From contig NZ_CP034539.1 in the NCBI RefSeq assembly GCF_003963535.1, forward strand, positions 4,774,001 through 4,838,000: a stretch of 64,000 nucleotides of DNA, written 5' to 3'. The translations under genes and the position numbers were made by a program. Shown one piece after another: positions 1-64,000 of this stretch. Below the pieces are notes generated by a model. The model saw only the letters and a program-made list of their open reading frames with translations. It had not been told where the DNA came from and searched no databases. The stretch is from Streptomyces cyaneochromogenes (GTDB taxonomy: Bacteria; Actinomycetota; Actinomycetes; Streptomycetales; Streptomycetaceae). Positions within the stretch are counted from its first letter, which is position 1. The number at the start of each line of letters is the position of its first letter.

Positions 1-325
1 CTCTATCAGATCCTTTCGGAGCTGATTCCCGGTCAGGCGGGCTTGTCTTTGCGGCTGTTGGGCCGTTCCGACGTCTCAAACCTTAGCGGATCCTCTCGGC
101 GATTCCCAATCGGGCCGCCGAGCCCCAATTCGAATTGAATTCGGGCATGCCGAAATCAACCCCGCGGGGAGATCGTGCTGGTGGTTTGAGTTGCCGCTCA
201 CGCGGCGGGAGGTGCTGTCGCAGAACCGTTACGGCTCGGCGGCAACCCGAAGAACTTTACGGATCGGGCAGAGGGCTGTCAAGCATCCCCTGTCAAGATC
301 TTTTGCTGTCCGGGGCGACCTCGCA
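1..325. other. Intergenic left edge, no gene recognised
   Basis: No reading frame here has convincing coding character. The stretch is less GC-rich around 127-145, where overlapping AATTCGAATT and GAATTGAATTC palindromes occur. It lies downstream of the minus-strand MarR gene. A gene running in from the left cannot be excluded, but none is visible. Confidence 0.5.
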
Positions 326-874
326 TCAGTCCAGGTCGCTGAGGCGTCCGCCGGCGTCCGGCTGGGCGTGTTCCACCCGGCGGAGCAGGCGGGTGAGGAC
401 TTCGCCGAGGGTGGTGCGCTCTTCCGCGGAGAGGTCCTGCAGGAGGTCTTCCTCGAAGACGGACGCGAGGCGCATCGCCTCGAGCCACTTCTCGCGACCC
501 TCGACGGTCAGCTCGACGATGACGCGGACGCGGTTGGACTCGTCGCGCTCCCGGGTGACCAGACCCTCGGCGACCATGCGGTCGATGCGATGGGTCATGG
601 CGGCCGGGGTGAGTCCGAGGCGCTTCGCGAGGTCGCTTGGGCCCATGCGGTAGGGGGCGCCGGAGAGGACGAGGGCCTTGAGGACCTCCCAGTCGGCGCT
701 GCTGATGCCGAGGGCGGCGGTCTGGCGGCCGTAGGCGACGTTCATGCGGCGGTTCAGGCGGGACAGCGCCGAGACGATCTTCTCGACCTGGGGGTCGAGG
801 TCCTGGAACTCGCGCTGGTAGGCGGCGATCTGTTCTTCGAGTGTCGGCTCACTGGCGCCGGGGGTGTCACCCAT
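326..874 (-). CDS. MarR-family transcriptional regulator
   Basis: 182-residue winged-helix regulator. Residues about 55-130 form the MarR core: 'SSADWEVLKALVLSG' (helix 2), 'GLTPAAMTHRIDRM' (recognition helix) and 'GLVTRERDESNRVRV' (wing). The N-terminus is longer than in a minimal MarR, and the C-terminal helix would dimerise. It is divergent from an MFS exporter gene, with about 110 bp between them. That arrangement suggests it represses the transporter and possibly itself, with a small-molecule ligand releasing it. No good ribosome site precedes the ATG at 874, so a leaderless mRNA is possible. The family call is firm; ligand and targets are inferred from position. Confidence 0.9.
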   Translation of the reverse strand: MGDTPGASEPTLEEQIAAYQREFQDLDPQVEKIVSALSRLNRRMNVAYGRQTAALGISSADWEVLKALVLSGAPYRMGPSDLAKRLGLTPAAMTHRIDRMVAEGLVTRERDESNRVRVIVELTVEGREKWLEAMRLASVFEEDLLQDLSAEERTTLGEVLTRLLRRVEHAQPDAGGRLSDLD

Positions 875-927
875 GGGCCGAGTATGGCATGGGCCTGCTT
901 GGCGTTGAAGTCCTTCTCTGTGTACTC

Positions 928-953
928 TTTAGCTTCGAAGTTTAGCTTTGAAG
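928..953. promoter_or_regulatory. Tandem 13-bp repeat, probable MarR operator
   Basis: Two adjacent copies of TTTAGCTTYGAAG (928-940 and 941-953) differ at one base. Each contains the near-palindrome CTTYGAAG. They sit in the AT-richer stretch of the divergent marR/MFS intergenic region, 32 bp before the MFS start. Position and symmetry suggest a binding site for the adjacent MarR protein. Confidence 0.6.
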
Positions 954-984
954 TCTTCAGGTCTGCATATGAGGAGAGGTGAAC

Positions 985-2271
985 GTGACCAGGGCGATGG
1001 GCGCAGCGATGCGCCGGATCCACGTGGGCAATGCACTCAGCGCGTTCGGGCTCGGTTTCACGGTCCCCTACCTGTACGTCTATGTGGCGCAGGTGCGGGG
1101 GCTGGGTTCCATGACGGCGGGGCTCGTCCTCGCCGTCTTCGCCGTGGCCGCGCTGGTCGTGCTTCCGTTCGCCGGGCGGGCGATCGTCCGGCGGGGCCCG
1201 CTGCCGGTGCTGCTCGCCGCCCTGGTCACCGCCGCGCTCGGGGCGCTGAGCCTGGGGCTCGCGGGGAGTGCGGCGGCCGTGCTGCTGTCGGCGGCCGCGC
1301 TCGGGGCGGGGCAGGCCGTGATGCAGCCGGCGCTCGCGACGATGATCGTGGACTGCTCCAGCGCGGAGACCCGGTCGCGGGCGTTCGCGACGCAGTTCTT
1401 TCTGCAGAACCTGGGGCTGGGCGTCGGTGGGCTGATCGGTGGCCATCTCGTCGACACGTCGAGCGTCTCGTCCTTCACTGTGCTGTTCGCGATCGAGGCG
1501 GCGATGTTCCTGCTGCTCGTCGTGGTGATGTCGACGGTGCGGATGCCGCGGGCGCCTCGGATCGAGGGGGCGCCGGGGGGCGCGAAGGGGAGCTGGAAGC
1601 AGCTGCTCGGGAACCGGGCGATGGTGCAGCTGTGTGTGCTGGGCTTCGTGCTGTTCTTCGCTTGCTACGGGCAGTTCGAGTCGGGGCTCAGTGCGTACGG
1701 GGTCGAGGCGGCCGGGGTCTCCACGTCCGCGCTCGGGACCGCGCTGGCGGCGAACACCGCGATGATCGTGGTGGCACAGTTCGCGGTGCTGAAGTTCGTC
1801 GAGCGGCGGAGGCGGTCGCGGGTCATCGCCGCTGTGGGGTTGATCTGGGCCGTGGCGTGGGTCGCGGCGGGGTATGCCGGGCTGGGGCACGGTAGCCAGG
1901 AGATGGCTACGGCGGCCTTCGTCTCGACGTACGCGCTGTTCGGGCTGGGTGAGGCGATGTTGTCTCCGACGGTTGCTCCGCTGGTGGCGGACTTGGCGCC
2001 GGAGGGGATGGCTGGGCAGTACAACTCTGCGTTCGCCCTGGTGAAGCAGCTTGCGCTGGCTGTTGGGCCGGCGGTGGGTGGGCCCATGGGGGCGGCTCTG
2101 CACGGGCCGTATGTCGTGACGTTCTTGGGGTTCTCGTTGGGGATCACGTGGCTTGCGTTGCGGATGGGGCGTCAGCTCACCGCCGTGCAGGATCAGCCGT
2201 GGCTGGCGAAGAGCCGGGTGGTGGCGCAGGGGAGTGCGTCGGCCAGCGGGCAGGCTCGGGCGCACGCCTGA
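985..2271 (+). CDS. MFS transporter (drug-efflux type)
   Basis: About 428 residues with some 12 hydrophobic segments, the usual size of a drug:H+ antiporter of the major facilitator superfamily. The first half ('NALSAFGLGFTVPYLYVYVA') and the second half ('GLGEAMLSPTVAPLVADLAP') show the two six-helix bundles around a charged central loop near residues 190-205. The GTG at 985 is preferred over the one at 979 because GAGGAGAGG (971-979) then lies about 5 bases upstream; the earlier GTG overlaps that site. Divergent from the MarR gene, which probably controls it. Substrate unknown. Confidence 0.88.
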   Translation: MTRAMGAAMRRIHVGNALSAFGLGFTVPYLYVYVAQVRGLGSMTAGLVLAVFAVAALVVLPFAGRAIVRRGPLPVLLAALVTAALGALSLGLAGSAAAVLLSAAALGAGQAVMQPALATMIVDCSSAETRSRAFATQFFLQNLGLGVGGLIGGHLVDTSSVSSFTVLFAIEAAMFLLLVVVMSTVRMPRAPRIEGAPGGAKGSWKQLLGNRAMVQLCVLGFVLFFACYGQFESGLSAYGVEAAGVSTSALGTALAANTAMIVVAQFAVLKFVERRRRSRVIAAVGLIWAVAWVAAGYAGLGHGSQEMATAAFVSTYALFGLGEAMLSPTVAPLVADLAPEGMAGQYNSAFALVKQLALAVGPAVGGPMGAALHGPYVVTFLGFSLGITWLALRMGRQLTAVQDQPWLAKSRVVAQGSASASGQARAHA

Positions 2272-2278
2272 GTTTTTC

Positions 2279-2379
2279 TCGCCCCCGCCGCCCCTACCCG
2301 TCCCGTCCCTGGGGGCTGCCGCCCCCACACCCCCGCTTCGGCCCTGAAGGGGCCTCGTCCTCAAACGCCGGACGGGCTG
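2279..2379. repeat. Dispersed GC-rich intergenic repeat, copy 1
   Basis: About 100-bp element with the blocks CGCCCCCGCCGCCCCTACCC, a GGGGGC-TGCC-GCCCCC hairpin, GCTTCGGCCCTGAAGGGGCC and CGTCCTCAAACGCCGGACGG. It lies between the convergent MFS and phosphatase genes. Closely similar copies occur at 12728-12860 and 19609-19742. The several hairpins suggest a transcription-terminating or mRNA-stabilising role at gene ends; that is inference. Confidence 0.8.
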
Positions 2380-2398
2380 AAACACGCCGGCCTTCCCG

Positions 2399-4078
2399 TC
2401 AGGTTCTCGAGGTGTCCACGGCTGCCTTCGGTAGTGCGAACTCGCACCAGACCGCCTTTCCGCCGCCTGGGGTCCGCCGTGAGCCCCATGCGGAGGCGAT
2501 GGTGGCGACGATGGCGATGCCTCGGCCCGACTCGTCGGCCGGTTCGGCTCGGCGGCGTCGGGGGAGGTGGTCGTCGCCGTCGGTGACCTCGATGATCAGG
2601 CGGCGGTCGGTGCGGCGCAGGCGCAGGCGCATGGGTGGGGTGCCGTGCTGGAGGGAGTTCGCCACCAGTTCGCTGGTGGCCAGGACGCCCAGGTCGTGCA
2701 GGTCCTGTGGGAAACGCCAGCTCGTCAGGACGCCGGAGGCGAAGGCACGCGCGCGGGGGGCCGCTTCCACTCCGCCCAGGAGCTCCAGGGCGGCGTTGCG
2801 GAAGAGGTCGCTGTCGGGGCCCGTGCGGGCCGGGTGCTGGAGGACGAGGACCGCTACGTCGTCGTCGTGGTCGGCGGTGACGCCCGCTGTGCGGACCAGG
2901 CGGTCGCAGACCACCTGCGGGGTGCCGGTCGCGCCGGCCAGGGCGCGCTCCAGGGAGGCGATGCCCTCGTCCAGGTCCTCGTCACGGCGTTCGACCAGGC
3001 CGTCGGTGTAGAGGACCGCCGTGGAGCCGGGGCTCAGGGCGATCGAGCCGGACGCGTGCATCCAGCCGCCCGTGCCGAGGGGCGGGCCGGTGGGTTCGTC
3101 GGCGCGCTGGACCGCGCCGTTCTCGTCGCGGACCAGGATGGGGAGGTGGCCGGCGGAGGCGTACACCAGGCGGCCCTCGTTCGGGTCGTGAATGGCGTAG
3201 ACGCAGGTGGCGATCTGGTTGGCGTCGATCTCCGTGGCCAGGCCGTCCAGGAGCTGGAGGACCTCGTGCGGGGGGAGGTCCAGACGGGCGTACGCCCTCA
3301 CCGCCGTACGGAGTTGGCCCATCACCGCCGCCGCGCGTACCCCTCTGCCCATCACGTCGCCGATCACCAGGGCCGTGCGGCCGCCGCCCAGGGTGATCAC
3401 GTCGTACCAGTCGCCGCCGACCGCGGCCTCCGTGCCGCCTGGGTGGTAGGTGGCGGCGATGCGCAGGTCGTCCGGTTCCTCGAGCTCCTGGGGGAGGAGG
3501 GAGCGCTGGAGGGTGACGGCCGTTTCGCGTTGGCGGCGTTCGCTGGCGCGGAGGCGTTCGGCGGCTTCCGCGTGGTCGGTGACGTCGGTGGCGAACACGA
3601 GGACTCCGCTGCCGCTGCCGTCGCCCTCCATGACGGGGGTACAGGTGAAGGTGTACGAGCGGCCGTCGGGGGCCTTGCGGGACTTGAGGGTGCGGGGCTT
3701 GCCGCTGCGCTGGACCTGGTCGAGGAGCGGGAGCAGGCCCAGTTCGGCCAGCTCGGGGAGGGCCTCGCGGGCCGGTTCACCCGGGGGGCGTGCGCCGAAG
3801 GCCGCCACGTACGCGTCGTTGACGTACGCCAGACGGTGGTCGGAGCCGTGGACGAGGGCGACCAGGGACGGGACGCGGTCGAGGACCTCGCGGACCGGCA
3901 GTTCGTCCAGGGCGGGGATCGGCTTGGCCTCGTCGGTGAGGTGTTCGGCGCGGGCCGCCGGGACGGCGCCCGGGCTCTCTCCCCGGCGTTCCTGGGTGAC
4001 CGCCGCCGCGGTTTCGGTCCGCGCTGCGGCGCGGCGCTGCGTTCCGGGGAGCCGGGCGCTCCAGCGCGTGAAGTTCAC
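2399..4078 (-). CDS. PAS-SpoIIE (PP2C) phosphatase with HATPase domain
   Basis: About 559 residues in three domains. A PAS sensor ('VPSLVALVHGSDHRLAYVND') is followed by a SpoIIE-type PP2C phosphatase with 'GGDWYDVITL', 'VIGDVMGRGVRAAAVM', 'YASAGHLPIL' and 'VLYTDGLVERRDE'. The protein ends in an RsbW-like HATPase ('ATSELVANSLQHG', 'ESGRGIAIVATIA'). Such proteins switch anti-sigma-factor-antagonist pathways by dephosphorylating STAS proteins, while the kinase-like end can bind or phosphorylate the antagonist. The GTG at 4078 is chosen because AAGGA lies 6 bases upstream; an upstream extension to 4213 has poor coding character. Signal and partner sigma factor are unknown. Confidence 0.9.
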   Translation of the reverse strand: MNFTRWSARLPGTQRRAAARTETAAAVTQERRGESPGAVPAARAEHLTDEAKPIPALDELPVREVLDRVPSLVALVHGSDHRLAYVNDAYVAAFGARPPGEPAREALPELAELGLLPLLDQVQRSGKPRTLKSRKAPDGRSYTFTCTPVMEGDGSGSGVLVFATDVTDHAEAAERLRASERRQRETAVTLQRSLLPQELEEPDDLRIAATYHPGGTEAAVGGDWYDVITLGGGRTALVIGDVMGRGVRAAAVMGQLRTAVRAYARLDLPPHEVLQLLDGLATEIDANQIATCVYAIHDPNEGRLVYASAGHLPILVRDENGAVQRADEPTGPPLGTGGWMHASGSIALSPGSTAVLYTDGLVERRDEDLDEGIASLERALAGATGTPQVVCDRLVRTAGVTADHDDDVAVLVLQHPARTGPDSDLFRNAALELLGGVEAAPRARAFASGVLTSWRFPQDLHDLGVLATSELVANSLQHGTPPMRLRLRRTDRRLIIEVTDGDDHLPRRRRAEPADESGRGIAIVATIASAWGSRRTPGGGKAVWCEFALPKAAVDTSRT

Positions 4079-4317
4079 GAATCCTTGCCTCGTGTCGTCG
4101 TCTTCGGCCGGCTCCGGACCCGGCCTGGGGTCTGAGGGGCGGCAATGGCACCCCGGGAATGCAGCACTGTGGGGGAGCCTCGTGGGTCGAAGGGCGGGCG
4201 GGTGCCCGTCCAAGGTCGTCCAGGGTCGGGATCGGTTCGGGGATCAGTCTGGCAGTGCGGCCGACCTGGCCGACACCCGTCAGACGCCTGCCCCGTCGGT
4301 GGAGTTCCTGGGTCCGG

Positions 4318-5697
4318 TCAGGACGACCCCTTCGTGTCGTCTCCCCGGTTGAGGTGATGCTTTCCACCGGCCGCGAGTTCGAACTCCGCTCGGGGATGTT
4401 CGAGCGATCCGAGGGAGACGACCTCCCTCTTGAAGAGCCCCGACAGTGTCCACTCGGCCAGAACGCGGGCCTTGCGGTTGAAGGTCGGCACCCTGCTGAG
4501 GTGGTAGACGCGGTGCATGAACCAGGCAGGGTAGCCCTTCAGCTTGCGTCCGTAGACGTGTGCGACGCCCTGGTGGAAGCCGAGGGAGGCGACCGAACCC
4601 GCGTACTTGTGGGCGTAGGCCTCCAGGGGTTCGCCGCGCAGGGCGTGGGCGATGTTGTCGCCGAGCGTCTTCGCCTGGCGCAGTGCGTGCTGCGCGTTGG
4701 GGGCGCACTCCTTGCCGGGTGCGCCAGCGGTGACATCGGGGACGGCGGCGGCGTCTCCCGCGGCCCACGCGTGCGTGGTGCCCTCGATCGTCAGCTCGGG
4801 AGTGCACTTCAGCCTGCCGCGCTCATTGCGTGGCAGGTCGGTCGCGGCGAGGATCGGGTGGGGTTTGACGCCGGCCGTCCAGACGACCGTACGGGTCGGG
4901 AAGCGGGCGCCGTCGCTGAGGACGGCGACGCGGTCCGCGCAGGACTCCAGGCGGGTGTGCAGGCGTACGTCGATGTTGCGGCGGCGCAGTTCGGTCACGG
5001 TGTAGCGGCCCATGTCCTCGCCGACCTCGGGCAGGATGCGGTCGGAGGCCTCGACGAGGATCCACTTCATGTCCTCGGGCCGGACGTTGTGGTAGTAGCG
5101 CGTGGCGTAGCGGGCCATGTCCTCGAGTTCGCCGAGCGCCTCCACGCCCGCGTAGCCGCCGCCTACGAAGACGAAGGTGAGGGCGGCGTCGCGGATCGCG
5201 GGGTCGCGGGTGGAGGAGGCGATGTCCATCTGCTCGATGACGTGGTTGCGCAGGCCGATGGCCTCCTCCACGGTCTTGAAGCCGATGGCGTGGTCGGCGA
5301 GCCCGGGGATCGGGAGCGTGCGCGAGACGGAACCGGGGGCGAGGACGAGTTCGTCGTACGACAGCTGTTCGGTGCCGGTGCCCTCCTCCTCGGAGGCGAG
5401 GGTGCTCAGGGTCGCGGTGCGCTTGGCGTGGTCGATGGCCGTGGCCTCGCCGATGATGACCCGGCACTGGGACAGGACGCGGCGCAGCGGTACGACCACG
5501 TGGCGCGGGGAGATGGAGCCGGCGGCCGCCTCCGGGAGGAACGGCTGATAGGTCATGTACGGGTCGGGGGTGACGACGGTGATCTCGGCTTCGCCCCGGC
5601 CGAGTTCCTGTTTCAGCCTCCGTTGAAGACGCAGGGCCGTGTACATCCCGACGTAGCCGCCGCCGACAACGAGAATGCGCGCACGTTCCTTCACCAT
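4318..5697 (-). CDS. ndh: Type II NADH dehydrogenase (NDH-2)
   Basis: About 459 residues. It has two dinucleotide-binding folds: an N-terminal FAD motif 'ILVVGGGYVGMYTAL' and a mid-protein NAD(P)H motif 'FVFVGGGYAGVEALGE'. The quinone-reductase signatures 'MTYQPFLPEAAAG', 'VWTAGVKPHP' and 'WAAGDAAAVPD' are present, and the C-terminus is amphipathic for membrane attachment. It would oxidise NADH to menaquinol on the inner membrane face without pumping protons. The chosen start is the ATG at 5697; an in-frame GTG at 5730 is also possible, and neither has a strong ribosome site. Divergent from the atrA-type gene. Confidence 0.9.
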   Translation of the reverse strand: MVKERARILVVGGGYVGMYTALRLQRRLKQELGRGEAEITVVTPDPYMTYQPFLPEAAAGSISPRHVVVPLRRVLSQCRVIIGEATAIDHAKRTATLSTLASEEEGTGTEQLSYDELVLAPGSVSRTLPIPGLADHAIGFKTVEEAIGLRNHVIEQMDIASSTRDPAIRDAALTFVFVGGGYAGVEALGELEDMARYATRYYHNVRPEDMKWILVEASDRILPEVGEDMGRYTVTELRRRNIDVRLHTRLESCADRVAVLSDGARFPTRTVVWTAGVKPHPILAATDLPRNERGRLKCTPELTIEGTTHAWAAGDAAAVPDVTAGAPGKECAPNAQHALRQAKTLGDNIAHALRGEPLEAYAHKYAGSVASLGFHQGVAHVYGRKLKGYPAWFMHRVYHLSRVPTFNRKARVLAEWTLSGLFKREVVSLGSLEHPRAEFELAAGGKHHLNRGDDTKGSS

Positions 5698-6082
5698 CCC
5701 ATGACGCACCCGACGCTTGCGTTTGTCCACAGGCTCGACAATTTGTGTGACCGGAGGCCGTCGACCTCACGGTTTGGCCGATTTGCCGGAGTGCGCGGAA
5801 ACATCGCAGGTCAGAGGGTGTGCGCCGGGGCATCACAGGTGGCTTAATCGGGACGTAAACGACGCGTACTCCGATCGAGGGGCGCTCCGTGCGGAACGTG
5901 CCCCTTCTGAATTGACCCTCGCTCAACTATGTTCTTGTGTCGACGGGGTGTAGGGGGATGCGCTCTTCGGGTCCGTGAGTCACACACGGCGGGCTCGTTG
6001 TCCGGGCTGGTTCCGCGACGCTCCGGCTTTGCAATGACGGGGAGTGTCTCCGGGGGGAGACGTCATTACCGGGGGATCGCTT
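5698..6082. other. Divergent ndh/atrA intergenic region
   Basis: About 385 bases with AT-richer patches, such as TTGACCCTCGCTCAACTATG near 5913-5932, that could hold divergent promoters. I see no convincing gene, RNA fold or clear palindrome matching an AtrA site. Confidence 0.5.
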
Positions 6083-6853
6083 ATGCATGTTCAGGATTCT
6101 CGATGGTCTTCCGCATCCGCCATCGCATCGGGCGGCGGAGCGGTGGGCGGCACGATGAGCGCGGCGGCGGGCAACGGACGCGCGGATGCGCGTACGACGC
6201 CGCTGCGCGTGGACGCACAGCGCAATCTGGAGCACGTGCTGCGTGCGGCGCGCGAGGTCTTCGGCGAGCTGGGGTACGGCGCGCCGATGGAGGACGTGGC
6301 GCGGCGCGCGCGGGTCGGCGTCGGGACGGTGTACCGGCGCTTCCCGAGCAAGGACGTCCTGGTGCGGCGGATAGCCGAGGAGGAGACCTCCCGGCTGACC
6401 GACCAGGCACGTGCGGCGCTCGGCCAGGAGGACGAGCCGTGGTCGGCGCTCTCGCGCTTCCTGCGCACTTCGGTGGCGTCGGGCGCGGGTCGGCTGCTGC
6501 CGCCGCAGGTGCTGCGGGTCGGGGTCGCCGAGGACGGTGCCGGGGTCGACGAGGCCCGGGTGCCGCAGCAGCGGACGCAGCCGGGCGCGGGTGAGCTGCG
6601 GCTGGTGCCCGAGCAGTCCACGGCGGTGCCCGCGGACGACGCGGGGGCGGCGGCGCTGCTCGACGTGGTGGGCCAGCTCGTGGAGCGGGCGCGCGCGGCG
6701 GGTGAACTGCGGGCCGACGTGTCGGTGTCGGACGTCCTGCTGGTGATCGCGACGGCGGCGCCCTCGCTGCCGGATGCGGCGCAGCAGGCGGCGGCCTCGT
6801 CGCGACTGCTGGACATCCTGCTGGAGGGACTGCGGTCGCGGCCTCAGTCGTGA
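6083..6853 (+). CDS. atrA: TetR-family regulator, AtrA-like
   Basis: About 256 residues. A flexible Ala/Gly-rich N-terminus of some 40 residues precedes a TetR helix-turn-helix: 'VLRAAREVFGELGYGAPMED', then 'RARVGVGTVYRRFPSKD'. The C-terminal ligand/dimerisation region carries a long Pro/Gln-containing loop. In S. coelicolor AtrA activates actII-ORF4, and in S. griseus strR. The flanking NDH-2 and ECF-sigma genes match my memory of the S. coelicolor locus, so orthology is likely. The ATG at 6083 is chosen because GGGGGA lies 6-7 bases upstream; an upstream ATG at 6044 lacks a site. Confidence 0.82.
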   Translation: MHVQDSRWSSASAIASGGGAVGGTMSAAAGNGRADARTTPLRVDAQRNLEHVLRAAREVFGELGYGAPMEDVARRARVGVGTVYRRFPSKDVLVRRIAEEETSRLTDQARAALGQEDEPWSALSRFLRTSVASGAGRLLPPQVLRVGVAEDGAGVDEARVPQQRTQPGAGELRLVPEQSTAVPADDAGAAALLDVVGQLVERARAAGELRADVSVSDVLLVIATAAPSLPDAAQQAAASSRLLDILLEGLRSRPQS

Positions 6854-7176
6854 GCCGGCCGAGGTGACCGTCGTGGCTCGGTGACCAGGAGAGCGACCAA
6901 GACGCTGACCAGGCAGGTGTCCGAGAGGCGGGGTGCTGCGCCGCCCTCGCCTCGAACACCGTCACGGAACAAGCCAGACATTTCCGGCCTCATGGTCAAC
7001 TTTCGTCCTGTGAAGGTTCTTTGAGCGTTTCCCACATGGGCGAGAGGTAGCACTACGGTGCTGGAAGTCCCCACGGATGGGTGGATGTCCGTACAGGTGG
7101 GGCCTGACCAAAAGCCCATATGGCACCCTGACCCGGTGTCCGGGACTGGTAGAGCTGGCGGCGGGGGCTTTCCGCG
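6854..7176. other. Intergenic region upstream of the ECF sigma gene
   Basis: 323 bases with no supportable gene. The AT-richer stretch around 6980-7030 could carry the promoter of the downstream sigma-factor gene. No clear ECF-type autoregulatory AAC-CGT pair was recognised. Confidence 0.45.
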
Positions 7177-9132
7177 ATGAGCAGTGACGGGTGGGACGAG
7201 TCACGCGGTGACGGTGACTCGGCGACTCCGCAGGTGCCGAGTCAGGGCGGACGGGCGGATCTGCCGCTGGGCGGCGGCCCCGCCGAGAGCCGTCGAAAGG
7301 CGCGCGCGGAAGGCAGTGTCCCGGCACAGCGCGACCGGCGCGAGGACGGCGCGTTGCCCACGCCGCGCGACCTGCCGCCGTCGGACGCCGACCTGATCGG
7401 GCGGATGCGCGCCGGCGATGACGGCGCGTACGAGGAGTTGTACCGGCGCCACGCGGAAGCGGTGCGCCGGTACGCGCGCACCTGCTGCCGTGACACCCAC
7501 ACCGCGGACGACCTCACGGCCGAGGTCTTCGCCCGCATGCTCCAGGCGGTGCGCGGCGGCTCCGGTCCCGAGCACGCCGTACGCGCGTATCTGCTCACCT
7601 CGATCCGGCGGGCCGCCGCGGACTGGACGAGGTCTGCTCGGCGCGAGCAACTGGTCGACGACTTCGCGGTGTTCGCCGCGCAGTCCGCGCGCGTGTCCGA
7701 GGTCTCGGACGACGACACCTTGGACCTGGGCGCCGATGTGCGGGCGATGCACGAGGCCGAGCAGTCCCTGGCCATGCAGGCCTTCCGGTCGCTGCCGGAG
7801 CGCTGGCAGGCGGTGCTGTGGCACACCGAGGTCGAGGACGAGTCGCCGAGCGAGGTGGCCACGCTCTTCGGGCTCGACGCCAACGGCACGCGCGTGCTCG
7901 CCAGCCGTGCCCGCGAAGGCCTCAAGCAGGCCTATCTGCAGGCCCACGTCAGCGCCAGCCTCGTCGGCGACGAGGGGTGCGCCCGCTACGCCGACCGGCT
8001 CGGGGCCTACGCCCGCGGCAGCCTGCGCGCCCGTGCCGAGCGGGGGCTGCGCAAGCACCTGGAGGAGTGCGCCAAGTGCCGGCTGGCCGCGGGCCAGATC
8101 AAGGAAGTCGCCAGCGGTATCCCGGCCGTCGTGCCGGTCGCGGTCATCGGCTGGTTCGGCGCCGCCGGGTACGCCAAGGTGGCCGGGCTCATCGCCGGTG
8201 GTGCCGGGGCGGGTGCGGCCGGTGCCGCGGCGGCGAGCGGCGGTTCGTCGAGCAGTGCGGCGGCAGGCGCGGCCGCGGCGGGCGGCAGTTCGTCCGGCGG
8301 GGCGGGTGCCGGGGGCGGTGCGGCGGCCTCCGAAGGGCTGGGCGCTCCGCTGAAGGCCGGTATCGCGGCCGGTGTGGTCGCCGTGGGCGTGGCGGCGGCG
8401 ATCGTGCTCACGCTGGCCGGCAACGACCGGCCGGCCCACAAGGAGGACGCCAAACAGCCCCCCGTGCCCTCCCCCATCGTCGAGGAGACGCCGACGCCCG
8501 AGCCGTCGGAGAAGGAGCCCGCCCCGCAGCCGCCGGCGATCGTCCCGGCCGCGAAGCCGAAGCCGGCCCCGACACCCACCCCGGCCCCGACGCCCACCCG
8601 CACGCCCGGTCAGACGCCCACGCCCTCCGCGACGCCGACACCTACCCCCACCCCTACGCCGCCCACGCCGACTCCGACTCCGACTCCCCCGCCCGCCCCG
8701 GTCGTCTACCAGCTGAGCGAGCTGTCGTACGACGTCGCCGGCGACGGCAGCGCACCCGAGATCCGGATCGGCGAGAGCAGCTGGGTGTGGCAGCGGTACG
8801 GCGTCTCGATCGCCGACAAGCGGTACTCGCACGGCGTCACCGTGCACGGCCGGTCCTCCGTCGTCATCGACCTCAACCGGGAGTGCTCGGCCTACGACGC
8901 GCTGGTCGGCGTCGACGACACCGCGCTGGGGCTCGGCAGGTTCTCCTTCTCGGTCCATGCCGACGGCGTCCGCCTGTGGCGGTCCGGAGTGCTCAAGGGC
9001 GGGGACGCGGCGGTGCCCGTCCATGTGAACCTCGCCGGGCGCGAGACCGTACGGCTGGTGGTCGAGCCGCACAGCACCGTCGACACCCTGATGCTGGCGG
9101 ACTGGGCGGAGTCGAAGTTCAGCTGCGTGTAG
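7177..9132 (+). CDS. Membrane-anchored ECF sigma factor fused to zinc finger and NPCBM-like domain
   Basis: 651 residues joining functions usually split over several genes. Residues about 60-255 are an ECF sigma factor: sigma-2 'YEELYRRHAEAVRRYAR' with 'TAEVFARMLQ', and sigma-4 'LPERWQAVLWHTEVE'. A ZAS-like zinc finger follows (H-x3-C-x2-C in 'HLEECAKC', about 293-300), then hydrophobic segments (about 312-345 and 394-414) and a Pro/Thr repeat stalk (about 420-508). The C-terminal ~140 residues resemble an NPCBM carbohydrate-binding domain ('RYSHGVTVHG', 'ECSAYDALVGVDD'). The layout fits the large C-extended ECF group (ECF52-like) of actinobacteria, where wall sensing and transcription may sit in one polypeptide. 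Release mechanism unknown. Confidence 0.88.
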   Translation: MSSDGWDESRGDGDSATPQVPSQGGRADLPLGGGPAESRRKARAEGSVPAQRDRREDGALPTPRDLPPSDADLIGRMRAGDDGAYEELYRRHAEAVRRYARTCCRDTHTADDLTAEVFARMLQAVRGGSGPEHAVRAYLLTSIRRAAADWTRSARREQLVDDFAVFAAQSARVSEVSDDDTLDLGADVRAMHEAEQSLAMQAFRSLPERWQAVLWHTEVEDESPSEVATLFGLDANGTRVLASRAREGLKQAYLQAHVSASLVGDEGCARYADRLGAYARGSLRARAERGLRKHLEECAKCRLAAGQIKEVASGIPAVVPVAVIGWFGAAGYAKVAGLIAGGAGAGAAGAAAASGGSSSSAAAGAAAAGGSSSGGAGAGGGAAASEGLGAPLKAGIAAGVVAVGVAAAIVLTLAGNDRPAHKEDAKQPPVPSPIVEETPTPEPSEKEPAPQPPAIVPAAKPKPAPTPTPAPTPTRTPGQTPTPSATPTPTPTPTPPTPTPTPTPPPAPVVYQLSELSYDVAGDGSAPEIRIGESSWVWQRYGVSIADKRYSHGVTVHGRSSVVIDLNRECSAYDALVGVDDTALGLGRFSFSVHADGVRLWRSGVLKGGDAAVPVHVNLAGRETVRLVVEPHSTVDTLMLADWAESKFSCV

Positions 9133-9194
9133 CTGCGTTCAGCCGCGTACAGCGGGTTCCGCCGCGTGTAGGGGCGTTCAGGCGGCTCTCGGGT

Positions 9195-12100
9195 TCAGGG
9201 CGCCCGTTCGGCCGGGACGTGGAGGTCGCGCACGGCCTCGTCGAGTTCGCGCAGGACGTCGTCGTAGGTGAGGGCGGTGCCCCGGGTGTGCTCGGCGGTG
9301 AACCGCTCGGCTCCCAGGGCGGTGCGGGCGGCGGACTCGGCCCGCTCGGCGTACGTGCGCTCCGGCAGGAGGCGCGGATGGCCACCGCGCCAGTGCTCCG
9401 AGGCGGCGAGCAGGCGGACCGCGCGCGGATGGTCGCCGAGGCGGGTCAGCAGCTCCGCCGCGCCATCCGCGAGGGTCGCCGTGATCACGTCGGAACAGCG
9501 GTTCTCCACGGCCATGCGCAGGGTGGCGGCCAGGCGGGGCAGTCCGTGGGTCGGACCCGACTCCGCCGTCACCGTCAGGGCGTCGACCGCGTTCAGCATC
9601 GCGAGGAACTGGGGCGGTGGCGTGGCGCGCCCGGTCTCCACGCGGGCCGCCTCACACAGCTCACGCGCGCGTGCGGTGTCCTTGTCGTCCAGCGCGATCT
9701 GGGCCCGCATCAGCAGGACGAACGCCCGGGAGTCCGCCACGCCGTACCGGTCGGCCGCGGCGCTCGCCTCGTCCAGCGCGGCCACGGCGGCCGTACGGTC
9801 GCCCGAGCGATAGGCGATCTCGGCGAGCCGGGCGATGAGGAAGGGCGTCTCGGCGTACGCGCCCACCTCGTGGGCGAGGCGCAGCGCCTCCTCGAACTCG
9901 CCCCTGGCCTCCTCGAAGCGGCTGCGCAGCATGGCCGTCTCGCCGACCGCGCTGCACACCTGGGCCCGCATCCACCGGTCGCCGGCCCGGCGGCTGAGGC
10001 TCCGCAGCTCCGCGAGGCCGACGTCGACGTTCGCCAAGCCGCCCGGTGAGTCGACCAGCATGTGTGTGCGGAACATCAGGATGCAGCCGACCTCCCAGTC
10101 GCCGCCGTGCGCACGGCAGTTGGCCAGCACGGCGTCCATGACAGGCCCGGCGTTCGCCGTCTCACCCAGCATGTAGTGGGTCAACGGCCAGACCAGGCCC
10201 GGGAGGCGGGCAGATTCGGGGCCGCCCCGCGCGAAGTGGGCCCGCATCCGCTCGACGTACCGTTTCAGTCGTTCCTCCCGCCAGTGCTCCACCGGTTCGA
10301 ATTCGATGGCGAGGAACAGATGCAGCATGCGCAGACTCATCCGGGGTGCGTGCCGTGGGTGGTGTGCCTGGCCTTCCGGGGCGGAGAGGAAGGCGTCCAC
10401 GGGGTCGGCCGCGGGGGCGGCACCGAGGGCGGCGGCATCCAGGGAGGCGCACAGGCGCAGGATCCGGTCGATCCAAGCCGCGCCCTCGACGCGGTAGTTG
10501 CGCAGCCACCAGAACCAGCCCATGGCGAGGGCGATGGACGTGGCGTCCGCTTCGTCGCCTGCCGTGAGGGCGCGGTCGAGGGCCGCCCGGATGTTGTCCA
10601 GCTCCGTCTCCAGGCGGGATATCCACGGGAGTTGGCGGGCGGAGCGCAGCAGCGGGTCGGCCTCCTCGACGAGGGCGCGCACCCATGCGCGGTGCCGGCG
10701 CTCGGCGGCGAGGAGCAGCTCGGGAGCCTCGGTGGCGCGCTCGACGGCGTATTCGTGGATGGTCTCCAGCATGCGGTACCGCATGCCGTCTGAGCCGTCC
10801 CGCTCGCACGGGGTGGCCACGATCAGGGACTTGTCGACGAGCGCGCCGATGAGGTCGGCGGCCGGGCCGGTGCACACGGCCTCCGCCGCCGTGAGGTCCC
10901 AGCCGCCCGCGAAGACGGACACCTCGCGCAGCACCGTCCGCTCCCGCTCGTCGAGCAGCTCCCAGGACCAGTCGACGACGGCGCGCAGGGTCTGCTGGCG
11001 GGGCAGGACCGTGCGGCTTCCGGAGGTGAGGAGGCGGAAGCGGTCGTCGAGGCGGTCGGCGATCTGGCGAGGTGTGAGCAGCCGTAGCCGGGCCGCCGCC
11101 AGCTCGATGGCGAGGGGCAGTCCGTCGAGGCGGCGGCAGATCTCCGCGACGGCACCCTCCTCGCGCGCGTCGCGCAGCACGGCGGCGGCGTCGGGGCGGA
11201 CCGCCGCCGCGCGCTCCGCGAAGAGGCGGTGCGCCTGGTCGGGGAGCAGGGGCTCGACCGGACGCACCGACTCGCCGGGGACGCCCAGGGGTTCGCGGCT
11301 GGTGGCGAGGACGGTGAGGCCCGGGCAGCGGGTGAGGAGGTTCTCGGCGAGGGCGGCGGCCGCGCCGATGACATGTTCGCAGTTGTCAAGGATCAGGAGT
11401 TGGCTGCGCGGGGCGCAGTACTCGATCAGCAGGGCGAGCGGGTCGTCCTGCGGGGCCGTCAGTTCGGTGGTCTTGAGCACGGTCTCGCGCAGACCGAGCG
11501 CGCTGACCACCGCGCCTGGCACCGCCTCCGGGTGGTCGAGCGGGGCGAGCTCGACCAGCCATGCCTGTGGGAGCCCGGCGGCGGCTTCCTCGGCGAGGCG
11601 GGTCTTTCCAGAGCCGCCCGGTCCGGTGAGCGTGACCAGTCTGGCCCTGTGCAATTCGGAACGGATGGCGTGGAGTTCGAGTTCCCGGCCCACGAAAGAG
11701 GTAAGGCGGGGGCGGAGGTTGCCGTTGCGTTCGGGGTGGACAGGGGGGTGTGCGTGGAGTGGGGGGTGCGGGTGGAGAGAGGGGTGTGGGCGGTGAGAGG
11801 GGTGCGGGTGGTGTGGGGTCTGTTGGCTGGGCTGCGGTTGGCTGGGCTGCGGTTGGCTGGGCTGCGGTTGGGGTTTCGCAGCAAGGGACGGCTGCGTACT
11901 TGTCTCGACGGGCGCCGGTGTCAGCAGGTCGGTGTGCAGGGCGCGGAGCTGCGGGCCGGGGTCCGTTCCCAGGCCTTCGGCCAGGGTGCGGCGGGCCGTT
12001 TCGTACGCGGCCAGGGCGTCCGCGGGGCGGGCCGTGTCGCGCAGGGCGCGGATGAGCAGGGCGTGCAGTGGTTCGTCGTACGGGTGCGTGGTGGTCAGTT

Positions 12101-12632
12101 CCCGGAGTTCCGGTACGGCGGCGTGGGCGCGGCCGAGTCGTAGGTCCGCCTCGATGCGGGCTCGGGTCGCCTCCAGGCGCAGGGCCTCCGGGCGGGTGGC
12201 GGCGGCGGTGCGGTCGGGGAGGTCTGCGAGGGCCGGGCCGCGCCACAGGGCGAGGGCGGTGGTGAGGGTCCGGGCGGCGGAGGACGGGTCGCCTCGGCCG
12301 AGGGCCGCGGTGCCCTCGTGTACGAGGCGTTCGAAGACGAACAGGTCCACGTCGTCGTGTGCTGCCGTGAGGCGGTAGCCGCCGGGGGCGGAGGTGACGG
12401 TGTCCTTGCCGAGGGTGCGGCGCAGGCGGGCGATCAGGGCCTGGAGGGCGGCGGGGGCGTCCTGGGGCGGGGCGCCGGCCCAGACCTCGTCGATCAGGGT
12501 GTCGGGGGTGGTGATGTGGCCGGGGCGCAGGGTGAGGGACGTGAGCAGGGCGCGGAGGCGGGGGCCGCCGATGGGTACGACGGTGCCCTGGTCGTCTTCG
12601 GCCTGGGTGACGCCCAGGATTCTGTACCGCAC
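9195..12632 (-). CDS. AfsR/SARP-type regulator with BTAD, NB-ARC ATPase and TPR region
   Basis: 1145 residues. Residues 1-95 are an OmpR-like winged helix ('PRLRALLTSLTLRPG', 'TLIDEVWAGAPP') and about 100-245 a bacterial transcriptional activator domain. A His/Pro/Gln-rich linker (about 250-310) leads to a STAND ATPase with P-loop 'GPGGSGKT' (about 335) and a Walker-B-like 'LLILDNCEHV', then a long TPR-like helical tail. Such proteins activate secondary-metabolite promoters after ATP- and partner-dependent switching. The start is a GTG at 12632 that gives a canonical N-terminus but has no clear ribosome site. It converges on the ECF gene with a 62-bp gap. Targets cannot be read from the sequence. 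Confidence 0.9.
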   Translation of the reverse strand: MRYRILGVTQAEDDQGTVVPIGGPRLRALLTSLTLRPGHITTPDTLIDEVWAGAPPQDAPAALQALIARLRRTLGKDTVTSAPGGYRLTAAHDDVDLFVFERLVHEGTAALGRGDPSSAARTLTTALALWRGPALADLPDRTAAATRPEALRLEATRARIEADLRLGRAHAAVPELRELTTTHPYDEPLHALLIRALRDTARPADALAAYETARRTLAEGLGTDPGPQLRALHTDLLTPAPVETSTQPSLAAKPQPQPSQPQPSQPQPSQQTPHHPHPSHRPHPSLHPHPPLHAHPPVHPERNGNLRPRLTSFVGRELELHAIRSELHRARLVTLTGPGGSGKTRLAEEAAAGLPQAWLVELAPLDHPEAVPGAVVSALGLRETVLKTTELTAPQDDPLALLIEYCAPRSQLLILDNCEHVIGAAAALAENLLTRCPGLTVLATSREPLGVPGESVRPVEPLLPDQAHRLFAERAAAVRPDAAAVLRDAREEGAVAEICRRLDGLPLAIELAAARLRLLTPRQIADRLDDRFRLLTSGSRTVLPRQQTLRAVVDWSWELLDERERTVLREVSVFAGGWDLTAAEAVCTGPAADLIGALVDKSLIVATPCERDGSDGMRYRMLETIHEYAVERATEAPELLLAAERRHRAWVRALVEEADPLLRSARQLPWISRLETELDNIRAALDRALTAGDEADATSIALAMGWFWWLRNYRVEGAAWIDRILRLCASLDAAALGAAPAADPVDAFLSAPEGQAHHPRHAPRMSLRMLHLFLAIEFEPVEHWREERLKRYVERMRAHFARGGPESARLPGLVWPLTHYMLGETANAGPVMDAVLANCRAHGGDWEVGCILMFRTHMLVDSPGGLANVDVGLAELRSLSRRAGDRWMRAQVCSAVGETAMLRSRFEEARGEFEEALRLAHEVGAYAETPFLIARLAEIAYRSGDRTAAVAALDEASAAADRYGVADSRAFVLLMRAQIALDDKDTARARELCEAARVETGRATPPPQFLAMLNAVDALTVTAESGPTHGLPRLAATLRMAVENRCSDVITATLADGAAELLTRLGDHPRAVRLLAASEHWRGGHPRLLPERTYAERAESAARTALGAERFTAEHTRGTALTYDDVLRELDEAVRDLHVPAERAP
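11825..11869. repeat. Three 15-bp tandem repeats in the SARP linker
   Basis: GGCTGGGCTGCGGTT occurs three times in direct succession and encodes the repeated Gln-Pro-Ser linker on the minus strand. Degenerate G/T-rich repeats continue towards 11740 and encode the His/Pro stretch. Expansion by slippage is likely, so linker length should vary between strains. Confidence 0.85.
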
Positions 12633-12727
12633 CGGGTCATTGTCGCGGGGGTGGATGTTGGGGGCACGGGTTTTGTCGGCGTCGGGTGTCGTGGGTGAGG
12701 TGGCCGTTCGGCGCGGCGGGAGGGGTT

Positions 12728-12860
12728 TCGCCCCCGCCGCCCCTACCCGTCCCGTCCTCCAGGGGCTCCGCCCCTTCGACCCCGGGCCCTTCTGGGGGCT
12801 GCGCCCCCAGACCCCCGCTTCGGCCCTTGAGGGGCCTCGTCCTCAAACGCCGGACGGGCT
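12728..12860. repeat. Dispersed GC-rich intergenic repeat, copy 2
   Basis: Same block order as copy 1, with an extra AGGGGCTCCGCCCCTTCGAC hairpin block. It lies upstream of the SARP start and downstream of the asparagine-synthetase-like gene. The element ends with CCTCAAACGCCGGACGGGCT. Confidence 0.8.
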
Positions 12861-12883
12861 GACATGCCTGGTCCGGCGCTGAG

Positions 12884-13150
12884 ATGTGGCCCCGGTTCGA
12901 GGGGCGCCCTGCGGGTGGGTGGGGGGTTGGGACGGCGGGACCCCGTCCTCGAACACCGCACGGGCCGAAACGCCCGGGCCGGCGCTGAGATGTGGCCCCG
13001 GTTCGAGGGGCGCCCTGCGGGTGGGTGGGGGCTCGGGACGGCGGCCTCCCCCTCGAACGCCACACGCGCCGAAACGCCCGGGCCGGCGCCGAGAAGTCGC
13101 CCTCGCCCCAGTGGCGCCCCCCTGCGCGTGGGTGAGGGGTCGGGACAGCC
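12884..13150. repeat. Tandem array of three ~106-bp units
   Basis: GCGCTGAGATGTGGCCCCGG begins units at about 12884 and 12990, and a diverged copy (GCGCCGAGAAGTCGCCCTCG) begins near 13089. Each unit continues with GTTCGAGGGGCGCCCTGCGG and a G-rich tract and contains a CTCGAACRCC block related to the dispersed repeat. The array looks like local amplification of part of that element. Confidence 0.75.
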
Positions 13151-13188
13151 CTGCGCAGCCTCGCCGGCGGCCACAGCAGCCACCGCCC

Positions 13189-15294
13189 CTACCCCCGCCG
13201 CACCCCCGTCCCCGCCCCCGCCCCCAACGCCCCCCTCTGCGGCGTGATCCCCGCCGGTACCGCTCGTTGTCGGGCGGGGGTGCCTGTCCAGCAGGTGCCG
13301 CGGCGGGACAGTAGGCGGCGTAGCCAGAGTTCCAGGGAGACGAGGTCGGCCAGGCCGTCCAGGGGGAGGGGTTCGCCCTCGGCCGCTGCTCGGAGGGCCT
13401 TGCGGACCACTCGGGCCTCCACCAGGCCCGCCTGGGCGAGGAGGGGGGTTCCGAAGAGGGCCATCAGGGAGTCGGCGGCCACTCTCAGGCCGGTTCGTGC
13501 CGCCACCGCCGACGACGCGTGGGAGGGGGCGCCCCAGCCGGGTGGGAGGTCGGCCACTCCGGCGCCCTCCAGGACCGTACGGAGTATCTCGGCGCGGGCG
13601 CCGGGCTGGACTCGTAGGGCCTCGGGGAGGGCGCGGCAGGCGCGGACGACCTGGTTGTCGAGGAAGGGGGCGTGCAGGCGCTGGAAGCGGACCTCGGCGG
13701 CCTGTTCCAGGACGCGGAGGTCCGCGGCGTGGCGGGCCAGGGCGGCACGCGCGCGGTAGTCGCCGGGACGCTGGCCCGGGCCGACCCCGTTGCGGTGCGA
13801 CGCCGCTTGCAGGCGAACCGATACTTCAGCGAGCGCCTCGCCGGTCAGCCAGCGTGCCGCCGGGCCCGGTCTGGCCCAGGTGAGCGCGGCGAGCGACGCC
13901 CCTACGGCACCTCCGGGTTCGTCGAAGCGGCGGTGGAGGAGGCGGTCCGCCAGGGCGTCCAGGCCCGTTCGGTAGGGAGTGCGGGCCAGCTTGCGTGCCG
14001 CGCCGTACACGCGCGCGGGGACCAGCACCGAGCCGTCCGCCTTGGCCAGCGCCGCGACCGGGCGGACCAGGTGGCGCCGTTTGCGGTCCATCAGGAGGTC
14101 CGCGAGGCGGGCCGGGTGCGCGTCCAGGACCTGGCGGGCGCCGTAGCCGGTGAAGTGGTCCGCACTGCCCGACGCCAGGCGTGCGCGGTGCCTCGCCGCC
14201 GTCACCAGGCTCGGGCCCGGCTCGTCCGTCAGCGGGCCGTCCAGGTCGGCGTACGGGAGTGTGTCCTCGCCGCCGGTCACCACCACGTGGTGCAGGCGCG
14301 GGTTGGCCGCCAGGGTTCCGGCGCGTTCCAGTTCGGCCTCGCGGCCGCCGACCGCCAGGTCGTTGAAAGTGACTGCCAGGAGGCGCTCCCCCGCGCCCGT
14401 GCCGTGGCCCAGGACCGTGCCCGGCATCCCCGGCAGGCCCGCGGCGAGCAGCGCCAGCGTGCCGGAGGCGGGGCCGCCGGACAGGTCCGCGCCGATGCCC
14501 GGAACCGGCATCCCGCGCGCGGCACGCCGTTCGGCGGGGCCCATCCCGGGCACCGGGCCTGGGTCTATGTCGGCGCCGGGCACATGGCGCGGCGCGGACA
14601 GACGCGCGCGTACCGCCTCCACCAGGGCGTCGCGTACGGCGTCCACCGCGCTGTCCGGATCGGCCGTCGGCGCCGCCACCGCCAGCGAGGCGACCGGTTC
14701 GTACCCGGCGATCTCGCGCGCCCCGGCGCGCAGGATCAGCGCATGCCCCGGCGGAATGCGTCGTACGCCGTCGTACGGGGTGGAGTCGTGCAGGGCGGCC
14801 GGTACGTCGGGGGCGGCGAGCAGTGCGGCGAGGTGGCCGAAGTCGAGGTTGGCCTCGATGAGGTCGGCGAGGGGGAGCGCGGCCGTCGCGTACGCCGTAC
14901 CGCCCGCCCAGGGGGTGTAGAACACCGGCCGCGCGCCCGCCAGATCGCCGCACACCGTGACCCGGCGGCCGACCTGGACGACGGCCGTGTAGCTGCCGGA
15001 CCACGCCGTCAGATGCCGAAGTGCCCCTCCGCGCGCGGCGAACAGGCCGACCCGCAGCTGTTCGTCGCTCGCCCCGCAGGTGCCGAGCACCGCGATCCGG
15101 GTCTGCGCGTCGGCCTTGACCACGCGCACCTCGTCCGGGCGCCAGTCGCCGACCGCCCACAGCGGATCGGGGTCACCCCACAGGAGTTGGGAGCCCACCG
15201 GGTGCACGGTCTCGCCGTCGCTTCCGGTCGCCCCCGCGGAGCCGATCCCGGCTGCCACCGCGGTGGTGCTGCTCCATCCCACCAACCACCGCAT
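13189..15294 (-). CDS. Asparagine-synthetase-like protein (class B fold, atypical catalytic motifs)
   Basis: About 701 residues. The N-terminal ~200 residues look like the glutaminase half of AsnB ('GDLAGARPVFYTPW', 'IPPGHALIL') but the protein starts Met-Arg-Trp, so the Cys nucleophile after Met is absent. The ATP-pyrophosphatase half has 'LSGGPASGTLAL' where the family PPi loop is SGGxDS, so the Asp is replaced, and ends with the 'RFQRLHAPFLDN' region. Such proteins include lasso-peptide cyclases and uncharacterised Streptomyces relatives; no lasso precursor or B-protein genes lie nearby. The ATG at 15294 has GGAGG 6 bases upstream, which rejects a longer ORF. Function unknown, possibly non-catalytic. 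Confidence 0.82.
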   Translation of the reverse strand: MRWLVGWSSTTAVAAGIGSAGATGSDGETVHPVGSQLLWGDPDPLWAVGDWRPDEVRVVKADAQTRIAVLGTCGASDEQLRVGLFAARGGALRHLTAWSGSYTAVVQVGRRVTVCGDLAGARPVFYTPWAGGTAYATAALPLADLIEANLDFGHLAALLAAPDVPAALHDSTPYDGVRRIPPGHALILRAGAREIAGYEPVASLAVAAPTADPDSAVDAVRDALVEAVRARLSAPRHVPGADIDPGPVPGMGPAERRAARGMPVPGIGADLSGGPASGTLALLAAGLPGMPGTVLGHGTGAGERLLAVTFNDLAVGGREAELERAGTLAANPRLHHVVVTGGEDTLPYADLDGPLTDEPGPSLVTAARHRARLASGSADHFTGYGARQVLDAHPARLADLLMDRKRRHLVRPVAALAKADGSVLVPARVYGAARKLARTPYRTGLDALADRLLHRRFDEPGGAVGASLAALTWARPGPAARWLTGEALAEVSVRLQAASHRNGVGPGQRPGDYRARAALARHAADLRVLEQAAEVRFQRLHAPFLDNQVVRACRALPEALRVQPGARAEILRTVLEGAGVADLPPGWGAPSHASSAVAARTGLRVAADSLMALFGTPLLAQAGLVEARVVRKALRAAAEGEPLPLDGLADLVSLELWLRRLLSRRGTCWTGTPARQRAVPAGITPQRGALGAGAGTGVRRG

Positions 15295-16051
15295 CGACGC
15301 CTCCACAGGCTGTGGACAACCAGTGCACCGTACGAACCGGTTCACCATGCTGCCATGAAGGACGCGCGCGGAGGGGTGGCGGAGCCGCTCGAGCTCCGGT
15401 AATCGCGCCCGCGTGGGCGCCCCCGGGCGGCCGCGCGGCACCTGAACTCCCGCACGGGGAAAGGGGATCCACCCTCGCGGAGCGAAGGGATCCGGCCGGG
15501 CGGGGCGAGGAGATCGCGTCACGCCTGCGACGCGAATGCGCCCCCGATGCGCTCCCCGAAAACGCCCTCTGCGCCCTCAAGTACCGTGGTAGGAGCGGTA
15601 ATCACCCGGGAGAACCGGGGTCGATTTTCAGCCAAATCGGCGCCGTAGGGACAGGCTCACGCACGCTCCGTACAAGCCCTCCGCACTACTCGCCGTGCTC
15701 GCCGTGCGCGCAGTCCGGGGAACGGAGTGCGCCCCCCGGACCGATCCGCCACCCGCGGGGATGTAGGCGGCGGAATCCCCCAGCCCACTGGATCCAGTAC
15801 AGCGGGCCGACCCACGCAAGAGCCATGGAACCGCTCCCCCGGTGGCTGGAGAAGAGCGCACGGACGGGCGCACAGCCACACAGCGGGAGCACGCCACAAC
15901 TGTGCGTAGGGGGTGCGCACTTGAGTGCGGACCACAATCCCGCCATCCGGAAGAATGCCCCTTAACGCTTGGGATGCGGCGAACTACGCTGGGTTTACGA
16001 ATGCCGCGTGGTTATGCCAGCGCGGCAGCCGTCTGTGTCGAGGGGTGGCGC
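15295..16051. other. Long divergent intergenic region
   Basis: About 757 bases between the asparagine-synthetase-like gene and the TPR regulator. Short frames here lack coding character. A perfect CGCACT-TG-AGTGCG palindrome at 15916-15929 lies in the likely upstream control region of the plus-strand regulator and could be an operator. Nothing else was recognised. Confidence 0.5.
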
Positions 16052-17476
16052 ATGTCCAGGGAGCAACGCGGGCCGAACGAAAAACTCGGCACCGTTCTCG
16101 CCCTCGCGGGAATCAGCAACGCAGGACTCGCTCGACGCGTCAACGACCTTGGCGCTCAGCGGGGCCTGACTCTTCGCTACGACAAGACCTCGGTGGCGCG
16201 CTGGGTGTCGAAGGGCATGGTGCCGCAGGGTGCCGCGCCCCACCTCATCGCCGCCGCGATCGGCCAGAAGCTCGGCCGCCCTGTGCCGCTCCACGAGATC
16301 GGCCTGGCGGACGCGGACCCCGCACCCGAAGTGGGCCTCGCCTTCCCCCGGGACGTCGGACAGGCGGTGAAGTCGGCGACGGAGCTGTACCGTCTCGACC
16401 TCGCCGGTCGCCGTACCGGCACCGGCGGCATCTGGCAGTCGCTGGCCGGTTCGTTCGCAGTAAGCGCATACGCAACGCCTGCCTCACGGTGGCTGATAAC
16501 CCCGGCCGACAGCTCGGTGGCGCGCGAGGCGAGCCCCTCCGAGGGCTCCGGCGCACCGCTCAAAGTCGGCCACAGCGATGTGCAGAAGCTGCGGGAGGCC
16601 GCCGACGACGCCAGGCGCTGGGACTCCAAGTACGGAGGCGGCGACTGGCGTTCGTCCATGGTGCCGGAGTGTCTGCGGGTGGAGGCGGCGCCGCTGCTGC
16701 TCGGCTCGTACTCCGACGAAGTGGGACGCGCCCTGTTCGGAGCGAGTGCCGAACTCACGCGGCTCGCCGGGTGGATGGCCTTCGACACCGGGCAACAGGA
16801 GGCCGCCCAGCGGTACTACATCCAGGCGCTGCGGCTCGCTCGCGCGGCGGCCGACGTACCCCTCGGCGGGTACGTGCTGGCGTCGATGTCGCTCCAGGCG
16901 ACCTACCGGGGCTTCGGCGACGAGGGCGTCGACCTCGCCCAGGCCGCGCTGGAACGCAACCGTGGCCTCGCCACGGCCCGCACCATGAGCTTCTTCCGCC
17001 TCGTCGAGGCACGCGCACACGCGCGCGCCAGTGACGCACAGGCCGCCGGCGCGGCCCTGAAGGCGTCGGAGAGCTGGCTGGAGCGGTCCAGAGAGGGCGA
17101 CAACGACCCGTCGTGGCTCGGCTTCTACTCCTACGACCGCTTCGCCGCGGACGCCGCGGAGTGCTACCGGGACCTGAAGGCGCCGCGCCAGGTACGGCGG
17201 TTCACGGAGCAGGCGCTGTCGAAGCCGACGGAGGAGTTCGTGCGCTCGCACGGGCTGCGGCTCGTCGTCTCGGCGGTCGCCGAGCTGGAGTCGGGCAATC
17301 TCGACGCGGCATGCGAGCAGGGCGTGCGGGCGGTGGAGGTCGCGGGGCGCATATCGTCCGCGCGCACCACGGAGTACGTGAAGGACCTGCTGCACCGCCT
17401 GGAGCCGTACGGCGACGAGCCCCGGGTCGTCGAACTGCGGGAGCGGGCGCGGCCGCTGCTCATGGCACCGGCCTGA
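16052..17476 (+). CDS. HTH-TPR regulator of the sporulation-associated (NsdA-like) type
   Basis: About 474 residues. The N-terminus has a degenerate helix-turn-helix ('[18 protein letters not shown]', then '[16 protein letters not shown]'), followed by an all-helical TPR-like region ('[20 protein letters not shown]', '[20 protein letters not shown]'). This matches the Streptomyces family of XRE/TPR proteins, NsdA and relatives, that tie development to antibiotic production. The ATG at 16052 is preferred because GAGGGG precedes it; the frame stays open upstream to 15842, so a slightly longer product is possible. From memory the S. coelicolor counterpart is annotated as a sporulation-associated protein. 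DNA targets unknown. Confidence 0.75.
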
Positions 17477-17586
17477 CGGAGACCACGGAGATCTTCGGTA
17501 CACGCACACACGCGCACGCGTGCGGAGCGTTCGGCGGCTCGGCAGACCCGGGCCGCCGCCCCCTCCGTCCTGCCCGGGGCGGGCCG

Positions 17587-18129
17587 TCACGACGCGCTGC
17601 CCGCGCGCCCGAAGCAGCGCTCCAGCTCGTCGAGGTCGTAGAAGGAGCTGCCCTTGGCGATCGGCCGACAGCCGGTCCTGAAGGCGGTCTCCCGCTCGTT
17701 GTAGAACATGCGCAGCAGGTAGGTGTCGCCCTTGCGGAAGGCGTCCCACCGGATGTTCGAGCCCAGCGGCGCCACGGAAGCGCCCCGCCACGGGTTGTCG
17801 GCATAGGTGTACGGCTGCTCGGCCGTGGCACCCTTCGTGCTGCCGGGCAGGCCCATCAGCGCGGCCAGCGGAATGATCTCCTCGGCGTGGTAGAAGTCCT
17901 CGGCGTCGCTCAGGTACCCGAACCAGGCCGCGTCCCGCTTGGAGATGAACCGCTCCATGCCCCATCCCCTCAGTACGTCGCGGGCGGCGCGGTGGGTGGT
18001 GGGCTGGTCGGTGATCGACTTCAGGGTGCTCGCGAGCCGCTGGTCGTTCGCGATGTGGTCGCGGTAGGCCACGGCGCCGGCCGCCTTGTGGAAGTAGAGG
18101 AGGTCGACGTCGGTGCGGGTCGGGCTCAC
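17587..18129 (-). pseudogene. Decayed histidine phosphatase (C-terminal remnant)
   Basis: This 180-codon frame resembles the C-terminal half of a secreted MINPP/phytase-like histidine phosphatase. It keeps the HAE proton-donor motif in 'FYHAEEIIPLAALMG' and the terminal 'IAKGSSFYDLDELERCF'. The N-terminal half with RHGxRxP and a signal peptide is absent. Two internal joints, after 'AARDVLRG' and before 'HAEEIIP', bring together segments I expect to be tens of residues apart in full-length relatives. I read it as a gene eroded by in-frame deletions; an unusual mini-protein is less likely. It lies between the TPR regulator and lhgO. Confidence 0.65.
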
Positions 18130-18347
18130 CTGTGCGGCAGCCGGGGGATCTGCCGCATCGTCGGAGCGGTACGTGAAGACGCCGTGGCCGGATCACGGCT
18201 GATGAGTGGCCGGAAGTCCCGCCCTTGCCAAAGGTTCCCCTCTGGAATCGCCTTGTCCGCCCGGCGCCGCCCCCGCGGGTGCCCCGCGGGGGGTTTGAGG
18301 GCGTTGTCAGTGGCGCAGTGCATTATCGAAACCGGGAGGTGGAGCAG

Positions 18348-19556
18348 GTGCGGACGATCGCTTACGACTGTGATGTGCTCGTGGTCGGCGGTGGGATCGT
18401 CGGGCTGGCAACGGCGTATGCGATCACACGTGCCGCGCCGGGTACGCGGGTGACGGTGCTGGAGAAGGAGCCGGGGCCCGCCCGGCATCAGACGGGGCGC
18501 AACAGCGGGGTCATCCACAGCGGGATCTACTACCGGCCGGGGTCGCTGAAGGCGCGGTACGCGGTCGGCGGCGCGGCCGAGATGGTCAAGTTCTGCGCGG
18601 AGTACGGCATCGCGCACGCCGTCACCGGCAAGCTGATCGTGGCGACCGAGCGGGAGGAGCTGCCGCGGCTGCACGCGCTGGTGCAGCGCGGGCGGGAGAA
18701 CGGCATTCCGGTACGGGAGCTGGGCGCCGCGCAGATCGCGGAGTACGAGCCGGAGGTGCGGGGACTCGCGGCCATACACGTCGGGACGACGGGTGTGTGC
18801 GACTTCGTCGGGGTCGCCCGGCAGCTGGCGGAGGCGTCGGGGGCCGAGATCCGGTACGGCGCGCAGGTCGAGCGGGTGGACCGGCGGGCCGGGCTGGGGG
18901 TCGCGGTGCGGACGACGCGCGGGGACGTCGTGCGGGGGCGGGTGCTGGTGAACTGTGCCGGGCTGTACTGCGACGAGGTGGCCCGGATGACGGGGGACGA
19001 GCCGGGGGTGCGGATCGTGCCGTTCCGGGGGGAGTACTACTCGCTGGCGCGGCCAGATCTGGTGCGGGGGCTGGTGTATCCGGTGCCGGATCCGGCGTTT
19101 CCGTTCCTCGGGGTGCATCTCACGCGCGGGATCGACGGGGATGTGCACATCGGGCCCAACGCGGTGCCGGCGCTGGCCCGGGAGGGGTACGGGTGGGGGG
19201 TCGTACGGCTGTCGGAGGTCGGGGGGACGGTGGCGTGGCCCGGAGCGTGGCGGATGGCTCGGCGGCACTGGCGGTACGGGGCCGGGGAGCTGCGGCGGTC
19301 GGTGTCCAAGGGGGCGTTCACGGAGGCGGTGCGGAGGTTGTTGCCCGCGGTGACGTCCGATGATCTGGTGCGGGCGGCGGCGGGGGTGCGGGCGCAGGCG
19401 GTGTTGCGGGACGGCGGGCTGGTGGATGACTTTCTGATACGGGAGGGGGCTCGGGCCGTGCATGTGCTGAATGCGCCGAGTCCTGCGGCTACCGCTTCGC
19501 TGCCGATCGGGCGGGAGGTGGCTCGGCGGGCGTTGGGGGTGTTGGAGGGGGCTTGA
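18348..19556 (+). CDS. lhgO: L-2-hydroxyglutarate oxidase family FAD enzyme
   Basis: About 402 residues of the DAO/glycerol-3-phosphate-oxidase fold. It has an N-terminal FAD motif 'VLVVGGGIVGLATAYA', the LhgO signature 'HQTGRNSGVIHSGIYY', 'VNCAGLYCDEVA', 'PFRGEYYSL' and 'HIGPNAVPALAREGY'. The C-terminal 'DFLIREGARAVHVLNAPSPA' completes the FAD site. It oxidises L-2-hydroxyglutarate to 2-oxoglutarate, a metabolite-repair step, probably feeding electrons to the respiratory chain. The GTG at 18348 has GGGAGG 8 bases upstream. Divergent from the broken phosphatase gene. Confidence 0.9.
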   Translation: MRTIAYDCDVLVVGGGIVGLATAYAITRAAPGTRVTVLEKEPGPARHQTGRNSGVIHSGIYYRPGSLKARYAVGGAAEMVKFCAEYGIAHAVTGKLIVATEREELPRLHALVQRGRENGIPVRELGAAQIAEYEPEVRGLAAIHVGTTGVCDFVGVARQLAEASGAEIRYGAQVERVDRRAGLGVAVRTTRGDVVRGRVLVNCAGLYCDEVARMTGDEPGVRIVPFRGEYYSLARPDLVRGLVYPVPDPAFPFLGVHLTRGIDGDVHIGPNAVPALAREGYGWGVVRLSEVGGTVAWPGAWRMARRHWRYGAGELRRSVSKGAFTEAVRRLLPAVTSDDLVRAAAGVRAQAVLRDGGLVDDFLIREGARAVHVLNAPSPAATASLPIGREVARRALGVLEGA

Positions 19557-19608
19557 CGGGGGTGGGCTGCACGGGCGGGCGCGGTGCGGGTGCGAACGCA
19601 GGGTTCTT

Positions 19609-19742
19609 TCGCCCCCGCCGCCCCTACCCGTCCCGTCCTCCAGGGGCTCCGCCCCTTCGACCCTGGGCCCTTCTGGGGGCTGCCGCCCCCAGACCCCCGC
19701 TTCGGCCCTTAAGGGGCCTCGTCCTCAAACGCCGGACGGGCT
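19609..19742. repeat. Dispersed GC-rich intergenic repeat, copy 3
   Basis: Nearly identical to copy 2, including the AGGGGCTCCGCCCCTTCGAC block and the terminal CCTCAAACGCCGGACGGGCT. Degenerate extensions run to about 19840. It separates lhgO from trmB. Confidence 0.82.
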
Positions 19743-19872
19743 GAGATTGCCTGGGCCTGCGCTGAGATGTGCCCTTGGCCTCGAACGCCGGGCCGGCTGG
19801 CATGCCTGGGCCGGCGTCCAGAGGTGACGGTCGGGGGGCAGCCCTCCCCCTCCCCGTAAAATCGGTCCCACT

Positions 19873-20706
19873 GTGTCTGAGTCTCTCAACGCCCCAGAAG
19901 TCCCCCAGCCCGGCACCGACGGCGGGCGGCCCCGTCATGTCCCCGGGGTGTCTGTCCGGCACACCCGGGCCAAAGGTGAGCCCCGGTTCCCGGACGGGCC
20001 CAAGGCCGATCCTGCGGGGTCGCACTTCGAGCGGCGGATTCGGAGTTTTCAGCCGCGCCGCAGTCGGGTGACCGCGGGGCAGGCGGACGCGTTGCAGCGG
20101 CTGTGGCCCAAGTGGGGGCTGGACATCGACGGGCAGCGGATCGTCGACGTCGGTGAGCTGTTCGGGAACGAGAATCCGGTCGTGCTCGAGATCGGGTTCG
20201 GGATGGGGGAGGCCACCGCCCAGATGGCCGCCGCCGACCCGGAGACGAACGTGCTCGCCGTCGACGTGCACACGCCCGGGCAGGGAAACCTGCTCAATCT
20301 CGCCGACCAGCACGGGCTGAACAACGTCCGTGTCGCCAACGGCGACGCCATCATCCTGCTGCGCGAGATGCTCGCCCCCGACTCGCTCGACGGGCTGCGC
20401 GTCTACTTCCCCGACCCCTGGCCCAAGAAGCGGCACCACAAGCGGCGCCTCATCCAGCCCGAGTTCCTCAGCCTCGCCGCGACCCGGCTGAAGCCCGGCG
20501 CCCTGGTGCACTGCGCCACCGACTGGGAGCCGTACGCCGAACAGATGCTCGAAGTTCTGACCGCTCACCCCGACTTCGAGAACACCCGGGCCGACGGCGG
20601 TTTCTCGCCCCGTCCGGACTTCCGGCCGCTGACCCGTTTCGAGGGGCAGGGGTTGGACAAGGGTCATGTGGTGAACGACCTGCTCTTCCGCCGCGTACAG
20701 CCGTAG
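19873..20706 (+). CDS. trmB: tRNA (guanine-N7-)-methyltransferase
   Basis: 277 residues. A variable N-terminal ~60 residues precede the SAM-dependent Rossmann domain: 'VVLEIGFGMGEATAQMA' (motif I), 'LAVDVHTPGQGN', 'VANGDAI' and the TrmB signature 'YFPDPWPKKRHHKRRLIQ'. It ends with 'HCATDWEPYAEQML'. It methylates G46 in tRNA variable loops. The GTG at 19873 is used; no strong alternative start exists. Followed at 138 bp by a PrsW-type protease gene. Confidence 0.95.
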   Translation: MSESLNAPEVPQPGTDGGRPRHVPGVSVRHTRAKGEPRFPDGPKADPAGSHFERRIRSFQPRRSRVTAGQADALQRLWPKWGLDIDGQRIVDVGELFGNENPVVLEIGFGMGEATAQMAAADPETNVLAVDVHTPGQGNLLNLADQHGLNNVRVANGDAIILLREMLAPDSLDGLRVYFPDPWPKKRHHKRRLIQPEFLSLAATRLKPGALVHCATDWEPYAEQMLEVLTAHPDFENTRADGGFSPRPDFRPLTRFEGQGLDKGHVVNDLLFRRVQP

Positions 20707-20843
20707 AGGCAGCGGGAGGAGCAGCCGGAACGAAGACCGGGCAGCAGACCGGCAAGAAACAGCACCGACAGCAAACCCCCCTCGGGCGCCAGAGCCCCTC
20801 GCGCGGCTGCGGGTGGCGCCCCTGTCTCGTTAGGGTCAATGCC

Positions 20844-22226
20844 GTGGCCACCAGTCCCCTGTACCCGACGTACCCCACCGGTCCCGCCGGCGGGACACTG
20901 CGGCACGCGCACTGGTGGCAGAAGCGGTGGGTGCGTTACGGCGCGCTGAGCACGCTGCTCGCGCTCTCCGGGCTGGTCATCCTCGCCCTGGTGCGGGAGC
21001 AGACCGGCACCGAGGGGTTCCTGGTCGGGCTCGGGCTCGCCGTTCTGCCCGTGCCGCTGCTCGTCGCCGCCTTCCGCTGGCTGGACCGGGTCGAGCCGGG
21101 CCCCTGGCGCAATCTGGTGTTCTCCTTCGCGTGGGGCGCGTTCGCGGCGGCGCTGATAGCGATCATCGCCAACAGCTTCGCGACCAGATGGATAGCCACG
21201 GCGACCGCCGATCCGTCCCACGCGGACACCCTGGGCGCCACCGTCATAGCGCCCGTCGTGGAGGAAACAGCCAAGGCGGCCGCCGTCCTGCTCGTCTTTC
21301 TCTTCCGCCGACGTGACTTCACCGGGATAGTCGACGGCGTGGTGATAGCCGGCGTCACCGCGACCGGCTTCGCCTTCACCGAGAACATCCTCTACCTCGG
21401 CACCGCCTTCGGTACCGACCAGCTCTCCGGCGACCGCGGCATCGCCTCCGTCACGGCGGCGACCTTCTTCGTCCGCGTCATCATGTCGCCCTTCGCGCAC
21501 CCCCTCTTCACGGTCCTCACCGGCATCGGCTTCGGCATCGCCGCCCTGTCGGGCCCGCGACAGCATGTGCGCCGCGTTCTCCTCCCGCTCTCCGGGCTCC
21601 TGCTCGCCATGGGCATGCACGCCCTGTGGAACGGCTCGTCGGCCTTCGGCGAGTTCGGGTTCTTCGCCGTGTACGCCGCCTTCATGGTGCCCACGTTCGG
21701 ACTGCTGACCTGGCTGGTGATCTGGACCCGGCAGCGCGAACTGCGCACCGTGCGCGAGGAACTGCCCGCGTACGTCGTCGCCGGGTGGCTGGCCCCGGGC
21801 GATCCCTTCGCGCTCGGCTCGATGCGGGCGCGGCGGGTGGCCCGGCAGTACGCGCGGCGGCGTGGGGGGCGGGCGGCGGCCCGGGCGGTGGCGCAGTACG
21901 AGGCGTACGCCACGTCCCTGGCGTTCCTGCGGCACCGGGGGCGGCGTGGGCGGGCCGGCGCGGACTTCGTCGTACGGGAACAGGAGCTGTTGCACGAGCT
22001 GTGGGGGCGGCGGGGGTTCGCCCGGCCGGCACTGGAGCATGCGGTCGCCGCGCAGCCCTGGCGTGCTTACGGGCACGGCTACGGGACCCCGGTTCAGTGG
22101 CAGCCGTACGGACCGGGGCACGCCGCCAGATACGGGCCGACCCAGGGTGCCACGTACGGGCCGACGCAGGGCGCCCCATACGGACCGACGGCGCCGTATC
22201 CCGCGTACAACCCGTATCGCACGTGA
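20844..22226 (+). CDS. PrsW-family intramembrane protease
   Basis: 460 residues with some eight transmembrane segments between about residues 30 and 290. The family motifs are present: 'VVEETAKAAAVLL' (Glu-Glu), 'GFAFTENILYLG', 'SPFAHPLFTVLTG' and 'AMGMHALWNGS'. PrsW in Bacillus cleaves the anti-sigma factor RsiW, so this protein probably cuts a membrane anti-sigma factor or another single-pass protein. After residue ~330 a basic cytoplasmic tail ends in short 'YGPTQGA' repeats. The start is a GTG at 20844. A tiny downstream ORF overlaps the stop by the GTGA arrangement. Confidence 0.9.
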   Translation: MATSPLYPTYPTGPAGGTLRHAHWWQKRWVRYGALSTLLALSGLVILALVREQTGTEGFLVGLGLAVLPVPLLVAAFRWLDRVEPGPWRNLVFSFAWGAFAAALIAIIANSFATRWIATATADPSHADTLGATVIAPVVEETAKAAAVLLVFLFRRRDFTGIVDGVVIAGVTATGFAFTENILYLGTAFGTDQLSGDRGIASVTAATFFVRVIMSPFAHPLFTVLTGIGFGIAALSGPRQHVRRVLLPLSGLLLAMGMHALWNGSSAFGEFGFFAVYAAFMVPTFGLLTWLVIWTRQRELRTVREELPAYVVAGWLAPGDPFALGSMRARRVARQYARRRGGRAAARAVAQYEAYATSLAFLRHRGRRGRAGADFVVREQELLHELWGRRGFARPALEHAVAAQPWRAYGHGYGTPVQWQPYGPGHAARYGPTQGATYGPTQGAPYGPTAPYPAYNPYRT

Positions 22227-22402
22227 TCGTGGGCCTCCGCGACTTCGACGTCGGGGACCTGTGGCTGCCGGCCCTGGCCGCCGTCGCGTTCGCCCTCACC
22301 GTCGTCCGGGGCTTCATCCGGCTCGACGACGACCTCGACAACCCCGAGGGCGGATTCTCGGGCCGGCAATGGGCGGGCCGGTCCGGCGCCTGCGATCCCT
22401 GA
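22223..22402 (+). CDS. Small single-pass membrane protein overlapping the PrsW gene
   Basis: 59 codons starting with a GTG that overlaps the PrsW stop (GTGA), so translation is probably coupled. The middle 'LWLPALAAVAFALTVVRGF' could be one transmembrane segment, followed by an acidic stretch ('LDDDLDNPEGG'). A terminator hairpin follows 10 bases after its stop, which supports real co-transcription. I do not recognise a family. It could be an accessory or regulator of the protease, or a non-functional frame. Confidence 0.5.
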   Translation: MIVGLRDFDVGDLWLPALAAVAFALTVVRGFIRLDDDLDNPEGGFSGRQWAGRSGACDP

Positions 22403-22412
22403 AACAACGTGA

Positions 22413-22440
22413 GCCCGGCCTCCTGCGAGGAAGGCCGGGC
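22413..22440. terminator. Hairpin terminator after the PrsW operon
   Basis: GCCCGGCCT (22413-22421) pairs perfectly with AGGCCGGGC (22432-22440) around a 10-base loop. It sits between the plus-strand PrsW unit and the convergent M23 peptidase gene, so it may act in both directions. Confidence 0.8.
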
Positions 22441-22488
22441 CGGAACGTCAACGTTCTTGTGCGATCAGGAGACCGCCCCTCAAGGGCC

Positions 22489-23517
22489 TCAGGGCGTAAG
22501 CCCCTTGCCACGCAGCCAAGCCATCGGGTCGATGCCGCTCGTGCTGCCGTCGGGGTGCACCTCGAGGTGGAGGTGGGCGCCGGTCACGTTGCCGGTGGCG
22601 CCCACGCGGCCGATGACGTCGCCGGTGTTGACCTTCTGGCCGACGCTGACGCTGATCGAGGACTGGTGCGCGTACCACAGCTCGGTGCCGTCGTCGAGGG
22701 TGAGCACGGTCTTGTAGCCGTACGAACCGTCCCAGCCGGCGAACGTGATGGTGCCGGAGTGGACCGCCTTGATCAGGGTGCCCGAGGGGGCGGCGAAGTC
22801 GAGGCCGGTGTGGTAGCCGGAGGACCAGTAGGCGCCGGCCTGACCGAAGGTCGAGGTGATGGTGTACGAGGAGGTCGGCAGCGTGTACTGCCTGGCCAGC
22901 TCGGCGAGGCGCTCGGCCTCGGCCTTCTTGCGGGCCTCTTCCTCGGCGGCGGCCTTCGCGGCGGCGGCCTTCTCCTTGGCCTCCTGCTCCGCCTTGGCGG
23001 CCGCTGCGGCGGCCTCCTTCTCGGCGGCGGCGATGGCCTCGGCGGCGGCCTTGCTGTCGACCTGGTCCTGCTGCTGCTCGACCTGGGCGATGATCCGGGC
23101 CCGCAGCGCCTCACCGGCGTCGCCGGTGCCCTGCTTGGTCTCCTCGGTCGCGGCGCCCATGGTGCTCAGGGCCGTCCCGGTGTCCTCGGCGGGCGCGGAG
23201 GAGTCGTCGTCGGATATCAGGGGCAGGTCGGGCATGGTGATCGCGACCGGCGGCTTGCCGCTCTGCGCGCTGGCCATGCCGCCCGCGCCGACGGCGGCTA
23301 TGACACCGACGCCGAGAACCGTGGAGCTGCGGGCGAGTCCCCCGCCCCGCTGCTTGGCCACGCGGTGCCTGCCACGTACGGGACGAATGGACTCCGCGGT
23401 GGGGTTCCACTCCTCGAACGGGCCCTCGTCGGTGCGATAGCGGTCGTAGCCGAAGGTGTCGTCACTGCGCTGACTCGGCACGAACGGGGCTTGCGTAGCA
23501 GGCCTGTTGGACGCCAC
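22489..23517 (-). CDS. M23 (LytM-type) cell-wall endopeptidase with coiled coil
   Basis: 342 residues. The N-terminal ~55 are cytoplasmic-like and basic, followed by a membrane or signal segment ('VLGVGVIAAVGAGGMASAQS'). An Ala/Glu/Lys coiled coil (about 140-205) precedes the M23 domain, whose metal and catalytic residues appear in 'YHTGLDFAAPSG' and 'GAHLHLEVHPDG' (H-x-H). It should cleave peptide cross-links of peptidoglycan, or act as an amidase activator. A c-di-AMP riboswitch directly upstream controls it, which fits control of wall remodelling by c-di-AMP and osmotic state. Confidence 0.93.
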   Translation of the reverse strand: MASNRPATQAPFVPSQRSDDTFGYDRYRTDEGPFEEWNPTAESIRPVRGRHRVAKQRGGGLARSSTVLGVGVIAAVGAGGMASAQSGKPPVAITMPDLPLISDDDSSAPAEDTGTALSTMGAATEETKQGTGDAGEALRARIIAQVEQQQDQVDSKAAAEAIAAAEKEAAAAAAKAEQEAKEKAAAAKAAAEEEARKKAEAERLAELARQYTLPTSSYTITSTFGQAGAYWSSGYHTGLDFAAPSGTLIKAVHSGTITFAGWDGSYGYKTVLTLDDGTELWYAHQSSISVSVGQKVNTGDVIGRVGATGNVTGAHLHLEVHPDGSTSGIDPMAWLRGKGLTP

Positions 23518-23529
23518 GTGGGCGTGCTC

Positions 23530-23715
23530 CTTTCCTTCCTTCTCGCCTACCGGGTTAGCTGACGGGTTCGGAGCAGGAAGGTCTCCTACGCGCGTAAACC
23601 AACCGTGATTTCACGGTGGAATCCGCGCGATTCACCCCAGGGTGGTGGTTCCCCGGCTCCCTTGCGGGACTCGGCGCGTGCGCACGGAGCCGTCTCTTGT
23701 GACGGCTGGGACGAC
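23530..23715 (-). promoter_or_regulatory. c-di-AMP riboswitch (ydaO/yuaA class) before the M23 gene
   Basis: On the minus strand the leader carries the class hallmarks in order: GCCGGGGAACCACCACCCTG, GGGGTGAATC, GTAGGAGACCTTCCTGCTCC, GAACCCGTCAGCTAACCCGG and GTAGGCG, just before the GAAGGAAAGGAG ribosome-site region. This class binds cyclic di-AMP and turns expression off when it binds. In actinobacteria it is commonly found before rpf and NlpC/M23 wall-hydrolase genes. The exact 5' boundary of helix P1 is uncertain. Confidence 0.93.
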
Positions 23716-23900
23716 CGCGCTGCGTTATCGAACGTTAATAGACCCGGGGTGCGGATTCCAAGCTGTTCCACTTGATCATTAACGAATTTCGCCCGGACTT
23801 ACAGGTCACGAGCGGCCTAAATCGGGCGAGTTGGCCGAGGCTCAGGCACCACACAGGTATTGACGGTATGTCAGTTGTTATGCGGAGGGCGGTCACCCGA

Positions 23901-25016
23901 TCACCCTTGGTGAGAAGGATCAAGGACGGGTAACGGACGCCGTACGGCGATGAGCGCCAGGTCGTCCGCCATCCCGCCCCCGGAGTGCCGGCGCACGTCC
24001 GCCGCCAGCACACCGAGCAACTCGGCCGGAGCGCGTCGCGCGTTGGCCCGTCCCGCGAGCCCCGCCTCGGGGTCGTAGAACCGCCCCTCGGCATCGCGCG
24101 CCTCGGACAGGCCGTCGGTGTGCAGCAGCAGCGTGGCCTCGCCCGGGAAGTCGGCCTCCTGGGCCCGGTCGGGCCATGCGCCGAGTTCGCCCATGCCGAG
24201 CGGCAGCGCCGGCTCGACGGCGGGCAGCGCACGCACGGTGCCGTCGGCGTACAGCAGCAGGGGCGACGGATGCCCGCGGTTGACGAGGCGGACGACGCTG
24301 TCGCCGTGCGGCAGCTCGGCGAGGACGACGGTGGTGAACCCCTCGGAGGACTCGACGCCCTCGCTGCGCGTGCGCTCACGGGCCAGCGCCCGCTCCAGTC
24401 GCTGGGCGACCGCCTCCAGCGTCGCCTCCTGCTCGGCCGCCTCCCGAAAGGCCCCGATGACGACGGCGACGGCCCCCACCGCCCCCATGCCCTTGCCGCG
24501 CACGTCCCCGACGATGATCCGCACGCCGTGCGGGCTGTCCTGCACGGCGTACAGGTCGCCGCCGATGGAGGCGCCCTCCTGTGCCGCCTCGTACCGCGCC
24601 GCGATCTGGAAGCCGCCGATCCGCTCGGCGGGTTCCGGCAGGACCGCGCGCTGGGCCGCCTCGGCGATCTCGCGGGCGGAGGCGAGGCGCTCGTCGCTGC
24701 GCCGGACGAGGAGGTTGATGAGGACGGCGAGCACGGAGACGACCACCACGGTGACCAGCTCGGTGATCACCTCCGCCGAGGGGAGGCCGCCGATGGCGAT
24801 GCGGAGCACGAGCAGTACGGCGACGGCCGCGAGGCCGGTGAGCACCGTGCCGCGCTGCGAGTAGAGCGGGGCGGCGACCAGGGGCGCGGCGGTGAAGAAG
24901 GGGGCGCCGGTGAAGTCGGTGGGGGTGACGTAGTCGTACACGCTCCCCGCCCCGATCAACAGGGCCGGGAGCAACCGGACGAACCGGCGTGCGTACGAGA
25001 TCCGCCGTTCCTCCAC
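23901..25016 (-). CDS. Membrane-bound SpoIIE-type PP2C phosphatase
   Basis: About 371 residues. An N-terminal membrane region has three or four segments ('FVRLLPALLIGAGSVYDYV', 'VLTGLAAVAVLLVLRIAI', 'VTVVVVSVLAVLINLLV'). A short helix then leads to a PP2C domain: 'GGDLYAVQDSPHGVRIIVGD', 'VRGKGMGAVGAVAV', 'VRLVNRGHPSPLLL', 'LLLHTDGLSEARD' and 'GMADDLALIAV'. It has no kinase-like domain, unlike the phosphatase at 2399-4078. It probably acts on a phosphorylated STAS antagonist. The GTG at 25016 is chosen because the longer frame would begin inside the tRNA terminator at 25102-25141. Confidence 0.88.
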   Translation of the reverse strand: MEERRISYARRFVRLLPALLIGAGSVYDYVTPTDFTGAPFFTAAPLVAAPLYSQRGTVLTGLAAVAVLLVLRIAIGGLPSAEVITELVTVVVVSVLAVLINLLVRRSDERLASAREIAEAAQRAVLPEPAERIGGFQIAARYEAAQEGASIGGDLYAVQDSPHGVRIIVGDVRGKGMGAVGAVAVVIGAFREAAEQEATLEAVAQRLERALARERTRSEGVESSEGFTTVVLAELPHGDSVVRLVNRGHPSPLLLYADGTVRALPAVEPALPLGMGELGAWPDRAQEADFPGEATLLLHTDGLSEARDAEGRFYDPEAGLAGRANARRAPAELLGVLAADVRRHSGGGMADDLALIAVRRPLPVLDPSHQG

Positions 25017-25101
25017 CTGACCAGCGTTGCCGAAGTGGGGGTGGGGGGCGAGCGGGGAGGGCCGACCGGACGAGCGGACGGACGCCGGTGACGGGAGAAA
25101 C

Positions 25102-25141
25102 ACTCAGGGCCGGAACTGACTGATCAGTTCCGGCCCTGAGT
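25102..25141 (-). terminator. Strong hairpin terminator of the initiator tRNA
   Basis: ACTCAGGGCCGGAACT (25102-25117) and AGTTCCGGCCCTGAGT (25126-25141) form a perfect 16-bp stem with an 8-base loop. It begins 7 bases after the tRNA 3' end on the minus strand. Confidence 0.9.
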
Positions 25142-25147
25142 CTTCAG

Positions 25148-25221
25148 TAGCGGGGACAGGATTTGAACCTGCGACCTCTGGGTTATGAGCCCAGCGAGCT
25201 ACCGAGCTGCTCCACCCCGCG
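25148..25221 (-). tRNA. Initiator tRNA-fMet (CAT)
   Basis: 74-base cloverleaf with anticodon loop CTCATAA. The initiator features are visible: the first acceptor pair is mismatched (C1 opposite U72) and the anticodon stem carries three consecutive G:C pairs next to the loop (CTGGG/CCCAG). CCA is not encoded. Confidence 0.95.
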
Positions 25222-25301
25222 GCGATGACTCAACAGTACCCCATCCGCAGGACCGAAAGCACACGGCTTTCCCTCGACGCCGCTGATGAGAGCCGGATCA
25301 C

Positions 25302-26435
25302 TCAGTCCGGCAGGTGCCCGTTCGGTGCCTTCGCCCGGTCCTCGTACTCCGGCAGGACCACCACCTGAACGCCCTCCCCCGCCAGCATTCCGCTCCCGTC
25401 GGCCCCCGCCACGAACGTGTCCGGCTCCCGCCAGGCCGTCACGACCCGCCGGACCCCGGCCTCCAGGATCAGCCGCGCGCACGGCACGGGACGGGAGGCA
25501 CGGCGGGTGCACGGCTCCAGGCTGCTGTACACCGTCGCGGACGCCAGCCGTGGATCACCCGGCGCGATCTTCGCGAGCGCCGCCTCCTCAGCGTGCACCG
25601 CGGGATCGCCGTCCTCCCGGGAGTACCCGCGCGCCAGCTCGGTCCCGTCGGCGGCCACCACCACGGCCCCGACGCTGAACGCCGTCTGAGACGGCGGGCA
25701 CTGCGCCGCCAGCTCGCACGCCAGCGCCAGCCAGTGCCGGTCCGCCGCGGCGGGCAGGTCACCGGCGCCGGGCGCCGTCGGCTCGTAGCGCATCAGTACG
25801 ACGTCCTCGATGCGCCGCGTCTCCAGCAGGCGCAGCCGCCCGCCCTGGTACCCGCCCGGCCCGAAGAGGCGGGGCGCGTCCGGGTCGCCGACGAACAGCG
25901 GCGCCAGCACCAGCTGCAGCTCGTCCGCCAGCCCCTGCTGGAGCAGCTGCGTGTGGATCGTGCCGCCGCCCTCCACCATCAGCCGCTCGACGCCGCGCAC
26001 CTCACGCAGGTGCCGCAACAGACCCCGCCAGTCCAGCTCCGTGCCCAGCGCGACCACGTCCGCAGCGACCGGCTCCCGCCGCAGCCGCTCCGCGCCCTTC
26101 TCCGTCGTATAGACGATCTTCTCGCCGCCCGTGTGCCAGAAGTTCGCCGTCGGGTCCAGCTCGCCGGACGCGCTGACCGTGACCTTCAGCGGATACTCCG
26201 GCCTGCCGGAAGCCACCCGGGCGGCCCGCCGCTCGGCCGAGTTCACCAGCAGCCGCGGGTTGTCCGCCCGGATCGTGCCGGCGCCGATGAGGATCGCGTC
26301 CACGGAGGCCCGTACCTCGTCGACCCGGTCGAAGTCGGCCGGGCTGGACAGGAGCAGGCGCTCGGGGGTGGTGTCGTCGAGGTAGCCGTCCAGGGAGACG
26401 GCGGCTGACAGCAGGACGTAGGGGTACGACGGCAT
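25302..26435 (-). CDS. RibD-like reductase-deaminase fusion in reversed domain order
   Basis: About 377 residues. Residues 1 to ~215 are a RibD C-terminal/DHFR-like reductase ('LLSAAVSLDGYLDD', 'GAGTIRADNPRLLV', 'LMVEGGGTIHTQLLQ'). Residues ~230-377 are a cytidine-deaminase-fold domain with 'HAEEAALAKI' and 'SLEPCTRRASRPVPCARLI', giving the zinc-binding His/Cys/Cys. In the classical RibD the deaminase comes first. Both activities would serve the deamination and reduction steps of riboflavin or a related pyrimidine pathway. It is divergent from a MarR gene, with ribA beyond it. The ATG at 26435 begins the reductase fold; the longer frame upstream is antisense to the MarR region. Confidence 0.85.
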   Translation of the reverse strand: MPSYPYVLLSAAVSLDGYLDDTTPERLLLSSPADFDRVDEVRASVDAILIGAGTIRADNPRLLVNSAERRAARVASGRPEYPLKVTVSASGELDPTANFWHTGGEKIVYTTEKGAERLRREPVAADVVALGTELDWRGLLRHLREVRGVERLMVEGGGTIHTQLLQQGLADELQLVLAPLFVGDPDAPRLFGPGGYQGGRLRLLETRRIEDVVLMRYEPTAPGAGDLPAAADRHWLALACELAAQCPPSQTAFSVGAVVVAADGTELARGYSREDGDPAVHAEEAALAKIAPGDPRLASATVYSSLEPCTRRASRPVPCARLILEAGVRRVVTAWREPDTFVAGADGSGMLAGEGVQVVVLPEYEDRAKAPNGHLPD

Positions 26436-26473
26436 CGGCGCGCTCTCCGGCTCGGCGGTCTCGGGCTTGGTTA

Positions 26474-26490
26474 AAGTTTGAAACAAACTT
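26474..26490. promoter_or_regulatory. Palindromic operator between ribD-like and marR genes
   Basis: Perfect inverted repeat AAGTTTG-AAA-CAAACTT, 11 bp before the MarR start and 38 bp before the divergent reductase-deaminase start. Its position and AT-richness suggest a MarR operator overlapping both promoters. It shares TTTGAA/TTCAAA cores with the two palindromes before ribA. Confidence 0.75.
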
Positions 26491-26501
26491 ACACTGGCAG
26501 C

Positions 26502-27017
26502 ATGACGACCCGCTGGCTCACCCCCGAGGAGCAACGCGCCTGGCGCGCGTACATCGGCGCCGCCCTCCTCGTCGAGGACGCGCTCGACCGGCAGCTCCAG
26601 CAGGAGGCCGGCATGCCGCACATGTACTACTCCATCCTCTCCACCCTGTCCGAGTCCCCGGAACGCCGACTTCGGATGACCGATCTCGCGGAACGGCTGA
26701 AGATCACCCGCAGCCGGCTGACATACGCCGTGACGCGACTGGAGAAGGACGGCCTGGTGCGGCGCGAGGACTGCCGCTGGGACAAGCGGGGCAGCGTGGC
26801 GATCCTCACCGACGAGGGGATGCGGGTCCTGGAGGGCGCGGCGCCGGGCCATGTCGAGACCGTACGGTCACTGCTCTTCGACCGGCTGACCCCGGAGCAG
26901 GTCGGGCAACTGGAGGAGATCTTCACGGCGGTCGGCGAGGGGTTCCAAGGGGGCACCGCACAGGCCACCGGGGATGACGTGCCGTGGCGGCGGCGCTCGT
27001 CCAAGTCCTGTTCTTGA
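26502..27017 (+). CDS. MarR-family regulator of the riboflavin-type locus
   Basis: 171 residues with a clear MarR fold: 'MYYSILSTLSESPERRLRMT', recognition helix 'KITRSRLTYAVTRLEKDGLV' and wing 'RREDCRWDKRGSVAILT'. The N-terminal 'EQRAWRAYIGAALLVEDALD' is the usual dimer helix. The start is the ATG at 26502. The gene lies between the divergent RibD-like gene and ribA, with palindromes on both sides, so it probably controls both. The effector is unknown, possibly a flavin intermediate or an oxidative signal. Confidence 0.9.
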   Translation: MTTRWLTPEEQRAWRAYIGAALLVEDALDRQLQQEAGMPHMYYSILSTLSESPERRLRMTDLAERLKITRSRLTYAVTRLEKDGLVRREDCRWDKRGSVAILTDEGMRVLEGAAPGHVETVRSLLFDRLTPEQVGQLEEIFTAVGEGFQGGTAQATGDDVPWRRRSSKSCS

Positions 27018-27086
27018 CCCGTCGGCCCCGTTCATGGCCCGTCGGCCCCGTTCGTGACCTGTCGGCCCTGTTCGTGATCTGTGCGA
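27011..27086. repeat. 20-bp tandem repeat, about 3.8 copies
   Basis: Units begin with TTCTTGACCCGTCGGCCCCG and repeat with small changes at 27011, 27031, 27051 and 27071. They start at the very end of the MarR gene and run into the ribA upstream region. Probably slippage-born; any role as spacer or binding array is speculative. Confidence 0.8.
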
Positions 27087-27114
27087 CAAACCCATGAAGC
27101 GTTTCTGAAGTTGT

Positions 27115-27177
27115 TGCTTCAAATTTAAAGCATGGGGTAGGGTCCTGATCCGAGGAGCTGCTTCAAATCTGAAGCAG
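27115..27177. promoter_or_regulatory. Two palindromic operators upstream of ribA
   Basis: TGCTTCAAATTTAAAGCA (27115-27132, nearly symmetric) and CTGCTTCA-AATC-TGAAGCAG (27158-27177, 8-bp perfect arms) flank an AT-poor spacer that should hold the ribA promoter. Centre-to-centre spacing is about 44 bp, four helical turns, which allows cooperative binding by the adjacent MarR protein. Confidence 0.75.
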
Positions 27178-27208
27178 ACAGCCCATGTACGGAACCCGGA
27201 GAACCCGC

Positions 27209-27853
27209 ATGCCCGACTTCACCGCCGCCGCCACCCAGCGCGCCCGTGTCCGGGTCCCGCTGCGCTTCCAGGACGGCTACCGCGCCGACGCCGAACTGGT
27301 CACCTTCCACGGCCTCGCCGACGGTCAGGAACACGTCGCCGTCGTCCTCGGCGACCCGGCCCCCGGCACCACCCCGCTGGTCCGCCTCCACTCCGAGTGC
27401 CTGACCGGCGACGTCTTCGGCTCGGCCCGCTGCGACTGCGGCCCCCAGCTGCGCGAGGCCGTCGAGCGCATCGCCGAGCGCGGTGGCGTGCTGCTGTACC
27501 TGCGCCAGGAGGGCCGCGGCATCGGGCTCTACAACAAGCTCGACGCGTACGCCCTCCAGGACCAGGGCCTCGACACCTACGCCGCGAACGCCGCGCTGGG
27601 CCTGCCCGAGGACGACCGCGACTACACGGCGGCCGCCCAGATGCTCACCGCCCTCGGCATCGGCGCACTGGACCTGCTCTCCAACAACCCCGACAAGGCC
27701 GACCAGTTGCGCGACCTCGGCATCGAGGTCCGCGACCGCGTCCCCACCGGTGTCTTCGCCACCCCGGACAACGTCCGCTACCTGCGCGCGAAGGTCCTGC
27801 AGACCCAGCACACGCTGCCGCTGGGCGACCTCGCGGGGCTCAACGTGGGCTGA
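27209..27853 (+). CDS. ribA: GTP cyclohydrolase II
   Basis: About 214 residues, a stand-alone RibA without the RibB half. The zinc-binding cysteines are in 'SECLTGDVFGSARCDCGPQL', the catalytic region in 'LYLRQEGRGIGLYNKLDAYA', and 'TNNP-like' 'LSNNPDKADQLRDLGI' follows. The Tyr in 'DAYALQDQG' that separates true cyclohydrolase II from the formamidopyrimidine-releasing variants is kept, so the normal product of riboflavin step one is expected. The ATG at 27209 is preferred because GGAG lies 7 bases upstream; an ATG at 27185 has none. Confidence 0.93.
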   Translation: MPDFTAAATQRARVRVPLRFQDGYRADAELVTFHGLADGQEHVAVVLGDPAPGTTPLVRLHSECLTGDVFGSARCDCGPQLREAVERIAERGGVLLYLRQEGRGIGLYNKLDAYALQDQGLDTYAANAALGLPEDDRDYTAAAQMLTALGIGALDLLSNNPDKADQLRDLGIEVRDRVPTGVFATPDNVRYLRAKVLQTQHTLPLGDLAGLNVG

Positions 27854-27867
27854 GCGCACGCAACAAG

Positions 27868-27904
27868 AAGGGGCGGGCGTCCGAACTCCGGACGCCCGCC
27901 CCTT
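27868..27904. terminator. Bidirectional terminator between ribA and the subtilase gene
   Basis: AAGGGGCGGGCGTCCG (27868-27883) pairs perfectly with its complement at 27889-27904 around a 5-base loop, followed on the plus strand by a short T tract. It serves convergent genes. Confidence 0.92.
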
Positions 27905-27921
27905 TGTCGTGTGTACGACGG

Positions 27922-30900
27922 TTACGGCGTGACCTTCTCGATCGTCACCCCGCCGACGCCCGCGGTCGTCCCGCGCGCGTTCAGCAGCCGTACCTCACCG
28001 AAGAGCTGCCGGCCCTCGGGCACGGCCCGCGCGACGGTGATGTTCGCCGACGCCTTCGCCGAGTCGCCCGTGCCGAGCTTCACCGGCGTCGACTCGTCGA
28101 CGGTGACCGAGCCGAGCGCGGAGGAGAAGAACGCGTCCCGGTAGTCGAACGCGGTCGAGCCGGACGGCACCTCGAAGCCGATGACCTCGACGGTGTAGGT
28201 CCCGGCGGCCGGGTTCGCGATGGAGACGGCCTCCTCGGAGTCACCGTCCGCGGACTGGCCGACGAGCTTGCCCTCGGCGTCGTACACGTTCAGGTCGAGG
28301 TCGGAGCTCAGGTCGGAGACCTTGCCGATGGCGACGTCCAGGGACGTGGTGCCCTCGGGCACCTCGACGGTGCTGGTCTGCGTCGCGCCGTCGGCGATCG
28401 TCGGCCGCGCGGTCTTCGAGGAGCCGAGCGCGCCGCCCTTCAGCTTGCCGTCGACGGCCTGCAGCTTGTTGGTCACCGTCCAGTTGGCGGCGACCGGGGT
28501 GCCGACCTTGGCCTCCGGCACGGTCACGGCGGCCGGGTCGAAGGACGCGGCGTAGACCGTGGCGTTCAGCTTGTACGGGTTGTCCAGCAGGGCAGACGTA
28601 CGGCGCACGTCGACCTCGATCTCCCAGACGCCGGGCAGCGGGTCCTCGTAGGAGGCGATGTCCGTCGTGTCGGGGTCGTTGTCGGGGGCCGTGACGCCGT
28701 ACGGGCTGATGGCGCTGAACTTCGCCAGGCTGCCCTCCTTCAGTCCGTCCAGCGTGACCTGGAGCGACTTCGCGCCCTCGGGAACGGTGACGAAGTAGGA
28801 CTTGAAGTTGTTGCGCTGCACCGAGCCGGAGGCGGTGAAGGTGTGCTGGACCGGCGTGGAGACCACGACGGTGTTCAGGATCTGCTTGTCGACGCCCGCG
28901 GTCCTCGGGTCGTCGGCCTCCAGGATCACGCTCTTGATGCCGGCGTGCTTGGGCGCGGCCTGCAGCTTGACCGTCACCGCCTTGTTCAGCGGCAGGTTGA
29001 CGACCTTCGGGCCGGCGATCGAGAAGGTGCGGGCCTTGTTGTTCGCCAGGCGCAGGGTGTGCGGGAGCGAGCCGGCGGGGCCGGACGTACGGGTGATGGT
29101 GACGTCGTACGTCTTCTTCTGGCCCGCCTTGAGGCCGCCCTCGCGGTCGTAGACGCCCGTGCCGAAGCCCGGCGTCTTCAGGGCCTGGTCGAGCGCGGTG
29201 TCGACCGGGGCCTTCACGGCGTAGTCGTGCGCGGTGGCGCCCGCCTTGATGGCCTTCCAGGCGCCGGCGACGTCCATGAGGCCGGCACCCTCCTCGTAGG
29301 CCTGAAGTCCCTCGATGTGCTTGGCCGTTGAGGTGAGAGCCGTGCGCAGCTTCTCGGGCGTCAGCTTGATGCCCCGCTGCTCGGCGGCGGACAGGAGCAG
29401 CGCGGACGAGCCCGCGGCCTGCGGGGACGCCATCGAGGTGCCGTTGTACATCGCGTAGCCGGCCGGCAGCTTCCAGCCCGCCTCGGCGATCGGGGCGCCG
29501 GGCATCCAGGCCGGGATGGTGCTGACCGCGGAGCCGGGGGCGACGATCGTCGGCGTGAAGCCGCCGTCCTCACGCGGGCCGCGCGAGGAGAAGTTGAACA
29601 GCTGGTACTCGTTCTCGACGCCGGTGCCGTAGTTGGCGGCGAAGGTCTCCTTGGAGACGCCGGCGCCGACGGAGATCACCTTGTCGGCGAGGCCGGGGTC
29701 GCCGATGGTGTTGGCGCCCGGGCCGGAGTTGCCGGCGGAGATGACGAGCTGGACGCCGTAGGTGTCGATGAGCCGCGTGTACATCTCGGCGCGGGCGTTG
29801 TTGCCGTCGTTCAGCGGGGGCAGGCCGCCGATGGACATGTTGACGACGTCGACGCCGCGGTTGGCGACGAGGTCGATCATGCCCTCGGTGAGCGCGACGT
29901 TGGAGCAGCCGGGGCCGAAGACGCAGGCCCGGGACGACACGATCTTCGCGCCGGGGGCGGCGCCGTTCATGTTCTTGCTGCCGAGCAGGCCGTTGGCGGC
30001 GGTGATGCCGGCCACGTGGCTGCCGTGCGAGCCGGCGGTGAGGCCGATGTTGACGAAGTCGGCCTTCTTGCCGACCCAGTCGCCGCCCAGCGGGTCCATC
30101 GGGACGTCCTTGCGGACCTCCACGACGAAGTCCTGGGTCTCGGGGATGTCCGTGGCGGGGTTGTCGGTGCCGAAGTGGCCGACCTGGTGGCCGTCCTTGT
30201 ACGGCTTCATCGGGGTGTCGTCGGTGAAGTCGCCGTTGTCGTTGACGTCGACGGTGACCGTGCCGGCGGTGGGGTTGTACAGGACGCCCCAGTCGTCGGT
30301 CTTGTCGCCGTCGCGGTTGACGTCGCCGTCGGCGTCGCCGTCCTTGGCCTCGCCCTGGTTGGTGACGGCCTCACGGAAGGTGCTGATCTGGTACGAGCCC
30401 TCGGGCGCCGTCCAGCTCTTGCCCCCGAAGGTGAAGGACGGGCCGGAGACGGAGGTGGTCATCGCCCGCCAGGTGCCGTCGCCGTCGACGATCGGGTCGG
30501 TGGCGGTCACCCAGTCGACGATCTTGCGCTCGCCGGTCGTCGTCTTCTGCAGCGCCGGGCTGGCGAGGTCGACACCGGTGTCGAGGACACCGATGGTGAC
30601 GCCGCGCCCGTCGGCCTTCGGGTTCTTCTTCACGAAGTCCACGGCGCCCGTCTCGAAGGACGGGTTGTACGGGTTCTTCGCGGGGGTGTTCTCGTCCGGG
30701 CCCGGGTAAGTGGCCGCGGTCGCGCTCGACTTGGTGCCGCTGTCGAGGCTCGGCTCTTCGAGGGGTATCTCGTCCCGCAGGTCGATGGCCTGCACGGAGG
30801 AGAGCTTCGCGGCGGCCGCGATGGCCGAGTCCGCCTTGCCGGTCGGCACGGTGGCGCGTACGTAGCCGAGCTTGTCGTACGTACGGCCCACGGAGCCGCC

Positions 30901-31203
30901 CTTGATCGCGTCCAGCTCCGCGGCGACCTTCTCGGTCTGGCCGGGCGCGGTGGCGATCATCATCGTGACGGTCTTGTCGCGCTGTGCCTTGGCCTCCGCG
31001 AGGAGGTCGGCGTCGTCCGAACCGAGCTTGTCGTGGGCGGACTTGACGCCGGGGTCGGCCGCGGTGGCGGTGGTGCCGTCCGCGGCGAGGGCGAGGGGTA
31101 TGGGCCCGGCCGCGGAGAGCGCGGCGACGAGGCCTGCGGCCACGGCGATACGGGCAGCGCGTTTCGCGCCCGATATCGGGGCCGAGTGGGGGGTGGTGGG
31201 CAT
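27922..31203 (-). CDS. Secreted S8 subtilisin-like serine peptidase
   Basis: About 1093 residues. A signal peptide ('IAVAAGLVAALSAAGPIPLA') is followed by an I9-type propeptide. The S8 catalytic triad is Asp in 'IGVLDTGVDLAS' (about 208), His in 'GSHGSHVAGITAANG' (about 393) and Ser in 'YNGTSMASPQAAG' (about 586). A large insertion with Asp/Gly-rich, perhaps calcium-binding, stretches separates Asp and His. The C-terminal ~450 residues are beta-rich, resembling PPC and Fn3-like domains. It should be an extracellular nutritional or developmental protease. The ATG at 31203 has AGGGA upstream. Confidence 0.95.
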   Translation of the reverse strand: MPTTPHSAPISGAKRAARIAVAAGLVAALSAAGPIPLALAADGTTATAADPGVKSAHDKLGSDDADLLAEAKAQRDKTVTMMIATAPGQTEKVAAELDAIKGGSVGRTYDKLGYVRATVPTGKADSAIAAAAKLSSVQAIDLRDEIPLEEPSLDSGTKSSATAATYPGPDENTPAKNPYNPSFETGAVDFVKKNPKADGRGVTIGVLDTGVDLASPALQKTTTGERKIVDWVTATDPIVDGDGTWRAMTTSVSGPSFTFGGKSWTAPEGSYQISTFREAVTNQGEAKDGDADGDVNRDGDKTDDWGVLYNPTAGTVTVDVNDNGDFTDDTPMKPYKDGHQVGHFGTDNPATDIPETQDFVVEVRKDVPMDPLGGDWVGKKADFVNIGLTAGSHGSHVAGITAANGLLGSKNMNGAAPGAKIVSSRACVFGPGCSNVALTEGMIDLVANRGVDVVNMSIGGLPPLNDGNNARAEMYTRLIDTYGVQLVISAGNSGPGANTIGDPGLADKVISVGAGVSKETFAANYGTGVENEYQLFNFSSRGPREDGGFTPTIVAPGSAVSTIPAWMPGAPIAEAGWKLPAGYAMYNGTSMASPQAAGSSALLLSAAEQRGIKLTPEKLRTALTSTAKHIEGLQAYEEGAGLMDVAGAWKAIKAGATAHDYAVKAPVDTALDQALKTPGFGTGVYDREGGLKAGQKKTYDVTITRTSGPAGSLPHTLRLANNKARTFSIAGPKVVNLPLNKAVTVKLQAAPKHAGIKSVILEADDPRTAGVDKQILNTVVVSTPVQHTFTASGSVQRNNFKSYFVTVPEGAKSLQVTLDGLKEGSLAKFSAISPYGVTAPDNDPDTTDIASYEDPLPGVWEIEVDVRRTSALLDNPYKLNATVYAASFDPAAVTVPEAKVGTPVAANWTVTNKLQAVDGKLKGGALGSSKTARPTIADGATQTSTVEVPEGTTSLDVAIGKVSDLSSDLDLNVYDAEGKLVGQSADGDSEEAVSIANPAAGTYTVEVIGFEVPSGSTAFDYRDAFFSSALGSVTVDESTPVKLGTGDSAKASANITVARAVPEGRQLFGEVRLLNARGTTAGVGGVTIEKVTP

Positions 31204-31455
31204 GGTGATCCCTGGTGCTGAAGGAACGTAGGCGTCGGCGGCCGGAACGAGCACCTTCGACCGCCGCGGTCCGGATAGTGATCCCGGATGATCGCCTAGC
31301 TTTCCTCAAGGGACCGATTTCTGTTGATAGTTCACGGAGGAGAGATCGTGGACTGGCACATACTCGCCATACGCCACGAGGGACTTAACGGACCATGCTG
31401 TGACATTCCTGTGAGTCGGCAGGGGTTGCTGGGGTTTCTGGTGAGCCAGGGGCCT

Positions 31456-31530
31456 GATGAGTCGTGGCCTGTTGGGTCACGGCCCGGCGAGTCACGGCCT
31501 GGTGGATCACGGCCTGGTGGATCACGGCCT
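31456..31530. repeat. 15-bp tandem repeat, five copies
   Basis: Units of the form GGTGGATCACGGCCT occur at 31456, 31471, 31486, 31501 and 31516; the last two are identical. They lie just past the stop of the minus-strand arsM gene. A 70-codon plus-strand frame across them is low-complexity and not credible. Confidence 0.85.
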
Positions 31531-31537
31531 TGCTGAG

Positions 31538-32308
31538 TCAGACCGTCGGCTTCACGGCCCGGACGATGGCGGAGTGCATGCCGTCGGCGACGGCGTGCGT
31601 GGCCGTGATCTCGACATCCGTGAAGCCGGCCGCCTCCAGCCCCTCCCGGTACTCCGCGAAGGACAGCGCGCCGGCGATGCAGCCGACGTGGTCGCCGCGC
31701 TCGCCGCGCTGGGCGGGGGTGAGGGTGTCCTCGGCGACGACATCGGTGACGCCGATCCGGCCACCCGGCCTGAGCACGCGGAAGGCCTCGGCGAAGACGG
31801 CCGGCTTGTCGACGGACAGGTTGATGACGCAGTTGGAGATCACGACGTCGATCGTGGCGGCGGGCAGCGGGACGGCCTCGATGGTGCCCTTGAGGAACTC
31901 GACGTTGGCGGCTCCCGCCTTCCTCGCGTTGGCGAGGGCCAGGGCGAGCATCTCCTCGGTCATGTCCAGCCCGTACGCCTTGCCGGTCGGGCCGACCCGG
32001 CGGGCGGAGAGCAGGACGTCGATGCCGCCGCCGGAGCCCATGTCGAGGACACGCTCACCCAGGCGGAGTTCGGCCACGGCTGTGGGGTTGCCGCAGCCGA
32101 GGGAGGCGGCGAGGGCCTCGGCGGGGAGGGTGTCGCGGTCGGCGGCGGCGTAGAGGGTGGAACCGAAGTTGTCGTCTACCTCTACGGGCTCGGGTCCGCA
32201 GCAGGTGGAGTCACAGCAGGCGGCGGAGCCGCCCTCGGTGACCTTCAGGGCTGCGGTGGCATACCGCTGACGGACGGTTTCGCGCAGGTCGGTGGGCTGG
32301 TCGCTCAT
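31538..32308 (-). CDS. arsM: Arsenite S-adenosylmethionine methyltransferase
   Basis: 256 residues. The methyltransferase motif I is 'ERVLDMGSGGGIDVLLSA'. The ArsM signature 'ASLGCGNPTAVAEL' is present, as are the conserved arsenic-binding cysteines in 'VISNCVINLSVDK' and 'HVGCIAGALSFAEY', plus an extra N-terminal cysteine cluster ('ACCDSTCCGPEP'). It methylates As(III), using SAM and thiols, to methylated or volatile arsenicals. The ATG has AGGAG about 6 bases upstream. It is divergent from arsR, so both units probably share control by ArsR. Confidence 0.95.
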   Translation of the reverse strand: MSDQPTDLRETVRQRYATAALKVTEGGSAACCDSTCCGPEPVEVDDNFGSTLYAAADRDTLPAEALAASLGCGNPTAVAELRLGERVLDMGSGGGIDVLLSARRVGPTGKAYGLDMTEEMLALALANARKAGAANVEFLKGTIEAVPLPAATIDVVISNCVINLSVDKPAVFAEAFRVLRPGGRIGVTDVVAEDTLTPAQRGERGDHVGCIAGALSFAEYREGLEAAGFTDVEITATHAVADGMHSAIVRAVKPTV

Positions 32309-32354
32309 GACTCACTCCTGGGTTGCCGCGAACGGGTGGATGGCCGCTACCGGG

Positions 32355-32378
32355 CTGCATTGAAGTTCTTCGATGCAG
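32355..32378. promoter_or_regulatory. ArsR operator palindrome
   Basis: CTGCATTGAAG-TT-CTTCGATGCAG, 11-bp arms with one mismatch, in the 117-bp divergent arsM/arsR intergenic region. A weaker related sequence (TTGAATCGAAGGATGTCAA) follows at about 32398-32416. Both resemble the imperfect dyads bound by ArsR/SmtB repressors. Confidence 0.78.
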
Positions 32379-32425
32379 CTGACTCCAACGTTGCGCCTTG
32401 AATCGAAGGATGTCAACATAGAAGT

Positions 32426-32803
32426 GTGTCGAAACAAGAGCTGGAAGTGCTCGGCCAGGACGCGGCCGACGCCTGCTGCGCGGGCCTGGCCTCCGCACCC
32501 CTGGCCGAGGACCGGGCCGCCGAGCTGGCGAAGCTGTTCAAGGCCCTGGGCGATCCCGTGCGGCTGCGGCTGCTGTCGATGATCGCCTCACGGGACGGCG
32601 GCGAGGTCTGCGTGTGCGAACTGACCCCGGCCTTCGAGCTGTCCCAGCCGACGATCTCCCACCACCTCAAGCTCCTCCGCCAGGCCGGCCTCATCGACTG
32701 CGAGCGGCGGGGCACGTGGGTCTACTACTGGGTGCTGCCCGACACCCTCGACCTGCTCGCCCAGTTCCTGAGGACACCGCAGGCCGCCGGAGCGCCCGCG
32801 TGA
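32426..32803 (+). CDS. arsR: ArsR-family arsenic-responsive repressor
   Basis: 125 residues with a winged helix: 'LFKALGDPVRLRLLSMI', recognition helix 'LSQPTISHHLKLLRQAGLI' and wing 'CERRGTWVYYWVL'. The As(III)-sensing Cys-x-Cys is in 'EVCVCELTPAF', and two further cysteines lie near the N-terminus ('DACCAGL'). The GTG start at 32426 follows the operator region. Its stop overlaps the next gene by GTGA, so the two are translationally coupled. It should release arsM and its own operon when As(III) binds. Confidence 0.95.
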   Translation: MSKQELEVLGQDAADACCAGLASAPLAEDRAAELAKLFKALGDPVRLRLLSMIASRDGGEVCVCELTPAFELSQPTISHHLKLLRQAGLIDCERRGTWVYYWVLPDTLDLLAQFLRTPQAAGAPA

Positions 32804-33546
32804 GCGCGCCACTGGCCCGGCGGGCGGCGGCCGAGGCCGTCGGTTCGGCAGCCCTGGTCGCGGTGGTGGTCGGCTCCGGCATCCAGGCGACCGAGCTCTC
32901 CCGTGACGTCGGAGTGCAGCTGCTCGCCAACTCGCTGGCCACCGTATTCGGCCTGGGCGTGCTCATCGCGCTGCTCGGCCCGGTCTCCGGCGCCCACTTC
33001 AATCCGGTCGTCACGCTCGCCGCCTGGTTCACCGGCCGACGGGGCGGGGACGGTCCGACCGGGCGGGACGTGGCCGCGTACGTCCCCGCACAGATCGCGG
33101 GAGCGATCGGGGGCGCGGTGCTGGCCGACGCCATGTTCGCGCGACCGCTGGTCCAGTGGTCCACGCACGACCGCTCGGCCGGTCACCTGTGGCTCGGCGA
33201 GCTCGTCGCCACCGCCGGGCTCGTCCTCCTCGTCCTCGGCCTGACCCGCGTCGGCCGCGACCGGCTCGCCCCCGTGGCGGTGGCCTCGTACATCGGCGCC
33301 GCCTACTGGTTCACGTCGTCCACGTCCTTCGCCAACCCGGCGGTGACGGTCGGCCGGGCGTTCACCGACACCTTCGCGGGGATCGCGCCCGCCTCGGTCG
33401 GCGGGTTCGTGGCGGCGCAGCTGGTGGGGGGCGCGCTCGGACTGGCGCTGGTGGCGGTGGTCTTCGGGCGGCGGGGGACGGCCGTACGGGTGGAGACCGC
33501 CGCACCCCGGGAGGCGCCGGGCGTCACCGCGCCCACGCTTCCCTGA
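32800..33546 (+). CDS. Aquaporin/MIP-family channel in the arsenic operon
   Basis: 248 residues with six transmembrane segments and two pore half-helices. The duplicated NPA signatures appear as 'SGAHFNPVVTLAAW' and 'SFANPAVTVGRAF'; the first is the NPV variant. Translation is coupled to arsR by a GTGA overlap. No ArsB or Acr3 pump gene is present in the locus, so this channel may release arsenite down its gradient, as AqpS does in Sinorhizobium. It could alternatively pass glycerol or methylated arsenicals. The C-terminus is a short Pro/Ala-rich tail. Confidence 0.9.
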   Translation: MSAPLARRAAAEAVGSAALVAVVVGSGIQATELSRDVGVQLLANSLATVFGLGVLIALLGPVSGAHFNPVVTLAAWFTGRRGGDGPTGRDVAAYVPAQIAGAIGGAVLADAMFARPLVQWSTHDRSAGHLWLGELVATAGLVLLVLGLTRVGRDRLAPVAVASYIGAAYWFTSSTSFANPAVTVGRAFTDTFAGIAPASVGGFVAAQLVGGALGLALVAVVFGRRGTAVRVETAAPREAPGVTAPTLP

Positions 33547-33664
33547 CCTCCCTCGGACAACCGCGACCGTGACCCGGACAACCACCACCGCTGCTCGGAG
33601 ACACACGGACCCGCCACCCCGAAACGCACGGACCGTCACCCGGAAACACACAGAAGGCCACGTC

Positions 33665-34099
33665 ATGAGCCCCAGCTCCCCCGCCGAGCGCCCCTCCGTC
33701 CTCTTCGTCTGCGTCCACAACGCCGGCCGCTCCCAGATGGCCGCGGCCTTCCTCACCCATCTTGCGGGAGACGCGGTCGAGGTCCGCTCGGCCGGCTCGG
33801 CGCCCGCCGACACGGTGAACCCCGCGGTCGTGGCGGCGATGCGGGAAGCCGGTATCGACATCTCCGCGCAGACCCCGAAGATCCTGACCACCGAGGCCGT
33901 CCAGGCGTCCGACGTCGTGATCACCATGGGCTGCGGCGACACCTGCCCCGTCTTCCCCGGCAAGACCTACCTGGACTGGACGCTGGACGACCCCGCCGGC
34001 CAGGGCGTGGACGCCGTACGGCCCATCCGTGAGGAGATCGAGCGACGCGTCCGCGCGCTGCTGACCGACCTCGGCGTGACGACCTCTACGGCCCCCTGA
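33665..34099 (+). CDS. arsC: Arsenate reductase of the low-molecular-weight phosphatase fold
   Basis: 144 residues. The P-loop nucleophile is in 'VLFVCVHNAGRSQMAAAF' (C-x5-R-S), and the resolving cysteines lie in 'MGCGDTCPVFPGK', followed by 'LDWTLDDPAGQ' with the general acid Asp. This is the actinobacterial ArsC type that works with thioredoxin or mycothiol and reduces As(V) to As(III). The ATG at 33665 is 118 bp after the channel gene. The spacer has loose repeats (GACCCGGACAACCACC-like) and no terminator, so one operon is likely. Confidence 0.94.
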   Translation: MSPSSPAERPSVLFVCVHNAGRSQMAAAFLTHLAGDAVEVRSAGSAPADTVNPAVVAAMREAGIDISAQTPKILTTEAVQASDVVITMGCGDTCPVFPGKTYLDWTLDDPAGQGVDAVRPIREEIERRVRALLTDLGVTTSTAP

Positions 34100-34106
34100 G
34101 CGCCGC

Positions 34107-34898
34107 TCAGCCCAGCTGAAGCCGGTCGATCAGCCCGGCCGCGGTGAATTCGTCCACCAGCTCGGCGCGGCCCTCGGTGAAGTGGGCCCAGCTGTCGAAG
34201 TGGACGGGAACGATCCACCGCGCCCCGAGTATCCGCGCGGCCTCCGCGGCCCGGGCGCTGTCGAGGGTGAGCAACTGGCGGTCGAGGATGTCGCCGCGAG
34301 CCGCGCCGGCGAAGAGCACGGCGGTGTCCACCGGCCCGAACCGCTCGGCGATCTCCTTGACCGGCCCGAGCTGGGCGTTGTCACCGCTGACGTACACGGT
34401 GGGCAGACCGTCCCCGGCCAGCACGAACCCGACGACCTGCCCGATGACCGGTTCGAGTTCCTCCCGCTCGCCCGGGCCGTGCAGCGCGGGCACCCCGGTC
34501 ACGGTGATCGCGCCCCCGCCGGGCCGCCCCACCTCCACGGACTCCCAGTCCTTCAGCCCCCGAGCGGTACCGCCCAGCCGTCCCGCCCCACTCGGCGTGG
34601 TCAGAGTGAGCGGCACATCGGCGAGCAGGGCACGGCCGGAGACGTCGAGGTTGTCGGGGTGCTCGTCGTGCGAGAGCAGCACCACGTCGATACGGCCGAG
34701 TTCGGCGGGCGAGGCGGAGGCGGCGGCGGTCTTGGTCAGCGCGCGACCGCCACCCAGGGGGTAGTCGCCGGGGGCGTCGAAGGTGGGGTCGGTGAGGAGG
34801 CGCAGGCCGCCGTACTCGATGAGGGCGGTGGGGCCGCCGAAGACGCGGACGGAGACGGGGGCGGGGACCTGCTCGGTGGTGGTGCGGGTGTCGACCAT
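34107..34898 (-). CDS. MBL-fold metal-dependent hydrolase (UPF0173-like)
   Basis: 263 residues with the beta-lactamase-like fold. 'ALIEYGGLRLLTDPTFD' opens the fold. The metal motif is 'LLSHDEHPDNLD' rather than the full HxHxDH, followed by 'VTGVPALHGPG', 'YVSGDNAQLGPV' and the terminal 'WIVPVHFDSWAHF'. It resembles L-ascorbate-6-phosphate-lactonase-like proteins of unknown substrate. It ends 7 bp from arsC but on the opposite strand. The nested inverted repeat at 34907-34981 overlaps its ribosome-site region and probably regulates it. Confidence 0.85.
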   Translation of the reverse strand: MVDTRTTTEQVPAPVSVRVFGGPTALIEYGGLRLLTDPTFDAPGDYPLGGGRALTKTAAASASPAELGRIDVVLLSHDEHPDNLDVSGRALLADVPLTLTTPSGAGRLGGTARGLKDWESVEVGRPGGGAITVTGVPALHGPGEREELEPVIGQVVGFVLAGDGLPTVYVSGDNAQLGPVKEIAERFGPVDTAVLFAGAARGDILDRQLLTLDSARAAEAARILGARWIVPVHFDSWAHFTEGRAELVDEFTAAGLIDRLQLG

Positions 34899-34906
34899 CG
34901 CCAGAC

Positions 34907-34981
34907 CTCACGTTTGATAGGGATCGCATCCGTGAGACACAGCTAACCGCGCCTCACGGATGGATGCAACCCAAACGTGAG
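34907..34981. promoter_or_regulatory. Nested inverted-repeat operator upstream of the MBL gene
   Basis: Outer arms CTCACGTTTG (34907-34916) and CAAACGTGAG (34972-34981) enclose inner arms ATCCGTGAG (34928-34936) and CTCACGGAT (34953-34961). Equivalently, a 30-bp element bounded by CTCACG and CGTGAG is followed by an inverted diverged copy. Four CTCACG half-sites suggest binding of two dimers. The sites lie between the MBL start and the divergent accessory operon. Confidence 0.75.
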
Positions 34982-35195
34982 AAGCCACGTGTCGCGTGCC
35001 CGGGAACTCGTCGATGCGAACCGGGCCGCCGAAGGTGACCGACGGGACGGCGGCGAGGGCGATGGGCGGGACGGCGCGGGTGTTCTCGCCGGTGGCTGGA
35101 CTTCGCCGAACTCTGACATGCGCACGCGCATCCGGAGCGACAATGGCCGCTCGGGCCCCAGGGTGATCCAACGACGCGCAGGGACGGAGTTCCGT

Positions 35196-35591
35196 ATGAC
35201 GAGCCGGGGGGAGTCGGACGGGCTGAGGATCGCCGAGGCGCTGTCGTACGTGTGCCGGCGCCGGGACCGACTGGCCGCGCTGCTCCACGAGGACGGCACC
35301 GCCTTGCGCGCCCTCGAAGCCGCGGTCGCCGGCCCCGTCGCGGACGACGCCTCGCTCTCCCCCCTCCTGGACACCCTGCACAGAGCGGTCCGCCGTGCGG
35401 GCGACCCGTTCGGGGTGTACGGCGGAACGGGCCGCAGCGTGACACCGGCGGGTGTCGGTGATCTGGACGTCGTGTACCGGTGCCCCTTGCAGTTGTGCAC
35501 CGGCCGCTCCGGCCACGAAGTCGACGGCGATCCGCCGAACTGCCGGTTCGCCCCGCAGGGGACGGCACTTGTCCGGGAGAGGCTCCCGTAG
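35196..35591 (+). CDS. Uncharacterised 131-residue Cys-containing protein heading the accessory operon
   Basis: The ATG at 35196 has GGAG 6 bases upstream, which fixes the start despite an open frame further up. The N-terminal half is helical ('LRIAEALSYVCRRRDRLAAL'). The C-terminal half contains 'YRCPLQLCTG' and 'PPNCRFAPQG', a C-x4-C ... C pattern that looks like an incomplete zinc-ribbon or knuckle. I do not recognise the family. The stop TAG shares its G with the GTG of the next gene (TAGTG), so it is translationally coupled to the membrane protein. It may be an adaptor within the unit that faces the CHAT gene. Confidence 0.7.
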   Translation: MTSRGESDGLRIAEALSYVCRRRDRLAALLHEDGTALRALEAAVAGPVADDASLSPLLDTLHRAVRRAGDPFGVYGGTGRSVTPAGVGDLDVVYRCPLQLCTGRSGHEVDGDPPNCRFAPQGTALVRERLP

Positions 35592-36526
35592 TGGGAGGGC
35601 TCCTGGGCGAACTCGGCAAGAAGCTGGCGGAGCAGTGGCTGACCCTCCTCGTCCTGCCGGGCGCGCTGTATCTGGCGGTCGTCGCGGCCGGACACACCCT
35701 CGGGCACGGTGCGGCGCTGGACGTCGGGCGGCTCACCCAGGCCGTCTCGGCTGCCGCGCGGGATCCCCAGGTGACCACCGTGGGCGGACAGGTCGTGCTG
35801 CTGACCGCCGTCCTGGCCGGTGCGGCCGCCGCCGGCCTGGCCGCCCAGGCCCTCGGATCCGCCGTCGAGCGTGCCGCCCTGGCCGCCGGCTGGGCCGCAT
35901 GGCCGTGGCCGTTCGGGGAGTTGGCCGAGCGCCGCACGGCACACAGGCGACGCCGATGGGACGCGCTGCGGGCGGCGTACGAGGTTCTACTCACCCAGGA
36001 ACGCGCTCCGCGTCCGGCCGACCGGCCCAGTCCCCTGGAGCGTCACCGTGCGGCCCGCAGGTGCGAACGCGTCTCCGTGGAGCGGCCCGAGCGGCCGACC
36101 TGGAGCGGTGACCGCATCCATGCCGCCGCGGTCCGGCTGGACCGGGACACACACATCAGCCTGCTCGTCGTCTGGCCGCACCTCTGGCTCGTGCTGCCGG
36201 AGGAGACACGGCTCGAGATCGGCAGGGCCCGCGCCGCGCTGACCCGGGCCGCCGTGCTCGGCGGATGGGCACTGCTCTACCTGCCCCTGACCTGGTGGTG
36301 GTGGCCCGCGGCGCCACTCGCCGCCACGCTCGTGACCATTTCGGCACGACGCCTGCGTACCGCCTCGGACACCTACGCCACCCTGCTGGAGGCATCCGCG
36401 CGCCTTCACCTGACGGACCTGGCCGTCAAGCTGAACATCGGGGAACTGCCGGTGGGCCCACGGCTCGGTGCGGCGCTCATGCGACAGCTGAGCAGCCCGG
36501 TTCCCCGGCCGGATCCGGCCCCGTAG
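35591..36526 (+). CDS. Uncharacterised membrane protein of the accessory operon
   Basis: 311 residues. Two N-terminal transmembrane segments (about 14-36, 'WLTLLVLPGALYLAVVAAG', and about 65-85) are followed by a basic soluble region of ~110 residues. A C-terminal hydrophobic pair (about 215-255) contains a striking Trp cluster ('LTWWWWPAAPL'). The GTG start overlaps the preceding stop by one base. No enzyme motif is visible. It may anchor the complex formed by its neighbours; function unknown. Confidence 0.72.
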   Translation: MGGLLGELGKKLAEQWLTLLVLPGALYLAVVAAGHTLGHGAALDVGRLTQAVSAAARDPQVTTVGGQVVLLTAVLAGAAAAGLAAQALGSAVERAALAAGWAAWPWPFGELAERRTAHRRRRWDALRAAYEVLLTQERAPRPADRPSPLERHRAARRCERVSVERPERPTWSGDRIHAAAVRLDRDTHISLLVVWPHLWLVLPEETRLEIGRARAALTRAAVLGGWALLYLPLTWWWWPAAPLAATLVTISARRLRTASDTYATLLEASARLHLTDLAVKLNIGELPVGPRLGAALMRQLSSPVPRPDPAP

Positions 36527-36577
36527 AACTGGTCGGAACCGACGCTGCAGAGGGGTCGGACACGACCCCGTAGAGCC

Positions 36578-37360
36578 GTGTTCGCCACCGCCCCGACGGC
36601 ATTGTGCTCCCGTCAACTGTGGGACAGACTACGGCGCATGGCACAGGCGGGGCACTTAGGAACAGCGGACGACTCCTCAGGTGAGGATCGTCGCGTCTTC
36701 CTCCTGGGGTTCGATGCCGACGGACGTGTCGTCATCGCGCGGAACAACCCGGATCACGCGCGCTACGTCGTCATCCTCATCCCCGGTGTCGGCGCGTGGC
36801 CGTCCGGCCTGGACCCGCTCCTGCTCCGCGCCGAGGTCCTCTGCCGCGAGCTGTCCTCGACACCGGACGACGACGCCGTCTCGGTCATCACCTGGGTCGA
36901 CTACAAGGCACCCGCGTCGCCCTCGGACGCCCGCGATCCGGCGTTCGCCGCGCAGGGGGCGACCCGGCTGGCCCACTTCATCGTCGACCGCCGGGTGACG
37001 GCGGAGGCCTGGGGCCGCGGGCCCGGCCCTCAGCGGATCACGGTCATCGGGCACGGCTACGGCGGACTCGTGGCCGGCTTCGCGGCACGGGACCACGGCA
37101 TGGACATCGATGCGCTGGTCCTCCTCGGCTCCGCGTCCGCGGGGACCGAGACCGCGAGCGGGCTGCGCGTCACGGGACCGGTGTACGCGACGTCCCCCGA
37201 GGTCAACGGCGACGGCACGCCCCACGGCGTCCACGGTCCCCGGCCGGACTCCCCCGGGTTCGGCGCCATCGTGCTGCACCCCGGACCGCTGTCGTACGGA
37301 GGCGATCCGACGGTCCGGTATCTGTCGTCGCTGAAGAAGATCATCCTCGGGACTCGCTGA
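36578..37360 (+). CDS. Alpha/beta-hydrolase-like protein with missing nucleophile Ser
   Basis: 260 residues. The strands and loops 'YVVILIPGVGAWPSG', 'DDAVSVITWVDYKAP' and 'ITVIGHGYGGLVAGFAARD' fit the DUF1023-type alpha/beta hydrolase fold. The expected G-x-S-x-G elbow reads Gly-His-Gly-Tyr-Gly, so the catalytic Ser is a Gly, one base change from Ser. The later 'ALVLLGSASAG' and 'GAIVLHPGPLSYG' also fit the family. It may be a non-catalytic binding protein or use another residue. The start is a GTG at 36578 (an ATG at 36638 is possible). It converges on the CHAT gene with a 30-bp gap. Confidence 0.72.
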   Translation: MFATAPTALCSRQLWDRLRRMAQAGHLGTADDSSGEDRRVFLLGFDADGRVVIARNNPDHARYVVILIPGVGAWPSGLDPLLLRAEVLCRELSSTPDDDAVSVITWVDYKAPASPSDARDPAFAAQGATRLAHFIVDRRVTAEAWGRGPGPQRITVIGHGYGGLVAGFAARDHGMDIDALVLLGSASAGTETASGLRVTGPVYATSPEVNGDGTPHGVHGPRPDSPGFGAIVLHPGPLSYGGDPTVRYLSSLKKIILGTR

Positions 37361-37400
37361 CCTCCCTCAGGCCCCGTGCGCTGACCTCCCTCAGGCCCCC
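37355..37400. repeat. 24-bp tandem duplication spanning both convergent stop codons
   Basis: CGCTGACCTCCCTCAGGCCC is followed by CCGTG and then repeats from 37379. Copy 1 holds the TGA of the hydrolase gene and copy 2 the TCA (minus-strand TGA) of the CHAT gene. The 24-bp period keeps both frames, so each gene has a second in-frame stop nearby. This looks like a recent slippage duplication at the junction. Confidence 0.85.
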
Positions 37401-40400
37401 GTATACAGGTGCGCGGCCCACAGCGACGGCGTACGGGGGTACAGGTCCCGCTGCCTGCGGGCGGCGCGGTGCAGCGCGTGCGCGGCCCGTCCGAGGTCGA
37501 GCGTGCCGTCCCGGGGGTCGCGCAGCGCGGAGTAGAAGTCCTCGGCGATGTCGACGGCGACCTCGTCGTCCACCATCCACAGGGAGCCGACCACTCCGGG
37601 GAAGCCGGCGAGCTGGAAGGCACCGGCCAGGTGCAGTGACTCGTCGAGGAGACGACCGGCGGCGTTCAGAGCGGTGTGGCACGCCGAGAGATAGGTGAGC
37701 TGGGCGTCTTCGAGGTCGATGCCGGCGAGGCTGCCGACGGTCAGCGGACTGTGTTCGTGGTCGTGCAGGAGGAGCCTGCTCGCCGACGGGTCCCGGTGGT
37801 CGTAGTCGCCGTGGCAGGCGAAGTGCACCACGCCGCGCCCGGGAAGCTCCGCCAGCACGAGGTCCCGGGTGGGAAGCGGCCTGCCGTCGTCGGCACCGGA
37901 CGCCGCGTCCGGGTCCGGGTCCGGTTCGATCAGCACCAGGGGATCGGGGAGCAGCCGGGCGAGCGCCTCCGTCTCGGCCTCGACGTACCGGAGCGGCCCG
38001 CCCTGCGGCAGCCCGGGGGTGGTGGGCATCGCGACGACGAGCGAACGGTCCGCCGCCCCGGCGGCGGACCGGCGTCGACGCGCGTGCCGCAGGGCCCTGA
38101 TGGTGGGGGTGTACGAGGACACCACCCGGTCCATGACCGTACGGCGGGCCGGCGAGACCGGGTCGTCGTGGTGACCGGCCGCATGCAGGGGCAGCATGCC
38201 CAGGCGACCGCTGGGCGCCCACCACAGACGTGGCAACGTGATTCCCTCGGCCGGAGTGGTGTCGTGGCCGAGGGCTTCGAGAACCGGCCCGGCGGCGCTG
38301 TCCCAGAGCCACTTCAGTATGTCGCCGAGGGCGGCCTGGGCGGCGACGCGGTCCGCGTCCGGATCGGTGGCCTCGCGCAGCGCCACATGGAACGCGTTGA
38401 CATTGTCGATCACCGCTCGCGGTGTCAGCGCGGGCAGGGACAGCGCGGTGACGCCGTCCGCCGTGAGCAGCAGGGCATGGCTGTGCCAGTCGTGGAGGAC
38501 GAAGGTGACGACCGGTCCCGGCCCGGCGTCGGACCGCAGTTCGTCGGCGGTGGGCGGCAGGGCGAAGCCGGCGAAGCCGTCCAGGGCACGGATCCGGCCG
38601 AGCAGCGCCGTCATCTGTGCGGCGGCGTCGACGCGGTCGTCGGGCCGGCGCGGGCCGGCGTTCCCGGCGTGAAGAGGCTCGATGTCACGGTCGAGGCTCT
38701 CCCTCAGCCCGGCGAAACGTGCCGCGAGTTCAGGGTGGACGCGGCGCAGCTCGGCCAGGTCGCTGCGGGCGTCGAGGGTCTGGCCCAGCAGGACCGCGCG
38801 TCCCGCCTCCAGCAGGGAGAGCGCGCGCTGCGCACGCTCCGGGAGCGGCCGGGTCGTATCGGCCAGCACGGCGCCGGCGGCACTGTCCGCGAACTCGGCG
38901 ACGGATGCGATGGCGTACTCCTGATCAGCGCGCCCCATGCGGTGCGAGGCGAGTTCGGGCAGCAGCAGGACCCCGGTCTCCAGCAGTTCGGCCTCCAGAG
39001 CGGGATCCGTGTTGTCGATCAGGAGCGCGCCGAATCGGGCACCTTGGATGCGCACCGTCGGGGGCGCCGTCTCGCACCGGACCAACTCGGTGAAGAGACG
39101 CAGCGCTTCTTCCTTGTCCGCGGGAGCCTTGCCACGGATGAACCGGGACCGTAAGGCCGCCGCCGTCACCAGCAGGGTCGCGGGGCGGTAGCCGTGGTCG
39201 GCGGAGGCCGCGTCGAGGGCTTGGCGTCCCGTGTCCACCGCTTCGTCGAGATCCCTCCTGTCCCCGACGAAGTCGAAGCGGGCCTCGAGGAGATGGCACA
39301 GGTTGGAGAGGGCCTGGACCCGGTCCTCTCCGTCCCCGGTCGCGCGTTCGAGGGCACGGCGGCCGAACTCCAGTGCTTCGTCGAGATCGGCCGCCTCCCT
39401 GTTGCGCTGGAACCGGAAGTGCAGGGCATTGCTCAACGACGCGAGGTACAGGGCGCGCTGGGATCCCTCGGCGAGGGAGGCGTCGACGGCCCCACGCCCG
39501 GCTTCCACCGACGCGTCGAGATCCGCCCGCCGGCCGGCGCGCTCGTAGCGGAGCCGGTACGCGAAGCTGAGGGCTGCCAGACGCCCTGCCCGTCCGGCGG
39601 CGTCCGGGGCCGTGGCCTCGACGGTCCGACGTCGTGCCTCGACCAGTTCATCCGCGTCGGCCAGCGAGCGCGTCCGCTGGAAGCGATCCCCGAGGCAGTC
39701 GGCGAGCTGATCCAAACAGTCCGCGTGCTCGGGACGGCCGCCGACGGCGATTCTGACGGACTGTCCCTCACCTGCGGCCCTGACGGCCCGTCCCCCGGCA
39801 GCGGCCCCACCACCGGCCTCCTCCGGACTCCCGCTGGGAATCCCGCCCGGACGCCCGCCCGGAATCCCGTTCGGACTCCCGTCCGGATTCCTCAGCGCGG
39901 CCGTGTCGGCGGCACGGCGGGCGAAGCCGACCGCCTCGTCGAGGTCGGGCAGCGATCTTGTCAGCCGTGAGCGGCGGAGCAGCACCTGCGACAGATTCCG
40001 CAGGGCGGTTCCGAGCGCGTCGTCGGACGGATCGTCCGACGCCGCTACGGCCACCCGGCCGAAGGCGACCGCCTCGTCCAGATCCTCCCGGTCTCCCAGG
40101 CGGTCGAAGCGGATGAACAGCGAGCTGCAGAGGTTGGCCGCACACGCCGTGCGCCCGGAACCGTCCTGCGCGGCTTCGAGCCCCTCGCGCTCGGCGGCTA
40201 TCGCCCGGTGCAGATCGTCGAGCGCCTCCTCGCGTTCGTAACGCCGGATCAGCGCGGTGGACAGGGCGCGCAGCCGTGCGCACCGTTCGGCATGGCCGGC
40301 GGCGGTCACCTCGACGATCAGCTGCCGAGCGGTGACGGCCGCGTCAAGATCCTCGGGCGTTGCGAGCAGTTCGAAGCGCTTCCACAACGCGGTGGCGAGG

Positions 40401-41971
40401 GCGATCAGAGACAGCTCACGATGAAGGTCGTCGTCCGCCGCGTCCGTGACGGCTCGACGGCACGAGTCGATGGCCTCGTCCAGGTCTGCCGCCCCGTTCG
40501 TCTTCTCGTGGCGCGACAGCAGCACGGTGCCGAGGTTCGTGAGCATCAGCGCCCGCGCGGAACGGTCGGCGTCATCGACGGACTCGACGGCTTGCCGGGC
40601 CGCGTCGACCGCTTCGTCGCCCTCGGCGGCCGCGCCGGTCGCCCTGAAGCTCTCGTTCAGCGTCCTGCTGAGCTCCAGGAGGAGAGGTGTGGGCCGGCGG
40701 ACGTGTGGCGGTGTGGCGGTGGCCGCCCGGCGCAGTACGTCCATCGCCTGTCGCAGATCCGCCCGGGCGCCGGTCAGGTCGTACCGGGAGCGCAGGGCGC
40801 TGCCGAGCTCCGCGAGGCGCGAGGCCCACTGCTCCTGCCCCGCCGGGGTCGCCTCGACGGCCCGCCGCAGCGCATCCACGGCCTCGTCCAGATCCGCCGC
40901 CGACCGGGTCTGCCGGAACCGGCTGTGGCAGGCCTCGCCCAGGGTGGTCAGATACCTGGCCCGGTCCGGATGCGCCGCCCCGGCTTCCACGCACGCACGG
41001 CCGACCCGCACCGCCTCGTCCAGGTCCGCCGTCCGCCGCCGATGCGCGAACGCGCTCCGCAGAGCGGTGCTGAGGTTGTTGAGCATCGCCGCGCGGTCGG
41101 GGTTGTCCGCGCTGGTGGCGGCAAGCGCGCGTCGGGCCACGGTCGTCGCCTCGGCGAGATCCTCCCAGTCGCCCTTGAGACCGAAGCGGGCCTGCAGCAC
41201 CGCGCCGAGATTCGCCAGCATCGGGCCCTGCCCCGGAAAGCCCTCGGCGGCCTCGACGGCCCGTCGCGCGACCGTCACCGCCTCGTGCAGATCGGGCTCG
41301 GCTCGGGTGCGGTCGTAGCGTCCCTTGAGCGCGGCGCCGAGATTCGACAGGGCCATCACCAGGTGACGGCGTTCCGAGGCGATCTCCACGGCCCGCCGCC
41401 CGGTGGCCAGCGCGCCGTCCAGATCCCGTGGGTCCCCGGTCCGCGAGAACCTCATCCAGAACGCGCCGCAGACGATCGCCAGACGGTGAGGCCGTTCCGG
41501 ATGGCCTTCCGGCGTGGCGTTCACCAGATGGACCCAATGGTCGACGACATAGGAGAGCAGGGTCGTGTCGGAGCCGGCCGAGGCGTACTCGAGCAGATCG
41601 AGCAGGCGCGGTGCGGCCCTGTCCGCCAGCGCGGACAGCAGCGGTTCGGGCAGTTCCCACAGCCCCATGGTGATCGCGGCCGGGGTGAGCTGCTCCAGAG
41701 CCTCTTCGAGCACCGCCTGCTTCCGAAGCCCCTGAGGCAGCGCCTGGAACTGATACCACTTCAGCCAGCCCAGCGCGTGCCTGGCCTCTGTGTCCGTGAT
41801 CCCTGACTCGCCCGTGCCCGTGCCCGTGGTCCCGGATTCGTCGAGATCGCGCTTGATCTCGGCGGCCATGGCGTCGAGGCCCGGCGTCAACGCCAGTGAC
41901 GGATCACCCGAGTTCCCGATCCATCGCAGGGCCTCCGCCAACCGGCCCACCAACTCGTCCCGACGCCGCAT
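37391..41971 (-). CDS. TPR-CHAT protein, caspase-like peptidase with long repeat region
   Basis: 1526 residues. Residues ~60-1150 consist of many TPR-like repeats of 45-50 residues with the recurring pattern 'DLDEAVxxGRRAVEA', broken near 690-730 by a Pro/Gly linker ('PNGIPGGRPGGIPSG'). The C-terminal ~300 residues are a CHAT (clan CD) protease domain with the catalytic pair His in 'VVHFACHGDYDH' (about 1387) and Cys in 'LTYLSACHTAL' (about 1431). The end 'SLWMVDDEVAVDIAEDFY' is also typical. TPR-CHAT proteases act in bacterial immunity (Craspase, gasdermin activation). ATG at 41971 with AGGGGG upstream. Substrate unknown; the facing operon is the obvious partner. Confidence 0.92.
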   Translation of the reverse strand: MRRRDELVGRLAEALRWIGNSGDPSLALTPGLDAMAAEIKRDLDESGTTGTGTGESGITDTEARHALGWLKWYQFQALPQGLRKQAVLEEALEQLTPAAITMGLWELPEPLLSALADRAAPRLLDLLEYASAGSDTTLLSYVVDHWVHLVNATPEGHPERPHRLAIVCGAFWMRFSRTGDPRDLDGALATGRRAVEIASERRHLVMALSNLGAALKGRYDRTRAEPDLHEAVTVARRAVEAAEGFPGQGPMLANLGAVLQARFGLKGDWEDLAEATTVARRALAATSADNPDRAAMLNNLSTALRSAFAHRRRTADLDEAVRVGRACVEAGAAHPDRARYLTTLGEACHSRFRQTRSAADLDEAVDALRRAVEATPAGQEQWASRLAELGSALRSRYDLTGARADLRQAMDVLRRAATATPPHVRRPTPLLLELSRTLNESFRATGAAAEGDEAVDAARQAVESVDDADRSARALMLTNLGTVLLSRHEKTNGAADLDEAIDSCRRAVTDAADDDLHRELSLIALATALWKRFELLATPEDLDAAVTARQLIVEVTAAGHAERCARLRALSTALIRRYEREEALDDLHRAIAAEREGLEAAQDGSGRTACAANLCSSLFIRFDRLGDREDLDEAVAFGRVAVAASDDPSDDALGTALRNLSQVLLRRSRLTRSLPDLDEAVGFARRAADTAALRNPDGSPNGIPGGRPGGIPSGSPEEAGGGAAAGGRAVRAAGEGQSVRIAVGGRPEHADCLDQLADCLGDRFQRTRSLADADELVEARRRTVEATAPDAAGRAGRLAALSFAYRLRYERAGRRADLDASVEAGRGAVDASLAEGSQRALYLASLSNALHFRFQRNREAADLDEALEFGRRALERATGDGEDRVQALSNLCHLLEARFDFVGDRRDLDEAVDTGRQALDAASADHGYRPATLLVTAAALRSRFIRGKAPADKEEALRLFTELVRCETAPPTVRIQGARFGALLIDNTDPALEAELLETGVLLLPELASHRMGRADQEYAIASVAEFADSAAGAVLADTTRPLPERAQRALSLLEAGRAVLLGQTLDARSDLAELRRVHPELAARFAGLRESLDRDIEPLHAGNAGPRRPDDRVDAAAQMTALLGRIRALDGFAGFALPPTADELRSDAGPGPVVTFVLHDWHSHALLLTADGVTALSLPALTPRAVIDNVNAFHVALREATDPDADRVAAQAALGDILKWLWDSAAGPVLEALGHDTTPAEGITLPRLWWAPSGRLGMLPLHAAGHHDDPVSPARRTVMDRVVSSYTPTIRALRHARRRRSAAGAADRSLVVAMPTTPGLPQGGPLRYVEAETEALARLLPDPLVLIEPDPDPDAASGADDGRPLPTRDLVLAELPGRGVVHFACHGDYDHRDPSASRLLLHDHEHSPLTVGSLAGIDLEDAQLTYLSACHTALNAAGRLLDESLHLAGAFQLAGFPGVVGSLWMVDDEVAVDIAEDFYSALRDPRDGTLDLGRAAHALHRAARRQRDLYPRTPSLWAAHLYTGA

Positions 41972-42207
41972 CGGACCCCCTAGTCGCAGCGGCCTCCGAT
42001 CGTATGACGCCGGCCCTCTACACGGATATGGGAAGGCAACCGTCCGTGATGGCCTCTACCGCATCATGGCGCTCACACATCGCTCACGCAGGACCTCCCG
42101 CTGATCAGCAGCAGCTCTCGTGTCAGCGGTGTTCGACATGGCGAAGGTCCGCGCGAACCCTTCCGGGACCACGCGGACCTCCTGTCGTCTGCCCGTCGGC
42201 ACCAGGC

Positions 42208-42693
42208 TCAGCCGGGTGGTTCGGTTCCTGCCGCGTTCGACGGTGTCGGTACGACGCCGGGCAGCGGAGCCATTACCCAGTTCCCGTCCTCCCAGGCGAC
42301 CGTCTCCGTGACGCGGACGGGTTTGTCCTCCGCACGTGCGGTGCCGGTCATGTCGACCCTCCACGCCCCCTCGAACTCCGAGGTGCGGCTCCATCGGACG
42401 TCCCACTGCTGTCCGCCGTATGCCTTGATCCGGGCCCGGGCGTCCTTGTCGCCCTGAGGGTGGGCATCGAGAAGCCGGGCGAGGCCGCTCTCGTCCGACT
42501 CGTTGAGGAACTCCACGTAGTCGTGCAGGAAACGGTCCTGGTCGGCCAGGTCTGGGGACTTCGCCTCAGCGCCGTCCCCGCCACCGCACGCGGTGAGCAG
42601 TACGGCGCTGAGCATGGCCATGAGCAGTCCGGCGCGACGCTGTCGCGGCCGGCGGCCACGCCTGTCAGGTGCGGAAGGTGTAATACTTCGCAT
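42208..42693 (-). CDS. Putative secreted lipoprotein
   Basis: 161 residues. A twin-arginine-like basic N-terminus and hydrophobic core end in a lipobox 'AVLLTACGGG' with the Cys at about residue 36. The mature part ('LHDYVEFLNESDESGLARLL') resembles small Streptomyces lipoproteins of unknown role with a NTF2- or SnoaL-like region. The ATG at 42693 has AGGAG about 11 bases upstream. It sits between the CHAT gene and a damaged amidase fragment on the same strand. Confidence 0.75.
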   Translation of the reverse strand: MRSITPSAPDRRGRRPRQRRAGLLMAMLSAVLLTACGGGDGAEAKSPDLADQDRFLHDYVEFLNESDESGLARLLDAHPQGDKDARARIKAYGGQQWDVRWSRTSEFEGAWRVDMTGTARAEDKPVRVTETVAWEDGNWVMAPLPGVVPTPSNAAGTEPPG

Positions 42694-42699
42694 TCGGGT

Positions 42700-42893
42700 A
42701 CTGCGCTCCTGTACACGGTGATCATGGAGTGGTCTTTGGACCGGTTGCCGGTGAAGTCCATCTGGAGGATGTCCCCGATACCCAACTTGTAGACATTGTC
42801 CAGGAGTTGTAGCTCCTCCAGTACTTCTCGGCGTACTTCGCCATGTCGTTGTAGTCGTAACCCGCCCGGACGAGGGCCTTCTGGCTCGTCGCG
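42700..42893 (-). pseudogene. Amidase-domain (Amidase_6-like) gene fragment
   Basis: Two minus-strand pieces in different frames read 'QKALVRAGYDYNDMAKYAEK' followed by 'YWRSYNS', and then 'GIGDILQMDFTGNRSKDHSM' followed by 'ITVYRS'. Both match my expectation for secreted Streptomyces amidase-domain proteins, start and end of the domain, with the Cys-containing middle missing. Frame change and deletion make it a pseudogene. Confidence 0.6.
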
Positions 42894-43163
42894 GCTCGGG
42901 AGCAGATCACCGAGGAGCAGGCGCGCGACGCCGTCAGGTGGGTCTCAGACAGCCAGGGAATCAAGCACGATGCTCTCGTCCAAGCAGCAGGATTCATCGG
43001 TCACCCGGACGCGCCGAATGTGACGCTCAACGAGGCGATCGAGCACTATGGGGGCGACCCGATCAACTTCACCCTGTACATGGTGATGCTCTGCGGCGGC
43101 CTGGTCGCGACGGTCGGCGACGCCGATCCGGATTGGCTCAAGCAGTTCGATCTGCCGGCATGA
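42861..43163 (+). pseudogene. 5'-truncated gene fragment of unknown family
   Basis: An open plus-strand frame without a usable early start reads 'FWLVAAREQITEEQARDAVR', then 'GFIGHPDAPNVTLNEAIEHY', and ends 'DADPDWLKQFDLPA'. Composition and codon use look like genuine coding sequence. It begins abruptly where the opposite-strand amidase fragment starts (about 42880), so the join looks like a recombination scar just outside the island. Confidence 0.5.
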
Positions 43164-43243
43164 GCAAGCCGAAGGCTCTCCAGGCGGAGCGTCCCCCGGC
43201 GCATCCGCTCACGCATCGCCCACGCACAGCCCCGAAAACGAAA

Positions 43244-43279
43244 CAGCGCCCGACCCGACCGAAGCCGACTCAGGCGCTG
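43244..43279 (-). terminator. Duplicate of the tRNA-Lys downstream hairpin
   Basis: CAGCGCC and GGCGCTG pair around a G/C-rich, partly G-U-paired interior. The same hairpin stands at 52705-52740 after the intact tRNA-Lys gene. Confidence 0.7.
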
Positions 43280-43316
43280 CACAGCAGGTCAGAGGGGGGT
43301 ACCCCCGTCACCCGCG

Positions 43317-43364
43317 CGGTAGGCCCTGTGGGACTCGAACCCACAACCAATGGATTAAAAGTCC
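43317..43364. repeat. att-like copy of the tRNA-Lys 3' end
   Basis: 48 bp identical to 52777-52824, covering the 3' 45 bases of tRNA-Lys(TTT) up to the anticodon loop (on the minus strand). Sequence diverges immediately past GTCC. Similarity continues less perfectly on the tRNA-distal side to about 43230. This is the expected scar of an element integrated into the tRNA gene. Confidence 0.88.
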
Positions 43365-43591
43365 TGGCGGGATCTTGCCGGGTGGTTCCGGACGCTTCTT
43401 CGGTGTCCGGAACCACCTGGTCAGGACAGCTGCGGCTCGTTACGCGGTCTCCTCCGTGATGACCTGTGCGACTCCGTCCGCTCACGCATCGCTCACGCAG
43501 AAGGACGTGTTGACCAGTGCGTTCGGCAGGTTCAACTGCTCCTGCACAACGCCCACATCGTCCTGACCGAAGTGCTCCTCGCTTCGTCGCC

Positions 43592-43951
43592 CTAAGCCGC
43601 GGGGGCGTTCTCGTCGTGGAACGGAAACTCATGCCGCAGTGGGCTGCACTCGAAGGCGAGTCGCACATTTGTGCTGGATCCGCTCAGGCTGAGGCTGCCC
43701 CCGGCGTGGTGAAGAGCCTGTCTCACGCCGAGCAGGACATAGAAGCTGGCGCTGTCGCACTGGGTCACCCCGTACAACACCAGCGTCACATGCCGGCTGC
43801 CCTCAGCCAGCACGACGGAGACCAGTTCGCACAGTGCGGGGATGCTGGCGGAATCCAGCTCGCCGGTCACATGCAGCGTCATAAAGAAGCAGGGGCCGGC
43901 AGGCACCCGTCGAAGCGACAGCCGTTGACCACCGCGCGGCTCGACATCCAT
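43592..43951 (-). CDS. STAS-domain protein (anti-sigma-factor antagonist type)
   Basis: About 119 residues. The STAS fold is seen in 'TLHVTGELDSASIPALCELV', 'RHVTLVLYGVTQCDSASFYV' and 'LLGVRQALHHAGGSLSLSG'. The Ser of 'CDSAS' is at the usual phosphorylation position. The ATG at 43951 overlaps the stop of the upstream DUF5994 gene (TGATG), so the two are translationally coupled. It probably competes for an anti-sigma kinase; which sigma factor is unknown. Confidence 0.82.
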   Translation of the reverse strand: MDVEPRGGQRLSLRRVPAGPCFFMTLHVTGELDSASIPALCELVSVVLAEGSRHVTLVLYGVTQCDSASFYVLLGVRQALHHAGGSLSLSGSSTNVRLAFECSPLRHEFPFHDENAPAA

Positions 43952-44613
43952 CAGGGGTACACGCCCTCGCGGTAAGAAATGCCCGCGTCGCCCCACGTCC
44001 CAGGCCGCCACACGAGGGGCGAGTCATACCGCATGCGGGAGACGAGATGTCCGCCCGGCACGACCTCGACCGACCGCACACCCGGGCGGCCCACTGCCCG
44101 TGGACAGGTGTCCCAGACCGCTCCCACGGCCCGGTCGGTCTCGGACACCGTCCGCGGGCGCGCCTCCTCCATCAGCCGGCTCGCGGTCGACGTGCCCGGT
44201 GGATCGCTCGCGGCCGCCATCAGCCACGCGGCCGAGACGGGAGGGGTCTGCCGCAGGACCACCAGGAGGCCCCAGCGGCCCATATGGCGCGAGAGCGGCA
44301 GCAGTTCGTGCAGGGCCTGCTCGGGCAGGAACCAGCCCACCATCACCACGTGCCCGGCGACAGGCACCTTGCGCTGGACGACCGACCAGTGGATGGGATG
44401 TGCCGTGACCTGGGTGATCCGCTCCCACGAAGAGTCCAAAGCGGCGGTCAGAGAAAGGAGTTCCGCCCCGAGATCGCGGCAGCGGAACCACCCGGCGCCG
44501 TCCAGCGGAGCCAGTGCGGAATCGACGGGAACCAGCGACCGACGAACCGAGGACGCGGAGGAACGGCAAGCAGCCTCGAATGTCGGCGAGAAGGAGATGG
44601 TCGCAGTCATCAC
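43951..44613 (-). CDS. DUF5994-family protein, long form
   Basis: 220 residues. The family core appears as 'LAPLDGAGWFRCRDLGAELL', 'VVQRKVPVAGHVVMVGWF' and 'GRWGLLVVLRQTPP', with a C-terminal extension of about 70 residues. DUF5994 proteins are small actinobacterial proteins of unknown function, often near STAS, ANTAR and stress-response genes. Start is GTG-ATG at 44613/44610. Its leader (44651-44735) is shared with other DUF5994 genes here. The usual Trp of the 'GAWWxRSRD' motif is partly changed (GAGWFRCRD). Confidence 0.78.
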   Translation of the reverse strand: MMTATISFSPTFEAACRSSASSVRRSLVPVDSALAPLDGAGWFRCRDLGAELLSLTAALDSSWERITQVTAHPIHWSVVQRKVPVAGHVVMVGWFLPEQALHELLPLSRHMGRWGLLVVLRQTPPVSAAWLMAAASDPPGTSTASRLMEEARPRTVSETDRAVGAVWDTCPRAVGRPGVRSVEVVPGGHLVSRMRYDSPLVWRPGTWGDAGISYREGVYP

Positions 44614-44650
44614 GAGCGCGGACCCTGCCCCGGGCCGGCTGTGACCGGCC

Positions 44651-44735
44651 CGGCATATTCGATCGCCGAAAACGACACGGGCGTGGAGGCCGGTGCGCGA
44701 AATATCCTCGGTAATTTCAGCGTACCCCCGAGGCA
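44651..44735 (-). promoter_or_regulatory. Conserved leader/promoter of the DUF5994 gene, copy A
   Basis: Read on the minus strand, CTCGGGGGTACGCTGAAATT and then TTCGCGCACCGGCC and GTGTCGTT align with the plus-strand region 45628-45712 upstream of another DUF5994 gene. Both lie 40-130 bp before the gene start in the same relative orientation. The GGGTAC-like box could be a stress-sigma -10 element. Confidence 0.6.
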
Positions 44736-44870
44736 GCGCGAACAGACCGTACGACCAACGGAGGAACAGCCCCCCGCGTCCCTACCTGCAACGCCGTCCC
44801 CGACGGCAACCATCAAGGCACACGGTCCCGGGCCAACACGACCGGACTTGGGCGACACCAGAGGACACCT

Positions 44871-45296
44871 TTGAAAATCCCGTCAATTACCGGCGATGGG
44901 GCCCGTCTCCTCCCTCCCGGCAGTAAGTTGACGCTCGCCCAGGCCCTCGCCGACGTGGCCACCATCGCGATCCTGCGGCAGCGCACGCTGGAGCAGTCAT
45001 ACGTCGAGAACAGACAGTTGGAGACCGCGCTCACCAGCCGCGTCATCATCGACCAGATCAAGGGCGGAGTCGATACGGACGACACGGTCGTCGGTGGTCG
45101 TCCGCGTCGGCGGCTCTTCCCAGACGTCGGCGTCCAGGCCGACGGGTGTGATGGGGCCGAGGCACTCGGTCAGTGCGGTATCAGGTTGGGAAGCTCGGCG
45201 GCGACGTCGCGGGAAACGGGGAGCCGGGGTCGGACATCGCGCCTGCCCGCCCGCCGGTCACTCGCGGGGGCTGTGGGGCACGCCGGAGTAGAGTGA
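44871..45296 (+). pseudogene. Truncated GAF-ANTAR regulator fragment
   Basis: The stretch 'LTLAQALADVATIAILRQRT' followed by 'ALTSRVIIDQIKGG' matches the end of a GAF domain and the first ANTAR helix, the RNA-binding antiterminator domain. The reading then turns into unrelated low-quality sequence, so the remaining ANTAR helices are lost. The frame begins with TTG at 44871 and lacks the N-terminal GAF part. Confidence 0.65.
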
Positions 45297-45342
45297 GAGA
45301 TCCGGTCCGTCTCATACCGGGAAATCGAACTCCGAGGTCGCC

Positions 45343-45594
45343 ATGCAGTCCACGGAAAGGCCCTCGGACGGGCACGCCGAGGTTCGTATCGTCGCCGCCT
45401 CGCCCGAAGTCGCCCGTCGGGTCGCGGAGGTTCTCCGCCGTTGCTTTGCCGCCACCGAGCAGCGCAGCTACCCCGCGGGCGCCGACGGAGGGACCCGCCT
45501 CGACCTCACAGTGGACACCTCCCGCGCGGCAGAACCCGCACGGTCGTGGCTGGAGACCAGCCGGTCCGCGGAGGACGGCCGCGGGCGGATGTGA
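45343..45594 (+). CDS. Small conserved actinobacterial protein
   Basis: 83 residues. The ATG at 45343 has GAGG 5 bases upstream. The sequence 'AEVRIVAASPEVARRVAEVL' continues into 'GTRLDLTVDTSRAAEPARSW' and looks like a compact alpha-beta protein. I have the impression of similar small Streptomyces proteins of unknown function but cannot name the family. It lies in the island between the ANTAR fragment and a DUF5994 gene. Its upstream region (TCATACCGGGAAAT) could hold a promoter. Confidence 0.65.
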   Translation: MQSTERPSDGHAEVRIVAASPEVARRVAEVLRRCFAATEQRSYPAGADGGTRLDLTVDTSRAAEPARSWLETSRSAEDGRGRM

Positions 45595-45627
45595 GCCGGG
45601 CTCGGGGAACGGTCCGCCGGCCCTCTC

Positions 45628-45712
45628 GGGGGGCGTGAAAAGTCATCGGGAGCGCTTCGCGCACCGGCCCCGAAGCCGGTGTCGTTCCCGGTGAGTGACG
45701 ACGTCGGGCGGC
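45628..45712 (+). promoter_or_regulatory. Conserved leader/promoter of the DUF5994 gene, copy B
   Basis: CTCGGGGGGCGTGAAAAGTC, then TTCGCGCACCGGCC, GTGTCGTTCCCGG and TGAGTGACGA, upstream of the DUF5994 frame at 45749. It aligns with copy A (44651-44735, opposite strand) and in its second half with copy C (51215-51275, opposite strand). Confidence 0.6.
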
Positions 45713-45748
45713 TGTGCTCGCGCAGCGGCCCGAAGACAGGTTTGCCTG

Positions 45749-46291
45749 ATGTCCGCGACCACCTCCCGACGTCCCCCGCCACGGACCGTTCCCTTCAGGG
45801 CCCCGACCGCGCGCCTCGCGCTGAAATCCGAGAACCCTCCCGGCGGGCCCACTGCATTGGACGGCGCCTGGTGGCTTCGCTCACGTGACCTTCCGAGCGA
45901 GCTCTCGATCCTCCCGCCCAGGACTTTCGTCAACGGGCATGCGGTGAAGGTCGGTTGGTTCACCGCTGAGCTGGATCCATACTCGATCCTTCTGCTGACC
46001 CGCACCGCGGGCCGGGAAGGACGGCACCGGCGGGGCCTTCTTGTCGTGCGGGCGGATTCAGCAGAGCGCCGTGGGGGTGTGGCCGCCGTGGTCACCGCCC
46101 TGGCTGTCAGTGCTCTGCTGATCCTGGTCGTTGCGGTGAGACGCCTGGTCCATCGGTTCGAGGCACAACACACGGGTCCCACGGCGAGCGCGATGCGCAC
46201 GGGCCGGGCGGGAATGCAAGGAAGGGGCCATCGCCCGCTCGCGGCCCGGCGAGATGCTCGACTCAACTCCGGGCCAGGTTCTTCTCCATGA
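45749..46291 (+). pseudogene. DUF5994-family gene with internal deletion
   Basis: The frame opens well: 'RLALKSENPPGGPTALDGAW' and 'WLRSRDLPSEL' are the family N-terminus. Then 'SILPPRTFVNGHAVKVGWFT' joins the helix region directly to 'VNGHxVKVGWF', so the intervening ~30 residues seen in relatives are missing. After 'YSILLLTRTAGR' the family C-terminus is replaced by a hydrophobic segment ('VVTALAVSALLILVVAV') and low-complexity sequence. It could still be expressed, but it is probably broken. Confidence 0.6.
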
Positions 46292-46376
46292 CGTCGATGT
46301 AGTTGAAGATGAAGTGGTCCTGATGCCGTCGCTTCCCGGGGCGAAGAGGTCGGCCGTCAGGCCCCTGGCCCGCGCC
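46264..46376 (-). pseudogene. Class 3 lipase C-terminal tail, inverted fragment
   Basis: The minus strand reads 'RGLTADLFAPGSDGI' and, one frame over, 'DHFIFNYIDVMEKNLARS' before a stop. This is the typical end of a class 3 (alpha/beta) lipase-like protein. It directly abuts the preceding part of the same domain on the opposite strand at 46375-46545. The one-base frame change near 46318 confirms decay. Confidence 0.55.
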
Positions 46377-46545
46377 GAACGCACACACCGCTTCGTCAAC
46401 AACAACGACATCGTGCCCCACCTGCCACCCGAGCCCGTCTACACCCACACCCAGCTCCTGCGGTACCTCGACTCCACCGGCAAGCTGCGCGAATCCATGC
46501 CTCTGCTGGGTGGGCTGACCGACGCGCGTACGGGGGATAATCGAC
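46375..46545 (+). pseudogene. Class 3 lipase fragment
   Basis: The plus strand reads 'HRFVNNNDIVPHLPPEPVYT', then 'HTQLLRYLDSTGKLRESM' and 'PLLGGLTDA'. The 'VNNNDIVPHLPP' strand-loop is characteristic of lipase_3 proteins just before the catalytic His region. The nucleophile part is absent. The continuation of this domain lies inverted at 46264-46376. Confidence 0.6.
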
Positions 46546-47680
46546 ACAAAGGATCACCCGGACGAGTCGCCGCCGGATGAACACCCCGATGCTCTCGGCC
46601 CGATGAGCGATCAGGAAGCCGGCATGCCCGTCCGTACACAGCAGGGCGCCATACAACGTGAACAGGACCTTGCCGACCCGTGGCCCGGTCACCTTCTGGA
46701 TGCCCACTCCTTGGCCGTTGCCGCCTTGGGATTGCGATTTCAGCCCGCGACCACCTGCACACCGGCGGTCCGTTGTGCCGGAGGCATGGACGTACGGTCC
46801 CACCGCGGTACGTCGTGGGTCCACGGGTACGGTTCCCGCCGCCCATGGGCCCATTCGTCGTTGGTTTCGGCGGGAGGCGGATGACCATGTCGTACCTGGT
46901 CCGGCGGGCTTACAGTGGGGCCAGGCACTGAGCGCAGTCGCGCAGCTGTCCGTGCACCGTCGGCCCAAAGTGTCGGCGGGCCGGCACACGGGCCCCACTC
47001 CCTGCCCCGCACCGGTGGACAGCCGTTCACACCGCAGCTCTGGAACCTGCGGGGCACCATGCGAACGACCGCATCGGCATCAGCCGGGATCAGAAGTCAG
47101 TTCGGTCACTGAGCCCCGGCCGGTTTCCGCCCCGTGTTCCGCCGGGATGTCCCTCAAGCCCGTCCCGGTCGTCGGAGGAATTCGTGCCGAGAACGGAGGC
47201 TCCCCGCCCCGCTTGGGGCCGGACGAGCCGGGCCGCCGGGCGCCGTGACGGCATCGCCCCGGCGGCCTTCGGCGTGTCAAGGTCCCGTCTGCGATGCCGC
47301 ACGGTCCCCACCGTGCCCGTACGGTGGCGCGCGTGCGTCCGGGTCCGGCCGCACGCGGGATCCGGCCATGTGCCGCACGGCATGGGGCCGGGGACGCGGT
47401 CGCAACACACAGCCCGGACCGGGTGTCCGGCGTCGGCCGTAGCTCCGCCGTTGGGTCAGGGGCGGTGAGACGGCGGGGACGGATGGCGGGAACAAGCCGG
47501 GCGTGTCCCCGTCGGCGCTCTCGTCGTGGTTCTCTGACAGATGCGGGCTCCCTTCCCGTGAGCCGTGGGAAGCGGGGCCGTGGACGTGTCGTGTCCGCAG
47601 TGGGTCGCCCGTCACGATCTGCCGTATTCGCGCCGGCGCCGGTACTGGTGCCTCGTCGCGCGAGGAGGGGATACCCGCGT
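46546..47680. other. Island segment without a recognisable gene
   Basis: About 1.1 kb with several overlapping open frames on both strands, none with consistent codon bias or a recognisable motif. A minus-strand stretch near 46620-46720 ('GKVLFTLYGALLCTDGHAGF') might be a decayed gene piece. The final ~40 bases hold GAGGAGGGG, the likely ribosome site of the ferredoxin-reductase gene. Confidence 0.45.
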
Positions 47681-48783
47681 ATGCCCGTTCCCCCGCTACC
47701 TGCCCTCACCGACCGGCTCGTCGGCCCGGCCGACGGTCCGGTCGGCCGGCCGCTGCTGGCCGCCCTGGGTCGGCTGACCAGTCCACTCGCCGCCGACGAC
47801 TACCTCTGCCTGATCGACCCGCTGCTGTCCGCACGCCATCCCACGGGCCGTGTGACGGCTGTACGGTCCGAGGGACCGCGTGCGGCCACCCTGGAGATCC
47901 GGCCGGGGCGGGGATGGTCGGGTCACCGGGCCGGCCAGTATCTGCCGGTCGGGGTCGAACTGGACGGTGTACGGCACTGGCGGACGTACTCGCTGACCTG
48001 CCCGCCGGGCGGCGGGCGGTACGGAGCGCTCACCATCACGGTCCAAGAGGAGCCGCGCGGCACGGTCTCCCCGCATCTGGTGCGTCGTACGCCGCCGGGG
48101 TCGGCGGTGCGGCTCGGGCCCGCGCAGGGGGAGTTCGTGCTGCCGGAGCCCCCGCCTGCCCGGATGCTGATGGTGACGGCGGGCAGCGGCATCACGCCGG
48201 TCATGGGGATGCTGCGCACGCTCGCCCTCCGCCCCTCGCCAGCACCTGCCGACGTCTTCCTGCTGCACTGCGCGCCCGGTCCCGGCGACTGCCTTTTCCG
48301 CGCCGAACTGGCCGACCTGGCCGCCCGGTTGCCGTGGCTGCGTCTCCATCTGCGGTACACGCGCACCGTCGGCCGGCTCACCGCCGAGCACATCGCCGTG
48401 GCCTGCCCGGACTGGCGGGCCCGGGAGACCTGGGCCTGCGGTCCGGCCGGGCTCCTCGACACGCTGGAGGGGCACTGGGCCGCGGCAAGCGCGGCGGAGC
48501 GGCTGCACGTGGAGCGGTTCCGCCTCGTCCCCCTGGACGCGCCGGACGCCGGCGCGTCCGGCGGGCGGATGCGGCCCCGTCCGCCCCCCTGCTGCACATC
48601 GGTGAGGCGGCGGGTGTCGTGATGCCGTACGGATGCCGCATGGGTGTCTGCCATGGCTGCCTCGTCCGGCTCGTCGACGGGCGGGTCCGCGATCTGCGGA
48701 CCGGTGAAGTGCACGGTGAGCCGGGCGAGTTGATCCAGACCTGTGTCAACGGTGCCACGGGTCCGCTCGTCCTCGATGTCTAG
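47681..48783 (+). pseudogene. Ferredoxin reductase (FAD/NAD + 2Fe-2S), frameshifted
   Basis: Start ATG 47681 after GAGGAGGGG. The first frame carries the FAD site ('[15 protein letters not shown]') and NAD site ('[17 protein letters not shown]', '[16 protein letters not shown]') of a flavodoxin-reductase-like protein. Near 48560-48590 the reading moves to another frame, which supplies the C-terminal 2Fe-2S domain '[17 protein letters not shown]' and '[15 protein letters not shown]'. It should pass electrons from NAD(P)H to the desaturase encoded 20 bp downstream, as in the DesA3/Rv3230c pair of M. tuberculosis. The shift lies by G/C runs, so a sequencing error is possible; otherwise the iron-sulfur domain is lost. 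Confidence 0.8.
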
Positions 48784-48802
48784 GACCTCCGAGGAGGACT
48801 CC

Positions 48803-49861
48803 GTGACCGCAAGTGCCCTGCCCGTCAAGGCTGTTGACCCCACCGAAGAACTGGGGAAGGAACTCGACCGCGTCCGCTCCGACGTCATCGCGGCACGCGG
48901 CGCGGACGACGCCCACTACATCCGCACCGTGATCGCCGTCCACCGCGGCCTGGAAACCGGCGGCCGTCTCGCGCTCTCGGTCTCGCTCTTCCCGCCCGCC
49001 TGGTGCGCCGGCACCGCGATGCTGACCGTTGCCAAGACGCTGGAGAACATGGAGCTGGGCCACAACATCCTGCACGGCCAGTGGGACTGGATGGGCGACC
49101 CGGCGATCCACTCGACGACCTGGGAGTGGGACTTCGCCACTCCCGCCGACGCCTGGAAGCGCACCCACAACCACCTGCACCACACCTACACCAACGTCGT
49201 GGGACGCGACCGCGACCTCGGCTACACCATCCTGCGGATGAGCCCCGAGCAGCCCTGGCACCCGGTGTACCTCCTCCAACCTCTGTACGCCGCGCTGCTC
49301 GCGCCGGTCTTCGAATGGGGCATCGCCCTGTACGACCTGGAGGCGGACGCGGTCGCCGACGGCCGCAAGAGCGTGCGGAGCTTCCTCGGCGACGTGGCCG
49401 GACTGGCACGGAAGGCGGTCCACCAGTTCGCCAAGGACTATGTCCTCTTCCCGCTCCTCGCGGGCCCCTCCGCCGTCCCCTGCCTCCTCGGCAACCTCAC
49501 CGCGAACGCCCTGCGCAACGTCTGGGCCCACACCGTCATCTTCTGCGGCCACTTCCCCGGCGACGTTCAGACCTTCACGGAGGACCAGATCGAAGGCGAG
49601 ACCCGCGGCCAATGGTACGAACGCCAGATCCAGGGCTCGGCGAACATCGACGGCGGCCTCCTCTTCCACGTCCTCTCCGGCAACCTCGGCCACCAGATCG
49701 AGCACCACGCCTTCCCGGACCTCCCCAGCAACCGCTACGGCGAGGTCGCGCCCCGGGTACGGGAGATCTGCGCCCGGCGCGGACTGCCGTACATCACCGG
49801 ACCGCTGTGGCGGCAGTACGCGTCGATGTGGGGGCGTGTACTGCGCCACGCCGTGCCCTAG
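48803..49861 (+). CDS. Membrane fatty-acid desaturase
   Basis: About 352 residues with four hydrophobic membrane-spanning stretches and the three histidine boxes of membrane di-iron desaturases: 'MELGHNILHGQWDWM' (HxxxH), 'RTHNHLHHTYTNVVG' (HxxHH) and 'LGHQIEHHAFPDLPSNRY' (HxxHH). It should introduce a double bond into acyl chains of lipids or acyl-CoA, adjusting membrane fluidity, and needs reductant from the upstream reductase. The GTG at 48803 has GAGGAGG 5 bases upstream. Its TAG stop overlaps the stop of an IS481 remnant on the other strand. Confidence 0.92.
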   Translation: MTASALPVKAVDPTEELGKELDRVRSDVIAARGADDAHYIRTVIAVHRGLETGGRLALSVSLFPPAWCAGTAMLTVAKTLENMELGHNILHGQWDWMGDPAIHSTTWEWDFATPADAWKRTHNHLHHTYTNVVGRDRDLGYTILRMSPEQPWHPVYLLQPLYAALLAPVFEWGIALYDLEADAVADGRKSVRSFLGDVAGLARKAVHQFAKDYVLFPLLAGPSAVPCLLGNLTANALRNVWAHTVIFCGHFPGDVQTFTEDQIEGETRGQWYERQIQGSANIDGGLLFHVLSGNLGHQIEHHAFPDLPSNRYGEVAPRVREICARRGLPYITGPLWRQYASMWGRVLRHAVP

Positions 49862-49977
49862 GTGTATTGACCCGCAGCGTTGTTCACGCGGCTGATCGGT
49901 GGGTGGCCGCCGAGTGCGGTGTGGCAGCGATGGTGGTTGTAGGTGTGCAGGAACGGGCCGGACACCGGCAAGGTGTT
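49858..49977 (-). pseudogene. IS481-type transposase C-terminal remnant
   Basis: The minus strand ends '...FLHTYNHHRCHTALGGHPP' with 'ISRVNNAAGQYT', the typical C-terminus of IS481-family transposases (DDE integrase fold, after the catalytic Glu). Only ~40 codons remain, and no inverted-repeat end was recognised. It marks past transposition next to the desaturase unit. The following ~200 bases to 50180 contain no gene. Confidence 0.75.
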
Positions 49978-50180
49978 CACCGAAGCGCCTCCGCGACGCT
50001 CACGCACGGGAGGCGGCGGCGACATCCGCGAGATCGCCGAGAGGCAGCGAAGCTGATCCCCGGTCTCGCCCGGCGGCCGACGATTAGGTCGGACGCGCTG
50101 GTGCCGCGAGGTACCCGGAGTAGCGTGGTCGGGGAGGCGAATCGCGTCTTCGCACCGGATCCCGAACGAGGGTGGTCCCC

Positions 50181-50663
50181 GTGACCCACTCCGAGTCAAC
50201 CCCTGGTCCCCGGAACTTGCCGAGTGGTGTGCACCATGCCGTGCGGCCGGGGACCGTGCTGCTCCGGCTGGAGACGACGGCATCGCGCGAAGGCATCCTC
50301 GACGGCGCGTGGTGGCCGCGATCGCGGGACATCGGTGCGGAGTTGCCCGCGCTGCTGAGCGCGCTCACGGGGCACCTCGGCCCGTTGACCCGTGTCGGGC
50401 TGGACGCCACGGCCTGGGACGGGCTCCCGACGAGGATCGTCGTGGACGACCGGGTGGTGCACATCGACTCCTTCCCGGTGGGCGACAGCACCGTCCTGAT
50501 CACCCGGGGCGAGACGGACGTGTTCTCGCTGCTGGTGGTCCCGCCGGACGCGACCCCCGAGGCCGCCCACGCGGCGATGGCTCAGGCTGCCCGAGCCGAC
50601 AATCTCAGCCCGGCGAAGCAGATCCTCATCGACACGGGAAGCGGACAGACGCCGCAGCAGTGA
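50181..50663 (+). CDS. DUF5994-family protein
   Basis: About 160 residues. Family motifs are complete: 'ILDGAWWPRSRDIGAELPAL', 'PTRIVVDDRVVHIDSF', 'VLITRGETDVFSLLVVPPDA' and 'PEAAHAAMAQAARADNLSP'. The GTG at 50181 has GAGGGTGG 5 bases upstream. Function unknown; a small soluble alpha-beta protein is likely. It converges on another DUF5994 gene with a 66-bp gap. Its upstream region shares only a short TTCGCACCGG match with the leaders of the other copies. Confidence 0.82.
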   Translation: MTHSESTPGPRNLPSGVHHAVRPGTVLLRLETTASREGILDGAWWPRSRDIGAELPALLSALTGHLGPLTRVGLDATAWDGLPTRIVVDDRVVHIDSFPVGDSTVLITRGETDVFSLLVVPPDATPEAAHAAMAQAARADNLSPAKQILIDTGSGQTPQQ

Positions 50664-50729
50664 CGCGCGGACCGAGCCGCCCCACGGCCGAGACCGGCGG
50701 TGTGGCCGACCGCACCGCTCCCCCGCGCC

Positions 50730-51203
50730 CTACCGGCCGAAGCCGTCCTCAGCCCGTGCCAGGATGCGCTGGGCCGACAACGAGTTCCACGGATCGGCGG
50801 CGGCGGTCAGCAGGCGCTCGGCCGTTCGGACCGGCTCCTCGGGCGGGATGACCAGGAGTTCCCACTGCCCCACGGTGCCGCAGTCCAGGGTGATGGTGTG
50901 CTCCTCGTCGGCGGCGTAGGTCAGGACGACCTCGATCACGTGGTCGGGCGCCGATATCGTCCGCGGGGAGTCGGCCCACGTCGCGGCACCCACCGTGACG
51001 CGGGTGACTGTGCCATGGCCGGGGTCCAACGAGCCCACGAGCGCAGGCAATTCCAGTTCCAGGGCGTCACAGCGTGGCCACCATGCTCCGTCCAGCGGAC
51101 CGTGGCTGGCCTCCGGCGTGAGGCTCAGTCGCGACAGCGGCATCGTGTATGTGTGCGCGTCACCCGGTGGGGTGCTTCCGGCGGGCGTTGTGGGGGAGTC
51201 CAT
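50730..51203 (-). CDS. DUF5994-family protein
   Basis: 157 residues, the family core intact: 'GPLDGAWWPRCDALELELPA', 'SAPDHVIEVVLTYAADEEHT' and 'GQWELLVIPPEEPVRTAERL', ending in the helix 'LTAAADPWNSLSAQRILA'. ATG at 51203. It forms a convergent pair with the DUF5994 gene at 50181 and is preceded by leader copy C. Sequence divergence from the neighbour is high, so the pair is not a recent duplication. Confidence 0.82.
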   Translation of the reverse strand: MDSPTTPAGSTPPGDAHTYTMPLSRLSLTPEASHGPLDGAWWPRCDALELELPALVGSLDPGHGTVTRVTVGAATWADSPRTISAPDHVIEVVLTYAADEEHTITLDCGTVGQWELLVIPPEEPVRTAERLLTAAADPWNSLSAQRILARAEDGFGR

Positions 51204-51214
51204 CGAGCGGTCCC

Positions 51215-51275
51215 GTCCTGGGCGGCCCTCGGACCGCCCTCGTTCGTCACTCGCCGGGAACGGCGCCGTCGTGAT
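51215..51275 (-). promoter_or_regulatory. Conserved leader/promoter of the DUF5994 gene, copy C
   Basis: On the minus strand GGGCGCACGATCACGACGGC, then GCCGTTCCCGGCGAGTGACG and AACGAGGG match copy B (GCGCACCGGCC...GTCGTTCCCGGTGAGTGACGA). Position relative to the gene start is similar. Confidence 0.5.
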
Positions 51276-51308
51276 CGTGCGCCCGACATGCTCTCGGTGT
51301 CTCCCAGG

Positions 51309-52313
51309 CTACGCCCGCCCCCGCCCGGCATCCCGAGGCACCGGCACCGCAGGGGCGCTCTCGCGGGACAGGGTCAGCACGCAGGGAGCGCCCCGACCGG
51401 GCAGCCCGATGAGCTCTCCGTGGTTCCGCCAGCCCCACGACTCGTAAGCGGCCTGTGCGGCCCGGTCCGCCGGGTGGAGCAGGGCGACCCCGAGTGCCGC
51501 GTGCCGATCGACCAGCAGGCGCTGTTGCAGGAGGCGGCCGATGTCGCGGTGCTGGCCGTGATGCTGCGCCACGACCTGGGTGAGGAGCAGGAACCCGGTA
51601 CGGCCGGTGAGCCGCCCGATGCACTCCTGCAGCCCTCGCTCGGACCGGCCGCCGGGGCCAACGGGAAATCCGAAGGCACATCCCACCGGTACCGTCGTCT
51701 CGGCGAGCAGCAACGCGAACCCGGTCCGTCGTGCGCTGACGGCAAGCCGCCACAGGAAGTCGAGCCGTTCTCGGTGCGCCTGTCCGGAGGAGCCCGCGAC
51801 GGGTTCCACCACCAGGTCGGCGATGTCCTCGCTCATCCCCTCCGTCTGCCGGCGAGTCAGCCGGCGCAGACGAATCCCGTCCTTGACCACCGGCACAGCC
51901 GCACTGTCGCCGGACGCGTGTGTCCCTCCGGCCGACGCGACCGACGCAGATGTGTCCAGCAGATCATGGAGCAGCGCGGGTGGCACCGGATGGACCGGGG
52001 CCGCGAGGAGCAGGGGTGCGGAGCCGGTGACCGCGAGGAGCCGGGTGATCTGTGCGCACGGATGGTGCAGCCGCAGCGCGGCGTGCACCCGCTCGGCACG
52101 GCGTGACGCCGTTAGGAACACGTCCAGGCCCTTGGCGTCGCAGGAGTCGACGGTGGTGAGATCGACGTCGATGACGGTCATGCCGTCGCGCAGGCACCGC
52201 TCCAGCGCGGCCCGCAGCAGGGGTGCCGTGGCCGGCCCCACCTCGCCCAGGAGCGTGACCAGGGCCCGCTCCCCCTTGTCACGCCGGTGGATGTCCAGCC
52301 GCCGCACCGCCAT
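51309..52313 (-). CDS. STAS-GNAT fusion protein
   Basis: About 334 residues. The N-terminal ~110 are a STAS domain ('RALVTLLGEVGPATAPLLRA', 'MTVIDVDLTTVDSCDAKGLD'), the anti-sigma antagonist fold with a Ser near the phosphorylation position. A linker leads to a C-terminal ~160-residue GNAT acetyltransferase-like domain ('GFALLLAETTVPVGCAFGFP', 'RDIGRLLQQRLLVDRHAALG', 'AAYESWGWRNHGELIG'), which includes the acetyl-CoA helix-strand ending. The ATG at 52313 has GAGGGA upstream; longer frames are rejected. The fusion suggests STAS-controlled acetylation; substrate unknown. Confidence 0.8.
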   Translation of the reverse strand: MAVRRLDIHRRDKGERALVTLLGEVGPATAPLLRAALERCLRDGMTVIDVDLTTVDSCDAKGLDVFLTASRRAERVHAALRLHHPCAQITRLLAVTGSAPLLLAAPVHPVPPALLHDLLDTSASVASAGGTHASGDSAAVPVVKDGIRLRRLTRRQTEGMSEDIADLVVEPVAGSSGQAHRERLDFLWRLAVSARRTGFALLLAETTVPVGCAFGFPVGPGGRSERGLQECIGRLTGRTGFLLLTQVVAQHHGQHRDIGRLLQQRLLVDRHAALGVALLHPADRAAQAAYESWGWRNHGELIGLPGRGAPCVLTLSRESAPAVPVPRDAGRGRA

Positions 52314-52704
52314 CCCCGTCCCTCGACAGGGATTCACAACGACAGGGGAAGTGCGCGGAGTTGCAGTGATCGCAGCGTACATGATGCCGACCCGTCTCCG
52401 CACCGTCCGCTCGGACGGCCCGGGGTTCGTCTCACGCCGAGGACGACCCAGCAGGGCGGCCGGAATGCACGATGCCCTCGGTATCTCCACCGTACGCCGC
52501 CGACGACCTCGACCCACGGTATCGGGCGGGCTCGTCCGAACCGAGCGCACCGCCTGCCGAGGGCTCGTGGAGACATCCGGGGCAGACGGCCCACTGGTGG
52601 GGCACACTGCCTGGCTCCACGCCCACTCGGGTACCCGCCCAGGCCCCACACAACCCGCCACAGGCGCGCACAATTCCCGCTCACGCATGGGCCGGAGAAC
52701 GAAG
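52314..52704. other. Intergenic region between the STAS-GNAT gene and the tRNA-Lys terminator
   Basis: About 390 bases. Only antisense and low-quality frames are seen. The likely promoter of the STAS-GNAT gene lies near 52340-52400. The partial GCTCACGCATGG repeat stands at 52679. Confidence 0.45.
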
Positions 52705-52740
52705 CAGCGCCCGACCCGACCGAAGCCGACTCAGGCGCTG
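52705..52740 (-). terminator. Hairpin terminator after tRNA-Lys
   Basis: CAGCGCC (52705-52711) pairs with GGCGCTG (52734-52740), with further imperfect pairing inside. It lies 40 bases after the tRNA 3' end on the minus strand and is duplicated at 43244-43279. Confidence 0.7.
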
Positions 52741-52776
52741 CGTAGCAGGTCAGAAGGGGTTTCCCCTCCCCGCCAC

Positions 52777-52824
52777 CGGTAGGCCCTGTGGGACTCGAAC
52801 CCACAACCAATGGATTAAAAGTCC
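52777..52824. repeat. att-like repeat within tRNA-Lys
   Basis: 48 bp identical to 43317-43364; the identity ends at the 5' edge of the anticodon-stem region (GTCC). Confidence 0.88.
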
Positions 52825-52852
52825 ACTGCTCTGCCAATTGAGCTAAGGGCCC
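52780..52852 (-). tRNA. tRNA-Lys (TTT)
   Basis: 73-base cloverleaf. Anticodon loop CTTTTAA with anticodon TTT, T-arm GTGGG-TTCGAGT-CCCAC, acceptor GGGCCCT/AGGGCCT with a G-U end pair. CCA is not encoded. Its 3' 45 bases are repeated at 43320-43364, making it the attachment site of the island. Confidence 0.96.
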
Positions 52853-52981
52853 AGGCGATGTTGCCACCCCGAGCATAGCCGCACGTGGCCGAGTCTCCGA
52901 TCGGGTATCGGGGACACGGCCGCGTCGTCGTCGGCGGAGGGCGGTGGAATGAGCCGTCAGTGGCCCTGATGCGACGAAGTG

Positions 52982-54532
52982 CTACGGATCGACCGGTTCG
53001 GGTGCCCCCGCACGCCCCGCCTCCCGAGCCGCCGTCCGCTCGTGCTCGGGATTGAGGAACCAGTGCCGAGCCGAGACCCCCCACCAGATCGCGGCGAAGC
53101 CCAGGACGACCAGGACGGCGACCGGGGCGTAGTTGAAGGTCTCCCAGGTGACCGGGGAGACCTGCGGCAGCATGAACAGCACCGTGATCACGCCGACCCA
53201 CGCCACCGCCACCACTCCCACGACCCCGGACCAGCGGCCCAGATGCCACGGCCCCCGCTCGAAGGCCTCGCCCTTCCGCAGCCGCAGCAGCGTCGGGATG
53301 ACGTACGCGATGTAGAGGCCGATCACCGCGATCGAGGTCACCGCCGCGTACGCCGTGACGTTGATCAGGTACGGCAGGCCGAGCACCAGCGCCCCGCCCG
53401 CCGCCAGCCACACCGCCGCGACGGGCGTGCGGGTGCGCGGGCTGACCGTGTGCCAGACGTGCGAGAAGGGCAGCGCACCGTCGCGCGAAAAGGCGTAGAT
53501 CATGCGGCTGTTGGCCGTCACGGACGCCATCCCGCAGAACAGCTGCGCCCCGATGACGACGAGCAGCAGCAGCTTGCCGGCGGTGGCGCCCAGCGCGTCG
53601 AGCAGGATCTGCGCCGGGGGCGCGCCCGTCGCGGAGTTCAGCGCACCGTCGTAGGACTGGATCGCGAAGGTGAAGCCGAGGAGGAGGACGAATCCCGCGA
53701 TCCACGACGTCCAGATCGACTGCACGATCCCCTTCGGGCCGGCCGTCGACGCGTCGTGCGTCTCCTCCGTCATGTGGGCGGAGGCGTCGTAGCCGGTGAA
53801 GGTGTACTGGGCCATCAGCAGGCCGAGCGCGACCACGTACACCCCGCTGCCCCAGCCGGTGTTGTTGACGAACTCCGTGAACACGAAGGACGCCGACTGG
53901 TGCTGGTCGGGGACGAAGGTCAGCGCGCCGACGATCACCGCCACGCCGATCACGTGCCACCACACGCTCACGCTGTTGAGGATCGCGACGATCCGCACGC
54001 CGAAGGTGTTCAGCAGGCCGTGCAGCACCAGGATCCCCGCGAAGAGCAGGATCGTCCGGCCCGGTGTCACCTCGAAGCCGAACTGCAGGTTCAGATACGC
54101 GCCCAGGAAGGACGCGGCCCCGAAGTCGATGCCGGCCGTCACCGCCACCTGGCCGAGGACGTTGAACCACCCCGTGAACCACGCCCAGGCGGCGGCCGTA
54201 CGGGGCGGAGCGAGCCGGTGCGCCCAGAAGTACAGGCCGGCGGAGGTCGGGTACGCCGAGCAGATCTCGGCCATCGACAGGCCGACGAAGAGCGTCATCA
54301 GGCCTACGGCCACCCAGCCCCAGGTGATCACCGCCGGGCCGCCGGTGTTCATGCCGAACAGATACAGCGTCAGACAGCCCGACAGGACCGAGATGATCGT
54401 GAAGGAGACCGCATAGTTGGAGAACGCCGACATGCGGCGGGCGAGAACCTGCGTGTAGCCGAGCTGGGCCAGCCGCTCCTCGTCGGAGAGATTTCCGTCC
54501 GGCCGCCCACTCGCTATGGCGTCATCTGTCAT
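52982..54532 (-). CDS. APC-superfamily amino-acid permease
   Basis: About 516 residues with 12 predicted membrane segments. N-terminal 'LGYTQVLARRMSAFSNYAVS' with 'FTIISVLSGCLTLY' is typical of the amino acid/choline/GABA permease branch, and 'TFTGYDASAHMTEETHDAST' is the conserved loop after helix 6. It imports an amino acid, GABA or a similar compound with cations. The ATG at 54532 has a GGGG ribosome site; the upstream Met at 54568 is less likely. Its stop lies about 130 bp from the tRNA-Lys gene on the same strand. Substrate cannot be fixed. Confidence 0.92.
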   Translation of the reverse strand: MTDDAIASGRPDGNLSDEERLAQLGYTQVLARRMSAFSNYAVSFTIISVLSGCLTLYLFGMNTGGPAVITWGWVAVGLMTLFVGLSMAEICSAYPTSAGLYFWAHRLAPPRTAAAWAWFTGWFNVLGQVAVTAGIDFGAASFLGAYLNLQFGFEVTPGRTILLFAGILVLHGLLNTFGVRIVAILNSVSVWWHVIGVAVIVGALTFVPDQHQSASFVFTEFVNNTGWGSGVYVVALGLLMAQYTFTGYDASAHMTEETHDASTAGPKGIVQSIWTSWIAGFVLLLGFTFAIQSYDGALNSATGAPPAQILLDALGATAGKLLLLVVIGAQLFCGMASVTANSRMIYAFSRDGALPFSHVWHTVSPRTRTPVAAVWLAAGGALVLGLPYLINVTAYAAVTSIAVIGLYIAYVIPTLLRLRKGEAFERGPWHLGRWSGVVGVVAVAWVGVITVLFMLPQVSPVTWETFNYAPVAVLVVLGFAAIWWGVSARHWFLNPEHERTAAREAGRAGAPEPVDP

Positions 54533-54580
54533 GTCCCCAGCGATTCCCGCGCCGGGGGCATGACACACGTCACAGCTTGG

Positions 54581-57500
54581 CTAGAAAAGGCCCTTGTACC
54601 CCTGCCAGCCAGTCGCGATCTTCACCCGCGCCCCGAACGACCCCTTGCCATCACCGTTGTTGCGCCAGACATTGCCGCTGCCGTCCCGCGAGACGAGGTC
54701 GGCCTTCCCGTCCCCGGTGATGTCCCCGGGGCCGACGATCACGTTGTAGCCGGTGCCCCAGCTCGCGAAGACCTTCACGCGGTCCTTCAGCAGACCGTTG
54801 CCGAGACCGTCGTAGCGCCACAGCGTCCCGGCCTTGTCGCGGGCGAGGACATCCCCGTGGCCGTCGCCGTTCAGGTCACCGGCGCCCAGGATCTTCGTGT
54901 AGCCGGTCCACGCCGAACGGATCTTCTTCGCGGCCGCCAGCGTGCCGTCGCTCTTCGCCGCGAACAGGTGGATGTCCCCGGTCGAGGCCTTCCGCGCCAG
55001 CAGATCGGCCCGCCTGTCCCCGGTCAGATCGCCGGGCGAGGTGAGCACGTCGTACGCGTTCCAGCCGGTGCCCAGCTTCGTGTACGCCATCGAAGTCTCC
55101 GGCGCCAGACCGCACTTGACCTTGTAGCCGCGCAGCGAGCCGTCGCTCATCCGCACCAGCACGTCGTTGCACCGGTCGCCGTTCAGATCCCCGAAGGGCA
55201 CCGCGACCGCCTTCGTGGACCAGCCGCTCCCCGAGACCTTCCCGGAGAAGGTGCCCTTGCCGGTGCCCTGCTGGAAGGTCAGGGTGCCGGAGGAGTTGAG
55301 GGTGAGCAGGTCGCCGGCGCCGTCGGGCAGCCCGTCCGGGCCCACGTGGTCGTGGCGCGCGGGGTTGCCGTGCATCAGCTTCACTGAGCCGCGCACTTCC
55401 AGGGGGGCGCCGACGCCGTCGGCCGGGGTGACGGTGAGCGTCCAGTCGTAGGTCCCGTTCGGCAGGAACACGTCCCCCTGGACCGCCGGGTCGTCACCGT
55501 GCCAGCCGACATTCAGCTCACCGCGCGCCGCCTCGCCGTCCACGCCGTCGCCGTAGACCTTGCCCGTGGCGCGATGACGCACGGTCAGGTTCCAGCCCGA
55601 CGACGGCTTCGACAGCGGCACGGTGGTCAGGGTGTCGGGCGCCGTGTCGATCTCGCGCGCCTCGACGGACGGCGCGTTGCGCACCGGCCCGAGCAGCCGC
55701 AGCGGCTGCTGCGCCACCCCGGAGGGTACGAGGTGGACGCGCTCCTGATCATCGACGTAGGCCGCGTTCGCGCCCGACTCGTCGACGGTCCAGCGCACGT
55801 CGCGCTGCGAGACGCCGGTGTCGGGCAGATCGCCGATGACCCGGCTCACGGGCGTGCCGTCCGCGACGGTCGTCATCGTCAGCTTCCCGGCCTGCCTGTC
55901 GTGCGTGACGACGAACCCGTCACCGAGCTCGGCCTCACCGCCCGGCACGGGCACGGACGCCTTCGCCGTACGGTCGTAGACCCCGGCTGTGCCGTCCGCG
56001 CAGGTCCAGTACAAGTACCACCCCAGCGCCTGGAGTTCCGTGAAGGAGCAGTCGGCGTCGGTGGTGAGGGTCTCGGTGGTCTTCTTGGCGGTCAGGTCGT
56101 ACGCCGTGACACCGCCGGGGGTGGTGCCCGCGGTCCACAGGGTGTCGCCGGAGAGGGCGGCCGCGCCGGGGGCGCGGGTCACCGCCGGCGTACCGTCGTT
56201 GCCGATCTTGAGGACGGTCTGCTGGGTCGCGGTCGTGTGGATCAGATACTCGCCGGAGACATCGGTGATCCGCCCGCCCGCCGGGACCCCGCGCTGCCAG
56301 AATGTGTAGGGGGCGGACCCGTTGACCCGGAGAAGGTCGTAGCCCGCCGAGTCCTTCATCAGCCAGACGGCCCGGTCGTCGGCGGTGTTGTGCAGGGCGC
56401 AGCCGCCCTCCTGCGCCGGGCAGTCGTACATCACCAGCTCGGTTCCGTCGTACGAGGAACGCTGGCCGAAGGTGGGCGTGCCGGTGGCGGCCACTGTCCG
56501 TACGTAGGTGTCGCGGTATCCGGCCCAGCTCTTGTCGGCGACGAGCAGCCGGCCCTGCTCCAGGGCCAGGCCCTGGATCTTGTACGGCGGCTTGGGGAGG
56601 GCCTTGACCATGGTGACCGTCGGCCTGCCGTCGGCGCCCGGGTGGATGCGCTGGATACCCCAGTCGTCGGCGCCCGTGCGCCCGACCACGACGGCGGTGC
56701 CGTCCGGGGCGGCGGAGATGCCGGAGCCGGAGGAGGGCAGCACGGTCACCGGGTCCCCGCCCGCGATCGGAACGGCGGTCACCGGCGCGGTGCCGCCGGC
56801 GCGGTGGACGAGCCAGTCGCCGACCACGGAGAGGTCGTCGGCGGGGGCGGTCGTGTCGGCACCGTCCAGCGTCACCTCGGTGGGGGCGGCCGACAGGTCG
56901 GAACGGGAGTAGACGTACACCTTGGAACTGGCGGGGCCACCGTAGACGGCCAGGTGATCCGGCGAGATCTTGGCGTATATGGCGGGCAGCGGCGGGGTCC
57001 AGCTCTGGACCTGGCCGGTCGCCGGGTCGACGGCCACCATATGGGTGTTTCCGTCCAGCGCGGCGCGGAAGAACAGCGTCGTCGCGTCGCCCCGCACGGG
57101 CCCCGCCAGCTTCATGCCCGCGGGTTCGCCTCCGACGGTCACCTCACGCGTGCTCCCGTCGGGCCGCGGGGTCAGCAGACGGGTGATCCGCGTGGTGGTG
57201 CCGTCCTCGGCGGGGACGATCTCCAACGTGACGACGGTGCTGCCGAAGACGCCGAGCGTGTTGTGCCCGTCCGGCACCTGGACGGTGGCGGTCGTGCCGT
57301 CGACGGGGTTCCAGAAGTCGACGGTACGGCCGTGGCGGTAGGCGAGGACGTCGCTGCCGGTCCCCACCGCGATCGCCGAGCTGTTGAAGGCCGGCGCGTC
57401 GAAGGACCTGCCGTCGTCGTACCGCGTCCACACCTGCCTGGGGTGGCCCTCCATCCGGTGGAACACGCCCTGCGCGCCCGCGCCGTCCCCGCCGATGGTG

Positions 57501-57694
57501 ATGTCGGGGCTGATCAGGGTCGCCGACGTGTACGTGCTGCGGTAGGTGGCCGGCACCACCGTCTCCTGCGGCGCCTCCTCAGCCGACGCGGTCGGCAGCA
57601 GCGGGCTCAGCCCCGCCGCGAGCGCCGCGGACGCGGCGACGGCGATGGCGGCGCGTCTCGCGCGTGTGAGACGTACGAAGGCATGACGGGCCAA
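54581..57694 (-). CDS. Secreted beta-propeller/FG-GAP (VCBS) repeat protein
   Basis: 1037 residues starting at a TTG supported by GGGGAGGG 6 bases upstream. Signal peptide 'AAIAVAASAALAAGLSPLLP' ends at 'ASAEEAPQ'. The middle ~700 residues are beta-rich, WD/propeller-like, with some Fn3-like sequence. The C-terminal ~220 carry four FG-GAP/VCBS repeats with calcium-loop patterns such as 'DLNGDRCNDVLVR', 'DLTGDRRADLLAR', 'DLNGDGHGDVLAR' and 'DITGDGKADLVSR'. Such Streptomyces proteins are exported and of unknown binding function. Confidence 0.88.
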   Translation of the reverse strand: MARHAFVRLTRARRAAIAVAASAALAAGLSPLLPTASAEEAPQETVVPATYRSTYTSATLISPDITIGGDGAGAQGVFHRMEGHPRQVWTRYDDGRSFDAPAFNSSAIAVGTGSDVLAYRHGRTVDFWNPVDGTTATVQVPDGHNTLGVFGSTVVTLEIVPAEDGTTTRITRLLTPRPDGSTREVTVGGEPAGMKLAGPVRGDATTLFFRAALDGNTHMVAVDPATGQVQSWTPPLPAIYAKISPDHLAVYGGPASSKVYVYSRSDLSAAPTEVTLDGADTTAPADDLSVVGDWLVHRAGGTAPVTAVPIAGGDPVTVLPSSGSGISAAPDGTAVVVGRTGADDWGIQRIHPGADGRPTVTMVKALPKPPYKIQGLALEQGRLLVADKSWAGYRDTYVRTVAATGTPTFGQRSSYDGTELVMYDCPAQEGGCALHNTADDRAVWLMKDSAGYDLLRVNGSAPYTFWQRGVPAGGRITDVSGEYLIHTTATQQTVLKIGNDGTPAVTRAPGAAALSGDTLWTAGTTPGGVTAYDLTAKKTTETLTTDADCSFTELQALGWYLYWTCADGTAGVYDRTAKASVPVPGGEAELGDGFVVTHDRQAGKLTMTTVADGTPVSRVIGDLPDTGVSQRDVRWTVDESGANAAYVDDQERVHLVPSGVAQQPLRLLGPVRNAPSVEAREIDTAPDTLTTVPLSKPSSGWNLTVRHRATGKVYGDGVDGEAARGELNVGWHGDDPAVQGDVFLPNGTYDWTLTVTPADGVGAPLEVRGSVKLMHGNPARHDHVGPDGLPDGAGDLLTLNSSGTLTFQQGTGKGTFSGKVSGSGWSTKAVAVPFGDLNGDRCNDVLVRMSDGSLRGYKVKCGLAPETSMAYTKLGTGWNAYDVLTSPGDLTGDRRADLLARKASTGDIHLFAAKSDGTLAAAKKIRSAWTGYTKILGAGDLNGDGHGDVLARDKAGTLWRYDGLGNGLLKDRVKVFASWGTGYNVIVGPGDITGDGKADLVSRDGSGNVWRNNGDGKGSFGARVKIATGWQGYKGLF

Positions 57695-57825
57695 GGCGTT
57701 CCCTCCCCAGGAAGACGAGGGGGGAGCGGGCGCTGCGTCAGATCTGCTTCGGATGCCCCCGGCCCGGCCGTCGCACCCCCCTCAAAAGTGAGCTGATCTT
57801 ACAGTCGACCCACACCCGTCGCACA

Positions 57826-57863
57826 GCGAAGCGCCGTGACCCGAAGGGGCCACGGCGCTTCGC
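57826..57863. terminator. Hairpin terminator after the DEAD-box gene
   Basis: GCGAAGCGCCGTG (57826-57838) pairs perfectly with CACGGCGCTTCGC (57851-57863) around a 12-base loop. It follows the helicase stop by 14 bases on the minus strand and precedes the FG-GAP gene. Confidence 0.9.
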
Positions 57864-57877
57864 TCACTCACTCGGCG

Positions 57878-60028
57878 TCAGCCGTTGCGCTTCCAGCGCG
57901 GCTTGTCCTCGCGGCGCCCGAAGGACGAGCCGCCGGTGCTGCCGCGGTGGTCGTCACGGCGGCCGTAGGGACGCTCGTGGCCGCCGGAGCGGAAGCCCGG
58001 ACGGTCGTCACGACGGTCGCGGTTGAACGGACGGTCGCTGCCACGGTGCCCACCGCGCTCGTCACGGCGCTCGAAGGGACGGCCGGACGGACGGTCGTCG
58101 CGACGGAAGCCGCCACGGTCGTCGCGGCGCTCGAAGGAACGGCCACCACGGTCACGGTCGAAGGTACGGCCACCGCGGTCGTCCCGACGGTCGTCGCGAC
58201 GGAAGCCGCCACGGTCGTTGTCCCGACGCTCGAACCCACGGTCGCCACGGTCACGGTTGAACCCACCGCGGTCGTTGTCCCGACGCTCGAAGGAACGCCC
58301 ACCCCGGTCATCGCGACGGTCGTCGCGACGGAAGCCGCCACGGTCGTTGTCCCGACGCTCGAACCCACGGTCGCCACGGTCACGGTTGAACCCACCGCGG
58401 TCGTTGTCCCGACGCTCGAAGGAACGCCCACCCCGGTCGTCCCGGCGGTCGTCCCGGCGGTCGTCCCGGCGGAAGCCGCCACGGTCGTTGTCCCGACGCT
58501 CACGACGCTCGTACGCCGGAGCCTCCGCCCGGTCGACGTCCTGCGCCGCCGGCTGCTCGGGCACGGCCACCTCGACGGCCTGGGCGGCCTCGGCCACCGC
58601 GGCCTGCGCCTCGGCCACCGCGGCCTCCGGGTCGTCACCGCGCTCACGCGCCGCGCGGGCCACGAGCCGGTCGGACTCCTCACGCAGCTCGACGGCACGC
58701 CGCTGCGCCCGCTCCAGCTGCTTGGTGAGCTGGGCGACCTCACGCTCGGCCTGCTGGGCGGCGTTGCCCGCGGACTCGGCCTGCACCTCGGTCATCGAAC
58801 GGGCGCCGGTGATCTCGGCGACCTCCGGGTCGAAGGCGTTGCCGCCCTGGATGATGTGGCGCGAGGCGTCGACGCCCGCGTCCTCCATCAGCCGGAAGAT
58901 CTGGCGGCGCTGGTGCGGCAGCGAGAGGGAGACGACCGTGCCGGTACGCCCCGCACGCGCCGTACGGCCGGCCCGGTGCAGGTAGTCCTTGTGGTCACCG
59001 GCGGGGTCGACGTTCAGCACCAGGTCGATGCCGTCGACGTGGATACCGCGCGCGGCGACGTCGGTCGCGACGAGGACGTTGACGTACCCGTCCTTGAAGT
59101 CGGCCAGCGTCCGCGTCCGCGCGCCCTGCGTCATGCCGCCGTGCAGCGCGTCGGCCTTGGCGCCGGCTTCGCGCAGCTGCTCGGCGACTCGGTCGGCGCC
59201 CAGCTGGGTGCGGACGAAGATGATGGTGCGGCCCTTGCGGGAGGCGATCGCGGCGGTGACCGGCGCCTTGTCCTTGGGCTTCACGATCAGGATGTGGTGC
59301 GACATGGTCGTCACCGCGCCCTGGGCGGCGTCGACCTCGTGAAGGACCGGGTCCGTCAGGTAGCGGTCGACGAGGGTCTTGATCTCGTTCTCCATGGTCG
59401 CGGAGAACAGCATTCGCTGACCGCCCGCCGGAACCTGGTCCAGCAGCTCGGTGACCTCGGGCAGGAAGCCCAGGTCGGACATCTGGTCGGCCTCGTCGAG
59501 CACGGCGACCTCGACGTCCTGCAGCGAGCAGGCGCCGCGGTTGATGATGTCGCGGAGGCGGCCGGGAGTGGCGACCAGCACATCCACACCCCGCTCCAGG
59601 GCGTAGATCTGGTTGCCCATCGACGTACCGCCGCACACGACCTTCATCTTCAGGCCGAGCTGGTCGCCGTAGGGCTGGAGGGCGTCCGCGACCTGCATCG
59701 CGAGCTCCCGGGTCGGGGTGAGGATGACGGCGCGCGGACGGTGCTTCTCGGTGCGGCCGCCGGAGAGACGGGCCAGCGTCGGCAGACCGAACGACAGCGT
59801 CTTGCCGGAGCCGGTACGACCGCGCCCCAGGATGTCCTTGCCGGCCAGGGCGTCCGGGATGGTCGCGGCCTGGATCGGGAAGGGGGTGGTCACGCCGTTC
59901 TGCGCGAGCTTGCGCACGACGCCCTCGGGGAGACCGAGGTCGGCGAAGGTGACCGTGGGGGTCTCCTCGACCTGCTCGTTCTCGCCGTTCTCGGGCACGA
60001 CGACGTGATCAGTACTGGAAATGGACAT
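57878..60028 (-). CDS. DEAD-box RNA helicase with RGG-rich tail
   Basis: About 716 residues. All core motifs are present: Q-motif region 'FADLGLPEGVVRKLAQNGVT', 'GRTGSGKTLSF' (I), 'LTPTRELAMQ' (Ia), 'ATPGRLRD' (Ib), 'VLDEADQM' (II), 'LFSATM' (III), 'IIFVRTQ' (IV), 'ATDVAARGIHV' (V) and 'HRAGRTARAGR' (VI). A coiled-coil-like Ala/Glu segment (about 440-500) precedes a C-terminal ~200-residue Arg/Asp/Gly tail with repeated 'RRDNDRGGF' units, an RNA-binding, phase-separation-prone type. Probably involved in cold or stress RNA remodelling. The ATG at 60028 is preferred; a longer frame reaches 60166. Confidence 0.94.
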   Translation of the reverse strand: MSISSTDHVVVPENGENEQVEETPTVTFADLGLPEGVVRKLAQNGVTTPFPIQAATIPDALAGKDILGRGRTGSGKTLSFGLPTLARLSGGRTEKHRPRAVILTPTRELAMQVADALQPYGDQLGLKMKVVCGGTSMGNQIYALERGVDVLVATPGRLRDIINRGACSLQDVEVAVLDEADQMSDLGFLPEVTELLDQVPAGGQRMLFSATMENEIKTLVDRYLTDPVLHEVDAAQGAVTTMSHHILIVKPKDKAPVTAAIASRKGRTIIFVRTQLGADRVAEQLREAGAKADALHGGMTQGARTRTLADFKDGYVNVLVATDVAARGIHVDGIDLVLNVDPAGDHKDYLHRAGRTARAGRTGTVVSLSLPHQRRQIFRLMEDAGVDASRHIIQGGNAFDPEVAEITGARSMTEVQAESAGNAAQQAEREVAQLTKQLERAQRRAVELREESDRLVARAARERGDDPEAAVAEAQAAVAEAAQAVEVAVPEQPAAQDVDRAEAPAYERRERRDNDRGGFRRDDRRDDRRDDRGGRSFERRDNDRGGFNRDRGDRGFERRDNDRGGFRRDDRRDDRGGRSFERRDNDRGGFNRDRGDRGFERRDNDRGGFRRDDRRDDRGGRTFDRDRGGRSFERRDDRGGFRRDDRPSGRPFERRDERGGHRGSDRPFNRDRRDDRPGFRSGGHERPYGRRDDHRGSTGGSSFGRREDKPRWKRNG
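58188..58438. repeat. 129-bp tandem duplication in the helicase RGG tail
   Basis: 122 bases from 58188 recur without change from 58317, a shift of 43 codons, and shorter related units flank them. The duplication keeps frame and adds a block of Arg/Asp/Gly repeats. The exact identity points to a recent event. Confidence 0.85.
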
Positions 60029-60271
60029 GCGTATGCGAAACCTTCCGGAGTCTCGTCGGCACGCGCCCGTCAACTCCGTGATTCGCAATACGACCGCCTC
60101 AATGCGGTCAGCCACGGCAAGGGAGAGTACGCGCCACACGGCGCGCTCTGCGGTGGCGCCGGGCAAATGGGATCAAACGATCTACCACCATACGCACCCC
60201 CAGCCCCCCAAGGCAAACCGACGGCCACCCGTGTAGGCAACGTCACGTATGACCGCCCCGCCGGCCCTGCC

Positions 60272-60817
60272 TCACGCCGGTGCCCCCGCGGCCGGCGCCG
60301 GCTCCCGCTGGGCCAGTTGCGGCCCCGTCTCCTGGTGCGCCGACGACGACGGCTCGGCCTGCGTGGGTGTCGGCGTGGCGGACGTCGGCTGCTCGGTCGG
60401 CGTCGGTTCGGGATCCGCCGTCCGGGTGGGCGTCGGCTCGGCCGTACGCGTGGGTCCCGGCTGCTGGCTCTCCCCCGGCCGCCCCGGCTTGCCCCCCGCC
60501 GGAGCGGACGCGCTCACCTCCGCGGACGGCGAGGCCGAGGGCGCCGCGGACTCGCCGGCCTTCTTCTTCCGCGCGCCCTTGCCGTCCTTGTCCTTGCCCC
60601 GCTCCCGCTTGCCGCCCTCCGCATGGGCCCCGTCCCCGGCCCCACCGCCGGACACGGCCGACCCCCCGTCGGGCGCCTCACCACCCCGCTGCCCGGCCGA
60701 CTGCGACGGCTTCGCACTCCCGCCTCCGCCGTCGTCGCCCACGCTCATGCAGCCGGCGGCAGCGGCGACGGCCATGACCGTGGCGGCCAGACGGACGGGT
60801 ACGTACAAGGGGCGCAC
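60272..60817 (-). CDS. Low-complexity secreted lipoprotein
   Basis: About 181 residues. A short signal with lipobox 'VMAVAAAAGCMSVG' (Cys at about 23) is followed by a Gly/Lys-charged stretch ('KRERGKDKDGKGARKKKAGE') and a Pro/Thr-rich tail ('TRTAEPTPTRTADPEPTPTE'). This looks like a cell-wall-spanning stalk without a folded domain. The GTG at 60817 has GGAGGTGG 5 bases upstream, which settles the start over the TTG at 60832. Function unknown. Confidence 0.78.
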   Translation of the reverse strand: MRPLYVPVRLAATVMAVAAAAGCMSVGDDGGGGSAKPSQSAGQRGGEAPDGGSAVSGGGAGDGAHAEGGKRERGKDKDGKGARKKKAGESAAPSASPSAEVSASAPAGGKPGRPGESQQPGPTRTAEPTPTRTADPEPTPTEQPTSATPTPTQAEPSSSAHQETGPQLAQREPAPAAGAPA

Positions 60818-60927
60818 GCGAGCCACCTCCAAGGGCGGGCGAAGAAGTCAACCTGCCCAACTCCCGCCGCCCACAAGAGGACACGCGCTCCGCGACAGAG
60901 CCTCACACCGGCACGACCGGCGCTCGC

Positions 60928-61278
60928 TCACCCGTACCCGAGCGCGTGCAGCCGCTCGTCGTCGATCCCGAAGTGATGCGCGATCTCGTGCACCACCGTC
61001 ACCTCGGTCTCCTCGACGACCTCCTCCCGCGACTCGCACATCCGCAACGTCGGCCCCCGGTAGATCGTGATCCGGTCCGGCAGCACCCCGGCGTACCACT
61101 CCCCGCGCTCGGTCAGCGGCGTTCCCTCGTACAGCCCGAGCAGCTCGGGATCGTCCGCGGGCGGTTCGTCCTCGACGAACACCGCGACGTTGTCCATCAG
61201 CCGCGTCAGCTCCGGCGGAATCCGGTCCAGCGCCTCGGCGACCAGTTCCTCGAACTCCTCGCGCGTCATCTCCAGCAC
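60928..61278 (-). CDS. Small zinc metallopeptidase-like protein (DUF1025 type)
   Basis: About 116 residues from the GTG at 61278; the frame stays open to an ATG at 61347 (139 residues). The start region 'MTREEFEELVAEALDRIPPE' and the C-terminal 'TVVHEIAHHFGIDDERLHAL' are typical: H-E-x-x-H-H forms a minimal zinc site with a following Asp/Glu. Such single-domain proteins occur widely in actinobacteria, with unknown substrate. Divergent from the metallophosphoesterase gene, whose start is about 95 bp away. Confidence 0.85.
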   Translation of the reverse strand: MLEMTREEFEELVAEALDRIPPELTRLMDNVAVFVEDEPPADDPELLGLYEGTPLTERGEWYAGVLPDRITIYRGPTLRMCESREEVVEETEVTVVHEIAHHFGIDDERLHALGYG

Positions 61279-61372
61279 AGGCCCATTGTCGGGTACGACA
61301 CCCAGGATGCCGCGGGGCAGGAGCCGCCAACGGCCCCGCATATCCATCCCGGCGCCTGGGCATACGGGACCA

Positions 61373-62944
61373 ATGGCCCGCGTCCCCGCCGCAGTCCTGA
61401 AGGCCCTCGGTCACCTCCCCAGGGCCCCACACGCCCTGGCCCGCCGCTACGCCAACCGCCGCCCGCACCCCACCCCGGAACTCGTGTCCCAGCCGCACCC
61501 CTGGACACGCGCCCTGGGCCTGGTGACCGTCGCCCTCGTCGGCACCTGGCTCGGCCTGCTGATCGTCGGCAACGTGCGCGTCCCGGTCGGCCCCATGGAC
61601 ACGACGATGACCCTGCGCCCCTCCCTCACCGGCGGCACGAAGATCAACGTCTCTCCGCTCGGCGCCCTCCAACTCGACAGCCACGTGGCCCCCGTGCGCC
61701 TGGACGTCAACGTCGACCAGCTGGACGCAGCCCGCTCCCAGGCCCTCGTCGACCACCCCGAACGTCTCTCCGGCCTCCAGGACGAGGTCTCCCAGGACGT
61801 CGCCCACGGCACCCGCGACCTGGCCGTACGCAGCTGCGTGGCCGTCGTCTCCGGCGCCACCGCGCTGGGCCTCGCCGTCTACCGCCGCCCCCGCCGGGCC
61901 CTCGCGGCCGGCGGCCTGGCCCTCACCCTCCTGGCCGCCTCCGGAGGCACGGCGTTCGCCACCTGGAACCCCGAGTCGGTCCTGGAGCCGAGGTTCTCGG
62001 GCCTGCTCTCCTCGGCCCCGTCCCTGGTCGGCAACGCACGCAGCATCGTCACCGAATTCGACGTCTACCAGAAGGAGTTGGCCCGCCTGGTCACCAACGT
62101 GACCAAGCTCTACGACGCCACGTCCACGCTCCCCGCGTACGCCCCGGACCCGAGCACCATCCGTGTCCTGCACGTCTCCGACATCCACCTCAACCCCGCG
62201 AGCTGGAAGATCATCGCCTCGCTCGTCGACCAGTACAAGGTCAACGTGATCGTCGACTCCGGCGACACCATGGACCACGGCACGGCCGCCGAGAACGGCT
62301 TCCTGGACCCCATCGAGGACCTCGGCGCCCCCTACGTCTGGGTCCGCGGCAACCACGACTCCCGCGTCACCCAGCGCTATCTGGAAGACCTGAAGAACGT
62401 CCACGTCCTGGACGACGGCAAGGCGAAGACCATCGCGGGCCTGCGCTTCGCGGGCATCGGCGACCCCCAGTTCACCCCCGACCGCTCCCAGGTCCCCGGC
62501 GGCGACGCGGCCAACGAACTGGCGGGCGCCCGCCTGGCCACGTCCCTGCGCGACCAGGAAGCCGCCGGCACCCCCGTCGACGTGGCCGTCGCCCACGAAC
62601 CGGTGGCCGCCCGCCAGACCGACGGCGAGGTCCCCCTGGCCCTCGCCGGCCACCTCCACCACCAGGAGATGGAGGTCCTGCCGTACGGCACGCGCCTGCG
62701 CATCGAGGGCTCCACGGGCGGCAGCGGACTGCGCGCGATCGAGGGCGAACACCCCGACCCCATCCAGACGTCGATCCTCTACTTCGACCGCGACACCCGC
62801 CGCCTGCAGGCCTGGGACGAGATCGAACTGGGCGGCCTGGGCCTGACGACGGCGGAGGTACGCCGCCACCTCCCCGAGGAGAACCAGCCGGGCGCGACGG
62901 GCTCCCCCAGCCCGTCCGTCACCTCCCCCACCCCCAGCCCGTAA
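61373..62944 (+). CDS. Membrane-anchored metallophosphoesterase
   Basis: About 523 residues. N-terminal transmembrane segment ('ALGLVTVALVGTWLGLLIVG') and a second hydrophobic pair (about 155-205) flank an extracytoplasmic-like region. The C-terminal ~250 residues carry calcineurin-like motifs: 'VLHVSDIHLN', 'VDSGDTMDHG', 'VRGNHDSR', 'VAHEP' and 'LAGHLHHQ', the binuclear metal ligands. A Pro/Ser/Thr tail ends the protein. It should hydrolyse phosphoesters; substrate unknown. The start is the ATG at 61373. Confidence 0.9.
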   Translation: MARVPAAVLKALGHLPRAPHALARRYANRRPHPTPELVSQPHPWTRALGLVTVALVGTWLGLLIVGNVRVPVGPMDTTMTLRPSLTGGTKINVSPLGALQLDSHVAPVRLDVNVDQLDAARSQALVDHPERLSGLQDEVSQDVAHGTRDLAVRSCVAVVSGATALGLAVYRRPRRALAAGGLALTLLAASGGTAFATWNPESVLEPRFSGLLSSAPSLVGNARSIVTEFDVYQKELARLVTNVTKLYDATSTLPAYAPDPSTIRVLHVSDIHLNPASWKIIASLVDQYKVNVIVDSGDTMDHGTAAENGFLDPIEDLGAPYVWVRGNHDSRVTQRYLEDLKNVHVLDDGKAKTIAGLRFAGIGDPQFTPDRSQVPGGDAANELAGARLATSLRDQEAAGTPVDVAVAHEPVAARQTDGEVPLALAGHLHHQEMEVLPYGTRLRIEGSTGGSGLRAIEGEHPDPIQTSILYFDRDTRRLQAWDEIELGGLGLTTAEVRRHLPEENQPGATGSPSPSVTSPTPSP

Positions 62945-63024
62945 ACCGTTTTGGCGATACCTCCCGCCATCCCATATGCTTCTCACGTCCCCGACGCGCT
63001 GAGAAGCGCCCAGGCGGGCCGATA

Positions 63025-63097
63025 GCCCTCATCGTCTAGCGGCCTAGGACGCCGCCCTTTCAAGGCGGTAGCACGGGTTCGAATCCCGTTGGGGGCA
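63025..63097 (+). tRNA. tRNA-Glu (TTC)
   Basis: 73 bases. Acceptor GCCCTCA/TGGGGGC, anticodon loop CTTTCAA with TTC, T-arm CGGG-TTCGAAT-CCCG. First of a three-tRNA cluster. Confidence 0.96.
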
Positions 63098-63134
63098 CGC
63101 AGTACGGTGTGCGACACTGTCGTACGCATCGCTT

Positions 63135-63209
63135 GGTCCTGTGGAGCAGTTTGGAGTGCTCGCCACCCTGTCAAGGTGGAGGCCGCGGGTTCAAATCCCG
63201 TCAGGACCG
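63135..63209 (+). tRNA. tRNA-Asp (GTC)
   Basis: 75 bases. Acceptor GGTCCTG/CAGGACC, discriminator G, anticodon loop CTGTCAA with GTC, T-arm GCGGG-TTCAAAT-CCCGT. Confidence 0.96.
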
Positions 63210-63231
63210 CTGAGGCTTCTCGAAGCCTCAT

Positions 63232-63305
63232 GGCTGGGTAGCTCAGTTGGTACGAGCGTCCGCCTGAAAAGCGGAAGGTCGCCGGTTCGACCCCGGCCCC
63301 AGCCA
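63232..63305 (+). tRNA. tRNA-Phe (GAA)
   Basis: 74 bases. Acceptor GGCTGGG/CCCAGCC, anticodon stem CCGCC..GGCGG-like with loop CTGAAAA (GAA), T-arm GCCGG-TTCGACC-CCGGC. A damaged copy follows at 63480. Confidence 0.95.
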
Positions 63306-63324
63306 CCGCAGCCCTGACCAGGGC

Positions 63325-63360
63325 GAACACCCCCTCAGGGACCTCCCCGAGGGGGTGTTC
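63325..63360 (+). terminator. Terminator of the tRNA cluster
   Basis: GAACACCCCCTC (63325-63336) pairs perfectly with GAGGGGGTGTTC (63349-63360) around a 12-base loop, followed by TCAT. Confidence 0.92.
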
Positions 63361-63411
63361 TCATATCCCCGCACCCACCCCACTCGCTACCCCGCCCAGG
63401 CGGAGGCCGCG

Positions 63412-63543
63412 CCCGCGGCGCAGCCGCAATCGGGTACAGCACATCCCGTCAGGACCGCTGAGGCTTCTCGAAGCCTCATGACTGGGTAGCTCAGTTGGCA
63501 CCAGCGTCCACCTGGCCGTATCGGATTGCGGCTGCGCCGCGGC
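63412..63543. repeat. Inverted repeat bracketing the broken tRNA-Phe 5' half
   Basis: CCGCGGCGCAGCCGCAATC (63413-63431) reappears inverted as GATTGCGGCTGCGCCGCGG within 63518-63543, about 23 of 26 bases matching overall. The second arm replaces the anticodon loop of the tRNA-Phe copy. Confidence 0.8.
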
Positions 63544-63578
63544 CGGAAGGTCGCCGGTTCGACCCCGGCCCCAGCCAC
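63480..63578 (+). pseudogene. tRNA-Phe pseudogene with disrupted anticodon arm
   Basis: The 5' part (GACTGGGTAGCTCAGTTGG) and 3' part (GGTCGCCGGTTCGACCCCGG) copy tRNA-Phe. The anticodon loop is replaced by about 29 foreign bases, and position 2 is G to A, breaking an acceptor pair. The copy includes the spacer before tRNA-Phe (from 63443) and the downstream GCCCTCACCAGGGC, so a whole segment was duplicated. Confidence 0.85.
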
Positions 63579-63600
63579 CGCAGCCCTCACCAGGGCACGC

Positions 63601-63628
63601 GGCCCCACCGAAGATCTTCGGTGGGGCC
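63601..63628. terminator. Perfect palindrome, probable terminator
   Basis: GGCCCCACCGAAGA-TCTTCGGTGGGGCC is a perfect 28-bp palindrome followed by GTTTCC. It lies after the tRNA-Phe copy and before hrpA. Confidence 0.8.
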
Positions 63629-63714
63629 GTTTCCGTGTCGGACCAGACCGTGCGCGGGGGCCGGCACAAAAGGGTTCGACCCTTCTTTCGCCGGGATGAG
63701 ATCCTGGATCGCGT

Positions 63715-64000
63715 ATGTCTACGCACCCTGCCCCCGCCCTCGGCCCCCTGGCCCCCCGCCTGAGCGAGCTCTCCCTGCGCGACGCGCACCGGCTCGGTCG
63801 GCGGCTCGAAGGTGCGCGCAAGATCCGTAAGCCGGAGGCGCGCGCCGCCGTGCTCGCCGAGATCGAGGCGGAGATCGCCAAGGGCGAGGAACGCATCGCC
63901 ACCCGCCGCACGCGCGTACCGGTGGTGACGTACCCCGAACAGCTGCCGGTCAGCCAGAAGAAGGACCAGATCGCGGCCGCCATCCGCGACCACCAGGTCG
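63715..64000 (+). CDS. hrpA: ATP-dependent RNA helicase HrpA, N-terminal part (cut by window end)
   Basis: 95 codons are visible from the ATG at 63715. 'LSLRDAHRLGRRLEGARKIR' and 'VPVVTYPEQLPVSQKKDQIA' with 'AAIRDHQV' are the characteristic stretch just before the DEAH helicase P-loop of HrpA. The complete protein in this family is about 1300 residues; the catalytic motifs lie beyond the window. It is followed by no stop within the window. Confidence 0.9.
   Translation, partial: MSTHPAPALGPLAPRLSELSLRDAHRLGRRLEGARKIRKPEARAAVLAEIEAEIAKGEERIATRRTRVPVVTYPEQLPVSQKKDQIAAAIRDHQV

Follow-up and report, generated by a model that had tools for sequence, protein, structure and literature searches.

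Within a 64,000-nucleotide stretch of the Streptomyces cyaneochromogenes genome (hereafter the window), we identified a locus composed of two modules: a core encoding a cysteine-containing protein (P1), a membrane protein (P2) and a large putative cysteine protease (TPR-CHAT), whose neighbourhood recurs in other genomes more often than by chance, and a catalytically dead hydrolase (P3) that is the partner of one CHAT lineage. P1 and P2 constitute a gene pair without a recognised family, usually located beside a large caspase-like protease in many filamentous soil bacteria, and together with CHAT they may make up a self-destruct or immune switch of bacteria that has so far escaped recognition. 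The near-constant membrane pair and the lineage-specific dead hydrolase offer a handle on CHAT control and on possible targets.

Organisation and conservation of the locus

All four open reading frames of the preliminary description were found in their places (Table 1), as was the TAGTG coupling of P1 and P2, which amounts to a 1-nt overlap. TPR-CHAT and P3 are convergent (tail-to-tail) with 30 nt between their ends. The 51-bp gap reported earlier between P2 and P3 holds only with a GTG start at 36578 (giving a P3 of 260 aa); the closest P3 orthologue, that of S. viridochromogenes NRRL 3413 (L115), has the N-terminus MGQAGHLGTA and favours the ATG at 36638, which we preferred, with a gap of 111 nt. 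Blastn aligned the L115 and window blocks at 85-86% identity over 35091-39766 and 39878-42006, and the left flank of the window (25098-31413, 90%) directly adjoins the block in L115, showing that it sits in a matching chromosomal setting in this second species. The dN/dS values of the unit genes against L115 were 0.19-0.52. Beside the window unit, the best candidate for a remnant of a further P1, P2 or CHAT gene was an unconvincing match of 27 residues (E 0.004), and a mobile element around the unit was rejected, as the tRNA-Lys repeat found to its right encloses 43.3-52.8 kb and leaves the unit outside.

Table 1. Features of the locus, with positions in the window
Feature	Position	Strand	Description
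P1	35196..35591	+	131 aa; ORF with TAGTG junction with P2
P2	35591..36526	+	311 aa; membrane protein
P3	36638..37360	+	240 aa; catalytically dead Abhydrolase_8 (PF06259)
TPR-CHAT (putative protease)	37391..41971	-	1526 aa; PF12770 and PF13374; H1387/C1431 present
Block shared with S. viridochromogenes NRRL 3413 (L115)	35091..42006		blastn

Lack of a conserved neighbourhood in other genomes had been named beforehand as refuting the proposed unit; such a neighbourhood does exist, as judged from a set of 112 non-redundant loci that were each selected for P2 similarity, so that the counts are conditional on P2. P1 immediately precedes P2 in 111 of the 112 (including L041, where the P1 Cys motif is out of frame) and TPR-CHAT lies near P2 in 99, with the P1-P2-CHAT arrangement spanning 12 genera. 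Of 111 loci, 108 have a P1-P2 gap of at most 10 nt, and 41 an overlap of the two genes. Distances among the proteins of 98 loci were correlated (Mantel r 0.85 for P2-CHAT, 0.86 for P1-P2 and 0.80 for P1-CHAT), the observed r being reached in 0/2000 permutations for each pair. In 19 P2-bearing, near-complete Streptomyces genomes, hand-picked from 52, we obtained 73 CHAT matches, and 22 of the 26 P2 places were situated within 7 kb of one of them, against the roughly 0.6% that chance would give for each P2 place (73 x 14 kb in a total of 177 Mb); 49 of the 73 CHAT genes were not within 7 kb of P2. Many spurious open reading frames are expected in high-GC DNA, and the set could in principle reflect chance, annotation artefacts or unrelated neighbours; given the adjacency in 111/112 and 99/112 loci and in 22/26 places of near-complete genomes, the syntenic block in L115 and the dN/dS values, we attach almost no probability to this explanation.

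P1-P2 without CHAT in the available stretch was observed in eight deduplicated loci (contig ends and broken P2 excluded). CHAT-less pairs occupy one shared neighbourhood in three Nocardiopsis/Streptomonospora genomes, the Nocardiopsis copies looking intact, and two Streptomyces copies without CHAT look decayed: L041 has P1 out of frame, and the second copy in the S. cyaneochromogenes genome (L054) has a stop inside P2. A P1-P2 fusion in L041, suggested by a match in the same ORF, was discarded, as translation shows the P1 Cys motif to be out of frame. P2 was detected in 52 of 199 sampled Streptomyces genomes and in four of 296 genomes across the phylum (one match weak, 3.4e-4), as well as in four plasmid records and in none of the phage records.

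Of the single four-gene unit proposed initially, the P1-P2-CHAT core stands. P3 is confined to 7/112 of the P2-selected loci, in all of them convergent and 0-44 nt from the CHAT stop, and therefore the four genes are not one system. The CHATs of these seven loci form one clade (98/84, careful tree) that spans Streptomycetaceae, Pseudonocardiaceae and Glycomycetaceae; P3 is inherited together with CHAT. The P2 of the window and L115 falls into the clade of L038 (100, quick tree), their CHAT into the P3 clade. Judging by these trees both loci are chimeric: relatives of their P1-P2 carry a different CHAT and relatives of their CHAT and P3 carry other P1-P2, hence it was CHAT, rather than P1-P2, that P3 travelled with.

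Features of the encoded proteins

The CHAT domain was recognised with PF12770 (E 4.8e-43, 148.1 bits against a cut-off of 24, profile positions 3-288 of 289), and TPR_10 (PF13374) was also matched by Pfam. The reportedly intact catalytic pair was confirmed as H1387 in HFACHG and C1431 in LSAC, both present in 98/98 covered rows of related CHATs; we regard the protein as a putative cysteine protease. Its sole PDB sequence match was 7zoq_A (TPR-CHAT, E 3.7e-4). The TPR half changes faster than the CHAT half (dN 0.113 vs 0.065).

P2 has invariant residues in a 33-row alignment (W16, R119, P166, P169, R175, W195, W199, W226, W238, P239), a conserved middle of about 100 residues (RPTWxGDR...WPxLWLxLP), and a poorly conserved, length-variable stretch at about residues 135-160 that is flanked by conserved helices. 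The AF model is all helical (pLDDT 94). At the cut-off used, hydropathy gave two transmembrane segments in the window P2 and 2-5 in full-length relatives; from the long helices of the model and from charge, P2 probably has four transmembrane helices, with both termini and the conserved middle cytosolic. Pfam was negative in 33/33 members (for the window P2 at E<=1), no NCBIfam or PADLOC family was matched, Foldseek against PDB and BFVD returned zero matches at E<=0.001, and a P2 profile against PDB sequences gave no clear relative (best E 0.032). The best VIA-align hit, part of the helical pore toxin 6h2f_D (Z 8.0, 87 residues, rmsd 4.8), was not accepted as a known fold, scores around Z 8.0 being common among helical bundles.

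P1 has no predicted transmembrane helix, a helical N-terminal half, an N-terminal Cys and a C-terminal Cys knuckle (CPx3C ... C) that is perhaps zinc-binding; C96 and C101 are kept in 111/111 rows, C116 in 110 and C20 in 106. Its AF model is of low confidence (pLDDT 66). Window P1 matched no Pfam entry at E<=1 and no NCBIfam or PADLOC family, and the sole Pfam match among 75 P1 members was Crust_neuro_H, in two members (best E 0.0042).

P3 matches Abhydrolase_8 (PF06259) over its core (E 5e-18), as do the Abhydrolase_8/DUF1023 proteins of actinobacteria. In the latter the nucleophile is Ser in 26/26 homologues covering the motif GHSYGS/T, HSxY is mostly kept and the open frames mostly measure 500-700 aa, whereas P3 is short and stand-alone and has GHGYGG, with Gly at the nucleophile position in 7/7 orthologues; the hydrolase without a nucleophile suggested at the outset is therefore real, and P3 lacks the Ser in GxSxG of active Abhydrolase_8. 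HSxY is absent from P3, and the catalytic His is apparently gone too. The dN/dS of P3 against L115, at 0.19 the lowest of the four genes, indicates purifying selection.

Comparison with known systems

None of the four proteins of the unit matched a PADLOC model at E<=1. In the searched literature, which covers a minority of subscription papers and no bioRxiv preprints, we noticed no paper naming the P1/P2 pair, and although TPR-CHAT-type proteases are common in Streptomyces, no described system for them in this genus turned up. The nearest counterpart, Craspase (type III-E gRAMP/Cas7-11 with the TPR-CHAT Csx29 and its substrate Csx30), has the TPR-CHAT architecture and the His/Cys dyad in common with our locus, and its substrate gene near the protease can be likened to the partner gene near CHAT here (PMC9729208). 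In contrast, the Csx29 model NF041237, whose cut-off is 300, reached 34.7 bits over residues 1384-1482 only, the constant partner here is the membrane pair P1-P2, and by inspection of the window ORFs read we noticed no gRAMP/Cas7-11 or CRISPR array.

Bacterial bGSDM and fungal HET-Q1 likewise have a protease gene beside a gene for a membrane-acting product, and about 17% of the HET-Q2-like proteases paired with fungal HET-Q1 are CHAT (PMC10989679). CHAT and P2 resemble such pairs, but P2 is a helical membrane protein, all helix in its model, the partner is a constant two-gene pair, and P1, P2 and P3 had no gasdermin match in Pfam. Conflict systems resemble our locus in occurring preponderantly in multicellular prokaryotes (eLife 2020, PMC7159879; eLife 2021, PMC8195603) and in their caspase-like peptidases, which there serve as activators (PMC8195603). 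The word CHAT is absent from the main text of PMC7159879, and of three word-start matches in PMC8195603 the two displayed are author names. Unlike those systems, the four proteins matched no NTPase, vWA, MoxR, EAD or STAND part in Pfam. In a further parallel, inactive modules are reportedly recruited from cellular subsystems, according to an eLife 2020 study of conflict systems.

Proposed mechanism and alternatives

We tentatively propose that the locus encodes a protease switch by which filamentous actinobacteria keep CHAT tethered to the membrane, a reading that seems plausible, if slightly more apt to be wrong than right. In its favour are the tight P1-P2 coupling, the recurrent gene set and its co-divergence, the intact His/Cys pair, the inheritance of P3 with CHAT and the TPR-type gene behind other CHATs; against it stand the P1-P2 pairs without CHAT, the dependence of the counts on P2, the many CHAT genes not within 7 kb of P2 and the listed flank Pfam families (25 of 115), which are mostly metabolic or transport. 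The translationally coupled P1 and P2 would form a membrane complex in which P2 presents its conserved cytosolic face, and this complex would hold TPR-CHAT, sense for it or position it. Triggered by damage, by an intruder or by non-self contact made via the TPR region, CHAT would be released or activated and would then cut its target, with dormancy or death as the presumed outcome. In its lineage P3 would be the dedicated CHAT partner, most likely a substrate, or a decoy resembling a larger active hydrolase; CHAT substrates are commonly encoded close to the protease gene, and Csx30 is cleaved by a TPR-CHAT (PMC9729208). If the decoy or substrate reading were true, protease-executed immunity and guard logic would extend to mycelial bacteria. 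A far-reaching version, which we regard as quite doubtful, takes P1-P2-TPR-CHAT for a caspase-like execution system that is widespread in actinobacteria, undescribed so far and analogous to guard-and-decoy immunity. The protease would be licensed by a membrane sensor of two proteins, and its lineages would carry interchangeable neighbour targets, here a domesticated, enzyme-dead hydrolase as decoy, with protease and decoy swapped between loci as a cassette.

The executioner might also be P2 itself, if CHAT cut its variable cytosolic linker and freed a membrane-damaging helical fragment, with P1 as a safety catch and P3 as an accessory regulator. P2 is constantly found with P1 (111/112) and is the membrane protein of the set, the variable stretch lies between conserved helices, and the protease-gasdermin pairs provide a precedent (PMC10989679); however, a large share of the best-conserved positions falls in the middle region (RPTWxGDR...WPxLW), which resembles a binding surface and not a pore, and apparently intact P1-P2 without linked CHAT persists in Nocardiopsidaceae, so we consider this unlikely. 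Equally, we doubt a non-immune role, in which mycelial bacteria would control their growth, development or envelope state through a separase-like cut of a regulator. It would agree with flank Pfam families that are mostly metabolic or transport (25 listed of 115) and with the P2 distribution (frequent in Streptomyces, rare phylum-wide, none in phage and four in plasmid records), but the patchy presence, cassette exchange and decayed copies look more conflict-like, as does the faster TPR half. The flanks yielded 52 PADLOC families (E<=1e-10; 120 of 252 proteins, 33 loci; many models redundant) against six, with 1-4 members each, in comparison loci (120 of 152 proteins, 12 loci) whose positions were hand-picked and not position-matched, families being counted and not proteins with a match, and the likelihoods given here do not draw on this comparison. 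The 25 flank families listed of the 52 have one member each; 15 are PD-T4-6 kinase models, and others listed include homing endonuclease, RT, Cas1, mad3, mad6 and GajA.

Instead of being a substrate, P3 could inhibit CHAT as a brake in the manner of securin, or serve as its chaperone, which we hold to be rather unlikely and yet worth serious consideration. P3 is inherited with CHAT and, being convergent to it, is expressed from a separate transcript, and its slow evolution would fit a stable binding partner; on the other hand, other CHAT lineages manage without P3. In one of these a TPR protein occupies the position held by P3: ten loci have a TPR-type gene behind CHAT (three of the ten scanned: TPR), and eight CHATs from such loci form one clade (100/100).

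The four genes in the window

Re-reading of the open reading frames recovered all four genes at the positions first claimed for them, including the TAGTG junction: P1 (the cysteine protein), P2 (the membrane protein directly after it), P3 (an Abhydrolase_8 protein without catalytic nucleophile) and the large TPR-CHAT protease gene (CHAT). The source genome is a single contig of 10.68 Mb, of which the window comprises bases 4774001-4838000. As judged from the closest orthologue, P3 probably starts at ATG 36638 rather than at GTG 36578. P1 and P2 are without a curated family (no match to Pfam or NCBIfam), and none of the four proteins was matched by PADLOC models.

Coordinates of the four genes in the window
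Gene	Position	Strand	Basis
P1	35196-35591		ORF
P2	35591-36526		ORF; overlaps P1 at TAGTG
P3	end 37360		Abhydrolase_8 (Pfam)
TPR-CHAT	37391-41971	opposite to P1-P2-P3	CHAT + TPR_10 (Pfam)

The structure model of P2 is all-helical (pLDDT 94), and its long helices together with hydropathy fit about four membrane helices, a predicted topology; at the cut-off used, hydropathy gives only two segments for P2 of the window. Invariant residues comprise W16, positions within the middle region between R119 and W199, and, on the third and fourth of the long hydrophobic helices, W226, W238 and P239. Structure searches with P2 yielded no known fold. One half of P1 is helical, and the protein has a CPx3C...C knuckle. 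Of the P1 cysteines, C96 and C101 are conserved in 111/111 rows, while 110 keep C116 and 106 keep C20; its structure model is weak, and metal binding would be a guess. In the protease, His and Cys occupy both catalytic positions in all 98 covering rows (the 99th, L109, is cut), which upholds the catalytic pair read in the preliminary description. A sequence search of the PDB returned a single hit, the TPR-CHAT 7zoq (E 3.7e-4). Between the window and L115, the locus of S. viridochromogenes NRRL 3413, divergence is faster in the TPR half than in the CHAT half (dN 0.113 vs 0.065).

P1, P2 and the protease form a conserved neighbourhood

Searched with P2, 52 of 199 genus genomes, the window's own counted, contained relatives, as did 4 of 296 genomes phylum-wide, one of them weak (E 3.4e-4); relatives with named genomes are mostly from Streptomyces. 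We collected 40 regions (from 68 non-window rows of the genus search) and the best 80 of 247 named-genome relatives, which together with the window and minus nine duplicates gave 112 loci. Those from named genomes represent 13 genera (Streptomyces, Amycolatopsis, Glycomyces, Nocardiopsis, Streptomonospora, Nonomuraea, Microbispora, Streptosporangium, Acrocarpospora, Lentzea, Actinophytocola, Kineosporia and Catenulispora), and CHAT lies near at least one locus in every genus except Streptomonospora (12/13). The preliminary description would have been refuted by the lack of a conserved neighbourhood in other genomes, but one exists for P1-P2-CHAT: P1 is immediately 5' of P2 in 111 of 112 loci (counting L041, where its frame is broken), and 99 loci have a CHAT domain close by. 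P1 and P2 are spaced by at most 10 nt in 108 of 111 loci and overlap in 41. On the window's genome the P1 profile identified two places, each with P2. In 19 near-complete P2-bearing genomes picked by hand there were 73 CHAT hits, and 22 of 26 P2 places had one no farther than 7 kb away, against an expectation of about 0.6% per place. CHAT has other contexts, since 49 of these 73 hits were farther than 7 kb from P2. A different TPR-CHAT setting in the window's own genome (L188, 7637-12452) has a small hydrophobic-start protein upstream of CHAT; after it come, by sequence reading, a gene for 226 aa and one for a RES-like toxin. The fragmented genome of Lentzea indica, source of L169, has fourteen CHAT hits.

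No CHAT was found in the stretch examined of 13 of the 112 loci. Five of these absences likely have an explanation: L042, L044 and L169 are near a contig end (with TPR segments at the edge of the former two), L064 matches P2 in part only and L054 is a broken second copy in the window's genome. The other eight are L041, L065, L138, L142, L143, L151 (only 4.2 kb covered on one side), L157 and L160. In L138, L142 and L143 (Streptomonospora, Nocardiopsis), P1-P2 at 7600-9000 are apparently intact, CHAT is absent within 8 kb and one neighbourhood, rpe to rsmB by sequence reading, is shared; their genomes have one or two CHAT hits elsewhere. Judging from these apparently intact pairs, inheritance of P1-P2 does not need a linked protease, and no other finding speaks as strongly against a strict three-gene unit. 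The second pair of the window's genome (L054, C1:10219767-10220672) carries an in-frame TGA in P2 and transposase-like ORFs alongside, with no CHAT in the 20 kb retrieved. In L190 (about 6156-6332 on the minus strand; C1:350155-350331), a P2 N-terminus fragment oriented divergently to another CHAT gene of this genome looks like a decayed third copy.

The dead hydrolase belongs to the protease

Orthologues of P3 are rare: at E<1e-70 P3 was found in 2 of 392 genus genomes (next match 2.4e-22) and, in a class-wide sample of 394, in the window's own genome alone (next 1.3e-32), while five further named genomes have one orthologue each, at the locus. The hydrolase was described as lacking its nucleophile and indeed, the Ser of GxSxG is Gly in 7/7 P3 proteins, whereas it is kept in 26/26 generic homologues covering the motif and in the two nearest non-orthologues; the region of the HSxY His also reads differently. 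Compared with L115, P3 is nevertheless the slowest of the four genes (dN/dS 0.19; P2 0.37, CHAT 0.38, P1 0.52). Since a dead enzyme has been retained under such constraint, P3 probably acts through binding.

P3 goes with CHAT: in all seven loci the two genes converge, with P3 at 0 to 44 nt from the CHAT stop. The CHATs of these loci are a single clade (98/84, careful tree) that spans three families, and P3 requires one change on the CHAT tree (0/500 shuffles as low). In ten loci a second family follows CHAT; nine of its genes share the direction of CHAT, and one gene of the ten is 418 nt off. The three genes scanned are TPR proteins, and 8 of the 10 CHATs fall in one clade (100/100). The place behind CHAT is thus taken, in two lineages or more, by a partner specific to the lineage. 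Such a partner is not general, as 63 of 96 genes called behind CHAT matched none of the others. Related genes of 214 and 213 aa, in the same direction and 35 nt behind CHAT in L043 (4562-5206, no Pfam match) and L121 (about 3143-3781), are a possible third lineage-specific partner.

The locus in the window is a chimera by sequence comparison

P2 and CHAT distances are concordant over 98 loci (Mantel r 0.85, 0/2000 permutations as high). Of 4753 pairs, 13 combine P2 identity above 75% with CHAT identity below 60%, and the window or L115 is a member of 12. The L038 group shares 78-82% identity with the window in P2, yet its CHATs are 53-54% identical to the window's. The CHAT of the window shares 61-66% with those of the other P3 loci, apart from L115 (89%); for P2 the respective values are 48-50% and 83%. 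Likewise, the P2 tree places the window and L115 inside the L038 clade (100, quick tree) and the other five P3 loci in their own clade (99), while the CHAT tree unites all seven in the P3 clade. On these sequence relationships the window locus is a chimera, and the simplest account would be that a CHAT-P3 cassette took the place of the original CHAT beside P1-P2. The thirteenth pair, L139/L140 from Nocardiopsis (P2 84% identical, CHAT 52%), is possibly a second case of protease exchange. The unit of L115 sits in the same chromosomal position, where it directly adjoins the flank ending at 31413 in the window. Absent there are the arsenic-resistance-like genes at 31414-35090, between an S8-protease-like gene and P1 (ArsR, channel, arsenate reductase and methyltransferase by sequence reading).

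Proposed function

PMC9729208 describes CHAT substrates as commonly encoded close to the protease gene, and shows a TPR-CHAT that is kept inactive until its partner binds non-self RNA. By analogy to that TPR-CHAT, we tentatively favour a reading in which P1-P2 would serve as a membrane control platform and P3 as a lineage-specific substrate or decoy. P2 itself may instead be a membrane-damaging effector, P3 may be an inhibitor, or the system may be regulatory and not immune. As to a possible enrichment of defence genes in the flanks, PADLOC matched 52 families in 120 flanking proteins vs 6 in 120 control proteins; this counts families and not proteins, and 15 of the 25 shown are models of a single kinase family. 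Of the flank Pfam families, those shown mostly concern metabolism or transport. This type of protease is already known, as is the notion of a substrate encoded nearby; the literature searched contained no description of the P1-P2-CHAT-P3 gene set, the potential of which is real but unproven.

To the right of the unit, a direct repeat (43217-43364 and 52678-52824; 88% identity over a 150-column alignment) includes a 3' portion of tRNA-Lys(TTT); the complete tRNA lies at 52778-52852 on the minus strand. By its sequence it looks like an attachment-site duplication around a 9.4-kb element. Some relatives have two or more matching copies, a few kb apart.
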